Part shown: in pieces, positions 1 through 64,000 of the stretch
Position numbering within the stretch: the stretch's first letter is position 1
How the letters are laid out: each line of letters opens with the position of its first letter
Assembly: GCA_030374765.1 (NCBI GenBank)
Contig: JARGXX010000080.1
Span: 1,054,001 to 1,118,000, forward strand
Direction of reading: 5' to 3'
Origin: Agarophyton chilense
Lineage: Eukaryota > Rhodophyta > Florideophyceae > Gracilariales > Gracilariaceae
Length of the DNA stretch: 64,000 nt
Notes under the pieces: model-generated
Told to the model about the DNA's origin: nothing
Databases searched by the model: none
The model's input: only the letters and a program-made list of their open reading frames with translations
Translations under genes and position numbers: made by a program

Positions 1-1743
1 ATCAGCTTTTCTGACGAGAGGTGCAGAGAAAAGGTATCGAGTGCACTCATCAACGATGACCAAATAGTAAGCATGTCCCCTATCAGAATCAGTTCCAACG
101 TAGACGATATCCGTGTGAAGGTGACCTGGTGGTGACGCTGAAGTGAGAGAACCATTAAAACTTCGACGAAACTTTTCTTGAACACAGGGGATACACTCCG
201 GTGTTCGGTTTCAAAGAATCGGAAGTAGTTGCTTTTGAAGCAAAATCTTTACTTCTGACTTTGTTGCTGTGTGTCCAAAACGATTATGCCAAAGGGCAAC
301 ATCTCCTGCCCGAACACTTATATTTTGGGCGTTATTAGAAATATTGATTTCCTCGGTGACATCTTTAGATGTAGAGTTGTCTTCCGTGGCTATGGAAGAA
401 GCAGAATCTGGACCTGAAGCGCATTCCGAGTCCGAGTCAAGATCACTGTCAACAGGACTTGCTAAAATGTCCTGTACACGGGGCATCATAGCGGACGTTT
501 GCTGAGAGAGATGAGACACAGTCGAATCAGTAGCTGTTGAGCAATCTACAGTAATGTAGTACAGCCCATCTGTACTGCGTGGAGCGCTCCCAACAATTCG
601 TAGATCGTCCATAAGATCAATAATGTGCCCAACCTCTGGAAGGAAAAGAACAGCTAGCTTCTTCGCCGTGAGTGCGGGAATCGATAGAAGATTCATGGCA
701 ATGTCCGGGGCGACAAGTGTGTTGCTAAGAGTAACCATGGTGGTCACCCCACCGTGTGACCAATTCACTGGCATCACACCTTTCTCTAACGCCGTGATTT
801 CGGAGTTGTCACCCAATACTATCGGAACATTACAGTTAGAGCTTCTCTCAAGCTGGTTAGAAAAAGAAGTCAAATGAGCCGTCGAACCAGAGTCCAGCAT
901 CAAAACATTGTTTTGGGGAGCTCTGGCAGTCATGGCATATGCTCTTGATACGGCGGCACGATTCGTGGGTTTCCGGTTACCTTTAGAGACCTCTTCTTTA
1001 CAGTTCTCATTCTGGTTTTTATCCAATAGATCGTCAGACCGTTTGAGAAGATTCTTTGGATTCAAAGGATTCAAGTAACACCGAGCAGTTGTGTGGTTCT
1101 CTTTGCTGCAAATAGCGCACTTTGGGCTGGCAGCCGTCGCTCGCTCGGAATTGTGTGTGTCCATTGTTCTGACTTCGTCAAGCAGACGAGAGGCAACACA
1201 TTCCCAAGTCGTGTTTTCCGAAGATAGGGTTTTAATTGCAGCACAAACAGGATGGAGCTCAGTTGCGGAGATGGAAGATACCAAGAGAGCTACTGAGTGT
1301 TCATCCGGAAGTTTTGTACCCATTGCTGCCAGTTGGTCGATAACGCCAGCCATTTTATCAATATGGCGGCCAATATTCTGTTGGATGTTAGAATACCGCA
1401 TGTTGAATAGCACGCACATCTTCACAATGCCAGAAGCTGCTGGTTTCGACGCAAAGCGGTCGTCTAGACGTTTCAGCATTTTGCACGGGTTTGCAATGTC
1501 GCCCTGAACGACGCGCAGAGCTTCATCCAAAAGAGCAGAGACAATCAGTCCACTAGCTCTCTTTTTACTGAACTTCCACTCGGCTTTCTTCTCTTCATGT
1601 GAGGTGAAGTGATTTCTAACCTGGCAAACAACTTCGCAGATTTTTTTTGCTTGACAAGCGGAATCGATTCTAATTCGCCACAATTTGTAATCATGTTTCT
1701 CTTCAAAGGATTGAATGCGTATCTTTAGACTTTCTGATTCCAT
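1..1743 (-). pseudogene. Ty1/copia gag-pol, 5' part (gag, protease, start of integrase), frameshifted and cut by window edge
   Basis: The frame opens at an ATG at 1743 and reads 510 codons to a TGA at 211. In order it shows a UBN2-type gag region (about residues 1-190), a CCHC zinc knuckle beginning CAICSKENHTTARC (about residue 210, near 1110), the retropepsin motif MLDSGSTAHL (near 895) and a GAG-pre-integrase segment LWHNRFGHT. The next part (C-x2-C-x2-K then HTDIVYVGTD and YYLVIVDECTRYL, the first catalytic Asp region of a copia integrase) lies at 1-210 in another frame. A one-base shift near 211 therefore breaks the polyprotein. Gag, protease and integrase before reverse transcriptase is the Ty1/copia order. 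The rest of pol would lie left of the window. The element copies itself through RNA; this copy could not make a full pol. Confidence 0.9.
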
Positions 1744-1833
1744 TGTTGCAAATAAATTAGACTATTCACAGATGAAATTCTAATGACAGCGAGTAGAGAA
1801 ATAAAGTGTACGAGATGGGCAGATCAGCGAAAT

Positions 1834-1847
1834 CTAGGCCCATAACC
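1834..1847 (-). promoter_or_regulatory. Copia-type primer binding site (half initiator tRNA-Met)
   Basis: Read on the minus strand, the 5' leader upstream of gag contains GGTTATGGGCCTAG. Drosophila copia uses GGTTATGGGCCCAG at the same place, which pairs with the anticodon arm of initiator tRNA-Met (a half-tRNA primer) rather than with the tRNA 3' end. The core GGTTATGGGCC (1837-1847) is complementary to the conserved GGCCCAUAACC around the CAU anticodon. Position (about 90 bp before the gag ATG) and orientation fit. The match to copia is from memory. Confidence 0.75.
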
Positions 1848-2120
1848 TCCTAGATGGTCGGCGGGTTGAAAACAAGACGATGTGAGTTGAGGACTTTTGT
1901 TCTGAGTGAAACAGAACAGAAGTCTTCTCTTTATAGGCAAGAATGATACGAACGAGAGAGCAACTGTTCTATGATGCTCTCGTGCTGCAAATGTAAATTC
2001 AAGGATGCTCTCTGATGCTCTCGTGCTGAAAATGTAAATTCAAGGATGCTCTCTGATGCTCTCGTGCTGCAAATGTAAATTCAACGATTCTCTCGTGATG
2101 CAAATGCAAATACACAGGCA
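1848..2120 (-). mobile_element. Probable 5' LTR (U3-R-U5) of the copia element; outer boundary uncertain
   Basis: Sequence upstream of the primer site on the minus strand should be the 5' LTR. A TATA-like CTATAAAG lies at 1929-1936 (minus), about 80 bp before the LTR end, as expected for a U3 promoter. Three and a bit copies of a 41-bp direct repeat (1973-2112) lie further upstream, resembling U3 enhancer repeats. I could not fix the outer TG end or a target duplication because the other LTR is outside the window. The gypsy-like reading frames to the right lose coherence near 2190, so this LTR may have landed in that older element. Confidence 0.5.
1973..2112. repeat. 41-bp tandem repeat, about 3.4 copies
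   Basis: Units begin at 1973, 2014 and 2055 with GATGCTCTCGTGCTGCAAAT and are 41 bp apart. A degenerate partial fourth unit ends near 2112. Units one and two differ at a single base (GCTGCAAA versus GCTGAAAA). They lie in the inferred U3 of the copia LTR. Confidence 0.9.
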
Positions 2121-2194
2121 TTATAAGTGCGTAGTCACTAAAGGTGTGAGGCTCCCCGAAAACTTTCAGATACGAATGCAACTGTTGAATGCTT

Positions 2195-4863
2195 CTAATC
2201 TTGAGGAGGAGTGATTCCACTTGAAACTTCTTCAGAATCGAATTGAGTAAGACAACCATCCCACTGAGTGAGTGATGCATCGGTAAATAGACAGAAACGT
2301 TTCTTAGGGTTTGGTGTTGCAAGTATAACTTGGTTGATGATTGCCTGAATGAGAGATTTGAAAGCAGCATCGTGCTCGGTTCCCAAGCCGAAAGATGGCG
2401 ATTAACAAGCCTTGATATCTTATTTGTTTTATGCAGATTATAATGCACTTCGAGCAAATCATGTAAAGGTTTGATCAGCTCCGAGAATGTTGGGATTGAA
2501 GTGCGCATCCAATTAGAACCAGGGACTAATTCCATAAAAGATCCAATAGAAGTGGGTAAATTCATTGTAGTTATAGCTTTATAGTTGCGTGTGTTGAATT
2601 TGACACCATCTGCATCAATTATTCAACCGCAGAATTGAACTGTTTTAGGTATCAGCTCACACTTGAGAGGATTAAGCTTTAGTCCACTTCATCGGCATAT
2701 TTCTAGAACTGCCTTGAGATTCGAGATCAACGATATTTCATTAGGAGCAAATCCAAGCATATTATCAAGCCTGATTAAAAGATCAAGAGTAGAAAAGGAA
2801 TTTTCCATGCTTGATTGGAAATAAGAAACAACATGGGTCGCACCATGGAGCACCGTTGTTGGGCCGAAGACTTAGAATGGTGTGTGAAACGATTGACATT
2901 CTTGTGACTCCTTTGCAAGAGGGAATTGCCAATATCCATGAGTGAAATCCAATATGAAGAAAATATTCGAACCTGAAACTCGAGCTAACATCGGATTAGC
3001 ATGAAACATAGGCCAGACGTTGTTCTTAGTCTGTGTATTAATAGGCCTTAAATCAACTGTGAAACGGAAACGATATTTTCCGGGTTTATGAACGAAGAAA
3101 GGTGCACATGCCCACTTTGATGTAGGAGTTTGGTAAATATAGCCAACACGTATCAACTCGTCACATTTCTTCTTCATGAAGTCGAGTTGTTCGGGGGAAT
3201 AAGTAAGTTGGCTGACTTCGATAGGTTTCTCGTTACTTTCAAACTTGACTAAAATCGGCGGAACGTCGACAGGAGTATCGTTTCCTAGTCGAACACGAAA
3301 AGCATCTTTAAATTTAAAGACCATTTTTTAAACAATTCTTTGCAATTGTCGGATAGATGCTTCGAGCCTCGTTCCACAGCATCAGAAATAGCCAAAATGA
3401 GTTCTTCTTCATATTTTTCACCGATATCGAGATCTCTTTAATCGCTTATGTCCCCATCTTTCAACGGAAATTTTCCATTGGATACAAGATTGCACACTCT
3501 CGAAATCAAGGGAAGATAAGTGCTCGATGTTATTCGCAAGGAAATCGGTTACATCGAGACCTGAATGTACAAGGAAAGGATTTACAAGTACGATTTAACA
3601 AACACAGTCAGCGTCTGGTAGTATTTTTTTATCAGTACAAGGCATGATATAAGCTTCGATATTGCAAAGAAAACGAGGCCCAGCTACTTTTTTGATGGTG
3701 GTAAATAATTGTACCATACCCAGAGACTTGGACATGTGTCCGTCAACAGCTTTAAAAGTCTTCTTATTGGAAAGCTGCACTTTGGGGAGAAATATTCCTT
3801 TGTTACCCAATAAAAAGTATGATGGTATCTGACACAGCAACATCATCAGCTCCAGAATCAATACGGCATGCAAACTTGTAACCATGGAGTTCAGAGAGAA
3901 TCAACGCAGGTTTCAAAGCAAATGGATCAGATGTAGAAGAATAAACTCCGAAGGGTTAGGTTTCCACATCTCCAGGCTTTACCAAAGAAAACTTCGGTTC
4001 ACTTTTAGCTTTTTTATTAGTTCTTGCCTCTGCAATAGGTTTTTTTATTGAATTCAGGAGATGTTTACTTGCAATCACGAACGCTATGATCTTCATAGCA
4101 ATCCGAATTCAAAAAAGGCTGAGCAGCCCTTTTCTTCGAAGAATGTGACGAAGAGCCGTTGCTGAAGCCAGATTCAGTTGGAAATGATTTTCCAGATTGG
4201 TTTGAATGACTTGAGCTTAGACTTGGTTTCTGTCGGAACTTTCTCAAAGAATGAAATCTTTCAATATTGAGTAATTCTTCTTATAGATATTCACAAAAAC
4301 CAAAAACTTCGTCTTCAAGTACAATCTTATAAAACTTGATAGCATCTTGACTTGTGCTTTTCAGGTCAGGTGGTTGCAATACGGAGATAATATGCGTCAT
4401 TACCACTTTAGATGCGGTATCAACAAAGGTCTAACCACGGCGTTCACAGAGATCCAAATAACTTGCTTGTAGCATGCTGACACTTAAATGTGCATCAGGT
4501 TCGGAATCGTCCAAGCTTATATTTCGCTTGATATCAGCCATAATTTCATTGTAAGAGATTGAACTAACACCGCCAGATAGCTCAAGAAGCTTGATCTTGT
4601 TGATATCATCAGTGAAGTTCAGGCTGACCAGCTACAGCAGCTTCGTACAAAGCGCGTTCGGAAGGGAAATATCGAATTGCCTCGCAAGAGATACTAACGA
4701 TACGGAGAGTTTGAACAGATGCAAAGAGATCGCCGAAAGCAGCGGAGGTGACAGGAAGTTCAGCCATATCAGAAATAGATTGTCTGCGCAGATAACAGTT
4801 TGAACTGTTAGGGAAGTTGGTGTTGAGATGGTAGAGGTTGAGGTTGAGCTTTAAAGTAGACAA
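2195..4863 (-). pseudogene. Decayed Ty3/gypsy-like gag-pol (G3)
   Basis: Pieces of one retrotransposon polyprotein follow each other on the minus strand in several frames. A gag start lies at 4863-4609. A Ser-rich basic stretch ends in a half zinc knuckle CYEDHSVRDCK at 4065-4247. A protease motif CRIDSGADD (near 3850) lies in a different frame from the longest local one. Reverse transcriptase covers 3324-2872 (YRFRFTVDLRPINTQTK, then DFTHGYWQFPLAKESQECQS) and continues with stops to about 2440 (NWMRTSIPTFSELIKPLHDL). RNase H lies at 2386-2195 (CLFTDASLTQWDGCLTQF). The RT style, with SQECQSF after the palm motif, resembles gypsy elements I associate with oomycetes and differs from E1/E2. At least five frame changes or stops make it non-functional. 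No integrase is seen; the element appears truncated near 2190 beside the copia LTR. Confidence 0.85.
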
Positions 4864-6320
4864 TCAGAGTGGTCAAGGTGGCAGTAGATAAGAAAACAAT
4901 AAAGGTCGGTTGTCCGATTGCTCCTTTCGTGCATTACTAATTATAGCAATGCAATAATAAAATCGACCTCAAAAGTCATGGAGGATTGCTGTTAGACTTT
5001 CTGTGTCACAAGACGAATTCACCGTGTATTTCTTGAGAGACTCTGTTGCTGTGCTTTTTTCTAGAGGGGAACATCCCGAATGCTTTCTTGTCGCTTGGTA
5101 CTCTGGCCTTAAACCACAACTAAATATAACTTTTATGATCAATCTGTAGTAATTATAATATATTGCCAACCTCAATTACATTTTTATGTGTTCCAATAGT
5201 CCAATTAACCTTGGTGGTGGCCAATACTACTCATGTATCCCTTCGAGACCAAAGTTTCGGTAATTTACTACAAGTTTTAGGCTTCGCTTCAAAGAGAATT
5301 GCATTTCAGAAACTTTCTGCAATTGCAGACCACTTTTTTCAATTGCAACAAAGTGTTCAATATACAAAGAGATACGTGTTTTCTAAAAAATCAAGAAAAT
5401 GGAAGAGTTTTCAGTTCTAAAGCGGAATTTACGATAACTTTGATATTTCTTTTCGCGACTTTAACTTAGGAGCATTTCTACATACAGCTTAGTTAGACGA
5501 ATCTACGCCGTTAAAGTTGTCTTTTAACCTCTCGTTTCATTCATGGCTTTTTTAGACGGTATTTGTATACTCTAAAGATTATTCAATAGTTCGAAAATAT
5601 TCCAACTGATTGCTTCATATAAATCGAGAAATGTGTTGATTTAAAAGTTTTTGTTCTTTTTGCGAAACTTTGAGATGCCTAGTGTTTTTTGGAAGCGTCA
5701 GCATGAAGCAGGTCTTTTACTTTTTCTGTTATGGCTTGGTTTTCTTTGCATTCAAGCAGTCGTATTTGATGTGCGGGGTGTATTAAATTTCAAGAACCAG
5801 GTCAAATACTGCAGTGTATGTCAAAATTGTACGGAAAAGCTAAACAGAAATATTTTGAAGTGAGCTGTTACATCTTATGAAAGAGTCCGGGTTAAAAATG
5901 GTGCGCTTTATGGTGCGTTTTTTTTAGACAACTTTTTGAGCACCCAATATTTAGAAACGAACAGACAAGAGAAAGCGGCCTTCGGCCGCAGGCGGCGCTG
6001 CGCGCCGCGGTCGTTCTGCTCGACTATTTCGTTTCTATGAAGCTTATTATACTATGGTTGAGCTTTTAGTAGCGTTTGTAGCTGTAAGCGTAGCCTTTTG
6101 CAGAGATATAAGTTCAAGCTTGCTGAAGATTCTATTATTGAAAGTGTCGACGTACACTGATGGATCATAGCAGGTTATCGGCTACTAGGAGCGCTGTGCC
6201 GTTTAGCATTAGCTGGTGCACGATATATTAAAGATATATCGTGAAACGAGCTCTGAAATGTATGGTGAGCTTGGTTAAGGACATTTTATTTTAAAACCAA
6301 TGGGGCAGTTGTAGCATATT
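4864..6320. other. Non-coding stretch; no gene recognised
   Basis: AT-rich sequence right of the G3 gag start, probably including its leader and a decayed LTR that I could not delimit. Short reading frames at 5163-5420 and 5651-5863 show no recognisable motif. A GC-rich inverted sequence (GCGGCCTTCGGCCGC, 5976-5990) stands out. Read on the minus strand it is a hairpin followed about 20 nt later by CTAA (5951-5954), a possible but unproven Helitron 3' end. Confidence 0.4.
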
Positions 6321-6322
6321 AT

Positions 6323-6600
6323 GCCGTTCAAACTGCCTCCGAAACTGTAACTTGCAGTGTCGACGTACATACACGGACTTAGCAACTTGACGGCCGCTAG
6401 CGGCGCTGCGCGCCTTAGCAGCGGCCGCGGCACGCACATATTTCCGTTTGAACTGCCGCCAATACTATTACTTGCAGTGTAGACTGAAAGTGACGGACTA
6501 TGCAACTTGACGGCCGCTAGCGACGTACAGGCAAGTACTTTGCAACTTAACGGCCGCTAGCGGCGCTGCGCGCCTTAGCAGCGGCCGCGGCACGCACAGT
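6323..6600. repeat. 120-bp subterminal repeat with GC-rich palindromic block
   Basis: Two units starting CCGTTCAAACTGCC (6323) and CCGTTTGAACTGCC (6443) are 120 bp apart. Each runs through CTTGCAGTGT to GCAACTTGACGGCCGCTAG. A 48-bp GC-rich block beginning CGGCCGCTAGCGGCGCTGCG is repeated exactly at 6391-6438 and 6551-6598, with a truncated copy starting near 6509. The block can fold on itself (GGCCGCTAGCGGC and GCGCTGCGCGC). It lies downstream of the helicase end of the Helitron on the coding strand, so subterminal repeats of that element are the simplest reading. Confidence 0.8.
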
Positions 6601-6790
6601 GGCGCCGGATATCTCTTTGTAGCACGAGAATGCATTGGTTTCAAACTATCTTGGTGATTTGGCTTTTTATGGCTCCGTGCGTCTCTAATCCGGAATGGGA
6701 AATAGTTTGAAGATCAAAACAGGTTTACACGCAGACAAATAGAAAAGCATAACATTTTTTTTGGCTGAGTGTTTGAGCACTGATGCATAT

Positions 6791-8341
6791 CTACGTAGTG
6801 GAGTGAGGATTGCAAAAATATATAGCCTCAGGAAGCACTGGATTGATTAGTGGAACTGGCATCGGATGTATCTTCTGTGGAATGTCAGGCGTAAGGCTAG
6901 AGTTGTGCAGTAACAACACATGCTCGTTCCTTCGCACTCGTGACAGCGCCACATACAGCTGACTTGCACAGAAGAAATTTGATCGCACATCAACAACCAA
7001 ACCGTTCAGAGTTTTGCCCTGTCCTTTGTGAACTGTTGCTGCAAATGCAAGTCGAATGGGGAACTGTCTTCGAATCATAGGAATTTCTGCAAAGGAAAAC
7101 TTAAAATCAATGCGATGCAGCACTTGTGACTTGATTACTTGACCGTTTTCGTTGAACCTTGCCACATGCATCGTAAACTGATCCACACGAACTACGACAA
7201 ACATTTTTCCATTTACCAACACTGGATGCAGAACGTTTCGAATAACCATCACAGGAACACCAATTTTGAGGCACAAGTTGTGTGGAGGGATACCAGTAGG
7301 AGCATATTTATAGGCAAACTCAGGCACAATAGTGTCCGAAATATCCGACTCGGCAGTCTGCGCTCGAAACGGCTGTACTGTAGTTGCGGATTGCAAAGTG
7401 ATTTGCTCACCCGGAAAAAGATTCAGGGCAGCAGTATTGTGTTCATCCACCAAATGATTTGTGGATGCAATTATCATTTTGCTGATATCTACATCTTCTT
7501 TGCGCCGCGTCGTGACCCACTTCCACACAAACATATATGCGGTTTGCATCACTCCAGTAGACTGCAGTGGAGGTGGTATAGTACTCGAGATGGTGTTGCG
7601 CGCAACGGCACGCAAAAAAGCCGCAAAACCCGGATCATCTTCTTGGCGAAATTGTTCGGTGAGATAAAGAACTTGCACTGAGGAATCTGTCCAGAGATTG
7701 CTTTTCCATGGCAGCTCGATCAAAATGTTTGTATACACTCTTCGAACGTTCCCACCCGCCTCAGGCTCCATGTAAGACTGAGGCACAACAGGAAGCAACT
7801 GTGAGTAGTCGCTGGCGAACATTATAGACAGTCCACCGAAACATGGCGGTTGCGTTTGTGTTTGAGAACTTCGCAAGTCTTTGAGTAGCACGTCCATGAG
7901 CTCAAACAACCTTCTGGAGAGCATCGAAACGTCGTCAAGTACGAGTAGCTGTAGATTGCGCAAAAGTCCCGCTCGTTGAGACCGAGGACCGTACTTGGAC
8001 AACAGTGAAAGTTGTGTAGTAGTACTGTCTTTATCTCCCACACCCAAACCAAGCAGACTGTGCAATGTGCGACCTCCCTCGTAAAGGGATACAGCGATTC
8101 CCGTTGTAGCTGTCAATTCAACTAGCATTCCTTTTGATTCACATATATCCCGCAACAAATTCAACATATACGTCTTTCCAGTGCCTGCAGATCCTTGTAT
8201 AAAGAAAACGTTTCCAGGAGTGGTCAGACGATCTTGATCGGATTGCTGTCGGAGTTCTAAAGCATTCACAATCGTATCCAGGACGTGTTTTTGTGTTGGT
8301 TTCAATGTATTATACCTGGATGGATTGCAGTGTGCTTGCAT
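6791..8341 (-). pseudogene. Helitron helicase domain (PIF1-like), detached by frameshift from the Rep part
   Basis: An open frame of 516 codons contains a superfamily 1 PIF1-type helicase. Walker A is FIQGSAGTGKTYMLN (about residues 50-64), followed by TATTGIAVSLYEGGRTLHS, motif II LLVLDDVSMLSRRLFELMD, and FASDYSQLLPVVPQ. The C-terminal RecA lobe reads RLAFAATVHKGQGKTLNGLVVD then QLYVALSRVRR. In Helitrons this domain unwinds DNA during rolling-circle transposition. The frame differs from the Rep portion at 8442-10232, with stops in between, so the ancestral Rep-helicase protein is broken. The helicase frame itself has no internal stop. A free-standing host PIF1 is unlikely because Helitron-specific segments lie immediately upstream on the same strand. 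Confidence 0.9.
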
Positions 8342-8441
8342 TTCGCACCACTCTTAATTGGCGAGTGACTACTGCACGATCAATCTCAGTTTGTTCCTCA
8401 TTTTGCTGGATATAATGAACAAAGAAGCTCTGCTCACGGAG

Positions 8442-10232
8442 CTAACAACCTCCATGGTGGTCAGATATGCTAATAATTCGTCGATACATTTCCAGCTTTC
8501 GCTGTTGTTCACCCCCGGCGTGAATATCGCTGCACAGCGCCTCCCAGTGATCAACAACCATTTTCTCTGCATCTGCGCCTTGCTGATACAGCGTAACTAC
8601 CAACCGCCGCAGTTCAGATGAAGTGCTGTATATTTGAACTGCCTCTTCAAACGCAATGGCAAACTCAGTACCGTCACTGAGCAGCCCGCTTGCGATCGCT
8701 GCTTCCCGAAATGTGGAAAGTTGCTGTCTGTCAATGGTCCTCGCATCTTCGTAAGAACTTGAGGCGCGATTCATAAGTAATAAACGCAGTGAAAAAAGCT
8801 CTATTTCGGCAGGAACGACGGCTCGAATTCTGGCGACGCACTGATTCTCTTCTGACCTCGCCACGACATACATCGACGGATCACAATCGTCTCTCGGCAC
8901 TTGAGTACTATCTCCATCAAACTGATTGAGTACACTAGTTGGGAGGGTTCGATACAGGCGCACCTTTTCATAGTAGGAGAGGTAATCAAGACTGGCATAT
9001 GTCTCAGGTCTCTGAAAGTACCGTTCCAGTGTTGATGGCTGTGAAGCCGTGTGAATGTCATTAGGGCTGCAAAGAACAAAAGTTCTCTCTATCTCCCTCC
9101 AAATGTATTGCAACTCGCTCCACAGTGGGCAGAATGGAGACGTGACGAAACTCAAAGATTCGCCAAGCAGCATTCACGGCACCCACCACACGTGCCCGAA
9201 TGTAGGCATGGATTTCATTCTGCACCACACCACAGCTGGTTGTTGGGTATCTGTACCCGATTCATTCTGGTTGCTAACATTCAGAGCAACTTCTTGTGCT
9301 TGGGGCTGCTTAAAAGCATACTTCATGAGGTACGCTACCGCTCCTCCACCCTGCGTGCGTTCTACATTGATTTGTGAGCGGTACTTCTTAGTGAGTGTAG
9401 GATTGTACGGCACGATTTTGAGATCTTCTTCATTTCTTCTTCGGTAAACAACACGGTTTGTTCCTTCTTCGATGTATGTTTTTTGGACAATCATTGTGAT
9501 ATCGTACCCAAATCGGCAACGACCTGCACGATTACGACAATATGACGAGTGGCGGTGGCGGCGGTGCATAGATAAAACGAGGGCGCGCAGTTCGTCATCT
9601 TCCCCTGGACTTGGTACTTCGGCTCGAATCAGACTGTCAATAGCATCTACGTCTTCTATTACACCTCCTTCTAACCATAGCAGGATGTGATGGTGCGGTA
9701 CGTTTCGTTCTTGAAACTCTAGCTTTGCTGCAAGTCCCAAGCACTTGGACCCAAATAACTGTTCTGAATTCTTTTCGAGGTCTTTCACAATATCGGTGAT
9801 GTACTGGTTGTAAACTCTGGTAATCAAGTCTGGGCGGTCAAACGGGCGTGGACGATTAGCTCGTGCTGTGAAAGCACTCCGATGAGTCGTATCCATGCCT
9901 AAACGCTTCACATCCGCTCCCCATACGTTCATTGTGACGGTGATGAATAGCGAAGGGGGTCTTTTTCTTGCCACAATCGCTTACACATCCTGTCGTTTAC
10001 TTTTCCAGTACTTAGAAGAGTTCACTGAGTCATCAGGAAGCAAAATGCGTCCCATAAGCCTGAATTGCGCGTCAGTCATTCCGCCAGTCGATTGATTTTG
10101 CGCTTGAACGATTTCCGTCTCTTGAACTATGCGTGCTTGCTGCTGCCGTTCTAGGTATTGAAGTCGCATGTCTTCAATGTTCGTTTGTGTGCGAAGCAAC
10201 CACATTTGCATTAATGGACCACTATTAAGCAA
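8442..10232 (-). pseudogene. Helitron Rep (HUH endonuclease) and linker region
   Basis: One minus-strand frame runs through two in-frame stops (TAA at 9981, TGA at 9174). The Helitron_like_N segment PSLFITVTMNVWGADVKRL is followed by the HUH metal-binding motif in VPHHHILLWLEGG (near 9690). The two-tyrosine nuclease motif YLMKYAFK lies near 9330. The linker typical of these proteins follows: ELFSLRLLLMNRASSSYEDA then TFREAAIASGLLSDG (near 8700-8800). The HUH domain nicks DNA and attaches to its 5' end. The catalytic residues remain, but the stops separate them from the helicase. Confidence 0.88.
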
Positions 10233-10289
10233 AAAGTTATCTGAATAGAGTCGACGCTTTGCATTTTGTGCCCAAGTAAGCTTCTGAAG

Positions 10290-11924
10290 ATTTCACTGAT
10301 CGAAACCGAGCCCTAAGCTTTCTTGCGTACCATTTCGTGCTTGCAGATACAAACGCAGGTCAAACGGTTTATGCTCGTCGCCATACGGGTACAGAAGGGG
10401 TAATGTACCTCTCTCTGCTAGCATAGAAGACGGTTTCATCAATTTATACCGCACTCGGGGGGTTGCTGTTTGAGTTTACTGCAGCCCCTGCTTGCTCCGT
10501 GTCGCCTGTGATAGCTGCGTGTTCTTCCGTAACTGTGCCCTCAGTCAACTGAGGCACCTGGGCCTGGACATGGTACAGACCGCCTGGATCGACTAGGAAG
10601 GTTCTCATCATGGATGGTCCAGCTCCAGGAGCATCTTCGGACATCGGACCTGCACCTACGTTGTCACCAGACACTGTTGCAGTTCTGGTGCCCTCATATC
10701 CGCGCAATATCACTCCCTCGTTTGCACCTTGCGAGCTTACGTCAACCGTATTTTCTTCTTGTGCCTGCATTTGCTCCGTTGTCAGCATCGCTCGATACCG
10801 CTCTCGCACCACATCAGGCAGGTTTGGGCTGAATCACTTCGTAAAGTCTCGGAACCATGTGTTTCACGTTGATGTCTTGGATAAACGCTCGCAGGTTTGC
10901 TCGTGTATAGTGAGCAGGATCCAGAGAAGGAGGCCCTGCGCCCCAAAGAAACTATACCGCGTGCTGCTCTGTCTGTGTGCCGGGAGAGCGAGTGCTGCAG
11001 TTCCTTCTAGTCTGAGAAACGAAGGGCCACATCCTGTGACATAGGGCATGTCCATAAACGCTTGAGTGGTGGCAAAAAGCGTATTCAAGTTTAAGGAGTT
11101 CGAGTGGAATGCTCTTGAACGGTATATGCTTCGTATTTCTTCATTAGTATGGCGTCTACGAAATGTGACCCCCCATCCTGAATTTCGATTCATGCCACAA
11201 CAGACTCCATGTACCTCTTTTCCTAAAAGCACACACCCACACCACTTGCAACTATGAATTCGTAACGTCCAGTCTTCGTACGGGCACGAACCATAGGTGT
11301 GTGAAAACTCACCGCATCTTCTGCATCTGCGGGTTCCTACGGTGGACAACGTCTCAAACTCAGGAATGTTTGCACGAGTGGCTGGATCAATCCATGCTTG
11401 AACAGCATCGGAATCCCATGCGTAGTAAACGCGATACAATCCACGATCTGGACGTCCGGCAAACAGCATGACGGTCAAATCAAGCTCTTGGAGCGATTGT
11501 TGTTTTTCTGAATGAATAGCAAAAGTAGGAACCTGCTGAAGCTCTGACTCAGCGGATGGTGCGGGAGCTGGAGTTATTTCATATCATCTTCTTCAACTTT
11601 CATCGGAGCAGGCATCTCTTCTTCGACATTAGCCCGAGGATGGTTTTCAGTGGTTCTCGTTGTACTTGGAAGTGATCCACCGATGATTGTTGGAGCTGTA
11701 ATGATTTCATCTTCGTTCAAATCCGCGACGACGACTGGATCTTGCACATGCTGACCAGTTTCGTTTACTTGTACTTCATCTGGAGCATCTTCGACAGTAA
11801 CCGTTACTCTTTCGGGTCCTTCCACTCCTGCGATTGCCGCGCCTCTGTTTTCTCCAGAACCTCTTCTTCTTCGTGTCCATCTCACGCCTCCATAGTTTTG
11901 TCTCTCTTCTTCTTCTTTATTCAT
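10290..11924 (-). pseudogene. N-terminal region of the Helitron Rep-helicase, zinc-finger part, fragmented
   Basis: An ATG at 11924 opens a 116-codon acidic frame. Then, in another frame (11478-10864), comes a double zinc finger RRCRRCGEFSHTYGSC followed by CKWCGC. After it is the conserved pre-Rep segment FHSNSLNLNTLFATTQAF and GCGPSFLRLEG, the counterpart of the YNSAFAFTSLG and GPYxFRIxG block of Helitrons. Further fragments at 10444-10812 and about 10300-10440 (GTLPLLYPYGDEHKPFDLRL, matching the PLLFPxGE block) complete the order. Several frameshifts separate the parts. The order zinc finger, N block, Rep, helicase confirms one inactivated Helitron from about 11.9 to 6.8 kb. Confidence 0.8.
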
Positions 11925-11990
11925 TTTATTTTGAGCTTTTGTGCTAGCTCTTCGAATCTATGACAAAGTTTATGTAATATAAAAAACAAA

Positions 11991-13140
11991 CACAGCTAAA
12001 GCATGTGAAGAAAAATGTTTGATCTTTGGTTGCAGTTTGTTGCTTTGCACCCACCACCGGGGCTGGTTGCATGCAGCTGTCTTAATTAAAAAAAAAGCTG
12101 CAAGACTTACATTACGCAATGCAACTCATGCGTGCGCAGCACAGGGACTCTCGACACACCTCTGTTGAAAAGTGACGGACGAAGTGTGCCCAGCCGGTTT
12201 TCAAGCCGTATGCCGTTTAACCCGCGTCCAGTTGTTGGGATAGGTTTGAAATTACTCACGGCAATACTCCCTGACACGCAGTGGAGCACGCGCTTTCCAG
12301 CCCCCAGAGGTACGACACGGCGGCCGCCTCAGACCCTGCACAGCAAGGTCTGCTGGTATATAAGGTCTGGGAAACTCTCAAGACTTCCTGAATCGCCGTC
12401 AAACGATGAGTGTACCACGAAGCACCTGACTTTTCCCAGATCCGTGGTACTCAGTGGGTTATTACGATGGAGGCTTGCACACGAGCTCGGCCTTGCCTAG
12501 GTGCCAGGGCTGTGAATCACAGCACTCAGTCTCTTGTCATAGAGTGCTGTGGCTTATGCCTGAAATTTGGAGGGTTTTTTTGTGTTTGTGGTTAGGATCA
12601 AGAGCCGAGTTGTCTGACCCGGTTCATCATCAGTGCACCATATATGCTGTTTTGGAGCCTGAGGGTCGGAGGTGTAACGTATTCTGATTGGTCGGCACTT
12701 GGGCGGCGCACGGCACTGTAGCAAAGTGCACTCGATAATTATTATTCATTGGGTGAGAGTGCATTTGCGTGCCACGGGTCAGACGTGTAGGGAGATTTGG
12801 CGCGAAAGGGCCCCCCCTCATACTGATGACAATCATTATAAGGAAGAAACGCTCAGATTATGCCTCGACGTCAGTTAGAATCTTTTTCCAACATTAGTTT
12901 TTTGGAGTAATAGAATAAAATACTTGAATCTCTTGAATAAAATACAGTACACTAAGCCTACTGTTGTGCTAAAATAGAAAGCATTATTATATCATTGAAA
13001 TTCAAATATTTTTGGAAACCGTGCAAGGCCCAAAAATTCTTTTTCATGCACATCTAAAGTTTAGAAAGCGTTCTATTTCCAGCTATACAACATGGAAGTG
13101 TAAAAGTAGAAATAGAGCTGAATATTCAAAAGAATAACTG
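11991..13140. other. Non-coding stretch; no gene recognised
   Basis: No motif-bearing frame on either strand. Frames at 12132-12500 and 12630-12836 are low-complexity or composition-driven. Poly-A/T runs (12088-12098) and an AT-rich segment (12880-13140) precede the probable promoter of the PDI-like gene. Confidence 0.4.
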
Positions 13141-13156
13141 GCATTATCGCTCTCTG

Positions 13157-13191
13157 ATTGGTGACCCTCGAGTATGAGGGTACATAAAAAG
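13157..13191 (+). promoter_or_regulatory. Possible promoter of the PDI-like gene (CCAAT-type box, inverted repeat, TATA-like box)
   Basis: ATTGG (reverse CCAAT, 13157-13161), an inverted repeat ACCCTC-GAGTAT-GAGGGT (13164-13181) and a TATA-like ACATAAAAAG (13182-13191) follow each other within 35 bp. They lie about 530 bp upstream of the ATG at 13718. This would imply a long leader that contains a 52-codon upstream frame (13453-13611). Spacing between CCAAT and TATA is short, so this remains a suggestion. Confidence 0.35.
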
Positions 13192-13717
13192 AAGGGAGAT
13201 CTGAGAGTTAGTGCTCGGTTGGTACTTTTGCAACAGAAATGTTCCGACAACGGCATCTCTAATTCTATAATTCAGCATTAAATTTTAGCACACTGGTAGT
13301 CTTGCTGTACAGGGAGTGTGTACTTTTTGATATTTTTGTTTTGGGTTGTTCAGAGTTCCGATAAAGAAAAAGGAAGTGATTTGCAGAGCTATTTATCAGA
13401 GCCAATTTTGGTTAATTAGATCTAGTCAAATCACGAATCGAGATCAAAAGCAATGTCAGCATCTCTCATTGACAGACGGCAGTGCAGAGAAAAGCTGTAC
13501 TGTACCATTTGTGGTCTAGTGGAGAGGGTCAATCAACAAAGCACTTCTCATCCACCAGCAATGGAACGTGCAAGCGCCGAGAAGACCCAATGCACATTCC
13601 AGCTAGTGTGAACTAGGATCTTCACAGCTGGACTTGTAAGGCGCACTACATTGTGCTCCACACTTATCACACACCGCTCTTCCCGTTGCACTCAGCTGAG
13701 TGCTGGAGAAGTTCACA

Positions 13718-15058
13718 ATGCTCAAGCTGTCGTCCTACGACGTATTCCGCAAGTTGCCACGAGATCTAACCCATGGCACATCACAGGGAGGAATTCTGTC
13801 CGTCATTGCAATTTCTATCATCGGTCTTGTTTTTCTCTTCGAGCTATGGACATACCTTGCAGGAGAAGTCGAGACAGCAGTCATGCTCGATACAAACACG
13901 GAACAGTCCCTGCAGATAAACTTTAAGATTACCACTCTGAGCCTCCCTTGCGAGTTCACCAGTGTTGACGTTTGGGACTACCTCGGCAACACGCGTCTCG
14001 ATATCAGCCCGCAAATTCACAAAACTATTGTGACTGGACGTCATGGTGAAAAGATTATGGGCGCTTACTCTGACGGAAATCGCTTCTCCAGCGGTGATTC
14101 TAGAGATGAGGTTGAAGCTGAAATCGGTCTTAGCGAGTCAGAAGACATCAATGGCGATAATTTTGAGCAGAAACTTTCTGAGAATCATTGGAGTTTCGTT
14201 GACTTTTTCGCGCCATGGTGTATTCACTGCGTTCGACTAGCACCTACTTGGGAGGCCTTTGCCAAAACTGTTCACGACAAAGATATACATGTGAAGGTCT
14301 TTAAAGTAGATTGCACAAAAAACGAGTTTCTATGTAGACAACAGCATATCATGGGATACCCCACATTGCGGGTTTATCAAGGGAAGATACCGAAAGAACC
14401 GGACTATAGGGATAAACGCACCGTCTCTAGCCTTTTGACATGGATGGAAAGTATGACCAACGAACATGCACATTCAAGCAAGCACAAGCTTTCCGACGAA
14501 GGTTGTCTCATCGAGGGACGGGTGTGGGTGAATAGGGTACCGGGCAAATTTCACATTACCGCGAAGTCTGACAATCACGATCTTGATCCGAAGGCCACCA
14601 ATCTTTCGCATATAGTTCATCACTTTTCCTTTGGAATTCCGCTTCCGAGACGGATAATTAGGCACCTACCGAACGATGTCAAACGCAACATCAATCCTTT
14701 GGATGGAAGAATGTTCATCAATCGAGAAGAGCACACTACACATGAGCATTACATAAAGGTTGTGTCGACCCATTACAGAGTTGGATCAAGTCTTCTAGGT
14801 ACGCAAGACTCCCTTGGCTACCAAATGGCCACATCAAATCATCGGTTTAAGTCAGATCCATCTATTCCTGAAGCAAGATTCGCGTTTGATTTATCTCCTA
14901 CAGCAGTCGTTATCATTCAAGGTGGCAAGCGTTGGTATGAGTTTGTGACATCATTATGTGCGATTATTGGCGGAATTTTCACCGTGGTTTCTCTCTTCGA
15001 CGGTGCCGTGTATTCTGTGGCAAAGCGGATTAAGGGTGCTCAAGGAAAACAATCCTAA
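13718..15058 (+). CDS. Protein disulfide isomerase fused to ERGIC/Erv-type membrane domains (PDIL5-3/5-4-like)
   Basis: Single-exon frame of 446 residues from the ATG at 13718; the ERGIC_N signature YDVFRKLPRDL begins at residue 7, so this start fits better than an in-frame GTG 18 bases upstream. TM1 is about residues 24-46 (GGILSVIAISIIGLVFLFEL). A thioredoxin domain follows, with FVDFFAPWCIHCVRLAPTW and redox pair CIHC at 168-171, then the cis-proline region MGYPTLRVY. A C-terminal Erv46/ERGIC3-type lumenal domain (IVHHFSFG) ends in TM2 near residues 407-430. The family introduces or rearranges disulfides in secretory cargo and cycles between ER and Golgi; this ERGIC-thioredoxin-ERGIC fusion is known from plants and protists. 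CIHC instead of CGHC suggests altered redox potential. The basic tail KRIKGAQGKQS is not a canonical KKxx signal. No lesions seen. Confidence 0.93.
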   Translation: MLKLSSYDVFRKLPRDLTHGTSQGGILSVIAISIIGLVFLFELWTYLAGEVETAVMLDTNTEQSLQINFKITTLSLPCEFTSVDVWDYLGNTRLDISPQIHKTIVTGRHGEKIMGAYSDGNRFSSGDSRDEVEAEIGLSESEDINGDNFEQKLSENHWSFVDFFAPWCIHCVRLAPTWEAFAKTVHDKDIHVKVFKVDCTKNEFLCRQQHIMGYPTLRVYQGKIPKEPDYRDKRTVSSLLTWMESMTNEHAHSSKHKLSDEGCLIEGRVWVNRVPGKFHITAKSDNHDLDPKATNLSHIVHHFSFGIPLPRRIIRHLPNDVKRNINPLDGRMFINREEHTTHEHYIKVVSTHYRVGSSLLGTQDSLGYQMATSNHRFKSDPSIPEARFAFDLSPTAVVIIQGGKRWYEFVTSLCAIIGGIFTVVSLFDGAVYSVAKRIKGAQGKQS

Positions 15059-16180
15059 AGAATGTGAGTGTGAAAAAGTGTTTGCGGGGTTTCGGTTGTC
15101 GGTTGTGTGCGACTTGTAAGCCCAGAAATATCCGTAGACTCGGAATTATTTTTTTTGTATATGGACTTCGAGTGCTTAGAATTAACCTAAGGGTAAATCG
15201 TTTTTCCGTGATAAAAGTTCCATCACGGAGTGTACTGCGCTGAAGCAAAAGGATCTTCCATTACTTACATATACCTGAACATGCTGAGGTAGCATATCCA
15301 GAGGGAGAATCCTGCGAAAGACGTCAACTGGTATGGTCTCCATTTGGCTGAAGCCTAGAGCCGCTTGCGTTCGATGTACAGGGGCAGCGTCTTTCTCGGC
15401 GGTGTGTTGCGATCCTTTTCCGGGGTATCATAGGGGGGTGGGTGGATGAAGAGTACGCGCATCAGATGGTAGGAAAGCTTTCACATTCAGCCGATGTAAG
15501 AATCCAATTTTGAACGAGGGACTTCCCGTTCATCAGACTACCGGCAAATATACACAATCGATAGTTCGAAAAGTCTGTCTCGCACTCAAGAAAGTAAACC
15601 TCGAAACTATGTGTTGTGTTCTTTGGTATTTTTCCCGGTCTCAATCAAAGGACGGTTAGTCCAAATATGAAATTTCCATCTAAAGTTTCCTTGCTCAGTA
15701 CAGGACAAGAAAAGAGAAAGATAGAAGATGGCAAGCAACGCTGTGAAACTTTGAAGCATGTCTTTCGACTCTATCGCGCTCACGTCCTACCTGGAGCTTG
15801 GCGGTCCTCGTCTCAAGCATGGCGACGCAAAGACATCCTTTTGACATCCGTGTTTGTTCAAGCATTTCTGGGTGGCTCCGAGTCGCCAGCTCCGATGGAA
15901 CCAAAGCTGGATCAATCACGCAAGCTCTGTTTCCAATGACACGTTTTCATGAAAGAGGTTGAGACTCGTATTGAGATTGTGATTGTCAGTACTTCCCTTC
16001 GGAAGAAATGAGACTTGTCCTTCAGGCAAGACCATTTCCTCTCTCTTTCCACAGCCTCCTCAAAACCTCTACGCGCCCATCCTACGTGCAACCATTCTCG
16101 CACTACTTAGCCGCCAGGAGGATAAGAGCAAGACTGAAAACGATCCCGACCACTTTAGGGGTCCGTTGAACCCTGACTAA
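15059..16180. other. Intergenic stretch without a recognised gene
   Basis: Short overlapping frames occur on both strands (for example 15462-15644 and 15695-15919 minus, 15616-15939 plus), but none carries a family motif, a clear start or a matching splice pattern. The first bases after 15058 must hold the 3' untranslated region of the PDI-like gene. Confidence 0.4.
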
Positions 16181-16192
16181 GAAGTGATCGAA

Positions 16193-16423
16193 ATGTGGAC
16201 GAGAAAAAGGATGCCTGCGACGGAGAGCAAGCTGTGTCTACAGTTAACTCTTCTTTGCACCATGTGCGTTAGTATTTTGTCTACTGCTATCGAGTTTGTA
16301 GTGTTCGCCCCGAAATGGCGATCTTGGATGAATTCGGAGAATGGGAACGCCGAAATGCTCGAACTTGTAACACTTGACGCTGTTTCGGAGTCTAAATCGA
16401 AAGGGTCCGTAGAGAACTATTAG
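16193..16423 (+). CDS. Hypothetical small protein with one hydrophobic segment
   Basis: ATG at 16193, 76 codons to a TAG at 16421. A basic N-terminus (MWTRKRMPATESKLC) is followed by a hydrophobic run LQLTLLCTMCVSILSTAIEF that could be a signal anchor. The tail is acidic and Ser-rich. I recognise no family, and no TATA box or second copy supports it. It may be chance. Confidence 0.2.
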   Translation: MWTRKRMPATESKLCLQLTLLCTMCVSILSTAIEFVVFAPKWRSWMNSENGNAEMLELVTLDAVSESKSKGSVENY

Positions 16424-16538
16424 CTGGTCTCCCAAAGAAAAGTAGAGGAAGCTTACAAGAGCTATTTCAACATGAACCACAGAAGTTCTAGGCCTTCCTC
16501 AAGAGAGAACGCTTCTAGTGTCTACACGCCCGGAAGAT

Positions 16539-16578
16539 TGGCCTCACCTGAGGCCAGCTTGGCCTCATATGAGGCCAA
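16539..16578. repeat. Twin palindromes built on GGCCTCA/TGAGGCC
   Basis: TGGCCTCACCTGAGGCCA (16539-16556) is an inverted repeat with a 2-bp centre. Two bases later TTGGCCTCATATGAGGCCAA (16559-16578) is a perfect 20-bp palindrome. A related half site GGCCTCATATG recurs near 16963. The same 8-bp arm used three times suggests a dimeric protein site or cruciform rather than a coding signal. Confidence 0.85.
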
Positions 16579-17460
16579 ACTTTCTCTTAAAAAGTAACTG
16601 AAATTCATTCAAGATATGAATTTTCAAATTTAGAGCAGAAAGGAAGAAAACAAGAATAAAAACCATACATCTTTATCGTTGAGGACACGCCTCGGAAATC
16701 TAGTCAAACAGAGCTTTTATACTCTTCTTTAAAACGATATACTTCTGGTGTAACAAACTCAAGTAGTCGCAAAAAAAACCAAATATCGTGGGCCTCAAAC
16801 GATCCAAAACAAATGTGTAGAAAGAAAATATCTCTTTCAATCATCTGGTAATGCATACTTCAAATGTTGAGGCCATCAAAGGAATAGTGTTTGCCAATAT
16901 GTTCTAGTTATGCAGAGCATACAGATTGCATTTATTAATTAATTACAAAGAAAAAAAAAAAGGCCTCATATGTAGCCAGAATTACAACACCGATAATTTC
17001 GTAAACTTTGTCAATTTCTTTAAGTTTTTGACCATATACGGTGTCAACACTTTCCTCTTCTCTGACTTCAACCTCAAAGATCACAAACAATTGTCCACAA
17101 CCTGTACACAACATCATCTTCACTCTACTCTTTCATAATCTATCAAATACGTCATCACCTATGGATTGCCGACGTGTAGTTGGAATAAAATTAAACGCCT
17201 GCGGACGTCTCGTCCCATCAGAGAGTAACTGTAAACGCTTCATTAAAACGCAAAAAAAAACAAAAATTTTAAGCAGAACTGTTAACAAAATTGACGGTGT
17301 TTTCAAATAATGGCAAACACACTTTTGTCACCATGAAAGTTGTGCTACTTGATCGAAAGTAAGTTTAAACGTAATTCAAAGACAAAGAATCATGTCATGA
17401 TTCCGTTTAATGCTGAATGAGCCGTCAACTCGATCGTGGAGAAAAGTATTGCTGATTTCA
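16579..17460. other. AT-rich non-coding stretch
   Basis: Poly-A runs (for example 16950-16961) and AT-rich sequence with no motif-bearing frame. It ends at the left edge of the G4-family LTR fragment. Confidence 0.4.
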
Positions 17461-17583
17461 TGTATTATCCGCTCTAACGGAAAGAGCAGACATCTGCGAC
17501 AGCGTTCAAACCGCCGTTGGGTCGCTTACGGCGAAGGAAAAGGGGTGGTAGAGCTACAACACCAGCGAGCTGGAAGTGGGGTG
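17461..17583 (-). mobile_element. G4-family LTR fragment, left part (interrupted by element E1)
   Basis: Starts TGTATTATCCGCTCT. It matches the first 120 bp of the G4 LTR at 41121 and the reverse complement of the solo LTR at 62455-63152. The match is cut at 17583, exactly where the E1 LTR begins, and resumes at 28986. In G4 sense orientation (minus strand) this is the 3' end of an LTR. Confidence 0.85.
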
Positions 17584-18447
17584 TGAAGAGCAACGTCCTC
17601 CGGGGAGGTTTTTGGGGACTTAAGTTTTTTCCGGAGCCTCCGGAAGGCAACCTCGTTATGAGTAGGAGTAATCCGTTTTCACGGCGATGGCCGGAACGCC
17701 GGTGATGCACCGGCGGGACCGGGTGCCATACACGTGGCCGCAGCGCCCGCGCGACACGTGGCCGCCAGATTGGCCCCTTTGTTAGACGGACATTTAGCTA
17801 TTTAGGATAGACTTTATTTATTCTATTCTACGGTGACTACAGTACTTAGGCCGCCGGCCTCGCGGCCGCCGGTCCAGTAAAGTCTGCCCAACAAGGGTGA
17901 TCTTGGTCTTCCAGATCTTGGCTCTGGGTCGAACCGCCTGCGCGGATATACAACTCCTTATGGAGGGATTTCCCGTGGTGCACGGCTTCCCAACCCCCTT
18001 GGACGTTCAAGCAGCCTTCGTGTGTTGGGTATCTATTCCCACTTTCGTGGTTCCGCCCGTGTATACGGTTGGCTACACCAGGCAGTGCCGGCTATTCCCG
18101 AGTCCCCTCTTGCGACTCGTAGTCAACCTCGCCCTCTTGCCTCCGTTCCCATTTTCCTTCCCCTTTCCTCCCCTTCATTGGGCAATTCCCGCTCTTGCGG
18201 CTCGCACTGACACCTGTCGTGCTCGCCACTCTCGTGGGTTTTGACTCCTCAGAGGATACGCCAGCACCGCTTCGGCGGATATTCTCGGCTTCTTTCAGCC
18301 TCCCTGCGCCCGTCGCGACGGTTCGGCTCCGGCTTACACCCGGCATTGCGCGCCGGTCCCTGGGAGGGCTCTACCGCGCAGGTTACCTCGTGAGAGGAAG
18401 ATCCGGACGTCTTCGTAGGTTTTCCCCCTTGGGGGCATTGTCCTACA
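17584..18447 (+). repeat. 5' LTR of E1
   Basis: 864 bp, TG...CA ends, terminal inverted bases TG/CA within a TGAAG...CCTACA frame. Same length as the 3' LTR and as the solo LTR at 61391-62254. An AT-rich block with TTTATTTATT near 17812 may be the TATA/poly-A region. The CT-rich second half is open in one frame, but the start is not conserved. Confidence 0.95.
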
Positions 18448-18450
18448 AAT

Positions 18451-18464
18451 TGGTCTCCCGACTT
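18451..18464 (+). promoter_or_regulatory. Primer binding site of E1
   Basis: TGGTCTCCCGACTT starts 3 bp after the 5' LTR. It begins with the TGG expected opposite a tRNA CCA end. The identical 14-mer follows the 5' LTR of E2 and a 12/14 match follows the G4 LTR, so all three families should use the same tRNA. I could not assign the tRNA species. Confidence 0.88.
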
Positions 18465-18570
18465 AGAAGTCAAGACCGCTTGTGTCCTCTCTGAGGTTGT
18501 TTTCCGTTTAACGGGTTTTCTCCGGTTTCACCGGATTGCTTTCTATTCTTCCGTCGAGACGGTGTGGCCA

Positions 18571-20681
18571 ATGCCAAGGAAACCGCCTAGCATGGAGCGT
18601 CCTGCAACACGCAGACGTTCCCGCCAAAGCGGTGATGCCAGGGGCACTGATGTTTTACAGGCCTTGGCTCCAACACCAGATTCCCGGGAGATACCGGTCA
18701 CCGGCACTGAAGACCCGCAGCCCGATTCCGGGTGAACGACCGTCGCAACGGTGGTTTCTCTGCCTCCGCGGTTGGTCGACCAAGCGCGGATTGTACGCTT
18801 GGAAGAGCAGCTCCGCTCCCTGCGGGCTGCTCACAATACCCTCTCGAGGGAGTTCACCTCTTTACGAGGAAGCCTCGCTAACCCCCCTCCAAGTGAGTTA
18901 GCCGAGGATATCCGCGTATTGCGGTCAGACGTCAATAAACTACTCGAATGTTTTGGCGCTCCGTCTTCCTTCGCAGAAGGTATGGAGAATCGCTTCGAGC
19001 TTCTCCGAAGCCGACTTGAGTCGGTCGAGAGGACGCTAACCTCGCCCGCGAACGCGGCTAGACCGGTTGTCTCTCATCGAGAGACCCAGTCGCGGAACCG
19101 GAAGAGCCGGAAGAACCGGGATTCTAACCGTAAGCACAGACACCCGTCCGACTCATCATCTGAGTCGAACGGTAAACCGAGTGACTCGGAGAGTTCCGAT
19201 TCGTCGGTGAGCGATGACCCACAGGATCGTTATGGGCGCTCTTCCCGCTCAAAGCGGTCCTCTGCCACCTACGGGGCCATCCGGTCGCGCCCCAAGGGTC
19301 GGCGACATCCGGGCCTCAAACCCTTGAAGCCCACCAACCCTCTGTACAGGACACTCCTGTCCTACCGGTATTACCGGCTAGAAGATTCCTCTTTAGGTCG
19401 GACACCGCGTGACATGGTAAAGTGAAAGACTGCATCAAGCGGATGCAGCTTTCACTTCGTAACCAGTCGTTTACTGGGGATGATCCAATTCTGGTCTTGG
19501 ATTTCCTACACCGCTTTGTAGCGAAAGCTGATATACTCGGAATGAACGAAGGACAAGCCTACGTGGCGCTACCCTACTTTCTACGGGGTGTCGCTGAAGA
19601 TCAGTTTTTGTCGGTCCGGGGCTCGTCGCGAGCCTCCGAAGGAGGTGTGACCTGCTGGCCCGAGGCCGTGCAGTACCTCCTGCGTTCCTACGCAACCAAC
19701 TCCGCGATACAAGCGGCGATACTCGCTTTGCGAGACACTCGACAACGCTCCGGCGAGCTCGAGACCGATTACTCGGTACGCCTGAATAAGGCTTTCCACC
19801 GTTGTGGTAATGTATACCCCGCTGGGGAACGCTGTACGATGTTCATTGATGGCTTGGATCCAGCCATCAAGACTCTTGTCGCCCGTTACAGGGAACAAGA
19901 GCCGAAGGTGACCTACCTTGAACTTGTACAGTTTGCCCGCGCAGAGGGAGATGCACTACGTGCACGCAATCCGGTAACCCGGTCGAAGGCCGCTAAAGCA
20001 TTGTCGCTTGAGTCAGACTCTTCTTCACCGTCATTTGCGACGGATGGCATCCCCAAACAGGGTTATGACAATATGAATGTCATCCATCACGAAGGTTTAT
20101 CTATTCTGACAACGGAATTACCGTCTACGACGGATGGCTCGGTTGACTCAACCGCAAGGGACACGGAGAACGGGCAGGTCTTCTATCTAAATGACCGCCG
20201 CACTCCGGCCGCCCGTATGCCGTACTCGAACGGAATGACACGAAGTCAGCGCCCTGGATGGGTTGGAAACCGGGAACCCGGAAGATACACCGATGCTCGG
20301 AATGCCGTACCGCGAAACGCGGGAGTGACGTTGGTGTGCCACTTGTGCTACGAGCGCGGGCACACCTCCCCGCAATGCGTTTTATCGCTACGCGATATGG
20401 CGCGAGTGGTGGATAATTACGAAGCCCTCTCCCCGCAGGAGAAGAGCTCCGTGCCACTCACGTCATATCTCCGCGCGAAGACGGACTTCCCCAACGCATT
20501 GGCTTACACTCCGAATTCTCGGTACAAACCGGCTCAGCCGGCACGCGCCGCACCAGCGCCAAACCACGCTGGTGGATCTCAACCCGCTCCTGCGGTAGCT
20601 ACCGTGCAACGGAATCATGCACTCGTTGCCGAGGAAGTCGGGCCTTCGCCCGACCAGGACCCTGTACAGGGAAAAGAATAG
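18571..20681 (+). pseudogene. E1 gag, interrupted by one stop and one frameshift
   Basis: The ATG at 18571 (MPRKPPSMERP) opens a frame with a TGA at 18733. It continues through a coiled-coil stretch (RIVRLEEQLRSLRAAH, then DIRVLRSDVNKLLECFG), a basic/Ser-rich linker, and ends at 19425. The following frame (from about 19422, VKDCIKRMQLSLRNQ) carries the capsid-like retrotransposon gag domain (FLHRFVAKADILGMNEGQA, LPYFLRGVAEDQF) and a CCHC knuckle CHLCYERGHTSPQC near 20338. In E2 the same junction (PRGTGRVKNCIKR) is uninterrupted, so E1 lost one base near 19420. Gag packages the RNA. This copy would make only fragments unless recoded. Confidence 0.9.
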
Positions 20682-20716
20682 AGGGAGTCTCCCCTTCGGG
20701 AGAGGCGTCCTCAGAG

Positions 20717-23700
20717 TTGAGGCTGACGACGCCCAAGGCGCCGATGCCTCGCTCCCCGGTGAAAAACCTGACAAGGAAGGACACCGCAAACGCGGACTCT
20801 AAACACCTCGGTGTTTTGCGTCGACCGTGGATACGGATTAGAAATAACCGGATCCCGGATAGAGTCTTGGTAATGGCCAAGCGTAACTACAAGGTTTACG
20901 CTGACCTTGGTCTGCACCGGCAGTTTATGGTGAGATGTCTCACTGTCCTGGATACAGGTGCTGGGCCGAACTTTATTGTGGAATCGGTTTTACCCCCGCC
21001 ATTGCGGTCACTCATCCGTTCTGAAACGGTACCCAACGTCTCAGACGCCAATAACAACCCGTTGAAAACATTTGGTGTGATCGACCTGGTCGTCAGGCTA
21101 GGTCGGATGGTGGTTAAACTAACTTTTATTGTGTGCCGCTCGCTGGCCGCGCCAGTTATACTGGGATGTGACTACTGCGACAGGTTTGTCAACGCCATCC
21201 GCCCACGCCTTAAGCAGGTGGAACTTGAGGACGGATCGACCGTCCCCATTGTTCGTCAACCGCTGAAGCGGGCATCGAAGAAACACGTTCCTCTACCTGC
21301 TGCGCAGGAACCCACACCGGCGAACCGGGATTCTACGAAGCTACGCGTTGCCTCGTCAGTCACCATACCCCCGGAGAGCCAGGTTATGATTTCAGTCAAT
21401 TCCCGTCAACACGGTCTTCGGGTTGTTCAGCCCTTGCCCTCGTTGTACGAGAAATTTCAGTTAACCGTTGCGAACGGAATCGTGCAAGTCACGCCGAATT
21501 CCCCTTTCAGGGTGTTGGTTGTCAATCTGGGAAAGGCTCCCCAGACGCTGGCAAGGAACCAAGTCATTGGGTCTGTGACGCCGCACCCGCTCGCGATGCT
21601 CCCTACAAAGGTGACGGCTGCCGAAGTACTCGGAATAACTCCCTCTACCGAGGATGGTCTCCCGGTATCCGGTGCAGAAACCTCCGGGGAGGCACAGCAG
21701 TTGGCGCTCGATAAAACCGCCAAGACGGATGCATTTCCGACCTCTTCGGTTCCCACACCTGACACCAAGGCACAGCCTACGAGCTACGATAAGATAGACC
21801 CGATCAAGGCCCTCGAGGACCTGGACCTGAGTCATGTACCGGTCTCACACCGGGACCGCTTACGCGGAATGCTACGCGAGTTTACCACAATGTGGGAGGG
21901 CTCACTGGGTGAGATCAATACAACCGAACATCGGATAGACTTGCTACTGGACGCACGTCCGGTTGCACAACCCCCTTACAGGGCGGGACCGAAAGCTCGG
22001 GAGGAGGAAGAATTTCAGGTGGACAAGATGCTCCGTGCTGGAGTCATCGAGCCCGCCCAATCTCCTTGGGCTTCACCGGTGGTGCTGGCCCTCAAGGCTG
22101 ATGGCACGTGGCGGTTTTGCGTTGACTACCGCCGCCTCAATGCCGTCACCGTGAGGGACACCTACCCGATTCCGCGCATGGACGAGTGTATAGACTCGCT
22201 CGGGGACGCTACCGTGTTTACGGCTCTGGATGCTAACTGGGGCTACTGGCAAGTCCCAGTCCGGGAAGAGGACCGAGACAAAACCGCGTTTGTTTGCCGT
22301 TCGGGTTCCTACCGCTTCATGCGGATGCCGTTTGGTTTAAGCAATGCACCGGCCACCTTTCAAAGGGCAATAGACATACTGATGTCGCGTTTCAAGTGGC
22401 GCACGTGCCTTGTCTACTTGGACGACATCATTGTCTTTTCCAGAAACCTGGACGATCACCTGACCAACGTGCAGGACGTGATGACCGTACTGCGAGACGC
22501 AGGAATAACCCTCAAGTTGAGGAAGTGCGAGTTCTTCACCGACACGGTGAAGTATCTCGGGCACGTCATCCGTCCAGGACGGTTAATGATCGAACAAGTT
22601 CGTATCAAGTCCCTCTGCGAGGCGAAGGAGCCCCGTACTCAAACGGAGCTCCGATCCTTTTTAGGTCTGGTCAACGTCTATCGACGGTTTATGCCGAGTT
22701 CCTCGGATATCGCCGCTCCGCTAAACGCGCTACTGCGGAAGGGCCAGCCACCAAAGCTTGCGCCATTTACCACCGATCAGTCGGAATCTTTTCGCTCCTT
22801 GATTAAGGCAGTTACGACAGCTCCCATCCTATCCTTGCCCAAACCTGGGCTTCCCTACTCCATCGACACCGACGCCAGCGACCACCAGGTGGGCGGCGCA
22901 CTGTTCCAAACCACCCCCGAGGGGGAATGCAAACCAATTGGCTATTGGTCCCACACGCTGAACGTCCACGAGCGCAACTACTCGGTCTCCGAGAAGGAGT
23001 GCCTCGCAGTGGTCTGGGCGCTATCCACTCTGCGCCCATACCTCATGGGCGTTCATTTCACCATGTACACGGACCATGCCTCGTTGAGGTGGCTGCTGAA
23101 CATCGCAGATCCTTCTGGCCGCTTAATGCGGTGGCGCCTCCGCTTAGCGGAATTCGACTTCGAGGTCGTCTACAAAAAGGGTGTCCAGAACACCCAAGCA
23201 GACGCCCTCTCTCGATTACCTACGACAGGTGAAGCACTTGCCGACCCGGAGGTCGACGAGGTCCCGTACTTTCCCTTGGAAGGGGAAACACCGACGGAGT
23301 CGGATTGGCCCGAAACCGGGGAAAACACCATGGAAATGGATGAGCTACTCGCAGCGCGCGGGAATGAAACACCCGTACCCGGGACCTTTGTACCCATCTC
23401 CACCGAGCAGATGATCCGAGAACAGTTCGGCGACCCGTTCTGCACGCGCATACGGGCCCGCCTAAACGGTGGAGAGGACCTCCCGTTCGAGGTAAACGAC
23501 ATCGGGGACCTCGTCCGGACGGTGGACCACCGATCCCAGATCGTGGTCCCGCACACCCTGCAAACCATGGTGCTCCACCTCTCACACTACCCGGCCCTCG
23601 GGGGACACTCCGGTGGGAGAAAACTTTATCCAACCCTGCGAAGGGACTTTTCTTGGCCCGCTATGGCGGTTGATTGCTACGCTACGGTGCAGTTCTGTAC

Positions 23701-25960
23701 CCAATGCGCAAAGAACCGGGTGAAACTCCGGAAGCACTCCAAACGGATGAAGCTTTTCCCTGCAAGGGCGCCCCTCGTGTTTGTCGCAATCGACATTCTC
23801 GGGCCTCTACTCAAGACGCGCAAGGGAAACAAGTTCCTCTTGGTTATCACTGACCGCTTTTCGAAGCTGGTGCGCACCGTACCTTTACGGAAGATCACCG
23901 CTTTCACGGTTGCGAACGCCTTCGTTACGCACTGGGCGTTCGTTTATGCCCCTCCGATAGAGGTTCTATCCGATAACGGTAAGCAGCTCGCCTCTAAGTT
24001 CTTTCAGGACGTCTGCCGCATCCTCGACGTCAAGAACCTGTTTACTACCACCTACCACCCGCAAACAAACGGGCAGGTGGAACGCTTCAACCGCACCCTA
24101 CTCGCGTCGCTACGCTCCTACGTATCCGATCACCCAATGACATGGGACATTTATTCTGATGCTATCACCTACGCCTACAACACGCAGGTTCACCGGACAA
24201 CCGGTCTGACTCCCTTCGAGCTTGTGCTCTCCAGGACACCCCCGCAAGTGGCGGTCGAACCACAACACAGGGTCACCTCTTTCCCATCCATGGGTCAATA
24301 CCGCCTCAAGTGGAAGAACTGGCTTACCAAGCTCTTACCGGTCGCCCGGAAGTCCATGGAACGTGCCCAGGCCGCCTACAAGGGGTATTTTGATAACCGC
24401 TTACGCAGACCACTACCGGCACCGCCCAAGCCGGGAACCTACATGTTCGTTCGCCGGGAGTACTACAACCCCCGGACCGACAAGCGTCACAAGCTCTCGC
24501 CTGTCGCCAAAGGTCCGTTCCGGGTCGTGTCCTCCCTCCCCGGCACCGTTGTGGTGGACAAGAACGGCGACCACGAACGTCTTTCACAAGACCGCATCGT
24601 AGCCGCCCCACCGCCGCAGGCGGAAAACGCATCAGCCCCCGTCGAAACAGCCTCGGATACCACGGGTACAACGGTGGCACCACGCCCCGCCGTGGTACCG
24701 CACCCCTCACGGGGTCTCTCCGATATACCGACTTTATCGGAACCACCGGCAATGTTGGAAACACCTGGCCCTCGCGGCCAGCTACCCTTACGGGCGCCGC
24801 GCAGCGGTTTTTATACCCGCCATGCAGTTAGCCCACCATCACCCGTCGCTCCGTCTAAGGAGGGGGAGGGGACCCGCTCAATCGCGGAAGCATCGCCGTC
24901 CCAACGGAAGTTTAACCGGACACCCCGGGCAAGGCCCCCGAGCGGGCATCCGGCATCGTCGCCGGACGCCACTCCGCTCCCTCGGGACGCGGCTGTCAAT
25001 CCGACCGCCACGCAACCCCGCAAGGGGAACCAAGGCGCTCGAAGACCCGAAGCCGGGAAGCGAGACCCTACGGACGCTCCGCATCGCGTGGAAGCAACTA
25101 AGGGCTCCCCGCACATTTGTGGTCGCACACCGAGCGTTTCGGTCGATACCGGTACTCCGGCGGGCGCTGCGCAAGCAGGTGTGGCGAGCCCCTCCGTTGA
25201 GAACGGTACGAACCCCATGGGGGAAAAGGGGCGCAACGACAAGTCGAAAACCGCCTCCCTTGCCGAACAATCGGAGCCAACCGTCCGCGACGGCCCGACC
25301 ACCCGTCCTCAAGGTCACGTGACCCGGGCGGGAGATCGTACCAATGGGCACCCGGCATCCCGGTCATTGGCTGACAGCCACCCCGCGGAGGCGGATCGCC
25401 GGGACGGTGAACCACTCACCGCCCACGGCGCACCGCACAGCGGAAACTGCCCACCAATGGAAACGCCGCATGCCGCAAATCAAGCGGAGGCCTCCGGCGA
25501 ACCGTCACCAAGACGGAAGGACCCCCGCAAACTCGCGGTAAGGGCGGACTTCAGGGAAGCCCCTACTGCCCAGCGGAACCACAACCCGGCCGCGCCGGCA
25601 ACTTCCGCGAAGCGGTACGGCAGCCCCGGAAACCCGGCAACAACCCCAGAGCGGAATGACAAACCGGGTGACCCGGAACAGGCGACGACGAGCCCAGCAC
25701 CACGCGGCGCTGAGGCTCGGGTCACCACCACCCGGCAAGGCCGGCAAGTTTACGTGCAGGAGTACGTCCTCGACCGAATCGTCGGACATAGCTACGATGG
25801 GCACGGGGTGCTCCAGTACCGGACCCGCTGATACGGATACGGGCTGGAGTGGGACACTCCGGAGCCCATCGAGCACCTCCCGCGCTCTGCGGTAATGCGA
25901 TACCACCGCCTTGCGGGGACGGCACTCCCAGCCACGCCGGTAAACGCCCAAGAGGGATAA
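20717..25960 (+). pseudogene. E1 pol: protease, reverse transcriptase, RNase H, integrase, chromodomain (one nonsense codon in the chromodomain)
   Basis: The frame is open from about 20717 to a TGA at 25829 (1704 codons). It has no obvious ATG before MAKRNYKVYADLG (20875), so it may be reached from gag by frameshift. Protease is VLDTGAGPNF (about residue 77). RT has VLALKADGTWRFCVDYRRLN and YLDDIIVFS (about 566). RNase H is YSIDTDASDHQVGGALF. The integrase zinc domain runs from HLSHYPALGGHS to FCTQC, with catalytic Asp/Asp/Glu in AIDILGP, LSDNGKQ and NGQVERFN (about 1114). A long Pro/Arg-rich tail follows. The chromodomain (YVLDRIVGHSYDGHGVLQYR) is cut at 25829, where E2 has TGG. The same frame continues to a TAA at 25958 with YGYGLEWDTPEPIEHLPRSA, so only this one stop separates it from a full chromovirus pol. 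Confidence 0.93.
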
Positions 25961-26293
25961 ACCGTGAACACGGAATGGAATGGCTGATGGCGCCACGCGC
26001 CATCTCCGTCCATGCCCCAACGCGGGGAAGGAAGCAACCGCTCACGCTATCCCAACGTCGTTGGTGGTCGTGCCAGTTACCTGGTCCGCGCGCGAAGCGC
26101 CAACCGTTAAACACGGAACTCCCAGCTAGGCTGGTTCCCTGCAACGCGGGAACCCCGGTAGAAGGCCGGTACCCCGGAAAGAAAGAAGCGGACTTGGGAA
26201 AGGGCGTCGGAAAGGCGACCCTCTTCTTTTTATTTCTCACTACTGGCAAGGGCGCCCTGGTGGCGCCGCCCTACATTCTACCGGAAGCTCCGG

Positions 26294-28069
26294 TCATTCC
26301 TCCGCACGAGGTGGACCCCCGCCCAGGCGGTTGGCTAAGGCATCCCGCATGGCGGCCCCATCACCCGAGGTCTCGGAAGGGCGAAGCCCCACCTCCAGAA
26401 GGAAGCGCGTGATGACCTCGCCCCGCTCCGCGCCAGCAGCAGTTGCGGGCGGGCCCGCCACCGATGGAGTCGGATAGGGATCCGTTCGCACGGCATCAGC
26501 AGCCCCGGATGGAGCCGCACCACCGTATTCAATGGACTCCTCACCGGCCTCGCCGGACTAGTCACCCTCCATCGGAGCGTAACCGGGATCCTCCGGTTCG
26601 TTGTCGACCATAGGGTCACCATCCACATAGTCGCGGTAATAGTCGCTCGAGTCGACATACCCTCGCGGGTGGTCGGCCGGGACTTCACGCGGCGCATGCC
26701 GGTTGGCTTCCCCTTCCTCGCGGCTGATCTCGTGGTACTCCCAGGGGTTGAAGTAGACGAAATCCCCCGCTAGCGCGGTATTCCTCCTGAATCCGGGGCC
26801 AGACCCGCGACGCGGTTGAATGCGTTGGGAGTTCTCCAGCGGGACCTCATCCCACTGGACCCCCTCCACAAAGTCGAGGAGGCCCAGCATCTCTTCTTCG
26901 TTCGCCTCGCCCCCGAGGGGGATGCGCATGTCCATACGGCGGATCGCAGCCCGCACACGCGGTGGCACGTACCACAATCGGCATTGGTCGTACGCCTCAG
27001 CGAGGATAAAAGCCGCAGTGCAGACGGCCCATTCGCTTACCACGACGGACCACCACCCCGACTGGGGATCGTTCAAGAACGACGACCCTACATAGGTGAA
27101 GACTGGGGGCAGCTCAATGAAGCAACCCCAGCACGTCTCCAAGGAGGACCACCAGTCTGGGAGACTGACGTACCGACCACGTCGGTGAGCAGGCGCGATG
27201 CGCTCAATCTCCGTGTTCTGGTACGGTACGAAATACCCGGTCCGGGCCCGCCAACGCCGCTCATCGCGGATGATGTTCTGAAGGAAGTTCGAGCGCGACT
27301 GCCGCGGTGGGTAGCGGATCTCTGCCCGAAGAATCGGTCGTACCCAGCAAAGGGCTTCTTGCCGAGCGATCGGTGTGCCCCTCCAAGCGAGGGTTTCCAA
27401 TCCGTTAAGACGGTCACAGTACGACATTTCCCCGCGAGTGCGGTAAATGTGGACGTCGAACTCGACATCTGGCGGTATCGGGAACTCGAAAGGCGCCCGA
27501 TGGTGCCTGAGATAAGCGATCCGCACAAGCGCGGCCTGAGCCTCCGCAGAGGATTCACTGCGTCGGCGGAGTATGTGGTGTACCGGGATGGCGATACTAT
27601 TACGCCAATCCCAGGACATGGTCACCACCCCGGGCAGGTCGCCCGGGAGCATCTCCGAATTATCGGTGTAGGATTGGATCAAATCCTCGTCGCGGGCAGC
27701 CAATGGGTGAAACCAAGGCGCATACCGCAACATCGCGGAGCCATGCCGAGTTCTCGGATTTGCACCTACAAGGGCGTCGTAGGTCGGCCACTGCGGTGGG
27801 TCTGCCTGTCCGCGAAAGCGGGCGCCAATACGGCGGTCTTCGTACGCGAGGTTGGTAACATCCCCAGGGCGGGGCGCGGACCGGAAGCTGGTGGAACCAC
27901 CAAGGGCGGGATTCGCAGATGTGTTATGACGGTCGGGGTTGGACATGGTGCGTGTTGGTGGGCTGTGGTTGGAATTGGATGCGAAGAGCTGGCGTGGGAT
28001 CCTTGGTGAAGGTGTGTTGGTTTCCGGAGACCCGGTGTCGGACGTGCTCTTATCATGACGAGCTGCCAT
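26294..28069 (-). CDS. E1 antisense accessory ORF (about 591 codons, one internal TAG), unknown function
   Basis: Lies between pol and the 3' LTR on the strand opposite to gag-pol. The ATG at 28069 (MAARHDKSTSDTG) starts 48 bp inside the 3' LTR edge. The frame reads to a TAG at 26558-26560, then continues with no further stop to a TGA at 26294. The extension ends GEVITRFLLEVGLRPSETSG and GAAMRDALANRLGGG, which E2 also encodes, so the TAG is probably a mutation. The N-terminus is low-complexity Ser/Pro/Asn. The core is Trp-rich: WPTYDALVGANPR, APWFHPLAARDEDL, LPDWWSSLETCWGCFIELPP, AGDFVYFNPWEYHEI. No signal peptide, membrane segment or enzyme motif is seen. By eye over half of core residues match the E2 protein. 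I do not recognise the family. Confidence 0.8.
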
Positions 28070-28103
28070 GCCGACTTCCTCTTCGAGGTGTTCGCCCTGT
28101 CTT

Positions 28104-28114
28104 AAGGGGGGGGA
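28104..28114 (+). promoter_or_regulatory. Polypurine tract of E1
   Basis: AAGGGGGGGGA lies two bases before the 3' LTR, the usual place for plus-strand priming. Confidence 0.85.
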
Positions 28115-28116
28115 TA

Positions 28117-28980
28117 TGAAGAGCAACGTCCTCCAGGGAGGTTTTTGGGGACTTCAGTTTTTTCCGGAGCCTCCGGCGTGCAACCTCGTTATGAGTAGGA
28201 GTAATCCGTTTTCACGGCGATAGCCGGAACGCCGGTGATGCACCGGCGGGACCGGGTGCCGTACACGTGGCCGCAGCGCCCGTGCGACACGTGGCCGCCA
28301 GATGGGCCCCTTTGTTAGACGGACATTTAGCTATTTAGGATAGACTTTATTTATTCTATTCTACGGTGACTACAGTACGTAGGCCGCCGGCCTCGCGGCC
28401 GCCGGTCCAGTAAAGTCTCCCCAACAAGGGTGATCTTGGTCTTCCAGATCTTGGCTCTGGGTCGAACCGCCTGCGCGGATATACAACTTTTTACCGAGAG
28501 ATTTCCCGTGGTGCACGGCTTCCCAACCCCCTTGGACGTTCAAGCAGCCTTCGTGTGTTGGGTACCTATTCCCACTTTCGTGGTTCCACCCGTGTATACG
28601 GTTTGCTACACCAGGCAGTGCCGGCTATTCCCGAGTCCCCTCTTGCGACTCGTGGTCAACCTCGCCCTCTTGCCTCCGTTCCCATTTTCCTTCCCTTTTC
28701 CTCCCCTTCATTGGGCAACTCCCGCTCTTGCGGCTTGCACTGACACCTGTCGTGCTCGCCACTCTCGTGGGTTTTGCCTCTTCAGAGGATACGCAAGCAC
28801 CGCTTCGGCGGATATTCTCGGCTTCTTTCAGCCTCCCTGCGCCCGTCGCGACGGTTCGGCTCCGGCTTACACCCGGCATTGCGCGCCGATCCCTGGGAGG
28901 GCTCTACCGCGCCGGTTACCTCGTGAGAGGAAGATCCGGACGTCTTCGTAGGTTTTCCCCCTTGGGGGCATTGTCCTACA
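28117..28980 (+). repeat. 3' LTR of E1
   Basis: 864 bp, same ends as the 5' LTR, with a few dozen scattered substitutions and no length difference. Confidence 0.95.
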
Positions 28981-28985
28981 AGGTG

Positions 28986-29073
28986 TAAGGCCATTACTCC
29001 CCACCGAGGGTGAACAGTGCAACTGTAAAAAGTTGATTGGACGTAGGTACGAGACAGCTCGTGAAGTGGTTGG
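28986..29073 (-). mobile_element. G4-family LTR fragment, right part (continues the piece at 17461-17583)
   Basis: After the duplicated AGGTG, the sequence TAAGGCCATTACTCCCC through CTCGTGAAGTGGTTGG matches the reverse complement of 62945-63040. It directly continues the G4 LTR that was broken at 17583. It stops abruptly at 29073, where the E2 LTR begins; the remaining roughly 480 bp of the LTR are not found on the far side of E2. Confidence 0.85.
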
Positions 29074-29961
29074 TGTAGGACAACGCTTGGAGCGGAGACA
29101 CCACGAAGATGTTCGGGATCTTCCTCTCTTGAGAGACACGCCTCAGGCGGAGGAGACGCGTACCAGCGGAGCACAGAAACAGAGCCACTCTGGAAAGGCA
29201 AGACGGAGTCGGGTGTAAGACCGAGGCCAATCCGGCGGGATATACCTAGAGTGTTTAGGTGAGCACGGCACAGTCCGGGGTGTGACCAATCCTATGCGGA
29301 GCGGTATCACGGCGATTCTCGGAAAAGGAGCGAGGAAACACTCGTATGAGGTGGACGAGCGAGGTGAGTGGTGCGGCCGCTCACGAGATCCAAAAACGAG
29401 AACAAGCGGAAAACGGGGGCGAAACCCTATACAAGGGCGAGACTACGACAAGTGTCGGCGATTGAATATGAACCCACGGTGGTGGTAGCACTCTGGTCGA
29501 CAGAGCGGTGGATGAACTAACGTGCAACGAGCGCTCACGCAGTATGCGGTGAAGACGCGCCGAAGGCGAAGAGTTCAGAGCCATGACTCCCTGCTTGGTA
29601 TCTCCCAAGACGGTCTTTACTGGGGAGCAGTGCTCAACCTCCTAAGTAGTGTGGCGCGCGGCCCCTGATAGTGGGCACGCGCCCGAAAAATAGACACTAA
29701 ATAGCGATAGCGTAGCCAAATAAATACTAAAAATTACTAAATAATACTAACCATTAGGTAGAATCCGGGCCACGTGTGGCACGGCTTGTACTCGAGCGTT
29801 GGCATCCGTGCAGTCCACGTGTTCCACCAGTGTGCACTTCCGGTCCTAACCGGGCGTCAGCACGCAATAGTGGTATAGCTTGCCATAGCCCAAGCTGTTC
29901 CTCAAGCGAGCGCAACTTCTAAGTCCTGCGAAGAAACCCCCCTGAAGGGCATTGTCCTTCA
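29074..29961 (-). repeat. 3' LTR of E2
   Basis: 888 bp, almost identical to the LTR at 39314-40199 apart from scattered substitutions and small indels. It abuts the G4 LTR fragment on its left. Confidence 0.93.
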
Positions 29962-29963
29962 TA

Positions 29964-29974
29964 TCCCCCTCCTT
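29964..29974 (-). promoter_or_regulatory. Polypurine tract of E2
   Basis: On the minus strand AAGGAGGGGGA lies just before the 3' LTR, equivalent in place and composition to the E1 tract. Confidence 0.8.
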
Positions 29975-30200
29975 AGGTGACGAACACGCCGTCGACATGG
30001 CGGGGAGGCAACGGTCCAACCGGCATAAGAGCGAGCCGCGTAACGCGCCCAGCGATCACTCGACTGTCTAAGGCGGAGCTGCATCAACGAACGACAAACG
30101 CAACAACGCGGTAACCACTCCTCGAACTTCGAGCGCTCTTCCACAACGTACGCCAACTTCCAGCGACCACATCCCGATACCTCGGCGACCAGCACTCCCG

Positions 30201-31865
30201 ATGAACGGTGGTAACAATCCCCGCCGGGGTTACTTCTCCGGTTTTCATTCGGCTCCCCTTCCGCGGGGGAGTGCCTCCCCAACCGCGCCGAGCCGGTCCC
30301 GGGGTCCCGTTGAAGCTTCAAGCCACATCACTTCTGCGGAGGACATCTGGCCCAGTTACGACGAACTCGTCGGGTTAAACCCGCGTCAACATGCGGCGGT
30401 TCTCCGGAGAGCTCCGTGGTTCCATCCGACAGCGGTCCTCGACGAAGAACTCGTGGCCGCGTATGCTGATGGCAATGCGCGTCTCCCGGGCGAGCTGCCG
30501 GGTTTGATCACCAATTCGTGGGACTGGCGACGCCGTGTGGCGGTTCCCGTTCACGCGATTCTGCGGCGAAGGCGCGAGTCGGCGGAAGAGGCGCATTGTA
30601 CCTTCGTCCGCATCGGCTATTCACGGATCAACCGGGCAAACTTTCAATACCACATCCCCGACGAATTCGGCTTCGACCTACGGATGTACCGGACTCAAGG
30701 TGAGATCGGCTAATGTGACCGCCTTGCGGCGTTGGAAACTTACACAGGGCGCGGTCAACCGCCAGCGCGTCAAGAAGCGATCTGCTGGGTCCGTCCGATA
30801 CTTCGTGCCGAGTTCCGTCACCTTCGTCGTGAGTCTTGATATCCGTGGTTACAGAACTTCATCCGCGAGGAGCGTCGGGGCAGATCCCGCTTTGGGTTCC
30901 TTGTCCCTTATCAGAACACGGAGATAAACCGGATTTGTCCCTTCTACCAGATCGGGCGATACGTTCCCCTGCCTGGGTGGTGGTCCTCCGTCGAGGTGTG
31001 CCGGGGATGTTACGTGGAGTTGCCTCCCGTCGTCTCCTATCTGGGCTCGTACCTCATCGAGGATCCGCACTCCGGCTTATGGTCCGTGGTCCTAACCGAA
31101 TGGGCAGTCCGCGCCGCGGCGTACATCTTGTGGGAAGCCTACGACCAGTATCGACTGTGGTATCTTCCTCCGCATTTGCGTGGTTACATCCGGCAGCTGG
31201 ACCTTCAACTCCCTCTTCGAGGTGTCAATAACGCTGATGAAGCTCAGGAGCTCATCGACATCATTGGGCGTGTCGACTGGGCTGTCGTGCCTGTCCGGCA
31301 GAGCGGCCGTGGTCAAGAAGCCCGTGGGGCTGATCGGTCTCCGGGGCGTCGCACGCCGTTGGCGGGAGATTTCATCTTCTTTAACCCATGGGAGCAGCAA
31401 GAGATCTCCGAGGAGGAGGCGTCGGCACTCCGGATGGCTCCGCGAGGCATACCATACGGGCACCCCGTGGGGTTTGTCAACTCGGATGACTTCTACTACG
31501 CCTATGGCGGTGATGATCTCCCGGAGAAGGCGGGCGAATACCGTGGCGACAAGGACATGGAAGACGTAGGAGACCCCGATGGTGCCGATACTACGGCGCG
31601 GCCGGCGCAGGGAGCGACTCACGCAAGTGCGGTGGTCGATCCAGTGGGGGCGGCGCCGCCGGACGAACCGGAAGTTATCGAGGTTCCCATACGCCCAGAG
31701 GCGGTCGTGATCTCCCAGTTCCTTCGGGGTGTTGGACTGAACGCGCAAGCGGCGAGCGGCGACATCGGTGCGATGAGAGACGCCCTCGCGGCACGCCTGG
31801 CCGGTGGGAGTAACCCCTCTAGCGATTCGGGTGGCGCGCACGGCAATCCGGGTTCTTCCAACTAA
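30201..31865 (+). pseudogene. E2 antisense accessory ORF (about 555 codons, two internal stops), homologue of the E1 antisense protein
   Basis: Transcribed opposite to E2 gag-pol and convergent with pol (pol ends at 32078). The ATG at 30201 (MNGGNNPRRGYFSG) opens one frame to a TAA at 31863. It has only two stops, TAA at 30711 (E1 has a Tyr codon here) and TGA at 30837; the same frame resumes with no shift. Matching blocks with the E1 protein in the same order are IWPSYDELVGLNPR, APWFHPTAVLDEELVAAY, SWDWRRRVAVPVHAILRRRR, ICWVRPILRAEFR, LVPYQNTEINRI, LPGWWSSVEVCRGCYVELPP, EAYDQYRLWYLPPHLR and AGDFIFFNPWEQQEISEEEA. The conserved tail is VVISQFLRGVGLNAQAASG. The C-terminal third is acidic and repetitive. 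Function unknown; the agreement with E1 shows this frame was translated in the ancestor. Confidence 0.85.
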
Positions 31866-32077
31866 TCCCTTGTGATCTTGGTTAGTATGTCCCGCTGTGC
31901 GGTAGTGTGTGCAGCAACTTCGAAAAGGGTAAAGTACTTCCGTCTATGACGTATTTGTTTTCTTTCTTCTCTTCCACTTCTTCTGAGTGTCCTTCTCCAG
32001 GTTTTCTGTGCATCTTCTCCTTCTTTCAAGGGCCCTTATCCAGATCTTCTGTTCCTTTATCCCCATCGGGTGTCTTC

Positions 32078-35000
32078 TTATCCCAATTGGGCTCGGTCTA
32101 TGATAGCCGGCAAAGCCGTGACAGTACGACGATGATACTGTACCACCTTTGACCGAGGTAGGTGCTGTATCGGTTCGTCTGAATCCCATTCGGGGCGGTA
32201 CCCGTACCAACGGACCAAGTATTGGATATAACCCTTTGGGTGGTAGGAGTGCTTAAAAATGCGTCCGACCACGAACTCTTGTCGGTACACTTCCCGGCCA
32301 TCCCGTATGACGCTGTCGCTATTTACGGGTGGTACCCGTCCTGAGCCAGGGCGTACCGAAGTGATCAAGCGTTGGGCGGCTTCGCTCTGGTCGGACCGTG
32401 TAGCGCGCAAGGCAGTCCTCGGGTGAGTAGAATGTCGACCCGAGTTCGGCGGTTCATTTTCTCCAAGTGCCGGACTTGTTTCAGCGCTTCCCACTCCGGT
32501 TGGAGGGCCCACACCAGCGGGTAACCCGGGTGGTCGTTCCACTAATCGGCGTGGCGAAGCTCGCTTCGGCGGTGAGATTCGCTGGGGCGGTGGCGCATTG
32601 TCGCGCCTCTCTGTCCCACGGCGAGATTCCGTGTAGTCACGTGAGCGTTCCAATGGCTGGCTGTCCGGCGTCGGCGCCGTGGATGTATCCGCCTCCCTGT
32701 GCGGGGTACTTGGCGGTGCGTCGTCCACTCGTACTGTATCAGGCTGCGGTGCGTCAAGCGCATTTGCATTCCGTGTTGCACGTGTGGTGACACGTCGGCG
32801 AGTGTTGGTGGCGTTATCCGCAGGTGCGTTCTGAGGTTTGGATAGCGACAGCGTCGAGTCGTGCAGGACGTCGGTATAAGGCACCCCTGATGGGCGAAGA
32901 ATGACACGCGACGGTGCGGCGTTTCCAGCGACGGTATCGACCGGATTACGACGGCTGTCGGGCGCCTCCTTCTCCTTAGACGATGCACCGGAGTTGGCGT
33001 CCGTCGGGTGGACTGGAGAGGAGCGACGAATGCGCGACACGATTTCTTTCGGGTTGTGCGCCGCGGGTAGCGGAAGGTCAGACAAACCTCGAGATGGGTG
33101 TGGTAACGCGTAGGGACGCGGGTGGACCTGGGGTAAGGGGGTCGATGAATCCGTATCAACGGGAGCAGTCACACCAGTAGGTTGGGATGTTAACGGCGGA
33201 GGAGCCGATACCACGCGATCGCGGGAGATGCGTTCGTGATTACCAGCGAGGTCAACCACGACAGTGTCGGGAGCCACCGAAATAACCCGAAAGGGGCCGT
33301 CGGCAACGGGTGACAGCTTGTGGCGTTTCTCCTTCTCTGGGTTCCAATACTCCTTGCGGATGAATACATAACCGTCGGGGGCGAGACGTGGCGGCGAGCG
33401 AGGGGCTTTGGTATCAAAGTCACGCTTGTAAGCGGCCTGGGCTCGGCCCCTTGAACGCCGTGCGGCGGGAACGAGCTTCGTGAGCCAAGTTTTCCACGCT
33501 TCCCGGTAAGCAGTCGGTGACGGAAAGGTATCCAGCGTGGGCTGTGGTTCCAGCGCCACGGGCGGTGGGGTACGGGACAATACCAGCTCGAAGGGCGTTA
33601 GTCCAGTTGTCCTGTGCACCTGCGTATTGTACGCAAAGGTGAGCGCATCAGTGAAAAAGTCTCAATCTTTCGGGTGGTCTGCAACGTATGAACGGAGTGT
33701 CGCAAGTAATGTCCGGTTGAACCGTTCGGCCTGCCCATTAGTTTGGGGGTGGCAAGTGGTCGTGAACAGGTTCTTAATGTCCAAAATGCGACAAACTTCC
33801 TCGAAGAAACGAGAGGCGAACTGTCTCCCGCTATCGGAGAGGAGGTTGACCGGTGGGCCGTAGACGAAGACCCAGTGTAGGACGAAGGCTTGAGCCACGC
33901 TCATAGCGGAGATCTTCCGTAACGGTACGGTCCGGACATGCTTGGAGAAGCGATCCGTAATTACGAGTAAGAACTTGTAATTCCGCTTAGTGGTAAGGAA
34001 GGAACCAATTATATCGATGGCCACAAACTCCAATGGAGCGCGAGCTGGAAACAGCTTCAACTTCGTCGCATGATGGCGGAGTTTGACACGGTTCCGAGCG
34101 CAATCGGTACAAAACCGCACCGTTGCGTAGCAGTCCACTGCCATTTCAGGCCAGTAGAAGTTACGGCGTAGGGTGAGGTAGAGTTTCCGTCACCCGACGT
34201 GGCCATTCAGTTTGGAGTAGTGCGACAACCGCAATACTCTCGACTGGAGGTTATGTGGTACCACGATTTGCGGGTGCGATCCAACGGTCCGTACAAGGTA
34301 TCCGGCGTCATTCACCTGAAAGGGGAGAGTACCTCCTCCATTCAGTTGAGCGCGGACCTTCGCGCAGAACGGGTCAGCGTATTGCTCCCGTATCATCTCC
34401 TCTGGAGTAATAGGCACGAAGTTCCCTGGTAGGGGTTTCTCGGAATCTTCCGAGAGAAGAAAGTCGTCCAATTCGGAACCGGAATCTGAAGAGTCCGTGT
34501 CTCGTTCCTCGTCCTCGATGGTAGCGTCGTCGCCATTCACTGCAAAGCAGGGTATTTCATCGTCTTTGACGGGTAGTGCTTCGCCAGTAGTGACCAGGTG
34601 GGAGAGAGCATCGGATTGGGTGTTGCACGATCTTTTTCGGTACTGCACGTCAAATTCAAATTCCGCTAGACGGAGACGCCAACGCATCAAACAGCCTGAA
34701 GGCTCCGAGATGGAGAGTAGCCATCGAAGTGATGCGTGGTCCGTAAAAACGGTGAAATGATTACCCATGAGATAGGGGCGCAACTTTTGTAATGCCCACA
34801 CTACTGGAAGGCATTCCTTCTCCGAGACGGAGTAATTTTTCTCGTGGACGTTTAGCGATCGAGACCAGTACCCTACGGGGCGTCTTTCCCCATTGGGTGC
34901 AGTTTGAAACAGTGCACAACCTACTTGGTAGTCGCTGGCGTCCGTATCTACGGTGAAGGGCCTTCCAGGCTTGGGCAACGAGAGGATCGGGGCGGAGACG

Positions 35001-36970
35001 ACAGAATCCTTAAGAGAGTTGAAAGATTCCGTTTGAACGGGGGTTAAGGGGTCCAGTTTTGGTGATTGGCCTTTCCGCAAAAGCGCGTTTAACGGGGCAG
35101 CCTTGTCCGCAAAGTGCGGGATGAATCGTCGGTAGACGTTTGCGAGTCCCAGAATGGAACGAAGCTCGGTTTGCGTCCGCGGTTCTTTAGCCTCCTTGAG
35201 TGACATAACACGAGTCTCCTCGATTGAAACACGTCCTGGACGGATGACGTGGCCGAGATACTTCATGGTGTCCGTGAAGAAGTCACATTTCTTCAACTTA
35301 AGAGTGACACCCGCATCTCGTAGCGTGGTCATGATATCCCTCACATGAGTGAGATGTTTGTCCAGATTATCTGAGAAGACGATTATGTCATCCAGGTAGA
35401 CCAGGCAGGTACGCCATTTGAAGCGGGCCAATAGGATGTCGATGGCTCGCTGGAAAGTAGCGGGGGCGTTGGTAAGACCAAAAGGCATCCGTTTGAAACG
35501 GTAGAGACCGGAGTGACACGCGAAAGCGGTTTTATCCTGGTCTTGCTTCCTTACCGGAACTTTCCAGTATCTCCAATTGGCGTCCAGGGTTGTAAAGACG
35601 GTGGCGGTGCCCAGCGAGTCAATGTACTCGTCCATTCTTGGGATTGGATACACGTCCTTGACGGTAACGGCATTCAACCGACGGTAGTCGACGCAAACCC
35701 TCCAGGAACCATCCTGCTTTGGAGCCAGTACTACTGGAGAACCCCACGGCGACTGAGCCGGTTCAATGACTCCTGCTCAAAGCATTTTATCCACTTGTGC
35801 CTTTTCCTCCGCGCGTGCGGCGGGTCCGGCACGGTATGGGTGCTGAGAGATGGGTCGGGTGTCCGGTAGCAAATCAATCCGGTGTTCCGTAGTGGCAATC
35901 TCACCAAGGGAGCCGTCCCACATAGTGGTGAAGTCCCTCAACAGTTCTCGCAATCGATGGCGGTATGACTCCGGGCCGTGGCTGAGATCCAGGGCCTCGA
36001 GTTCTTGGACTGGATCGGGGCGGTCACCACTCGTTGAAACGGGCTGCGTCCCTGATGTTACAGGTTGAACCCCGGGTACCAGTGATGAAACGGGTTCCGG
36101 GCTTTCCCCCTCCTTAGAGTGAACGAGTCCGAGAACGTCAACTGCGGTCAGCTTTGTCGGCACCATAGCGATGGGGTGCGGCATGACGGACCCTATCACT
36201 TGGTTCTTCACCAGATACTGGGGTACAATGCCTAGATTGGCGATCAGCACGTGAAACGGTTGGTTTGGCTCCACATGGATGATTCCACTCGCAATTGCGA
36301 GGCTGTGCCTGTCATACAGTGACGACAATGGTTGCAAGACCCAGAGGCCATGTTGACGGGAGGTTACTTTCACCATCATTTGGGACTCAGGTGGGACGCA
36401 CAACGACGCTGCGACTCGGAGCTTATTAGATTCACGGTTATCCGGTCCAGGTTTCTGTGCTGCCGGTAGCGGGACATGCTTCTTCGTGGCACGCTTAAGC
36501 GGACGACGAACGATCGGAGTGGACGATCCATCCTCCATCTCGACACGCCGTTGGCGGGGGAAGATCGCTTCGACGAAGCGGTCGCAAAAGTCGCAGCCCA
36601 AGATGACTGGGGCGGCTAATTTCCGACATACGACGAAGTCGAGTTTCACCACGCGAGCGCCAACGCGGACTACCAGTTCTATGAACCCCACCGTATCCAA
36701 CGGTTTGTTGTTCGCGTCATCGACCTCCGGGACGTGGTCGCGGCTGATTCTATACTGCAATGCAGGCGGTAACACTTCCTCCACGACAAAGTTCGGACCG
36801 GTACCGGTGTCTAAGACGGTAAGGTGTCGCACCGTAAACTGGGGTGAAAGGCCAAGGTCGGCATAGACCTTGTAGTTTCTCTTGGCCATCACCAGAAATC
36901 TATCTGGGAACCGGTTATGGGAAACAAGTTTCCACGGACGACGCAGAACACTAAAGTGTTCCGGGTTCAC
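32078..36970 (-). pseudogene. E2 pol: protease, RT, RNase H, integrase, intact chromodomain, with three nonsense codons
   Basis: A single minus-strand frame from about 36970 to a TAG at 32078, broken only by TGA at 35777, 34190 and 33662. The sense codons at those sites in E1 are Arg, Gly and Trp. Protease is VLDTGTGPNF. RT is RVCVDYRRLNAVTV, then YLDDIIVFS. RNase H is FTVDTDASDYQVGCALFQ. Integrase shows AIDIIGSF, LSDSGRQFASRFF and NGQAERFNRTLL. The C-terminal chromodomain is uninterrupted (FVVGRIFKHSYHPKGYIQYL, then RWYGYRPEWDSDEPIQHLPR). Chromodomains steer integration toward modified chromatin in chromoviruses. E2 keeps the chromodomain that E1 has lost but is otherwise more damaged in pol. 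Confidence 0.93.
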
Positions 36971-37086
36971 GTCATTGTCGGCCTCTTTCCTTGAAAGGAT
37001 TTTGACCGGGGAGCGAGGCTTGGACGCCTCGGGCGCCGTCGACCTCGACTCTCAGGGCGCCCCTCCTTGAGAGGAGACTGCCACAT

Positions 37087-39037
37087 TTAGTTTTTCTGGG
37101 CCTGCTCCGCCGGAGGCGGCTGCCCAGGACGTTGAGCAGGCAACGCCGGGGCATCAGGTCCGGAAGGTTCCGCAGAAGCGGTGGGGTGACCGACCACGTC
37201 GGTGACACGGGATTCCGGTGCAGTTACGACCCGAGCTCGGGGAAGCGACACGTGACGTGGAACATCCGTTCGAGTACGGATATACGATGAAATCGGAACA
37301 GCTGCTTTGTCCTCCGGGGATAGGGCCTCGTAATTGACTACGACTTGTGCCCATTCTCGGAGAGACAACACACATTGTGGAGAAGTATGGCCTGGTTTGT
37401 AGCAGAGATGACAAATCAGACCAGAAGCCGGCGTTGGGTGGCGAGGCTCGGCGAACTTAACCGCGGGGCGGGTATCTCTCCAACCAGGATGCAAAAAGCG
37501 GACCCTACCACTCTCGTGTGTGACGCGTGGCGCACGGACGCGACCATTATCCGTATAGAGTAGCGTGTCATCCTCAATCACGTATTGTGATTCGTCCAAG
37601 GTTGAGGGTAACTCCTTTGTCGGGATGGAATGAACGTCGCTAAGGGCTAGCTGCCCGTTATCATAATCCCTTCGAGAGGCCTGTTCGTCGATCATCGAAG
37701 CTGACGGGGTACCAGGTTGTAACATCAACGCTTTTGCCGACCTAAGCCTGGATCCAGGAGTGCGTGGGCGCAGGGCTTCACCTTCTGCGCGGGCGAACTG
37801 CTCTAGTTCCAAATACGTGGCTTTAGGTCTATCTTCTCGACGTCGAGCAACAAGAGTCCGGATCGCCGCGTCCAAACCATCGACAAACATGGTACAACGC
37901 TCTTGGGCGGGGTAAAAATTGCCACAGCGGTAAAAGGCCTTGTTAAGGCGCGACGAATAATCAGTTTCCGACTCGCCTGGACGTTGGCGAGTGTCCCGCA
38001 GGGCGCGTATCGCCTGCTGAATGGCGGAGTTAGTAGCATACTACCTCAGGAGGTACTGAACTGCTTCGGGCCAGCAGGTTACCCCTCCTTCGGACGCGCG
38101 TGATGTGCCTCTGACAGAGTGATACTGGTCTTCTGCAAGCCCACGTAAGAAGTACGGTAAGGCAATGTAGGCCTGTCCCTCGTTCATTCCAAGGATGTCA
38201 GCTTCCGCGACAAATCGTGCCAAGAAATCCAACACTAATATTGGGTCTTCTCGAGTAAACAACTGGTTGCGAAGTGGGAGCTGAATTCGTTTAATGCAGT
38301 TCTTCACTCTTCCCGTACCACGGGGTGCACGATCCAAAGAGGAGTCCTCCAAATGGTAGTACCGGTATGATAAGAGCTTCTCAAAGAGCGAATTGGTCGG
38401 CTTCAGCTCCTTCAAACCTGTGTGCTTTCTTCCCTTCGTGCGGGCGTGGATCAAACCATGGGTGGCTGTTGACCGTTTAGAGCGTGAGGAACGCTCACGG
38501 CGAGCTAGTTCCACCGATGAATCGGAAGAGTCGGACTTCGAAGATGAGGAGTCTGACGGTTCGGGATCCGTGTTCCTTCGCTTCTTTCGATCCTGGCGGT
38601 TCTCTTCCTTACTTCCCTTGTGGGGGTACTGCAACCGGCTCGGCCGGATCATCCCCTGACATTAGGGTTTGTTCCAACGTCTCGAGACGGCTTCGGACGC
38701 GCGAGAACTTGTCCGCGACGCCCTTGAAAAAGGCCGAGGGTCCACCAAGGAATTCCAGAATCGAGTTCACATCCGCACGGAGGACACGGAGGTCCTCAGA
38801 AAAATCCTGCGTAGCAGTGTTGTTTACCTTCTTGCGAAGGGAATCGAACTCCTCTGCAAGGATGACTTGAGCTTCCCGCATAGAGCAGAGTTGCTCTTCC
38901 ACAGCTGCAAGGCTGGGATGGGGGGTGACATCCCTAGCAGGGGAGAGCATCTGGGCGGCGGCAGACGCCGGTCCTGCTCCACTTGCTGGGGGTGTCGAAT
39001 CAGAGACAGGAGGTCTCGAGGTCCTTCCACCTGGCAC
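37087..39037 (-). pseudogene. E2 gag, with one frameshift and one stop
   Basis: The first part (39037-38609) has a Pro/Ala-rich N-terminus and a coiled-coil stretch (LAAVEEQLCSMREAQVILAE, DLRVLRADVNSILEFLGG). A frameshift near 38630 leads into a second frame running to a TAA at 37087. It contains a Ser/Asp-rich linker, the gag capsid-like domain (FLARFVAEADILGMNEGQAY), a TAG at 38041 where E1 has Ser, and a CCHC knuckle CHLCYKPGHTSPQC near 37400. The start codon is uncertain: the first codon of the long frame is GTG. Domain order matches E1 gag. Confidence 0.9.
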
Positions 39038-39296
39038 GCGAGTCGATCCACCGGTATGAGACCGTGAACAGACCGAAATACGGGATGGTTGCGAGGGTTC
39101 CGGTGCACCGGTTTGACTCCGCGTCCTCGGACGGTCTTTGGACGATATGAGATCAGAATCCGTTACACGTGAGTATCCAAACCCGATCGGCTAGTGGGGC
39201 CGAGAAACTTCCTCAAAGAGAGCAACTGAGATCAATCTCAATTTGTGAGTCCTCTTTCCGATTAATCGTGACTGAGTGTGCCCGACTCAAACTTCG

Positions 39297-39310
39297 AAGT
39301 CGGGAGACCA
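39297..39310 (-). promoter_or_regulatory. Primer binding site of E2
   Basis: On the minus strand TGGTCTCCCGACTT begins 3 bp inside the 5' LTR end, identical to the E1 primer site. Confidence 0.88.
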
Positions 39311-39313
39311 GTT

Positions 39314-40199
39314 TGTAGGACAACGCTTGGAGCGGAGACACCACGAAGATGTTCGGGATCTTCCTCTCTTGAGAGACACGCCTCAGGCGGAGGAGACGCG
39401 TCCCAGCAGAGCACAGAAACAGAGCCACTCTGGAAAGGCAAGACGGAGTCGGGTGTAAGACCGAGGCCAATCCGGCGGGATATACCTAGAGTGTTTAGGT
39501 GAGCACGGCACAGTCCGGGGTGTGACCAATCCTATGCGGAGAGGTACTACGGCGATTGTCGGAAAAGGAGCGAGGAAACACTCGTATGAGGTAGACGAGC
39601 GAGGTGAGTGATGCGGCCACTCACGAGAGCCAAAAAGGAGAACAAGAGGAAAACGGGGGCGAAACCCTATACAGAGGCGAGACTACGACAAGTGCCGGTG
39701 ATTAAATATGAACCCACGGTGGTGGTAGCACTCTGGTCGACAGAGGGGTGGATGAACTAACGTGCAACGGGCGCTCACGCAGTATGCGGTGAAGACGCGC
39801 CGAAGGCGAAAAGTTCAGAGCCAAGACTCCCTCCTTGGTCTCCCAAGAGGGTCTTTACTGGGGAGCAGTGCTCAACCTCCTAAGTAGTGTGGCGCGCGGC
39901 CCCTGACAGTGGGCACGCGCCCAAAAAATAGACACTAAATAGCGATAGCGTAGCCAAATAAATACTAAAAATTACTAAATAATACTAACCATTAGGTAGA
40001 ATCCGGGCCACGTGTGGCACGCCTCGTACTCGAGCGTTGGCATCCTTGCAGTCCACGTGTTCAACCCGTGTGCACTTTCGGTCCTAGCCGGCCGTCAGCA
40101 CGCAATAGCGGTATAGCTTGTCATAGCCCAAGCTAGTCCTCAAGGGAGCGAACTTCCTAAGTCCGGCGAAGAAACCCCCTTGAAGGGTATTGTCCTACA
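39314..40199 (-). repeat. 5' LTR of E2
   Basis: 886 bp with TG...CA ends in sense orientation; pairs with the LTR at 29074-29961. Confidence 0.93.
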
Positions 40200-40399
40200 C
40201 ACTTTGGTCACGACTATACCTTTTGGTTCATCGTTTCTCAACTACCCTACAGGCTTTCCCGCGCGTCGACGGCTACCATCGTTCACCTACACGGTATAGG
40301 CTAGTTGCCCCACCGTTTGCCCCTGAGGGTTTTCACGGTGCCCTGTTACCATCGAGGTTTATTACGTCTACCTTCTAAGGTTGAGCGTCACCACGCTCG

Positions 40400-40936
40400 T
40401 TACAGTTGAGCGTCACCACGCTCCCGAAACAAGACAGTAGCATACCCCATAGGTGATTGTACGACAGAATGATTGACATCCTCACGTAGGATTCGGATTG
40501 ATGCAGAGATCTGCTTCACATCGTCTTGACGAACGAGTACTTGTTGAGCACGGCGTAACATTTCGAAATCCCAGAAAAGAGAAGTAATCTGCGAACTCAA
40601 GTGTGCGCACATGCAAAGTGTTTGACTCAGACTTGAGAAGACGCATGTCCTTGCAAAAAGTATCTCTCATTGATGTCCCACGACCTCAGGGCTAATTACG
40701 GCTTCTGTGGTGAGCTCGACTGCAACTGCCACAGGAGCCAGTACATCGAAGACATCTCGTTCATCATTCGCCGAGCGGAAGCGTGACATCTCTTGGCGAT
40801 ATAGCCGGTCATCGGCTTCAACAGTTGAGGCGAGCCTTGGTTTTGGAGGTAATCTTGCAAAACCGGGGCGTCTAGTACTATAATGGCTTCGGGTCTTCGG
40901 CATCCTAGACCAAACCTGCGCCCAAGTGCGAACCAA
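40400..40936 (-). pseudogene. G4 gag, N-terminal fragment
   Basis: Two short frames on the minus strand. The second contains LRRAQQVLVRQDDVKQISAS and IRILREDVNHSVV, matching the coiled-coil block of E1 and E2 gag (DIRVLRSDVNKLLE and DLRVLRADVNSILE). It lies 165 bp inside the G4 primer site, where gag should start. Frames are broken and the capsid and knuckle parts are absent. Confidence 0.6.
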
Positions 40937-41104
40937 ATGGGGTCTTCAACTTTCCGACCACGTGTTCGACCCCGATGAATTCGGAAAGTGCTGGAGGTGG
41001 TTCGATAACCGAAAACAAGAGTGCAATTTTTCTTATTTAAAATATCTAAATCGATTCTACGTCCAAGGAACGAAAGTTTAAGTACAACTGGCCACAGTGA
41101 TTTG

Positions 41105-41118
41105 AAGTCGAGAAACCA
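41105..41118 (-). promoter_or_regulatory. Primer binding site of G4
   Basis: On the minus strand TGGTTTCTCGACTT follows the LTR end after 2 bp. It matches 12 of 14 bases of the E1/E2 primer site. This identifies the repeat at 41121-41817 as a 5' LTR rather than an unrelated repeat. Confidence 0.75.
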
Positions 41119-41120
41119 CT

Positions 41121-41817
41121 TGTATTATCCGCTTTTCCGGTAATATCAGACACTCGTGACAGAGTTCTGAATACCAATGTGGTGCTTGCGGCTAAGAGAA
41201 AAGGGATAGTAGATCTCCAACTCTGGTGCGCTAGAAGTGGATTTTAAGGCTACTACTTGCCTGCAAGGGTGAATAGTACACGGAATACTGCGTATAGAAC
41301 ATGATAACAGAGGTGGCTCTAGATGTACTTAAAGGCTGACTTTCTCTTGTAGCTCGTTTGGATCTCCGGGTAAAGAGTCCTAAACGAGGAACAGAAGAGT
41401 AATGATATCATGTTTTCTTCTTTATTTTGGAGTCGGAACTCACCTCTGGTACCTTACCAACTGTTTTCCGTAATTATTACCCAATAGTCATCCACTTCGC
41501 AAAAGCACTGTACGGATATCGTACCTAATGAGCTTCTGATTAGTAAGGGTAGGAAAAACTGACACGTGGATAGTCACTAAATGTGCCGTTTCCACAATGG
41601 CATTCCTCTACGAGGGGTGGCCCATTACCGTCTTACATGAGGGATCAGACTATTTCTTTCGCCCTACCCTCTCATGAATAAAAGACTCGTACGACACCGG
41701 AGAAAGTTCCGTGATTCAGTAGATTCTGAAATGCCATTATGTTGCCGCCGCTCTCATAAAGCGAATAAATGTAATTTATTGCTGACTAAAAGACATAATG
41801 AATTCTAGAGTCCTGCA
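41121..41817 (-). repeat. 5' LTR of G4
   Basis: About 697 bp, TG...CA ends. It aligns along its whole length with the 698-bp solo LTR at 62455-63152 (reverse orientation), though clearly more diverged than the other copies. No duplicated flank was found. Confidence 0.8.
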
Positions 41818-42853
41818 CTCTGATGTTATCGATGATGCGAAGCGAAGGAAAGCGGAAAATACACTACCAGAAGTTTAAATCTAAGCTTCTTATCACTTTG
41901 AACTGTATAATGTAAAAAGATATTCCTCGTTTTCTTGCGCTTTTGTGAGTTTGAATTTGAAATATTTTGTCTTCTTTTCTTCATCATCTGTTTCTGCTTC
42001 TCTTTTGAAGTCTTGCAAGTCTTCCGAGTTTTCTTCCAGATTGTCTGAACAAAAATCATGGGTACATCTTTCTCCTAAAGAAGCTGGTATCCGTCTCCAA
42101 CTCAGGCAGTTAGTCCTCCATTCTCTACACTAAATGAGTATCTCTACGCGCAATCCAATACATGCCTCCTATTAACGTCCATTAGAACCACATGATCGCT
42201 CATTTTACCATCTTCATCAGTAGACCCCAGTTCTATAAGAAAAACAACGCAAAATTGTTCAACCTCTAACTGAATCCAAAACCTACTTCTTAATATCTTT
42301 ATTCTGTAAAGCGTGTACGTTCCCAAGTTCCGTTTCAGCCAGGGTCCATATTGGGAAAGCTGTCAAGGATACACATGACCCATGCTAAACATTTTCATGG
42401 CTTCTCCAGCATTTGAAAACGAGGGCATTCTGTTTGAAGCAGTCGCTCGAAAAAAACTGTGTTTGGAGACCAACAAAAAATGGTTGTTTCACGTTCAGGT
42501 ACTTGGATGCTTCTTTTGATGATATTCGCCACCCAGGTCTACCAATAAACTTCGAACAATCGTGGTGAGTGCTGCATTGATTATCCAGCTCGATCGTATA
42601 CCTCTCTTTGTCATATTGTTTTTTTGATATTGTCACCAGAGGTAGTTCACCTTCAGTTTTTTAATGGAACTTTAGGACACAATACTTTGAAGTGCAAGCC
42701 CTTGGGGATAGCTTCCTAAGACTCGCAGATGTGCGAGTTATGACATGCGCCCCATGAGGCGGAGTATCACTGCCAATTTCTGCAGCCTTTGCATGCGATA
42801 TACACGTACGCATGCGGCGTTGTCTCATCAGATGGGCATAAAAAGAACACATA
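41818..42853. other. AT-rich stretch without a recognised gene
   Basis: Short frames on the minus strand (for example 42385-42636) carry no confident motif. Probably decayed transposon or host intergenic DNA. Confidence 0.35.
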
Positions 42854-44088
42854 CAAAGTCTGTTTCAAAATCATATCCCTCGCTCAAATTTTCCAAAAAT
42901 CGACGTTTTGGCTACAATAAAACTAACAAAATCAGTGTGAAAAAATTTTTCAAGTAAAAAAACTGTTTCAAAATCATAACCTTTATTGCATCCTTTTTAT
43001 TCTAACGCGAGTTCAGTGGTTTATTTTTGCTCCTTTAGCCTGTATAACACTTACACAACGCTTTGGCATTGATTCTATAAAAGGATTGATAGAATTACAG
43101 TCAATCTTTTCCCAGCAATCTTTGATACAATTTTTTATATCAAAAACTGTATCAAATTGCCTTCTTTGCCCATAAACCGTTCGAGCCAACATTCCCCAAA
43201 TGTTTTCGATAGGGTTGAGGTCAGGACAGCGCGCAGACCATTCCATAACCGACATATTTAGACTATTGAACCACTGTTTCATAGAATTAGACTTATGCAC
43301 AGGTTCATTATCTTGCTGAAAAATGAATTCTTCTTCGTGCATACAGTATGCGAAAGGTAAAAAATAGTTTTCTAGAACCTCAGCATACTTCTCAGAGTTC
43401 ATTGTAGTTTAAACAAAAGCCATATCAGTTGCTCCTTTCTTAGAGATTCCAGCCCAAACCATTACTGATGCGACTCCTGAATGCCTGGTCACAATTTTTT
43501 TCTTCGGAAAAGATAACATTATTCCATTCCGTTTTCCAATAAGCCTTTCGAGCACACCATTCAACTCGATTCTTCTTGTGAATATCTTTTAAAAGAAAAT
43601 TTTTCCTCATTTTTGTGTACTTGAACAAATTTTGACGTTTGACTTTACGCCATATTGTGGATCTTGATTGAGGCAAATTTAGATTTTTGACAATTTTTGC
43701 GCAAGATGAAGTGTTACGGCATAGTTCTCGCTTAATTCCACGCTTATCGGCCGGGTAAAGTGACGTAGGACGGCCGTTTGAACGCTTTGTTCCGTATGTA
43801 GTGGGGTTTTTGATGAAGTTGTTGATTGTTTTTGGGCTGCGCTTGAGTTTGCGGGCTATATCTGCCGGAATAATACCCTGACCTACTAATGCCGTGATTT
43901 CCAGCTGTTCAGAGCGTGTCAGGGGTGCGCCACGAGCCATAATTGAGCAAATGATTGTATAAAGGATATACTTTTGAAACAGTGTTATTGACTTAGTGGT
44001 TTTTATTTGTTGTGAAATGTGCTCTACAGTACAGGAAATGCCTTTTTGGCGCAGTTTTTGTAAAGGGATATGTTTTTGAAACGCATTG
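42854..44088 (-). mobile_element. Tc1/mariner-like DNA transposon, 1.2 kb, with double inverted repeats
   Basis: Outer ends read inward CAAAGTCTGTTTCAAAATCA (left) and CAATGCGTTTCAAAAACATA (right), both continuing to ATATCCCT, and are flanked by TA (42852-42853 and 44089-44090). A second inner copy of the TTTCAAAA motif occurs on each side (about 42964-42983 and 43962-43982), giving an IR/DR layout as in Sleeping Beauty-type Tc1 elements. A broken transposase lies inside on the minus strand. Confidence 0.85.
43013..43940 (-). pseudogene. Tc1-like DD34E transposase, frameshifted
   Basis: The ATG at 43940 (MARGAPLTRSEQLEI) starts a helix-turn-helix DNA-binding half (IPADIARKLKRSPKTINNFI, then STIWRKVKRQ). 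The first catalytic segment is VIFSEEKN, where the usual Asp is Glu. The frame is lost between about 43480 and 43402 and resumes in another frame. There FQQDNEPVHKS holds the second Asp and RCPDLNPIENIWGML the Glu, 34 residues apart, the Tc1 spacing. The change of the first Asp plus the frameshift make this copy inactive. Reading ends at 43013. Confidence 0.9.
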
Positions 44089-44090
44089 TA

Positions 44091-45745
44091 CCACGGATAT
44101 TTTAAAAATGGTTGCCATCATTCTTAAATAATATATATATTTTTACCCTAAAGTCTTGCACGTAGTAAGGAGATTTACTGCAGTACTCCATTCTAAACAG
44201 ATGCCTCGATGACTCCTTCGAAAGACCATTAAACTCCGCAACCAATTGTTCTTCGCTTTGGACTTGCTCGCCTTCGCGAGTTCTCACACCTCTTTGAGGG
44301 TAGCTTACAAATACTTTTCACATATTGCAACCATGGGACTAAAAGATTAACAAGGTCTTCAAAGGGTTTCTGCGATTCATTAGAGACGAGTTCAACCGTT
44401 CCGCTGTTCCTGAGACACGAACGCCACAATTTAATCTCGCTTGCGCAGTGTATGCGCATCAGATATTCACAACTCCCGTAATCAAGGTTTCATTCAACCG
44501 AACGGATTGTTTCAATTTTCTCCTGAGTTTGCCAAACGTTTTCATACGACGAAAATGGAGGGAGTGTCTGTGTTTTCTTCAGTTTGCGATACAATTGTTT
44601 GTAGAGTTTTGAGTGTACAGCATCAAAAGAGAGACGACGAGGTGTGCCAGAAGACAATAGCACTTTTTGAAGAGAACGGCAGTGAGGCTCGGAAGTTGAT
44701 AACCTTTATTGATCTTCTTGAGATTGCTTATATAGCCCATAAGATTATATTGAACAGGACTACTTCTTTGAGAACGCAACGACAATTGTTAAATCGAAGT
44801 TTTCAAAAACCAAGAGTTCTTTGCGTTTGATTGTGGTGCTCTTGCCGAGTATAAGACTGTCGCTGTCACGATAAAAGCACGAAAACAGAAAGATCAAGAA
44901 AACAAAGAAAAACAGAGGCGGAGAGCTGCAGCAGTTGCGCAACTAAAGGAAATTGATCGTTAGAGGAAACTGTTGGCTAAATGCAACGCTCAAAGGGCTA
45001 AAGAAGCCGGAAAACAACTTTATCTAAAAAACGTTCAAAGAGGTAAGCCATTTTGTTTAGGAATAAGGATGTTAGCGCTGGGACTCGTGATATGAAAAAG
45101 TTCAGGCGCAAAGAGTTTGGGAAGAGGTCGAACGGGTTCAATGAGAAGGTATTGGGGTCTGTTATGATCGTCTCGCAGGTTGTGGCCGGGGTTATTGCGG
45201 ATGTTGTTGGTATTGATTACTTCCCAACCCAAGCCTTGTAGGCGGTTGATGGTGAAGCTTGAAACGCCAAGCGTCTCACATCCCTTGACGGTGCGGCTCT
45301 TGGGGTGGAGGCTTGGGAGGTGGTGTGATAATAGAAAAGACTACGAGAAAGCGATTGCAGTGGTTGGTGGACAGCCAAAGTAAATAGTTTTTAAGATAAA
45401 GTCGGGTTTTCTAAAAAGTGTCCAAAATTAATGTTCTCTCGGGACGTCATCTTACCCTCGGCTTCGCCTCGGCGAGAAAAGAAATCCCTCTGGCACAAAT
45501 CTCTCCCTCCCAGACAGCCAATAACCCATACGTGGTACTCTAAAGAACTTCATTGTACGCAGCATATTGAGATTGGGCTTTCTCACAAAACACAATATAG
45601 CTTTTTAAGCAAGTTAACGAGGACAATCTATGAAATGCAAGTAACGGGGTTTAAGATAGTGCTAAAAATCAGAGTCGCTCTGGGCCTCTGGCGTGACTGA
45701 ACTAGATGGCTTTCAACGCGTTTGAATGACGAACACTTGTGACGA
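44091..45745. other. Stretch with weak reading frames; no gene assigned
   Basis: One frame from an ATG at 44555 to 44830 (91 codons, MEGVSVFSSVCDTIVC...) has an even mix of residues. It is followed in another frame by a very basic Lys/Gln-rich run near 44870-44960 (KARKQKDQENKEKQRRRAAA). This could be a decayed coding exon or transposon tail. No family recognised. The rest, including 45035-45700, shows no supported feature apart from the 3' flank of the secreted-protein gene. Confidence 0.3.
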
Positions 45746-47068
45746 TCAAAGACATACTCCACGATTGGGAATGTCAACCGCTGGGAAGCCTGGGTCAAAA
45801 ATACGACAGAAGAGGCCAGCTTCGCATGGAATTGGCGGAAGTCGCGAACCGGCGCTTGAGCACAACTGGCCTCGTCGTAGACATCGCACGCCACTGTCCA
45901 AGCAGCATGTTCTGAGCGTCAAATTATCCAGATCACCTTGGCACTCTATGGGTACATTTGGGGAAGGTGTTTCTAGTGCGACCGTAAGGGGAGTGCTTCC
46001 CACGGGGCGACACACACCGCGATTCGGAACATCTGCAGCAGGCAAACCAGAATCAAAGACGTCACAGAAGAGACCGGATTTGCACGACGGAGCTGGGAAG
46101 AGACCCCCTTGTGTACTGCAGAAGGCACCTGCTGATAGTTCGCCGGATGGACGAGCTATAATCGGACTTTCCGACGGTTCTTCCGGCTCCTCTGATTCAT
46201 AATTGCCCATGGCTTTGGTATTCGCGCTGCAGGTACCACGGTTGGGGCGATCAGCGGCTGGAAAGCCTGGGTCCGATATTATACATTCAAGTCCTTGCGC
46301 ACAAGGAACAGGAGGAAACAGTGATCCTGAAGTTGAGCAGTCCTGACCAGCTTGTATACAGCCAATATCAAGCTTCATACAACATTCGACTCGTTCAAAG
46401 ATGTTCAATTCTCCTTCACACGACAATGCCATTTCTTCAGGTGAGCCTGTAAAGTAGTCTTCCGGTGAACTGGGCATGGGGGATTCCACAGAATCATCGG
46501 CCATCGGGGACTGGATGGGAATCGGAGACCCCTCTAGCGCTTCTGACGGCATCAGTGTTGAGGCTACCATGGATTGGCCCATTTCAGAAGGTCCAATGGA
46601 CAAGTTGGCCGGTGACGGCAAAGGAACAATCGAAGGAATGGGCATGGTGCTATCCAGTTCCACTAGCGGGAGTGAGGAGGGAGAAGGAGTTGGGGGTGGA
46701 GTGACGCCAACACCCATTGGTGCGAAAGGAAGATCACTTGGAGAGCCAAAGTTGATGGGACCATACACGACGAAACGCGAATCGCAAGATGCATACCGCA
46801 GCGCACATTCTGTGCAGTACACTTTGCCGTCTGAAGCGATGGGACGCCGATCAGCAGGGTCGCATTGCAGTGGACAGTCCGAGTCACACAGACCGGGGTT
46901 GACGCGGGTTTCGAGAGAGTGCCACAGCGCGCATGGAAAAAGGTCAGACTGATACACACATTCGGCGCGTTGTCCGAATCGGGTACAATACACAAGGTTA
47001 CAGCGTTGTGCCACAGTTATGGGGAGTAGGACAGAGGTAAGAACGGCGGAAAAGAGGCCGAGACGCAT
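45746..47068 (-). CDS. Secreted cysteine-rich protein with three C-terminal repeats and a Ser/Pro-rich linker
   Basis: ATG at 47068, 440 residues, single exon. Residues 1-20 (MRLGLFSAVLTSVLLPITVA) form a signal peptide. A Cys-rich N-domain (residues 20-100) contains CDSDCPLQCDPADRRPIASD and YCTECALRYASC, which resembles a Kazal-type fold. A long Pro/Ser/Met linker (about 110-230) follows. Then come three repeats of about 40 residues with shared spacing, C-S-x(4)-LFPPVPC-x(3)-LEC, ending DPGFPAADRPNRGTC, DSGLPAADVPNRGVC and DPGFPAVDIPNRGVC. Even Cys numbers suggest disulfides. An extracellular matrix or wall-associated role is plausible but unproven; I know no named family for the PNRGxC repeat. 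The frame is intact, arguing for a host gene. Confidence 0.8.
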   Translation of the reverse strand: MRLGLFSAVLTSVLLPITVAQRCNLVYCTRFGQRAECVYQSDLFPCALWHSLETRVNPGLCDSDCPLQCDPADRRPIASDGKVYCTECALRYASCDSRFVVYGPINFGSPSDLPFAPMGVGVTPPPTPSPSSLPLVELDSTMPIPSIVPLPSPANLSIGPSEMGQSMVASTLMPSEALEGSPIPIQSPMADDSVESPMPSSPEDYFTGSPEEMALSCEGELNIFERVECCMKLDIGCIQAGQDCSTSGSLFPPVPCAQGLECIISDPGFPAADRPNRGTCSANTKAMGNYESEEPEEPSESPIIARPSGELSAGAFCSTQGGLFPAPSCKSGLFCDVFDSGLPAADVPNRGVCRPVGSTPLTVALETPSPNVPIECQGDLDNLTLRTCCLDSGVRCLRRGQLCSSAGSRLPPIPCEAGLFCRIFDPGFPAVDIPNRGVCL

Positions 47069-48780
47069 GTTACAGAGAAGGAGACACGGGAGGTGATAAC
47101 GAGGAGGGTTGGGCGGCTATTGTGGATGAGGAACCAAGCGAGCTGCCCAGCTTTGTAGCAGCAAGTAAATACGAGAACCGGCGTTCATGACAGGCGGAGC
47201 AGCAGGCGGCGAGCGCGTGGACGTGGGTGAGCGGGGGGGGCACACCCAGCGACCGTGGCGGGCCGTTGGTGACTCCGAAAAGCTACCGCCTTGGATCGTA
47301 GAGGGCACTTCACGCGTGGAGCCTCCCGAGAGGCTGCTCGTGCGCAATGATTTGCGCGGCTCTACGTGGCGCAGCAACGATGTTTCTAAATTGAGCTGTT
47401 ATTGAAACGCGATCATATCGTTCATTGCTGACTGTCGCAGCTAGCTACCGTGCAACGTTCCGCCCCAACTTGGCCACGGGCTGCGCCAAGTTCACTGCTC
47501 CGCCCTTCGCCCTTCCATAAAGTCTGCAGACAGTGCCATCCATGATCTCCCGACAGGAGAGATCATGGAATGCTGCCCAACAATTGCGCAATTGCACAAT
47601 TCCGAAGCTGCACAGAGCTCGTAAGGCTAACCAGAGTGTGAGATATCCCACATATCCCTCCTCTTGATCCTTGAGAGATAGGCAGATTTGGACAAGGACA
47701 ACAGACACAAAACAGAGAAGGAACGGCTTGGGGAAGTGTACTCTTCGCATATGGCCCCTGTGCTTCGAATAGACCCTTTACTCCCCCACTCAGTTTCTGC
47801 CGAAGAACAAACCAAATGTATGTCCAAAGTCAGTCGAGACTTTGCAGCAGTGGTCGTTTTAATCCGGCAGCACACACACCGTCTCCGCGGGTCGATTGGA
47901 ACGGGACATCAGTCTCGAACAGGAAGCATCTACCGGAAGAAACAGAGCGTTGTGGTGTCTTCAAACCTTGGTGATAACAAGAATTCTTGAGGTGATCTTC
48001 TCCACAGAGCTCCCCCCACAAAGAGAGGCGCCATGGAGTGCAGAAACTGTTCTGCGCATCTGCCTATATCTCCGGCCGTTATTACCCATCCATCTGCACC
48101 GTTCTTCCCGTGATCCAAATTCCGGCATTAGGGGCAGTCCAAAGACACAGAAAAGGAAACTCTTTTCAATAACGTTCTCAACAGACTGCGGTGGACAGTC
48201 GGGAACAACAAAGGACCACAGGCGGTGAGAATCACTTCTTCAACATGTACATTGTGATACTGTCTCTCTGAATACGCGGAGCATTCCAGCCAGTTGATGG
48301 TTTCCGAAAACTGGAATCACCATGACATCGACACTACGCTAGTTAATTTCAAACACAAGAGGGTGAAAAGTACGGCGTCGATGACATACGAGATCATCTG
48401 CAAAAAGCGTGCCACCCTTCCAAAAGTTCGCCTTGGCCGTTTCCCCCATTAGGGTGCGCGCGGTTTCTATGATGTGGTACATCAACTGATCGTTTGACGA
48501 CATTGACAGTGCGCAAGTCAACTACACGGCGAATCCACTCTCATCTCAGTTTGCTTCGTACTTCAAAAGTGCTCCGTGGCTTTGCATGACCCTCCTGTTG
48601 CTTTGGAGAGCAACAGTCGCAGAAATCAAGTACTCCAGATCCATTAATTCCGTCATTATGCTTTTCAGATGACAGCTCTGCGGTGCGTGCGTCACGGAGA
48701 GAGGCTCGGAGCTCACCCAGCTTTTTCGCTCTTCGAATTCGTCGATGATTGTCAGCTCCAGGAATCGATGCACGCGCCTT
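47069..48780. other. Intergenic region between divergent genes
   Basis: Contains the upstream region of the secreted-protein gene (left) and of the small membrane protein (right). Frames on both strands (for example 47688-47990 plus, 48541-48912 minus) have no motif or good start. A hairpin lies at 47540-47568. Confidence 0.4.
47540..47568. repeat. Perfect 10-bp inverted repeat (hairpin)
   Basis: Arms CCATGATCTC and GAGATCATGG around a 9-nt centre. No T-run follows, and its role is unknown. Confidence 0.85.
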
Positions 48781-48795
48781 TGAGACTGACACCGC

Positions 48796-48816
48796 GCCAA
48801 TGGCGAGGGTATAAAA
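48796..48816 (+). promoter_or_regulatory. CCAAT box and TATA box of the small membrane/coiled-coil gene
   Basis: GCGCCAATGG (CCAAT at about 48797) is followed by TATAAAAG at 48809-48816. Initiation is expected near 48840, about 85 bp before the ATG at 48925, a compact canonical layout. Confidence 0.7.
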
Positions 48817-48924
48817 GCGGGGTTGCTCTGCTTGTCTCGGCGCTACATGTTCCCGCCACCCGCAACCCCTGCACTCATCAACTAGTTGAACAGTTTCTAC
48901 AAGCTCTCTCACCTTCTGTTAGAA

Positions 48925-49329
48925 ATGTTTGGTATTGTGATCAACATCGCGCTCATCCTCCTTGCGGCCAAGAGGCACAGCAAAGGCCGCAGGGAGAGGT
49001 CGCGAGTTGCGCAGCTGGCAGCAGAGGCGCAGGAGAAAGCGGGGGAGTGGTCCGGCCCGAACTACGAATTCCAACTTTGTTGTCGGAAGGTGCGGGCCAC
49101 TCTCGGGGAGAAGGAGGAGGCGTGGGCGGCCCAAGTGAATCGAGCGAGGGAGAGAGCCACGACGATTGGGCTCTCTCTCGGGGAAGAGGTACAGGTGCTG
49201 CAAGACGTGCTTGCCAGGCTGAGACATCTGGGACTTGAGGCCGCCCTGGAACGCGTGGAGGAGCTCGAGGATCAACGGTTTGAAATTCGAGGGGAGTGGG
49301 TAGTGCAAAGTAGAGTGCCAGTGCCATAG
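48925..49329 (+). CDS. Small protein with N-terminal membrane anchor and coiled coil
   Basis: The ATG at 48925 opens 134 codons to a TAG at 49327; a longer frame upstream starts only at TTG. Residues 1-15 (MFGIVINIALILLAA) form a short hydrophobic anchor followed by a basic stop-transfer (KRHSKGRRERSR). The rest is Ala/Glu/Arg-rich heptad-like helix (QVNRARERATTIGLSLGEEV, LEAALERVEELEDQRFEIRG). A well-placed CCAAT/TATA pair precedes it, giving better support than length alone. I recognise no family. It may be an integral membrane protein with a cytosolic coiled-coil tail. Confidence 0.6.
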   Translation: MFGIVINIALILLAAKRHSKGRRERSRVAQLAAEAQEKAGEWSGPNYEFQLCCRKVRATLGEKEEAWAAQVNRARERATTIGLSLGEEVQVLQDVLARLRHLGLEAALERVEELEDQRFEIRGEWVVQSRVPVP

Positions 49330-49795
49330 AGGTGGTTGCGGGGGTTTCACAATGTACCTGACATTGGTAGTTGTTACAAGTAGAATAAATGATGAATTGG
49401 ATGATGTATATGCGCATGAAGAACTGAATGGAATTTGTGAAGTGACTCCCAAACAGAAAGCGTTGTGGCAGACAGGACGTGAGTGGTTGTGTGCGACGCG
49501 AAGAAGAAGGTTAGAAAGGAACACGAGTGAAGCGAAGGTGGGCTAGCTAGGCCACGCGTACAGCAGAAGGCGTGTACAGAGTTGGACAGCAGCGTCTGCG
49601 CGAGTCAGCAACGCAACGCAAGTATCTACAAAGGTGCAGATATATTCGTACAACTATCTCCTTTGAAGATACGGACGGGAGATTGCTCAAAAAGTCAAAA
49701 GTTGGCTGTTGTTTACACTTGCAAATATATTACTAAAGTGGATTTGATTCAGAAAGATTCAAGAGTGATTGCGCGCGAGCCGCAACGACGTACTG
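49330..49795. other. Intergenic stretch between convergent genes
   Basis: Probably 3' untranslated sequence of the genes at 48925-49329 and 49796-50434. Two short frames (49352-49546, 49582-49854) have no supporting features. Confidence 0.35.
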
Positions 49796-50434
49796 TCAGT
49801 AAAAATGGTCTTCGTCAAAGCACACGCGGCGGCGCAAGTAGCCGTCGTCAGTAGGCGGTCGGCCCGGCACCATTTCGTCGCCAGCATCGCTTAAAAACGG
49901 ATTAACCACGCGCGTGGTGGCCGCGCCCCATTCCACAAACGGGTCCAACATGGGGCTTTCGCCGCGCCTCCGCGCGCGCTCGCGACACAAAAAGCGCGCC
50001 ACTATGGGACGCGCATCCGGCAGAGGCGGGGTAGCCGCGCCGGGTGATGAAGCAATGGTAGCCACTGTGACGCGTGCTCTGGCGCGTGCGCGAGGCACGG
50101 CAATCGGTTGCGAGCGTGGCACACGTAGTTTGAGACGTTGAACTGTGCGTGCGTAGCAATCTTCGGTACGGTCTTCGATGGCATCGCCGCCGTCGCGCTC
50201 ATCGCCTACCAGCGCGGAAAGCGCGGGGGCGGAAGAAGCGTACGGTAGCGAACGAGTGCGCGGCGGGGCGGCAAAACATGTGGCGGTCACATCGGGAGGC
50301 GAGCGCGCCGTTGTCGTTGCGTAGGGCGCGACAGCGGGTGCAGCCGTCAGCATTGCGCCCACGCTGGCAGTGGGCGACGCGGACGCCGAAGTACAAGCGG
50401 AGGAACGACGAGAGATGGCAGCGTTCATCATCAT
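49796..50434 (-). CDS. Hypothetical Arg/Ala/Pro-rich protein with acidic C-terminus
   Basis: The first ATG cluster in the frame (MMMNAAISRRSS) begins at 50434 and gives 212 residues to the TAG at 49796; the frame stays open further upstream but without a better ATG. A TTTAAA-like TATA element (about 50516-50523 on this strand) lies 80 bp upstream. The sequence is Ala/Ser/Thr-rich at first, then Arg-rich (VPRARARARVTVATIASSPG, REARRRGE-like). It ends in an orderly segment MLDPFVEWGAATTRVVNPFL and an acidic tail ending FDEDHFY. High GC and basic residues make chance opening possible. No family recognised. Confidence 0.45.
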   Translation of the reverse strand: MMMNAAISRRSSACTSASASPTASVGAMLTAAPAVAPYATTTARSPPDVTATCFAAPPRTRSLPYASSAPALSALVGDERDGGDAIEDRTEDCYARTVQRLKLRVPRSQPIAVPRARARARVTVATIASSPGAATPPLPDARPIVARFLCRERARRRGESPMLDPFVEWGAATTRVVNPFLSDAGDEMVPGRPPTDDGYLRRRVCFDEDHFY

Positions 50435-50566
50435 GATGGCATGCAAAAAGGGGGGGGAAGACGTCGTCGTGCGGTTGGAGGTGGGCACGCGGCGGAGGGG
50501 GCAAGCCACCACGCGCTTTAAATTGCGTCTCCTCACGCCAACACCCGCTCTACTAGAGCACTGCTG

Positions 50567-50612
50567 GCGCTGCTGGCGCTGCTGGCGGCGCTGGCGGCGC
50601 TGGCGCGAACGC
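50567..50612. repeat. GCTGGC/GCTGGCG short tandem repeat
   Basis: GCTGGCGCTGCTGGCGCTGC and related CTGGCG units repeat over about 45 bp upstream of the two divergent genes. A slippage-prone simple repeat. Confidence 0.7.
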
Positions 50613-51038
50613 GTCCCACGCACAGCACGCGCGCGTAGGTGTGCGTGCCCGTGCCGCTGGCGCACGGCGTTCGCGTGCGCCCGTGCGTCCAACCGCCCGC
50701 TTCCGTTGGCGCTGCTTCCTATCTGTCATGCACACCACGTCGTCCACGTGTGCTCGTTTTCTTATCCCAATAATATGCCTTAAACCGTCCTGATCTACTT
50801 TGTAGCGCTTTCATTTATCAAATAACTAATGCGCCAAACTTCAATTACAATCTCCGCATTTGCACATTTCACCTCGTCAATGCTGCTGCCATCGTACCTC
50901 CCGCTTCTCTCTACAAGTTTTTTCTTCATTTACACCTTCACATCACATTCCATACGCAATTTCTACTTTGTGCTTTGCACACTTCCCTTGTCCGTGCGCA
51001 ACTTAGCTTTCAGTTCAAACTTCTTCTTCTCTCGGGTC

Positions 51039-52386
51039 ATGAAGCCCGCGTTCTGTCAATGTCTATTGCACACTTCTTTCCTTACCCGACACGTGAGCTG
51101 TCGATCCATATCTCCCAGAGTATCCTTCAATCGATGCTTTCAACCAGCACGTGCCGTAGTCGTCGCATCAACCGCGCCCCCAACAGTCGGCTTCATCGGG
51201 CTGGGTGTGATGGGATTGCCAATGGCAGCAAATCTCGCAAAATCTTTCACAAACCTTGTAGTTTGGAATCGCTCAGAGAAGCGAGAAGCTCTCAATGAAG
51301 CTTTGAAACACACGGAATGTGAGCCAACGTATGCCGCCACCCCAGCTGAAGTTGTTGCGCAGAGCGACGTGACATTCGCTATGCTGTCCACACCTGAGGC
51401 TGTGAAAAATGTTTTCTTTCAACAGCCTCACGCTGCGATTCATGGAGTGTCTCGGGGAAAGAGTCTTGTCGATTGTTCTACTTTACAGATAGAGGATATG
51501 GTTCACACGCATATGGCTGTACGAGAAAAAGGCGGCACTTTCCTTGAAGCTCCAGTTTCCGGATCTCTAGGTCCTGCCAAGCAAGGACAACTGATTTTCC
51601 TGTGCGCTGGAGACGAATCACTATACGGGAACAGTACAGTTCAAAAAGCTCTCGACTTAATGGGAAAGAAGGCTTTCTTTTTGGGAACTGTTGGGAATGG
51701 AACGAAGATGAAGGTATGTCGTCATATTTTACTTGGGTCACCTTAATCGAGTCAAACGTAGTACTTGATCTCAACTCACAACCAAATCGTTCTTATCCAT
51801 GTTGCCATTTTTGCTCTCTCCAGCTCGTCGTAAACACCTTGATGGCAACGATGCTGGCAGCCTTAGGAGAGGGTATCGTGCTTGCAGAATCTTTGGAACT
51901 CTCCGTTCCGGATATGCTGGAAGTTTTGTACGTTTAACAGCTTTGCGTCCAAACAGCGTGCGATCAGCCTGACGTGTGAAAACGCTAACCCGTTCGGTTC
52001 TTATTTCATTTCAATGTCTCCGAAAAGGTCATTGGGAGCGATGAATAATCCAATGTACGCGCTCAAGGGCCCGAAGATGAAATACGGTGCCAAGGGATAT
52101 GAAACAAACTTCCCTCTCGAACATGCTCAAAAGGATGTTCGCTTTGCCCAAGCTCTTGCTGACGAACATGGAATCAGCATGAGTGTTTCTGGCGCTGCAA
52201 ATGGTACGTAGATATGAAACATGTTAGGCACATTCGAGAAGAGTCACTAACTTGATTTACGACCGTATTGTCTTCATTATGTTTGCAACAAAAGAATGGT
52301 ATAAGGCGGCCAAAGGCCTCGGACTAAGCAGGAACGACTTTGCAGCTGTCATAGAAAGCATTCGTGCAGCGTCTGGGAAATGTTAA
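51039..52386 (+). CDS. 3-hydroxyisobutyrate/glyoxylate (succinic semialdehyde) reductase family dehydrogenase, four exons, organelle-targeted
   Basis: Exons 51039-51713, 51824-51927, 52028-52203, 52295-52386; introns of 110, 100 and 91 bp with GTATGT, GTACGT, GTACGT donors and AG acceptors, joining in frame to 348 residues. The NAD(P)-binding motif GFIGLGVMGLPMAANL (residues 51-66), substrate loop EAPVSGSLGPAKQGQL and catalytic-lysine segment GNGTKMK (Lys 223) are intact. After splicing come SLGAMNNPMYALKGPKM and GLSRNDFAAVIE, typical of plant GLYR-type enzymes that reduce glyoxylate or succinic semialdehyde with NADPH. The basic, Ser-rich first 45 residues resemble a transit peptide. An in-frame ATG at 50829 would add 70 hydrophobic residues; 51039 gives the more usual size. 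Exact substrate cannot be told from sequence. Convergent with the next gene, 76 bp apart. Confidence 0.92.
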
Positions 52387-52462
52387 CTACGTTTTAGCGC
52401 CACCAACATCAAAGAAAAAGAGAATTCTCTCAAGATAAAAGGAAGGCTCTCACAGTCCGAGG

Positions 52463-54237
52463 TTACTCAATTGGCTGCAAGAGCTCTTCTAGTTTGTCTT
52501 GGACTTCGCGCAAAAGCCTAGAAGATGTGATATGAGATAACGTGTCTCCCTTTGCGGAGAGCATCTTCTTCGCAGCAGATGTAACGGCGTCTGCGACGAC
52601 ATCTGAGGAAACGACCGTTTTCGTCCTTAACATCAGTAAGGGCCCTTTTTCTTTTTCACTGGCAATACTTTGTCGGTTGCCCTCAGATGCCGTCAACCCG
52701 TGGTCTATATCCGGCTTCTTTCTTCCCTCTGTTCGCACCTGAATCTCTCGCACAACTTCGTTCACCATGTCCTGGATATCGTCTTCGGTGAAGCTGTCCT
52801 GTTTTTGCTCGTTACGCGGTTCACCTGAAACATGTCTTCGACTCCTGAGAGCGTCCACTCCCCTTTTCACCCGGTTTACGAACCCGTGCCAATACCTTGC
52901 AGTTGTCCTCAAAACTCTTTCAGTCCCACTCAGTTTCTCGGCTTTTGTAACATTAAACATACTTCCTTGCTTTGGGAGAGAGCGAGAGGAAGGATGTCCT
53001 GCAGAGAATTCAGTGCCCTCGAGATTATCTGGAAATTTGAGTCGATCAACTTCTAGACCCGCATCTTCGTGTTCTGGTTCTGAGCGAAGGTTCGCTTTCT
53101 CTTCGATAGCTTCTGATCTCTTTCGGTTTAATTCCACTTGGATTCCTTCGGACTTTGCCAAATTCTCCGGCTGATGATGTAAAGAATGATCAAAATCGTC
53201 CCTTGGACTCAAACTAAAATCTCTCTTTCCTTCACCATACCTTTCTCCGCTTTCACTAAGCCCCACGTTTCCTCCTGCATCATGCCTGCGTTCTCCCTGT
53301 TCTTTGACTTCTGATTCGTGGGCCTTTTCTTGAATCTCTGCCAAAACGGATTGCTTCGATTGAGCAGCTGGATATCGCAGCGCATCGTGATCATGAGTTT
53401 CCGTGCCTCTCAGGGGCCCAGAAGAGTACTCAATCGTCTTGAGAGGCGGTCGGGGGATATCAGCTTTTTCCCCAGGTTTCTCGGGGGATAGGGCTGCAGC
53501 CAAAGCTGGGTGAAGGACTGAGAAGAAAGACAACCGCTTGGATTTGTCTGCGTTCTTCTGCTTGCAGTAGAGAGACGATTAGAAAACAGGTTAGATGTCA
53601 GGAAAAATTCATTTCACGCACAAGGATATCTAATGCAATAAAGTTGGGTTTCGTCAGCTCTTACCATTATAGGTTTGACTTTGTTGTTGATGTGTTGCTG
53701 AAGGTCTGTACGCAGTTCCATGGATTTCTTTTCGTGTTCTTTTAGGCGGTCTACGGCGGCCATCTCGTCGACTTCCTCTTCGGCGTTATTTCCCGGATTG
53801 AATTTCCCAGAGAGGGGTTTGTGCTTCGGCTGATTCCGCCCATCTAGTTGATCAGCCGTAGACAGTGAGGCAGGAACTCTCTCGCCGGATGAGATAGGAG
53901 AAAAATTCCTAATCTCTTGACCTATGGCGTTGGTTTGCTCCTGGTCATCTCGGACAGCCCACGGCCTCACACCAGCGTTCGAAAAGCCTGGGTCACTATT
54001 AACATTGACGGCTGGCTGTGCGGGTTGATGCTGCTCAAGATGCTCCGAAATCAACGCTGGCTTTTCACCCCCGTTTACATCTTGTACCCGGTTTGCTGAA
54101 GCCCCTTCATCGTCAGTGGCTGTTCTTGGATGCTTTGAAATCACAACAGGAGCTCCCAGCGATTCCCTGACACAGGAATAGATGAGGAGCAGGTAGATGC
54201 CAAACACCAATTGTCGGCGAAACATTTGCGAACTCAT
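52463..54237 (-). CDS. Secreted or lumenal highly charged protein, two exons, unknown family
   Basis: Exon 1 (54237-53665) starts at the ATG of MSSQMFRRQLVFGIYLLLIY; exon 2 is 53560-52463. The intron (about 104 bp) has donor ATG-GTAAGA and acceptor TGCAAG; a second AG three bases later would only drop one Gln. Spliced length is 556 residues. Residues 1-28 form a signal peptide ending near ESLGA. The rest is Glu/Lys/Ser/Pro-rich and low in hydrophobics, apart from exon-2 starts such as LSFFSVLHPALAAAL. The C-terminal part has amphipathic helices (DIQDMVNEVVREIQVRTEGR, HITSSRLLREVQDKLEELLQ). Probably an extracellular or ER-lumen protein, possibly disordered. No known domain recognised. Without splicing, exon 1 would stop 17 codons into the intron. 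Confidence 0.65.
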
Positions 54238-54795
54238 TGGATGCCCAATACGCTTCAACGAATCTCTCAGAATCGATCCTGACGAGAAAGCGTGAGGAAG
54301 TCGGCTGAGACAGGACTGGAAAGACACCACAAGGTCCTATAACAACATGTGGATCAAGCAGACACAACATATGAGACGTGATACATGTTGTACCTTCTAA
54401 TTAAAAACCGTGAGCAGTTACTATTCATGTCGAAGAGTCACGTCGACCGTGGAATTGAATGATGAGAATTTGTAACACTGTCCATGACAGTGAACACAGA
54501 AAACGGAAGCTAGGCATATTGATTAGAAATGAATTAATTGACCCTGGCAGGGATTCCGTCTGTTAATGTCCAATATCCCCTGAATTGTCGCCGTCGCTTT
54601 CTGAGTCTCCCGTGATACCTATGAAAGACTTTAAGACAGTAGTCGCTAGAACGCATCGTGCTCAAAACCAACAATAGAGACTTTGTTCGGCTTGATCAAT
54701 ATGCTTTCGTCGCATGACAAGAGATGTTCCCAAATACTTCAAAAGTCAGTTCGTCTGAATCACGTGCCCTCGAGATGAAGAGAAAACCCCTTGCC
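54238..54795. other. Intergenic region between two minus-strand genes
   Basis: Holds the upstream region of the charged secreted protein and the 3' flank of APC4. On the minus strand a possible acceptor TTTCATAG (near 54620) is followed by a short acidic frame ending in TAA, which might be an extra APC4 exon, but the reading phase does not agree with the donor seen at the APC4 stop. Confidence 0.35.
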
Positions 54796-56868
54796 TTACC
54801 TTGCAAACCTGTTGTCATTCACCGCGCTCAATGCTGCTTCTAATTCCGATAGTGGTTGTCCGACATGCAACATGGACGACTCTCGGGTTTGCAACTTCTT
54901 TGATACAGAAACTGAGGTCAGGTCCAAATCCCCGCCTCTAAAGCTATCGTCGCGCCCATTGAAGAGCTCAATTTGCGAAACTCTGTGGTAGAAAGCTAAA
55001 CATGCACGTGGTTGGTTGATTTCGCCAGCTTTGTCCGCTATTTCTCCAAGTATCAATATCTCATCCTCCCTGACGCACGCGGCGTGTTTTACAAGCATTT
55101 TCACCTTCTCAAGAACGACGTCCGCTCTACATACCTTCCACCGTTGACTCTGCAAATCGTACTGAATGAACATCAGGGATCCGTCACATTGCGTCAAACA
55201 AAAAAGAATTTGCTGTTTTTCAGAGCTAAATACAACCGTTTCTCTCTTGGAAAAATACGGTCTAACATAACGGTTTGGTCCAGAAGCTAACAAAAGCTCC
55301 CCACAAACTTCCAGTTGGGTAGTAATCTCTCTAGCGGGCGTTTGAAAAACCGATTGGACAACCTCTTCAAACTTCTGATAAGCCCTGGCTAATCGAGAAT
55401 TAAGAAGGTCAGACACAGAGTCCCCCAATTTCGGCTTGTTTCCAATATCTCCACTCATTCTCTCTAAGAAATCCGACACAAGCTGTCTATCCTTGGTGCT
55501 CATATTATCCAGAGTCACTGCTTGGTCTCTTCTCTCGACAGATGCTCCACCGGCTTTAGCAGCTGCTATTACAAGCCATGCTAAGAATGCTTCAGCTTCC
55601 CGCGACATCTTTTGGCTTTCATACATCAGTTCTTGTAATGCCAAATAGAAGGCTTCTGACGCTTCAAACATTTCGTTGGCCTCGTCCAACAAAACACCCA
55701 CGGGCGCGAATCTCCATTTCATTCGAGCTAGTCCTCGGTACTCAGAGGCCCGAAACATCATTTTCTCGGCAATTGGCAGCGTTTTTACAATGGTTTCTTC
55801 GACATCGTCAGCATGCGCACGAAATGAACGGAGCGCCTCTTTAGCCCCACTTTCGCTGAGATCAGTTCCGAGGAACTGCAGTAATGCAGACTTCATGAAA
55901 GCACCGCAATACGTATCATGAAGAGCACCCCAAGCGTTTCTCTTCTTCACGTCTTCGGCAAAATCTTTCATCCGCTTTTCTATCGATTTCTGAATTCTTG
56001 CAGTGAGCACGTTCATCGCACCTTCTTTCCATTCTTTTTGAAGTCGGGCAATTGCGTCTGAAAAACTCTGCTTAATGACATTGGTGCTCACACTCTCCAT
56101 ATTAACTCGATATATCTCGGGCCAGTACTCAGAAACGGGTTGTAGGTTTAAAACTCGTATAAAGCATCGACTTGCTCCTGAATCACCCTCTTCATTACAG
56201 GATGACTGGTATGCAAGAGAAAGGGCGTAAGAATGATTGGGGCTCATCAGGACGCGGTGCACGGCTACATCTTTTGGCAGTATTTGGACTCGCGCAATTT
56301 TGAGTTGCAGATCGTGCGTGTACAATGTGAGGCAACCTTCTTCGTCTCCAACAAGCAAGAGTCCCCCAGGTGCAACATGACTCAACGTCAAACTGTTGTC
56401 ATAAAAAACAGAAGCGCGATCTTGGTATCCTGCAGCATAATCAAACCGGCGTTGGATTTCGGGCGGTGCGCCAGAAATAGAGGACCATGCAAGACAAGAG
56501 GCACTGGCCGGCAAAGTTACGGTGGCCACGATATCGGAGTCTCTCAATGATCGCCTTGTCCTTGATGCAGACAAAGAGCATCGGTCTATGGAATAAATCG
56601 AAAGATTTGCACTGGATGAAGCCACTACAATGTTGGCTCCATCCGGGGACCAATTGTACGACGTTATTGTCTCTTGCTCCTTGGTGCACACAGAGATAGT
56701 TGCCAGTCGATGACAATTAATTCTGAAGATCGCGATGGACACGCGATCCAGAACAACTGCGAACAAGCGGGCATTGGGACAAATTTTTACATCGGAAACG
56801 GCAGCTGAGAAGGACCGTTCGTATAAGACAGCAGGTGCAGGTGCAGTCTGATGTCCTTCGAATTCCAT
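54796..56868 (-). CDS. APC4: Anaphase-promoting complex subunit 4 (APC4)
   Basis: 690 residues from the ATG at 56868 (MEFEGHQTAPAP); an upstream in-frame TTG is not used. The N-terminal APC4 WD40-like part has SDVKICPNARLFAVVLDRVS, SYNWSPDGANIVVASSSANL and GGLLLVGDEEGCLTLYTHDL. The long helical APC4 domain has FLGTDLSESGAKEALRSF, ARMKWRFAPVGVLLDEANEM and EAEAFLAWLVIAAAK, the last matching the FLxWL block of the family. APC4 is a scaffold subunit of the cyclosome ubiquitin ligase that triggers anaphase, acting in the nucleus and cytosol. No lesions. The terminal codons read GCAAGGTAAGG, so a splice donor overlaps the stop; a short extra 3' exon is possible. The neighbours suggest no operon-like link. 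Confidence 0.85.
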   Translation of the reverse strand: MEFEGHQTAPAPAVLYERSFSAAVSDVKICPNARLFAVVLDRVSIAIFRINCHRLATISVCTKEQETITSYNWSPDGANIVVASSSANLSIYSIDRCSLSASRTRRSLRDSDIVATVTLPASASCLAWSSISGAPPEIQRRFDYAAGYQDRASVFYDNSLTLSHVAPGGLLLVGDEEGCLTLYTHDLQLKIARVQILPKDVAVHRVLMSPNHSYALSLAYQSSCNEEGDSGASRCFIRVLNLQPVSEYWPEIYRVNMESVSTNVIKQSFSDAIARLQKEWKEGAMNVLTARIQKSIEKRMKDFAEDVKKRNAWGALHDTYCGAFMKSALLQFLGTDLSESGAKEALRSFRAHADDVEETIVKTLPIAEKMMFRASEYRGLARMKWRFAPVGVLLDEANEMFEASEAFYLALQELMYESQKMSREAEAFLAWLVIAAAKAGGASVERRDQAVTLDNMSTKDRQLVSDFLERMSGDIGNKPKLGDSVSDLLNSRLARAYQKFEEVVQSVFQTPAREITTQLEVCGELLLASGPNRYVRPYFSKRETVVFSSEKQQILFCLTQCDGSLMFIQYDLQSQRWKVCRADVVLEKVKMLVKHAACVREDEILILGEIADKAGEINQPRACLAFYHRVSQIELFNGRDDSFRGGDLDLTSVSVSKKLQTRESSMLHVGQPLSELEAALSAVNDNRFAR

Positions 56869-57318
56869 TCGGAGAAGGAGACGGCCGTTAACTTGTGCCG
56901 TAACCAAGAAGTGTGTGAGAAATCATGGGCTATGCATATCGGGGAGCATGACGCTGAGTACGTGGGAGCCGCGGGAACATGTTTCTAAACACAAATTTGT
57001 GAGAAACATATAAAAACAGCTCAGTTTAGGCGACACGTTTTAGACACAATGTGTTCGAGAGACATTGCATTAGCTGCAGAATGACAAAAATATTGAAAAC
57101 CCCCCCATAACTAAGAACCCCCAAGGGCATCCCTACCGCAGCGCCTAAAAATCTGGAGTGAAATTTGATCCTTGCATTTACACTTCGATGCCCCCACCGC
57201 ATTCCCCAAACCCCAAAATAATGATCCTAGAATTTGGTATAGGAAAATAAAACGCCTAAAATCTGGCTGTTTGGGCTTAAGCGTAAACATTTAGGCGCCG
57301 CCCAAAGTGACCTGAAAA
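56869..57318. other. Upstream region of APC4
   Basis: Contains CGCCTAAAA repeats and two runs of C (57101-57106, 57192-57196). No TATA box is evident on the minus strand. Confidence 0.35.
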
Positions 57319-57399
57319 TGGCGCCAACGACCGAAACAGTCCATTGCAAAGCATCTGCCTCCCCAATTTGGCGCCAAAACAACATGTTCTTTATAAAAG
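57319..57399 (+). promoter_or_regulatory. E2F-like sites and TATA box
   Basis: TGGCGCCAA at 57319-57327 and the palindromic TTTGGCGCCAAAA at 57367-57379 fit the E2F/DP consensus (TTTSGCGCSAAA). TATAAAAG at 57392-57399 follows 12 bp after the second. The TATA orientation points right, to the decayed frame starting at 57448. The E2F sites are symmetric and could also serve APC4, about 450-550 bp to the left. Recognition is by consensus only. Confidence 0.6.
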
Positions 57400-57447
57400 C
57401 TAGATTAGAGCTTTTAGGATGCGCTGGAAGCTAGTCTACGTAAAATC

Positions 57448-58462
57448 ATGGCTACTGTCTCTCATCAAGAACAAAAGCTGGCAGGAGAGTGAACAAGATG
57501 AAATGATGTCGAGAACGTAGTCCTGTCAACAGCGGTTTTCACAACCTGTACAAAATTCATCGCAAGAATTTTCACGACAGATGAAAATCTGGCTAAACAA
57601 ATTACCGCCAAATTTAACAACAATACGCCAAAATCGAAAATTCATTGGCCCAAGAAACTGTATTAGATGTTTGTTCGACACGCAAAAATGAAATGAAATA
57701 TTGATTGAGGCTTTCTTGACGCAATGGTAAAAAAGTATAAAAATACGAGTTACCATGACGCATATATAAATTTTTCTGGCATGGAACTGACTGACTTTTG
57801 GAGCACTGAAGACCTGAAACATTGTGCAAGAACAATCTACATTGATGGAAGTAGCATAAAGACACACTTGTACGATATCATTTGTAATGCGGAATACAAA
57901 ATCCATAAGAATATTTTATTTTCGGAAGCATAAAATTTTCTAGCAGCCAAAAGGATGATGTTAAACTTCACCAACTAAAAACGGTATCGGATGACAAACT
58001 TTAAGAGAACTGAGAGCGTTCTATTGACAATAAGGCGTCAAAAAAGCGAAAAAGCTCAAGAAGAAAGAAAAGTTTGCGGCATCTTCTCTAAACGATACTT
58101 TTTTAATGATGGCCACTTTTGTTTCTAAAATAGATCAATATTTGACAGCATTGAGAAAAGCAAAAAAGGAGATAGAATTTCGCAGGATAGAATTAAAAGA
58201 GTGTGATATGGAGTGAGAACTGGCTAAGGATTTGTACAGTGAAGGGTTTTAAGAAGAGCGGGAGGATATGCGTCAAGCTATACGAAAGCGTGTTCTCCAT
58301 GGGCTTTTGAAAAATGTTTCAGTGGAAGATAATTGATACGAGATATATCTAGATGAGACCAGCAGCGAAACTACCCATACTGAAGAGTAGCGAGGTCTTC
58401 TTATTGACTATTTGAAGACAAAACCTCTTCCAAGTCATGACATGGACGAAATAAATCTCTAA
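57448..58462 (+). pseudogene. Decayed protein-coding region of unknown origin
   Basis: The ATG at 57448 (MATVSHQEQKLAGE) lies about 50 bp after the TATA box. The same frame, broken by stops, continues with ordered sequence (VLSTAVFTTCTKFIARIF, KYKNTSYHDAYINFSGMELT, DFWSTEDLKHCARTIYIDGS). After a one-base shift near 58110 another stretch follows (FVSKIDQYLTALRKAKKEIE, EEREDMRQAIRKRVLHGLLK) with stops TGA, TAA, TGA and TAG, and ends at 58460. Charged, helix-prone composition and low stop density suggest a former gene. I do not recognise the protein. Transposon origin is also possible. Confidence 0.4.
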
Positions 58463-58729
58463 ATATCCTTCTTAAAGGGTCGAATATTTGAAAAAAGAGA
58501 CGGAAAGTACACACTTTTCCAAGTGTTTTTATTGCCACTTCGAAGTACAGTAAACTTCTCACAAATGGTTTGAGTAGCCTATCGGGGTGGTACTGGACTG
58601 CTGCGCCAGGATTAACTACACATTTACTCCACCATGTACGTTCCAGAAGTGATTCAAAATGGCTTCATGAAGAAGTGCGCACTGTACTGGGGACTCGAGA
58701 CCGTCAATTTAATGCCTCCACTGCCTCGC
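58463..58729. other. Short stretch without a supported gene
   Basis: Lies between the decayed frame and the 3' end of the PIF/Harbinger-like pseudogene. It may contain that element's right terminal sequence on the minus strand, but no terminal inverted repeat was identified. Confidence 0.35.
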
Positions 58730-60775
58730 TTATGCGAAAATTGAGAACGGTTTGATCACTTCGCTCATCTGAATTGCTAGTGCTTGGATGAGATCCACAT
58801 CTTCGCTTGACAGAATGTTTTTGGTGCCTGAGTACGTGGCCTTTCGACTATCAGAGATCATATTGAGTATAGTGAAACGAGCTTTCGCAATATCCACAAG
58901 ATCTTCCTTCTTCTACAGTCTTGCCAGACAACATATATTTAGAGCAACGCATGTGCGTATAACCGGTCGGGGCACCATTCATATGACATCCAATATATCG
59001 GAGACCACGTTAACGATTTTACGAGTAATATTAATTTTTAGTATTTTAGACGCCTTAGAAGGTATGTTAGGTAAGTCTCCACAGTAGCACCGTAGTGGAC
59101 TGATAGACGTGCAAGGCTGGGGTTACACACGTGATACGTGTATGGACCAGGATTGGTTTGCACTACTATAGTCTACACGTGTAGTTCACTCTCTAGAATA
59201 GACTTAAGCGATGGCTTCATCGCGATCGCTACCACCAAATAAATGGTACTCGGGTGCTTGGCTCTAGATTTTGTCGCCTAAGCGTGTCTCCATCACTTAA
59301 CGAAAGCAACCGCGACCGGTTTGGCAAATCTATCCCCCGGGGAAGCTCAGACGTCACTGTACCCTCGTTATTCGTGTGTTTCTTTTCTTGTTGGGTTTTC
59401 TGTGTTTAGGTCAGTATACCGCCCCTGTACAGGGTTGTTTTTACTCGTCTTTATTTCGCTTATTCAGTGTGGATACCCCTTTCATAGGTCTGTACGCTTG
59501 GTCGTGTGTCCTATTTCGCGCTACATTTTTCGCCCTACCTTTCGCTGTTGCCTATGGAATACCCTTTTCCTTGGATCCCCCTTTGATTCTTCCCCTTTTC
59601 CTGGGTTCATCACCTTCGTAGGTATTGCCTGAACCACTTTGGTCTTACACCCACGCACCGGTGGCACGAAGGCTCGTTCGCTGAGTTACCCCTCTTCACG
59701 AGAGCGGAACTCGTACACCTGAGAGGTATTTTCCATCTGGGATTGCTCTACAATATAATGTGGAAACGTTCAAAGAAAACCTCAAATACGCACTCAACTG
59801 ACTTCCTAGTTGCAGAATGATGCTTTGAAAGAGCCTTTCTTTGGATGTGTGCGGCTCGTCGAGAGGTGTGACAAAGATGAGGTAGTCCGGATGGATGCCA
59901 TCTGCGAGATAGTAAACCCAGCTCAACACCAGCCCGGGTACGGATGCAAAGAAACGCACAGGAAACCATCTTCCGTCTCTAACTGCATTTAAGAGCGGAC
60001 TATGATCCATGATGGTGTTGCCGTTGAAACACCTGACACACCAAGTTTTATATGCCATCTGCGCAGATAGTCATCGCATACTACCTCCATGCGACAATCA
60101 GGGGTTTTCCTTGCCCTTGTACATACCGTGCCTTGTAACAGGGCAGTTTGCCTATTTCCAGGAGGCGCAATCAGCAGCACCAATGCAACCAAGAAAGCGC
60201 AGTCGGCTGTACTGCTTCTCGATGTCAATAAGATCAGCTTCCTTTGGTAAGCGAAGCCATTCTTCTTTCAACTCCTTTATAACGGCACTGACGAATCGTT
60301 TCATACGATGTACATTCGCAATCTCCGCAAGTCTAACGTATTCTACAAGCTCATCGGCAGAGACGCCAAACAAAAGTTGGGGCAAAGCGGTAGTATTTTT
60401 TTGATCAGGTGTTGCACCCGGCCCGCCAACTGCATCCATCTTCTGTTCGAAGTAGTCTTCCACAGGAAGCTAGCCCTCCCTCAGTTTTTCGTGTACATAC
60501 CTAGTCATTCGATAGCGTCTTTCAAACTACTTATCAGAAAGCACTGGATGCAAATCCGTGTTGCGGCAGAAATAATCCCGATCGATACATTTCGCTGCCT
60601 GCAGGCGTTTGTATTCATGGTTGCCAACTCTTCCCGGCACAGATCCTCCTCTACGACGCCTCTCCATGCTCCTAGCGACAGAAGAAATCAAGCTTGAGCA
60701 TGATAGGACAGCAATAAGGGCAGCAGTCTCCATATCCAAACAATCGCAGTCGGAGTCAGATCCTGACATTTCCAT
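58730..60775 (-). pseudogene. PIF/Harbinger-like transposase (plant-transposon protein type), frameshifted and split by a solo LTR
   Basis: The ATG at 60775 starts SRSMERRRRGGSVPGRVGN-type N-terminal sequence. Frame-shifted pieces follow in the correct order: VEDYFEQKMDAVGGPGATPD; LPQLLFGVSADELVEYVRLA; FLGCIGAADCASWK (first catalytic Asp region); EVVCDDYLRRWHIKLGVSGV; YYLADGIHPDYLIFVTPL (second Asp region); SVECVFEVFFERFHII (the RKDVERAFG-like Glu region). The frame then meets the solo LTR at 59752. On its far side (58932 downward) the protein resumes with ARLxKKEDLVDIAKARFTI and LNMISDSRK, with a TAG where Trp is usual, ending at 58730. These nucleases excise and insert DNA transposons. This copy is dead by several shifts, a stop and the insertion. 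Confidence 0.85.
58938..59752 (+). mobile_element. Solo LTR (E1-related), inserted in the PIF/Harbinger-like transposase
   Basis: 815 bp. The left end TTTAGAGCAACG resembles the E1 LTR start TGAAGAGCAACG with a mutated TG, and the right end GATTGCTCTACA resembles CATTGTCCTACA. The CT-rich middle and CTTGGCTCTAG block are also LTR-like. Flanks are identical ATATA at 58933-58937 and 59753-59757. The transposase reading frame is collinear across the insertion when one flank copy is removed. No primer site or internal sequence is present, so it is a recombined solo LTR. Confidence 0.85.
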
Positions 60776-61390
60776 TTGGGTGGGAAGGGAAGTAAACGCA
60801 GTGGGGGTACTGTAGTCTTAGGCTTATTACCAAATCTCAATTGTTTCGCTGGCCCATAAACATTGAACACTTGCTGGTAAGTTTTAGATTTAGGCGTTGT
60901 GGGTGGGGATGCTCTAAGAGGAGTCACAACCCCTCAACGACTTCTACTTTATGTAGGAACCCCTACTGTGAAGGGACCCAACTATGGTGGCTTGCGCGGG
61001 AAAGCACGTGCGAAGAAGCGCAGAGCCACTGTGAATGAGGCATGTTCTTAAGAAGCACAATTCCACGGTAAATCACGCTTGTATGGTGTGGGCGCCATTT
61101 TTGGATGTTACGCAGTGGGCCAGACTTTACAGTAAGCTTCATTGATAGTAAGCCTTTTCCGTTACTGAATGGCCCAGATAGATGAATGGGATATGAGTAT
61201 TCTGATATAAGCTTCTTCTTAATCTTCTTTAAATAACGGCACCAAAAACTTATATCAGTATTCAAAAGAGGTCAGACTCCCTGCCTTTTTGTAAGGCATT
61301 TCTGGTGTGTACCGATTTCTTCAGCCTTCCCGCTTCTGCGTGAACGGGAACCAGTAGTGCACAATCCTTACAAGGCTTTCCGAGGAACGT
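60776..61390. other. Non-coding flank between transposase pseudogene and solo LTR
   Basis: No motif-bearing frame. May contain the left end of the PIF/Harbinger-like element; no clear terminal inverted repeat was found. Confidence 0.4.
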
Positions 61391-62254
61391 TGAAGAGCAA
61401 CGTCCTCCAGGGAGGTTTTTGGGGACTTAAGTTTTTTCCGGAGCCTCCGGCGTGCAACCTCGTTATGAGTAGGAGTAGTCCGTTTTCACGGCGACACCCG
61501 GAACGCCGGTAATGCACCGGCGGGACCGGGTGCCATACACGTGGCCACGGCGCCCGCGCGACACGTGGCCGCCAGATTGGCCCCTTTGTTAGACGGACAC
61601 ATAGCTATTTAGGATAGACTTTATTTATTCTATTCTACGGTGACTACAGTACTTAGGCCGCCGGCCTCGCGGCCGCCGGTCTAGTAAAGTCTCCCCAACA
61701 AGGGTGATCTTGGTCTTCCAGATCTTGGCTCTGGGTCGAACCGCCTGCGCGGATATACAACTCCTTACGGAGGGATTTCCCGTGGTCCACGGCTTCCCAA
61801 CCCCCTTGGACGTTCAAGCAGCCTTCGTGTGTTGGGTATCTATTCCCACTTTCGTGGTTCCGCCCGTGTATACGGTTTGCTACACCCGGCAGTGCCGGCT
61901 ATTCCCGAGTCCTCTTTTGCGACTCGTGGTCAACCTCGCCCTCTTGCCTCCGTTCCCATTTTCCTTCCCTTTTCCTCCCCTTCATTGGGCAATTCCCGCT
62001 CTTGCGGCTCGCACTGACACCTGTCGTGCTTGCCACTCTCGTGGGTTTTGCCTCCTCAGAGGATACGCAAGCACCGCTTCGGCGGATATCCTCGGCTTCT
62101 TTCAGCCTCCCTGCGCCCGTCGCGACGGTTCGGCTCCGGCTTACACCCGGCATTGCGCGCCGATCCCTGGGAGGGCTCTACGGCGCCGGTTACCTCGTGA
62201 GAGGAAGATCCGGACGTCTTCGTAGGTTTTCCCCCTTGAAGGCATTGTCCTACA
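61391..62254 (+). mobile_element. Solo LTR of the E1 family
   Basis: 864 bp, the same length and ends (TGAAGAGCAACG, TTGTCCTACA) as both E1 LTRs, with only scattered substitutions. Flanks AACGT (61386-61390) and AAAGT (62255-62259) agree at 4 of 5 bases. No primer site follows. Confidence 0.92.
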
Positions 62255-62454
62255 AAAGTTAATGACAGAAAGTTATGTTTTAGAATATACCCGAATCTGG
62301 CGTTTTGCAAAAAAGGTTACGTGGCACCATTTCCAATAGCTTCCCGTTCAGTGATAAATTCCAGAATGAAAAGAATTCTTAACGATCGTCATAGAGATTT
62401 CTCTCTGTCAGGATTTTCTAGACAAACCCAGCAGCTTTGTTACACATAGACCGT

Positions 62455-63152
62455 TGTAGTATTCTACTATGTCGGGGAATCCGATAGGTTGGGTTTTCGC
62501 GAAGTCGCGGTTGTAACTCATGGGTGAGTGTTATCATCAGCATCCCGCATAGGATTCCTAGAGGCAGAATGTCTTAGTGGAACACGTGGCGTCATGGGTC
62601 GAGTGGTTTTCCACGGCGCGCGCATAGTTGCGACCCTTCCTAGGGGAATGCCATATTGACAACGGCGCATGTAGTGGCAATCCACGTGGAGGGCTTTACT
62701 ACCCTTTGTAGCTAGACGTCCATTAGGGACCATACCCATACAGTGGTTTGGCTAAGTGGCTGACCACTGGGTATTATTTATATATTTATTTGGGCACTCA
62801 CCCTGGTACGCAGTATGTAGTGTACCAGAGGTCAGCGCCGACTCCAAGTAAAGGAGACAACATGGGCATCATGACTATTCTGTTCCTCGCTTAGGATTCC
62901 TTAACCGGAGATCCGGACGAGCTATAACAGATAGTCAGCCCCGAACCACTTCACGAGCCGTCTCGTACCTACATTTCATCAACGTCTTACAGTTGCACTG
63001 TTCACCCTCGCTGGCGAGTAGGGGCCTTACACCCCACTTCCAGCTCGCTGGTGTTGTAGCTCTACCACCCCTTTTCCTTCCCCGCAAGCGACCCATCGGC
63101 AGTCCGAACGCTGTGGCAGGTGTCTGCTCTCTCCGTTAGAGCGGATACTACA
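62455..63152 (+). mobile_element. Solo LTR of the G4 family
   Basis: 698 bp, begins TGTAGTATTC and ends GGATACTACA (8-bp terminal inverted repeat TGTAGTAT/ATACTACA). Perfect 5-bp target duplication ACCGT at 62450-62454 and 63153-63157. Its reverse complement matches the LTR at 41121-41817 and the split LTR at 17461-17583 with 28986-29073. It preserves the uninterrupted E1 target sequence. Confidence 0.93.
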
Positions 63153-63157
63153 ACCGT

Positions 63158-64000
63158 CTCCCAATCACTCGAAAGAAGCTTCAACTGGTACAATAAGCTG
63201 ACAGAAGGTGCTCCGTCCAGCTTCTAACGCCTTACTGGTCCCCTGTAAAGCAGAAAGTGAATCAAAGGTTTTTATAATGTATGGGGTTGCTTTTCCAGCG
63301 GCAGTGGCCTCACTGGATCCCGGGCGGCAGACCCCTTACCTTTTGATAGATTTGAAGGGCTCGAAGCCAAAGAAAGTTAATGTATTTGGGTTTGAAATGT
63401 TTGTTTTCTTCGTCTGAAAGATAACTCGGAGAAATCAGAGCCGCTTTCATAGAGATCTAGAGCCTCCAATTTGGAGCTGAAACGCATTACTACTCAGTAA
63501 TTATTACTATGTGCTTGTAGTTTACTCCAATCGCTGCTAGCAGCGTTTCATGCAGATAGCGAACCAATAAAAACATAAAAACTACATTATTTTTGCTAAA
63601 GCCCCGTGTTATGGCTTTCGACGCCAGCGATGGAAACAAAAAGGCAGACCATGCTGGCACTCCATATACTTTTGTTGCAGTAATGCTGGAAAACTGTACG
63701 CATTCCTGGACCCACAAAAGGCACATGAAGCTATGGCATAGGTCGTCTACAATAGCTCTTTTTAATTAAGCTAAAATGGAGTTTATTTTTGAAACAAGGG
63801 TATTCTTTCTAATACCACTGCTTTAATTAGCAAGAGCTAAACTTTTATTGCTCGAGCTTGTTTGAGAAGTAGCAAGATTTCAAGAGCGTGGTTCCCCGTA
63901 TTCCACTAAATGATTAATTTTATTCGTTTTTGCTCCGTGATGTGTTTTCCACTGACATCCATTGCCCTAAATATGTCGTCCTGGGTTATTGTATGAAGTA
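63158..64000. other. Right end of window; no gene recognised
   Basis: AT-rich. Short frames at 63208-63417 (plus) and 63490-63726 (minus) have no supported identity. Confidence 0.4.

Follow-up and report, generated by a model that had tools for sequence, protein, structure and literature searches.

The window, meaning the whole 64-kb stretch of DNA analyzed, contains two gypsy-type LTR retrotransposons, E1 and E2, which lie tail to tail with 93 bases between them (Table 1). Four of five bases are common to both flanks of E1, constituting a possible target-site duplication, and none was seen at E2. The "chromodomain-type" label given to both elements in the first-pass annotation is weak: the E2 match reaches 22.9 bits (Pfam cut-off 25.1), E1 yields no chromodomain match in Pfam at E<=0.1, and a 35-residue BLAST stretch near the chromodomain region aligns E1 with E2. 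The same annotation had described, in each element, a long frame between pol and the 3' LTR on the strand opposite to gag-pol, and this arrangement was confirmed.

Table 1. Coordinates of E1, E2 and their features (window numbering).
Feature	Position	Strand	Remark
E1, gypsy-type LTR element	17584..28980	+	LTR ends placed by eye
E1 LTRs	about 17584-18447 and 28117-28980		96.6% identical in BLAST alignment
E1 pol, 1704 aa (RT, RNase H, integrase)	20717..25831	+	
Convergent gap, E1 pol to antisense stop	25832..26293		462 nt
E1 antisense gene	26294..28069	-	503-aa open piece 26561-28069; stop TAG at 26560
E1 polypurine tract	28101..28116	+	antisense ATG (28069) 31 nt inside
Two CACGTG boxes, U3 of E1 3' LTR	28264..28293		putative bidirectional promoter
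E2, gypsy-type LTR element	29074..40199	-	LTR ends placed by eye
E2 LTRs	3' about 29074-29961, 5' about 39314-40199		94.9% identical
Two CACGTG boxes, U3 of E2 3' LTR	29771..29821		putative promoter
E2 polypurine tract	29962..29977	-	antisense ATG (29997) 19 nt inside
E2 antisense gene	29997..31865	+	ATG 29997; stops at 30069, 30711, 30837
Convergent gap in E2, pol to antisense gene	31866-32077		212 nt
E2 pol, three open pieces	32078..36970	-	RT/RNase H in 34193-35677
E2 pol piece holding the chromodomain match below cut-off	32081-33619		

The E1 frame was expected to be broken by one stop, and it is indeed collinear to 26294 past the TAG at 26560, its sole internal stop. The E2 frame had been given a start at 30201 and two stops; unbroken copies place its ATG at 29997, about 200 nt further upstream. 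Both of these stops (30711 and 30837) are present, and a third, at 30069, lies upstream of the start first proposed; because it falls between 29997 and 30201, the E2 copy has three. A long spurious frame (26816-28009, +) is also found on the strand opposite the E1 gene.

The window's own open pieces of E1 and E2 share 95 of 189 residues (E 5e-60) and, in a second pair, 80 of 170 (E 3e-46). Between an unbroken E1 and an unbroken E2 copy from the same genome, identity amounts to 24 of 80 residues in the N-terminal arm, 53 of 142 in the tail and 198 of 349 (57%) in the core, in keeping with the earlier estimate that more than half of the core residues are identical. Across families, unbroken copies share 31-49% of their protein residues. 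For E1 and E2 the antisense protein is 48-49% identical, compared with 45% for the integrase C-terminal piece and 45% for the faster gag piece, and it diverges fast compared with reverse transcriptase. The accompanying tree leaves out rows P0008 and P0013.

The 79.8 Mb host genome contains the antisense gene in no fewer than five divergent protein families, each with between 33 and 135 scored places, and unbroken frames of about 560-650 aa occur in four of these families. With the place lists counted separately and not merged, the E1 family has 85 scored places (57 without a stop in the matched stretch), E2 135 (58, with a 289-aa query), E3 68 (21), E4 77 (54) and E5 33 at >=71% identity (1). 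In 23 of the 30 fetched E1 loci no stop interrupts the frame between the ATG and the end point of the family, a count that overstates average intactness because the loci are the best protein matches. The expectation that further copies would sit in the same place was borne out: the pol C-terminus lies on the opposite strand in 69 of 70 loci (30/30 E1, 29/30 E2 and 10/10 E3), all chosen by carrying the antisense protein itself, and one further E1 pol alignment is on the same strand as the antisense gene. The U3 of a 3' LTR lies upstream of the gene at 30/30 E1 and 27/30 E2 loci. Neighbors were seen on both sides in E1 and E2, on the pol and polypurine-tract sides in E3, and on the polypurine-tract side only in E4. 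Relatives of the protein were found in Gracilariopsis chorda and Gracilaria domingensis, and homologous proteins are predicted in three genera; public records label the family only "hypothetical protein" or "unnamed protein product".

Selection on the protein is indicated by the 31-49% identity together with the placement of differences at third positions, the stop-free antisense frame and the dN/dS ratios. Between families, dN/dS favors protein-level selection (0.23-0.28 for E1-E2, 0.35-0.36 for E1-E3 and 0.17-0.31 for E2-E3), with ratios that are rough because dS is near saturation (1.8-4.5). Across 577 codons, E1 and E2 differ 220, 201 and 370 times at codon positions 1, 2 and 3, respectively (chi-square p 7.6e-15), and their single-change codons comprise 143 synonymous and 64 non-synonymous changes, against an unconstrained expectation of 54.9 to 152.1. 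Both excesses run in the same direction in all six pairs of four families, each represented by one unbroken copy. When the six frames of one unbroken copy each of E1, E2 and E3 were compared in alignment, only the antisense frame lacked stops, the others carrying 2-21 per sequence, and pN/pS exceeded 1 in four of the five other frames. Within families the constraint is weak, with median dN/dS of 0.55 in E1 (3 of 435 pairs, having no synonymous differences, were dropped) and 0.62 in E2. Changes common to at least three copies give 0.66 versus 0.65 for single changes in E1, indicating no stronger constraint, and 0.57 versus 1.02 in E2, indicating a stronger one. The proposal of protein-level selection in the ancestor is thus borne out between families, though within-family dN/dS is 0.55-0.62, and the sequences compared support the view that both the E1 and the E2 family carry a conserved antisense gene that codes for protein.

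These data also bear on two readings in which the protein would matter little or not at all. A chance open frame or an artefact of GC-rich sequence, as the long spurious frame opposite the E1 gene might suggest, is refuted, for practical purposes, by the stop-free frames of unbroken E1-E4 at 32-49% protein identity, by the codon-position signal and by the homologs predicted in three genera. Alternatively, the antisense RNA itself could act as a copy-number regulator, with the protein being minor or having lost its function; antisense regulatory RNAs are described in other retroelements (PMC7264820), and the weak within-family constraint would fit. We consider this improbable, given the third-position and synonymous excess in all six family pairs and the finding that the antisense frame alone, of six, is stop-free in unbroken E1, E2 and E3. 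On sequence grounds, the antisense frame is a real third gene, besides gag and pol, in a group of gypsy-type LTR elements from gracilarioid red algae.

The start codon of this gene lies close to the polypurine tract in every family inspected, at 31 nt in 25 of 26 E1 loci, 19 nt in 19 of 21 E2 loci and 8 nt in 5 of 7 E3 loci, loci in which the tract pattern was missed having been dropped (4/30 E1, 9/30 E2, 3/10 E3), and at 63 nt in one E4 locus, counted by eye. Because the ATG lies 8-63 nt inside the tract in four families, the antisense message very probably starts in the U3 of the 3' LTR; the short leader likewise strengthens the earlier suggestion of an antisense promoter in that LTR. At least one CACGTG motif was found within 330 nt in 24/26 E1, 21/21 E2 and 7/7 E3 loci with a polypurine tract, and none was seen in the roughly 150 nt read upstream in E4; the entire window contains 31. 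With the start codon so near the tract, U3 is predicted to fire both ways.

The protein is predicted to begin with an N-terminal arm of low complexity, followed by a core of about 320 aa, an acidic tail (charge -6 to -22) and a small C-terminal helix-loop-helix. The core, rich in arginine and with 10-15 tryptophans, has a net charge of -1 to +6 and so is not strongly basic; it is mostly helical in a low-confidence model built from 22 sequences (mean pLDDT 60.8), a model from 8 sequences being poorer (50.1). Nine sequences share 32 invariant columns, ten of them arginine and none histidine or cysteine; an alignment of 22 rows, including several fragments, has no invariant column, and arginine occupies one of its nine nearly invariant columns. 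The highest 19-residue hydropathy is 0.91-1.45 in 7/7 sequences, and no transmembrane segment is apparent in these seven by hydropathy. An envelope-like or movement protein, which would account for the location between pol and the 3' LTR where env genes sit, is therefore highly improbable, the gene being on the opposite strand and its product having no apparent transmembrane segment and no viral fold match at E<=0.001.

Searches with 10 and then 22 antisense proteins reached no Pfam cut-off and gave only scattered weaker matches, such as E3_binding (2 of 22 members, best E 0.029); NCBIfam and PHROGs showed the same picture. Against PDB, one weak match was obtained by sequence (E 0.41) and none by profile, while the low-confidence model gave no Foldseek match to PDB or viral structures at E<=0.001 and none in VIA-align. 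With no library match over cut-off and no fold match, the initial view that the protein matches no known family stands. Its other suggestion, capture of a host gene, finds no support, since no relative outside the family emerged from protein searches that each scored ~8,000 candidates. Scans of viral and prokaryotic contigs detected no relative either, and a short motif scan gave no lead. An origin from gag or pol was rejected, since profile comparison links the antisense protein to neither the E1 gag frame nor the E1 pol C-terminus. The C-terminal region matched Ish1 in 2 of 10 pieces (best E 0.0034, 18.1 bits; Pfam cut-off 26.6), and a PDB profile search with this HeH/Ish1 region returned nothing below E 0.33; the Ish1-like match is a lead only. 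A nucleic-acid role is suggested by the residue make-up and the weak C-terminal Ish1 match.

We tentatively favor a U3-driven, soluble, nucleic-acid-binding accessory protein, most likely nuclear, that would serve the element's own cycle. The gene would be transcribed by RNA polymerase II from a U3 antisense promoter of the 3' LTR, producing a message distinct from the genomic RNA, whose 3' part it would complement. The product would probably be soluble and neither an envelope nor a known enzyme, and it may bind nucleic acid and have a nuclear role in transcription, RNA handling or chromatin.

A role in the particle or its assembly rather than in the nucleus, with the protein serving as an additional structural component, in packaging, or in chaperoning the genomic RNA, is unlikely. 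In its favor, E1-E2 divergence runs at about the rate of the faster gag piece and of the C-terminal piece of integrase, the core is mostly helical in the predicted model, and no enzyme family was matched over cut-off. However, a separate antisense message would be expected to uncouple its dose from gag, and profile comparison shows no resemblance between the protein and the E1 gag frame. Since the antisense message can pair with the complementary genomic RNA into a double strand, it might instead encode a suppressor of small-RNA or chromatin silencing. The same convergent layout in E1, E2 and E3, the arginine-rich invariant positions in nine sequences and a divergence that is fast compared with reverse transcriptase are consistent with such a suppressor, which we nonetheless regard as rather unlikely, no described family having been matched over cut-off. 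A further reading is possible but doubtful: since before the Gracilariopsis-Agarophyton split, the elements would have carried an antisense gene of undescribed fold under a bidirectional U3 with conserved CACGTG boxes, whose product regulates or protects the genomic RNA in an HBZ-like circuit that evolved independently in elements other than retroviruses. If true, one LTR would drive genome-length RNA in one direction and the message for its regulator or protector in the other.

By position, the proposed gene would be analogous to maize Grande gene23, and by expression logic to antisense genes of retroviruses. HBZ of HTLV is a retroviral antisense gene driven from the 3' LTR. The algal gene would resemble it in having a 3' LTR antisense promoter, as described for HTLV (PMC7264820), and a message convergent with the genome. 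Unlike HBZ-type genes it does not overlap the pol frame, and no viral sequence or fold similarity was found. Antisense frames termed aORF-3R lie between pol and the 3' LTR in plant and fungal elements, including maize Grande gene23, rice RIRE2, Silene Retand ORF4, bean PvRetro13 and Botrytis Boty (PMC7264820). They share the place and the reversed orientation of the algal gene, and for Grande gene23 the same review reports a promoter of its own upstream and a product located in the nucleus. In contrast to the antisense proteins of the plant Tat lineage, the red algal proteins show no match to Transposase_28 (PF04195; 0/22 members at E<=0.1); a whole-genome search for PF04195 also gave 0 matches and is uninformative, since 14 control genomes were equally silent. 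Furthermore, the algal ATG abuts the polypurine tract, so that its promoter should lie in the LTR itself. Since antisense genes are known in the same place from plants and fungi, the algal gene represents a new protein family in a known arrangement, apparently unrelated to the described antisense genes; no publication describing it was found in the open-access literature. The role of such genes is still open in flowering plants and fungi, and the algal families, with clear between-family selection, hundreds of scored places and several divergent families in one small genome, offer a clean comparative set for asking what they do.

Lineage-specific additional genes are also described in animals. 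Bdelloid rotifer LTR elements carry ORF3 genes beside gag and pol; several of these encode recognizable domains (esterase, exonuclease, env), and splicing is reported to give rise to their messages as a rule (PMC5408684), whereas the algal protein has no recognizable domain and is encoded on the opposite strand. Lastly, both strands of the mussel Steamer-like element MchSLE-1 are transcribed, with the 3' LTR as proposed antisense promoter, and its antisense ORF spans 67 aa (PMC10974842), compared with about 560-650 aa in the algal gene.

The window carries two related gypsy-type LTR elements, E1 and E2, tail to tail with ~93 bases between them (window 17584-40199) and with LTR pair identities of 96.6% and 94.9%, respectively. 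Each holds a gene between pol and the 3' LTR on the strand opposite to gag-pol. In E1, the antisense frame proposed by the first-pass annotation (26294-28069, minus strand) is a single frame with one stop at 26560, and its start at 28069 proved correct: most of the E1 loci retrieved open with the same ATG (it is absent in L007). The E2 frame proposed at 30201-31865 (plus strand) is likewise single, with internal stops at 30711 and 30837, but its start had to be moved upstream: at other sites in the genome, unbroken E2 copies begin at an ATG equivalent to window position 29997, which was missed because the window copy has a third stop at 30069. The homology of the two proteins, previously judged by eye, was borne out by alignment of open pieces from the window (95/189 residues identical, E 5e-60; 80/170, E 3e-46). 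A sense-strand frame facing the E1 gene looks like a by-product, since every sense-strand frame has stops in the copies compared. Directly inside the 5' LTR, both elements share TGGTCTCCCGACTT (window 18448-18475 and 39270-39313), which is likely the primer binding site; E2 has an inverted copy directly after it (CCCGACT...AGTCGGG).

Further features of the window, including the pol regions of E1 and E2
Feature	Position	Strand	Remark
E1 pol	20717-25831		reverse transcriptase, RNase H, integrase domains
E2 pol	in pieces	minus	chromodomain match under Pfam cut-off
Sense-strand frame	26816-28009	plus	397 aa; faces E1 antisense gene
Copia-type gag fragment	214-1743	minus	Retrotran_gag_2
Helitron remains	6794-9974	minus	PIF1-like helicase and Helitron_like_N pieces
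Likely host gene	13700-15055	plus	ERGIC/thioredoxin protein
Likely host gene	54799-56907	minus	APC4 subunit

A scan of the genome (79.76 Mb, 135 contigs) revealed that the gene is repeated in at least five families, where copy counts are lower bounds from the best candidates scored, picked by similarity, with family lists unmerged, and stop-free counts concern the matched stretch only. E1 was scored at 85 or more places, all with at least 91% identity (57 without a stop), and E2, searched with a 289-aa query piece, at 135 or more with at least 75% identity (58 without a stop). Homologous proteins from the protein searches revealed a third family, E3 (through P0007; at least 68 places, 21 without a stop), a fourth, E4 (through P0005; at least 77, 54 without a stop), and a fifth, E5 (through P0014; at least 33 at 71% identity or more, one without a stop); residues 1-406 of P0014, itself from A. 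chilense, are 100% identical to G000:C25:465587-466804, which makes A. chilense or a very near relative the probable host. Further copies in the same place, which the first-pass annotation had named as a check, were found: the pol C-terminus lies opposite in strand to the antisense frame in 30/30 E1, 29/30 E2 and 10/10 E3 fetched loci, and the U3 of the 3' LTR lies upstream of the frame in 30/30 E1 and 27/30 E2 loci. Since the antisense protein itself served to find these loci, they speak for constant placement and not for presence of the gene in every pol copy. At one E3 locus, the plus strand encodes protease, reverse transcriptase and integrase (domains assigned from visual inspection and from resemblance to E1 pol), and the antisense frame comes next at 445027-446856 (minus). 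E1-type antisense genes also recur at regular spacing, three copies at exactly 9197 bases on C68:3138181-3158083 (L009-L011) and two at 9249 bases on C77:295889-306646 (L025, L026), a pattern that would fit tandemly arrayed elements.

In the families read, the order along the antisense strand is U3 end, complement of the polypurine tract (PPT), very short leader and ATG. Among loci with a recognisable PPT (4/30 E1, 9/30 E2 and 3/10 E3 loci being excluded), the leader measures 31 nt in 25/26 E1, 19 nt in 19/21 E2 and 8 nt in 5/7 E3 loci; in one E4 locus it is 63 nt, counted by eye. This geometry leaves almost no space for a promoter between PPT and gene, and the message start should therefore lie in the LTR, with U3 presumably acting as a bidirectional promoter. 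At least one CACGTG box occurs within 330 nt upstream of the PPT in 24/26 E1, 21/21 E2 and 7/7 E3 loci, the entire 64-kb window containing 31; the ~150 nt of upstream sequence at hand for E4 has none.

Codon comparisons demonstrate selection on the antisense protein between families. For unbroken copies, and with dS near saturation, dN/dS is 0.23-0.28 for E1-E2 (48-49% identical), 0.35-0.36 for E1-E3 (31-32%) and 0.17-0.31 for E2-E3 (33-35%). The other five frames of the same aligned DNA contain 2-21 stops per sequence; pN/pS exceeds 1 in four of them, and the fifth (0.65-0.73, with 12-21 stops) mirrors the antisense codon positions. In all six pairs of E1-E4, codon position 3 differs most (E1-E2: 220, 201 and 370 differences at positions 1, 2 and 3), and single-change codons have a synonymous excess (E1-E2: 143 to 64, versus 54.9 to 152.1 expected without constraint). 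The protein-level selection proposed earlier thus stands between families (0.17-0.36) but is weak within them (median dN/dS 0.55 for E1 and 0.62 for E2). Within E2, constraint is tighter on changes that at least three copies have in common (0.57, 76 changes) than on single changes (1.02), while E1 has no such extra constraint (0.66, 41 changes, versus 0.65), the choice of copies by protein similarity biasing these counts. E1-E2 identity is highest in the core (198/349), lower in the tail (53/142) and lowest in the N-terminal arm (24/80). For other parts of the two elements, E1-E2 dN/dS is 0.07 in the reverse transcriptase piece (70% identical), 0.13 in the one preceding it (65%) and 0.23 in the C-terminal piece of integrase (45%), and the identities of three gag pieces are 45%, 60% and 85%; the antisense protein thus changes at roughly the pace of the integrase tail and of the most divergent gag piece.

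Protein searches returned 19 homologous proteins, from Gracilariopsis chorda (P0001, P0005, P0008, P0018), Gracilaria domingensis (P0003) and Agarophyton chilense (P0009, P0010, P0012-P0016), with seven others (P0002, P0004, P0006, P0007, P0011, P0017, P0019); scanned viral and prokaryotic contigs held no relative. A tree of 22 rows, leaving out P0008 and P0013, places G. chorda proteins next to E4 (support 94/91, not starred), together with E1 and inside the clade that contains E3 and E5. Given this spread over several clades, several families probably arose before these genera diverged, horizontal transfer being an alternative.

The protein has a low-complexity N-terminal arm, a ~320-residue core with 10-15 tryptophans and an acidic tail. 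In agreement with the first-pass annotation, family searches gave no match above a cut-off; the C-terminus weakly resembles the Ish1 repeat (2/10 pieces, best E 0.0034, 18.1 bits versus a cut-off of 26.6), and a PDB search with its profile gave no match under E 0.33. Fold searches with the predicted structure gave no match, which means little given the model's low confidence (mean pLDDT 60.8; about 60 in a predicted C-terminal helix-loop-helix). Nine sequences share 32 invariant columns, ten of them arginine and none histidine or cysteine, a composition suggestive of binding rather than metal-dependent catalysis; across 22 rows, several being fragments, no column is invariant, and among the nine that nearly are, one is arginine. 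Hydropathy profiles of seven sequences show no apparent transmembrane segment.

Antisense genes in this arrangement are already known. Our literature search found no published account of this protein family, of such genes in this host group, or of a PPT-adjacent start; a literature protein that combines ParB-like and methyltransferase domains is presented there as a different one. According to a review, maize Grande gene23 has a promoter of its own that drives antisense transcription, and its product is nuclear (PMC7264820); further third genes of LTR elements are reported (PMC5408684), and a mussel element is transcribed from both strands (PMC10974842). With the gene, its placement and the selection between families established, the reading we prefer is an accessory gene driven from U3, as its geometry suggests; by a guess from composition and from analogy with gene23, its soluble product would bind nucleic acid in the service of the element's own cycle, probably inside the nucleus. 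Two serious rivals to this proposal are that the protein acts in particles, and that it suppresses silencing while being encoded on a message that is complementary to genomic RNA.
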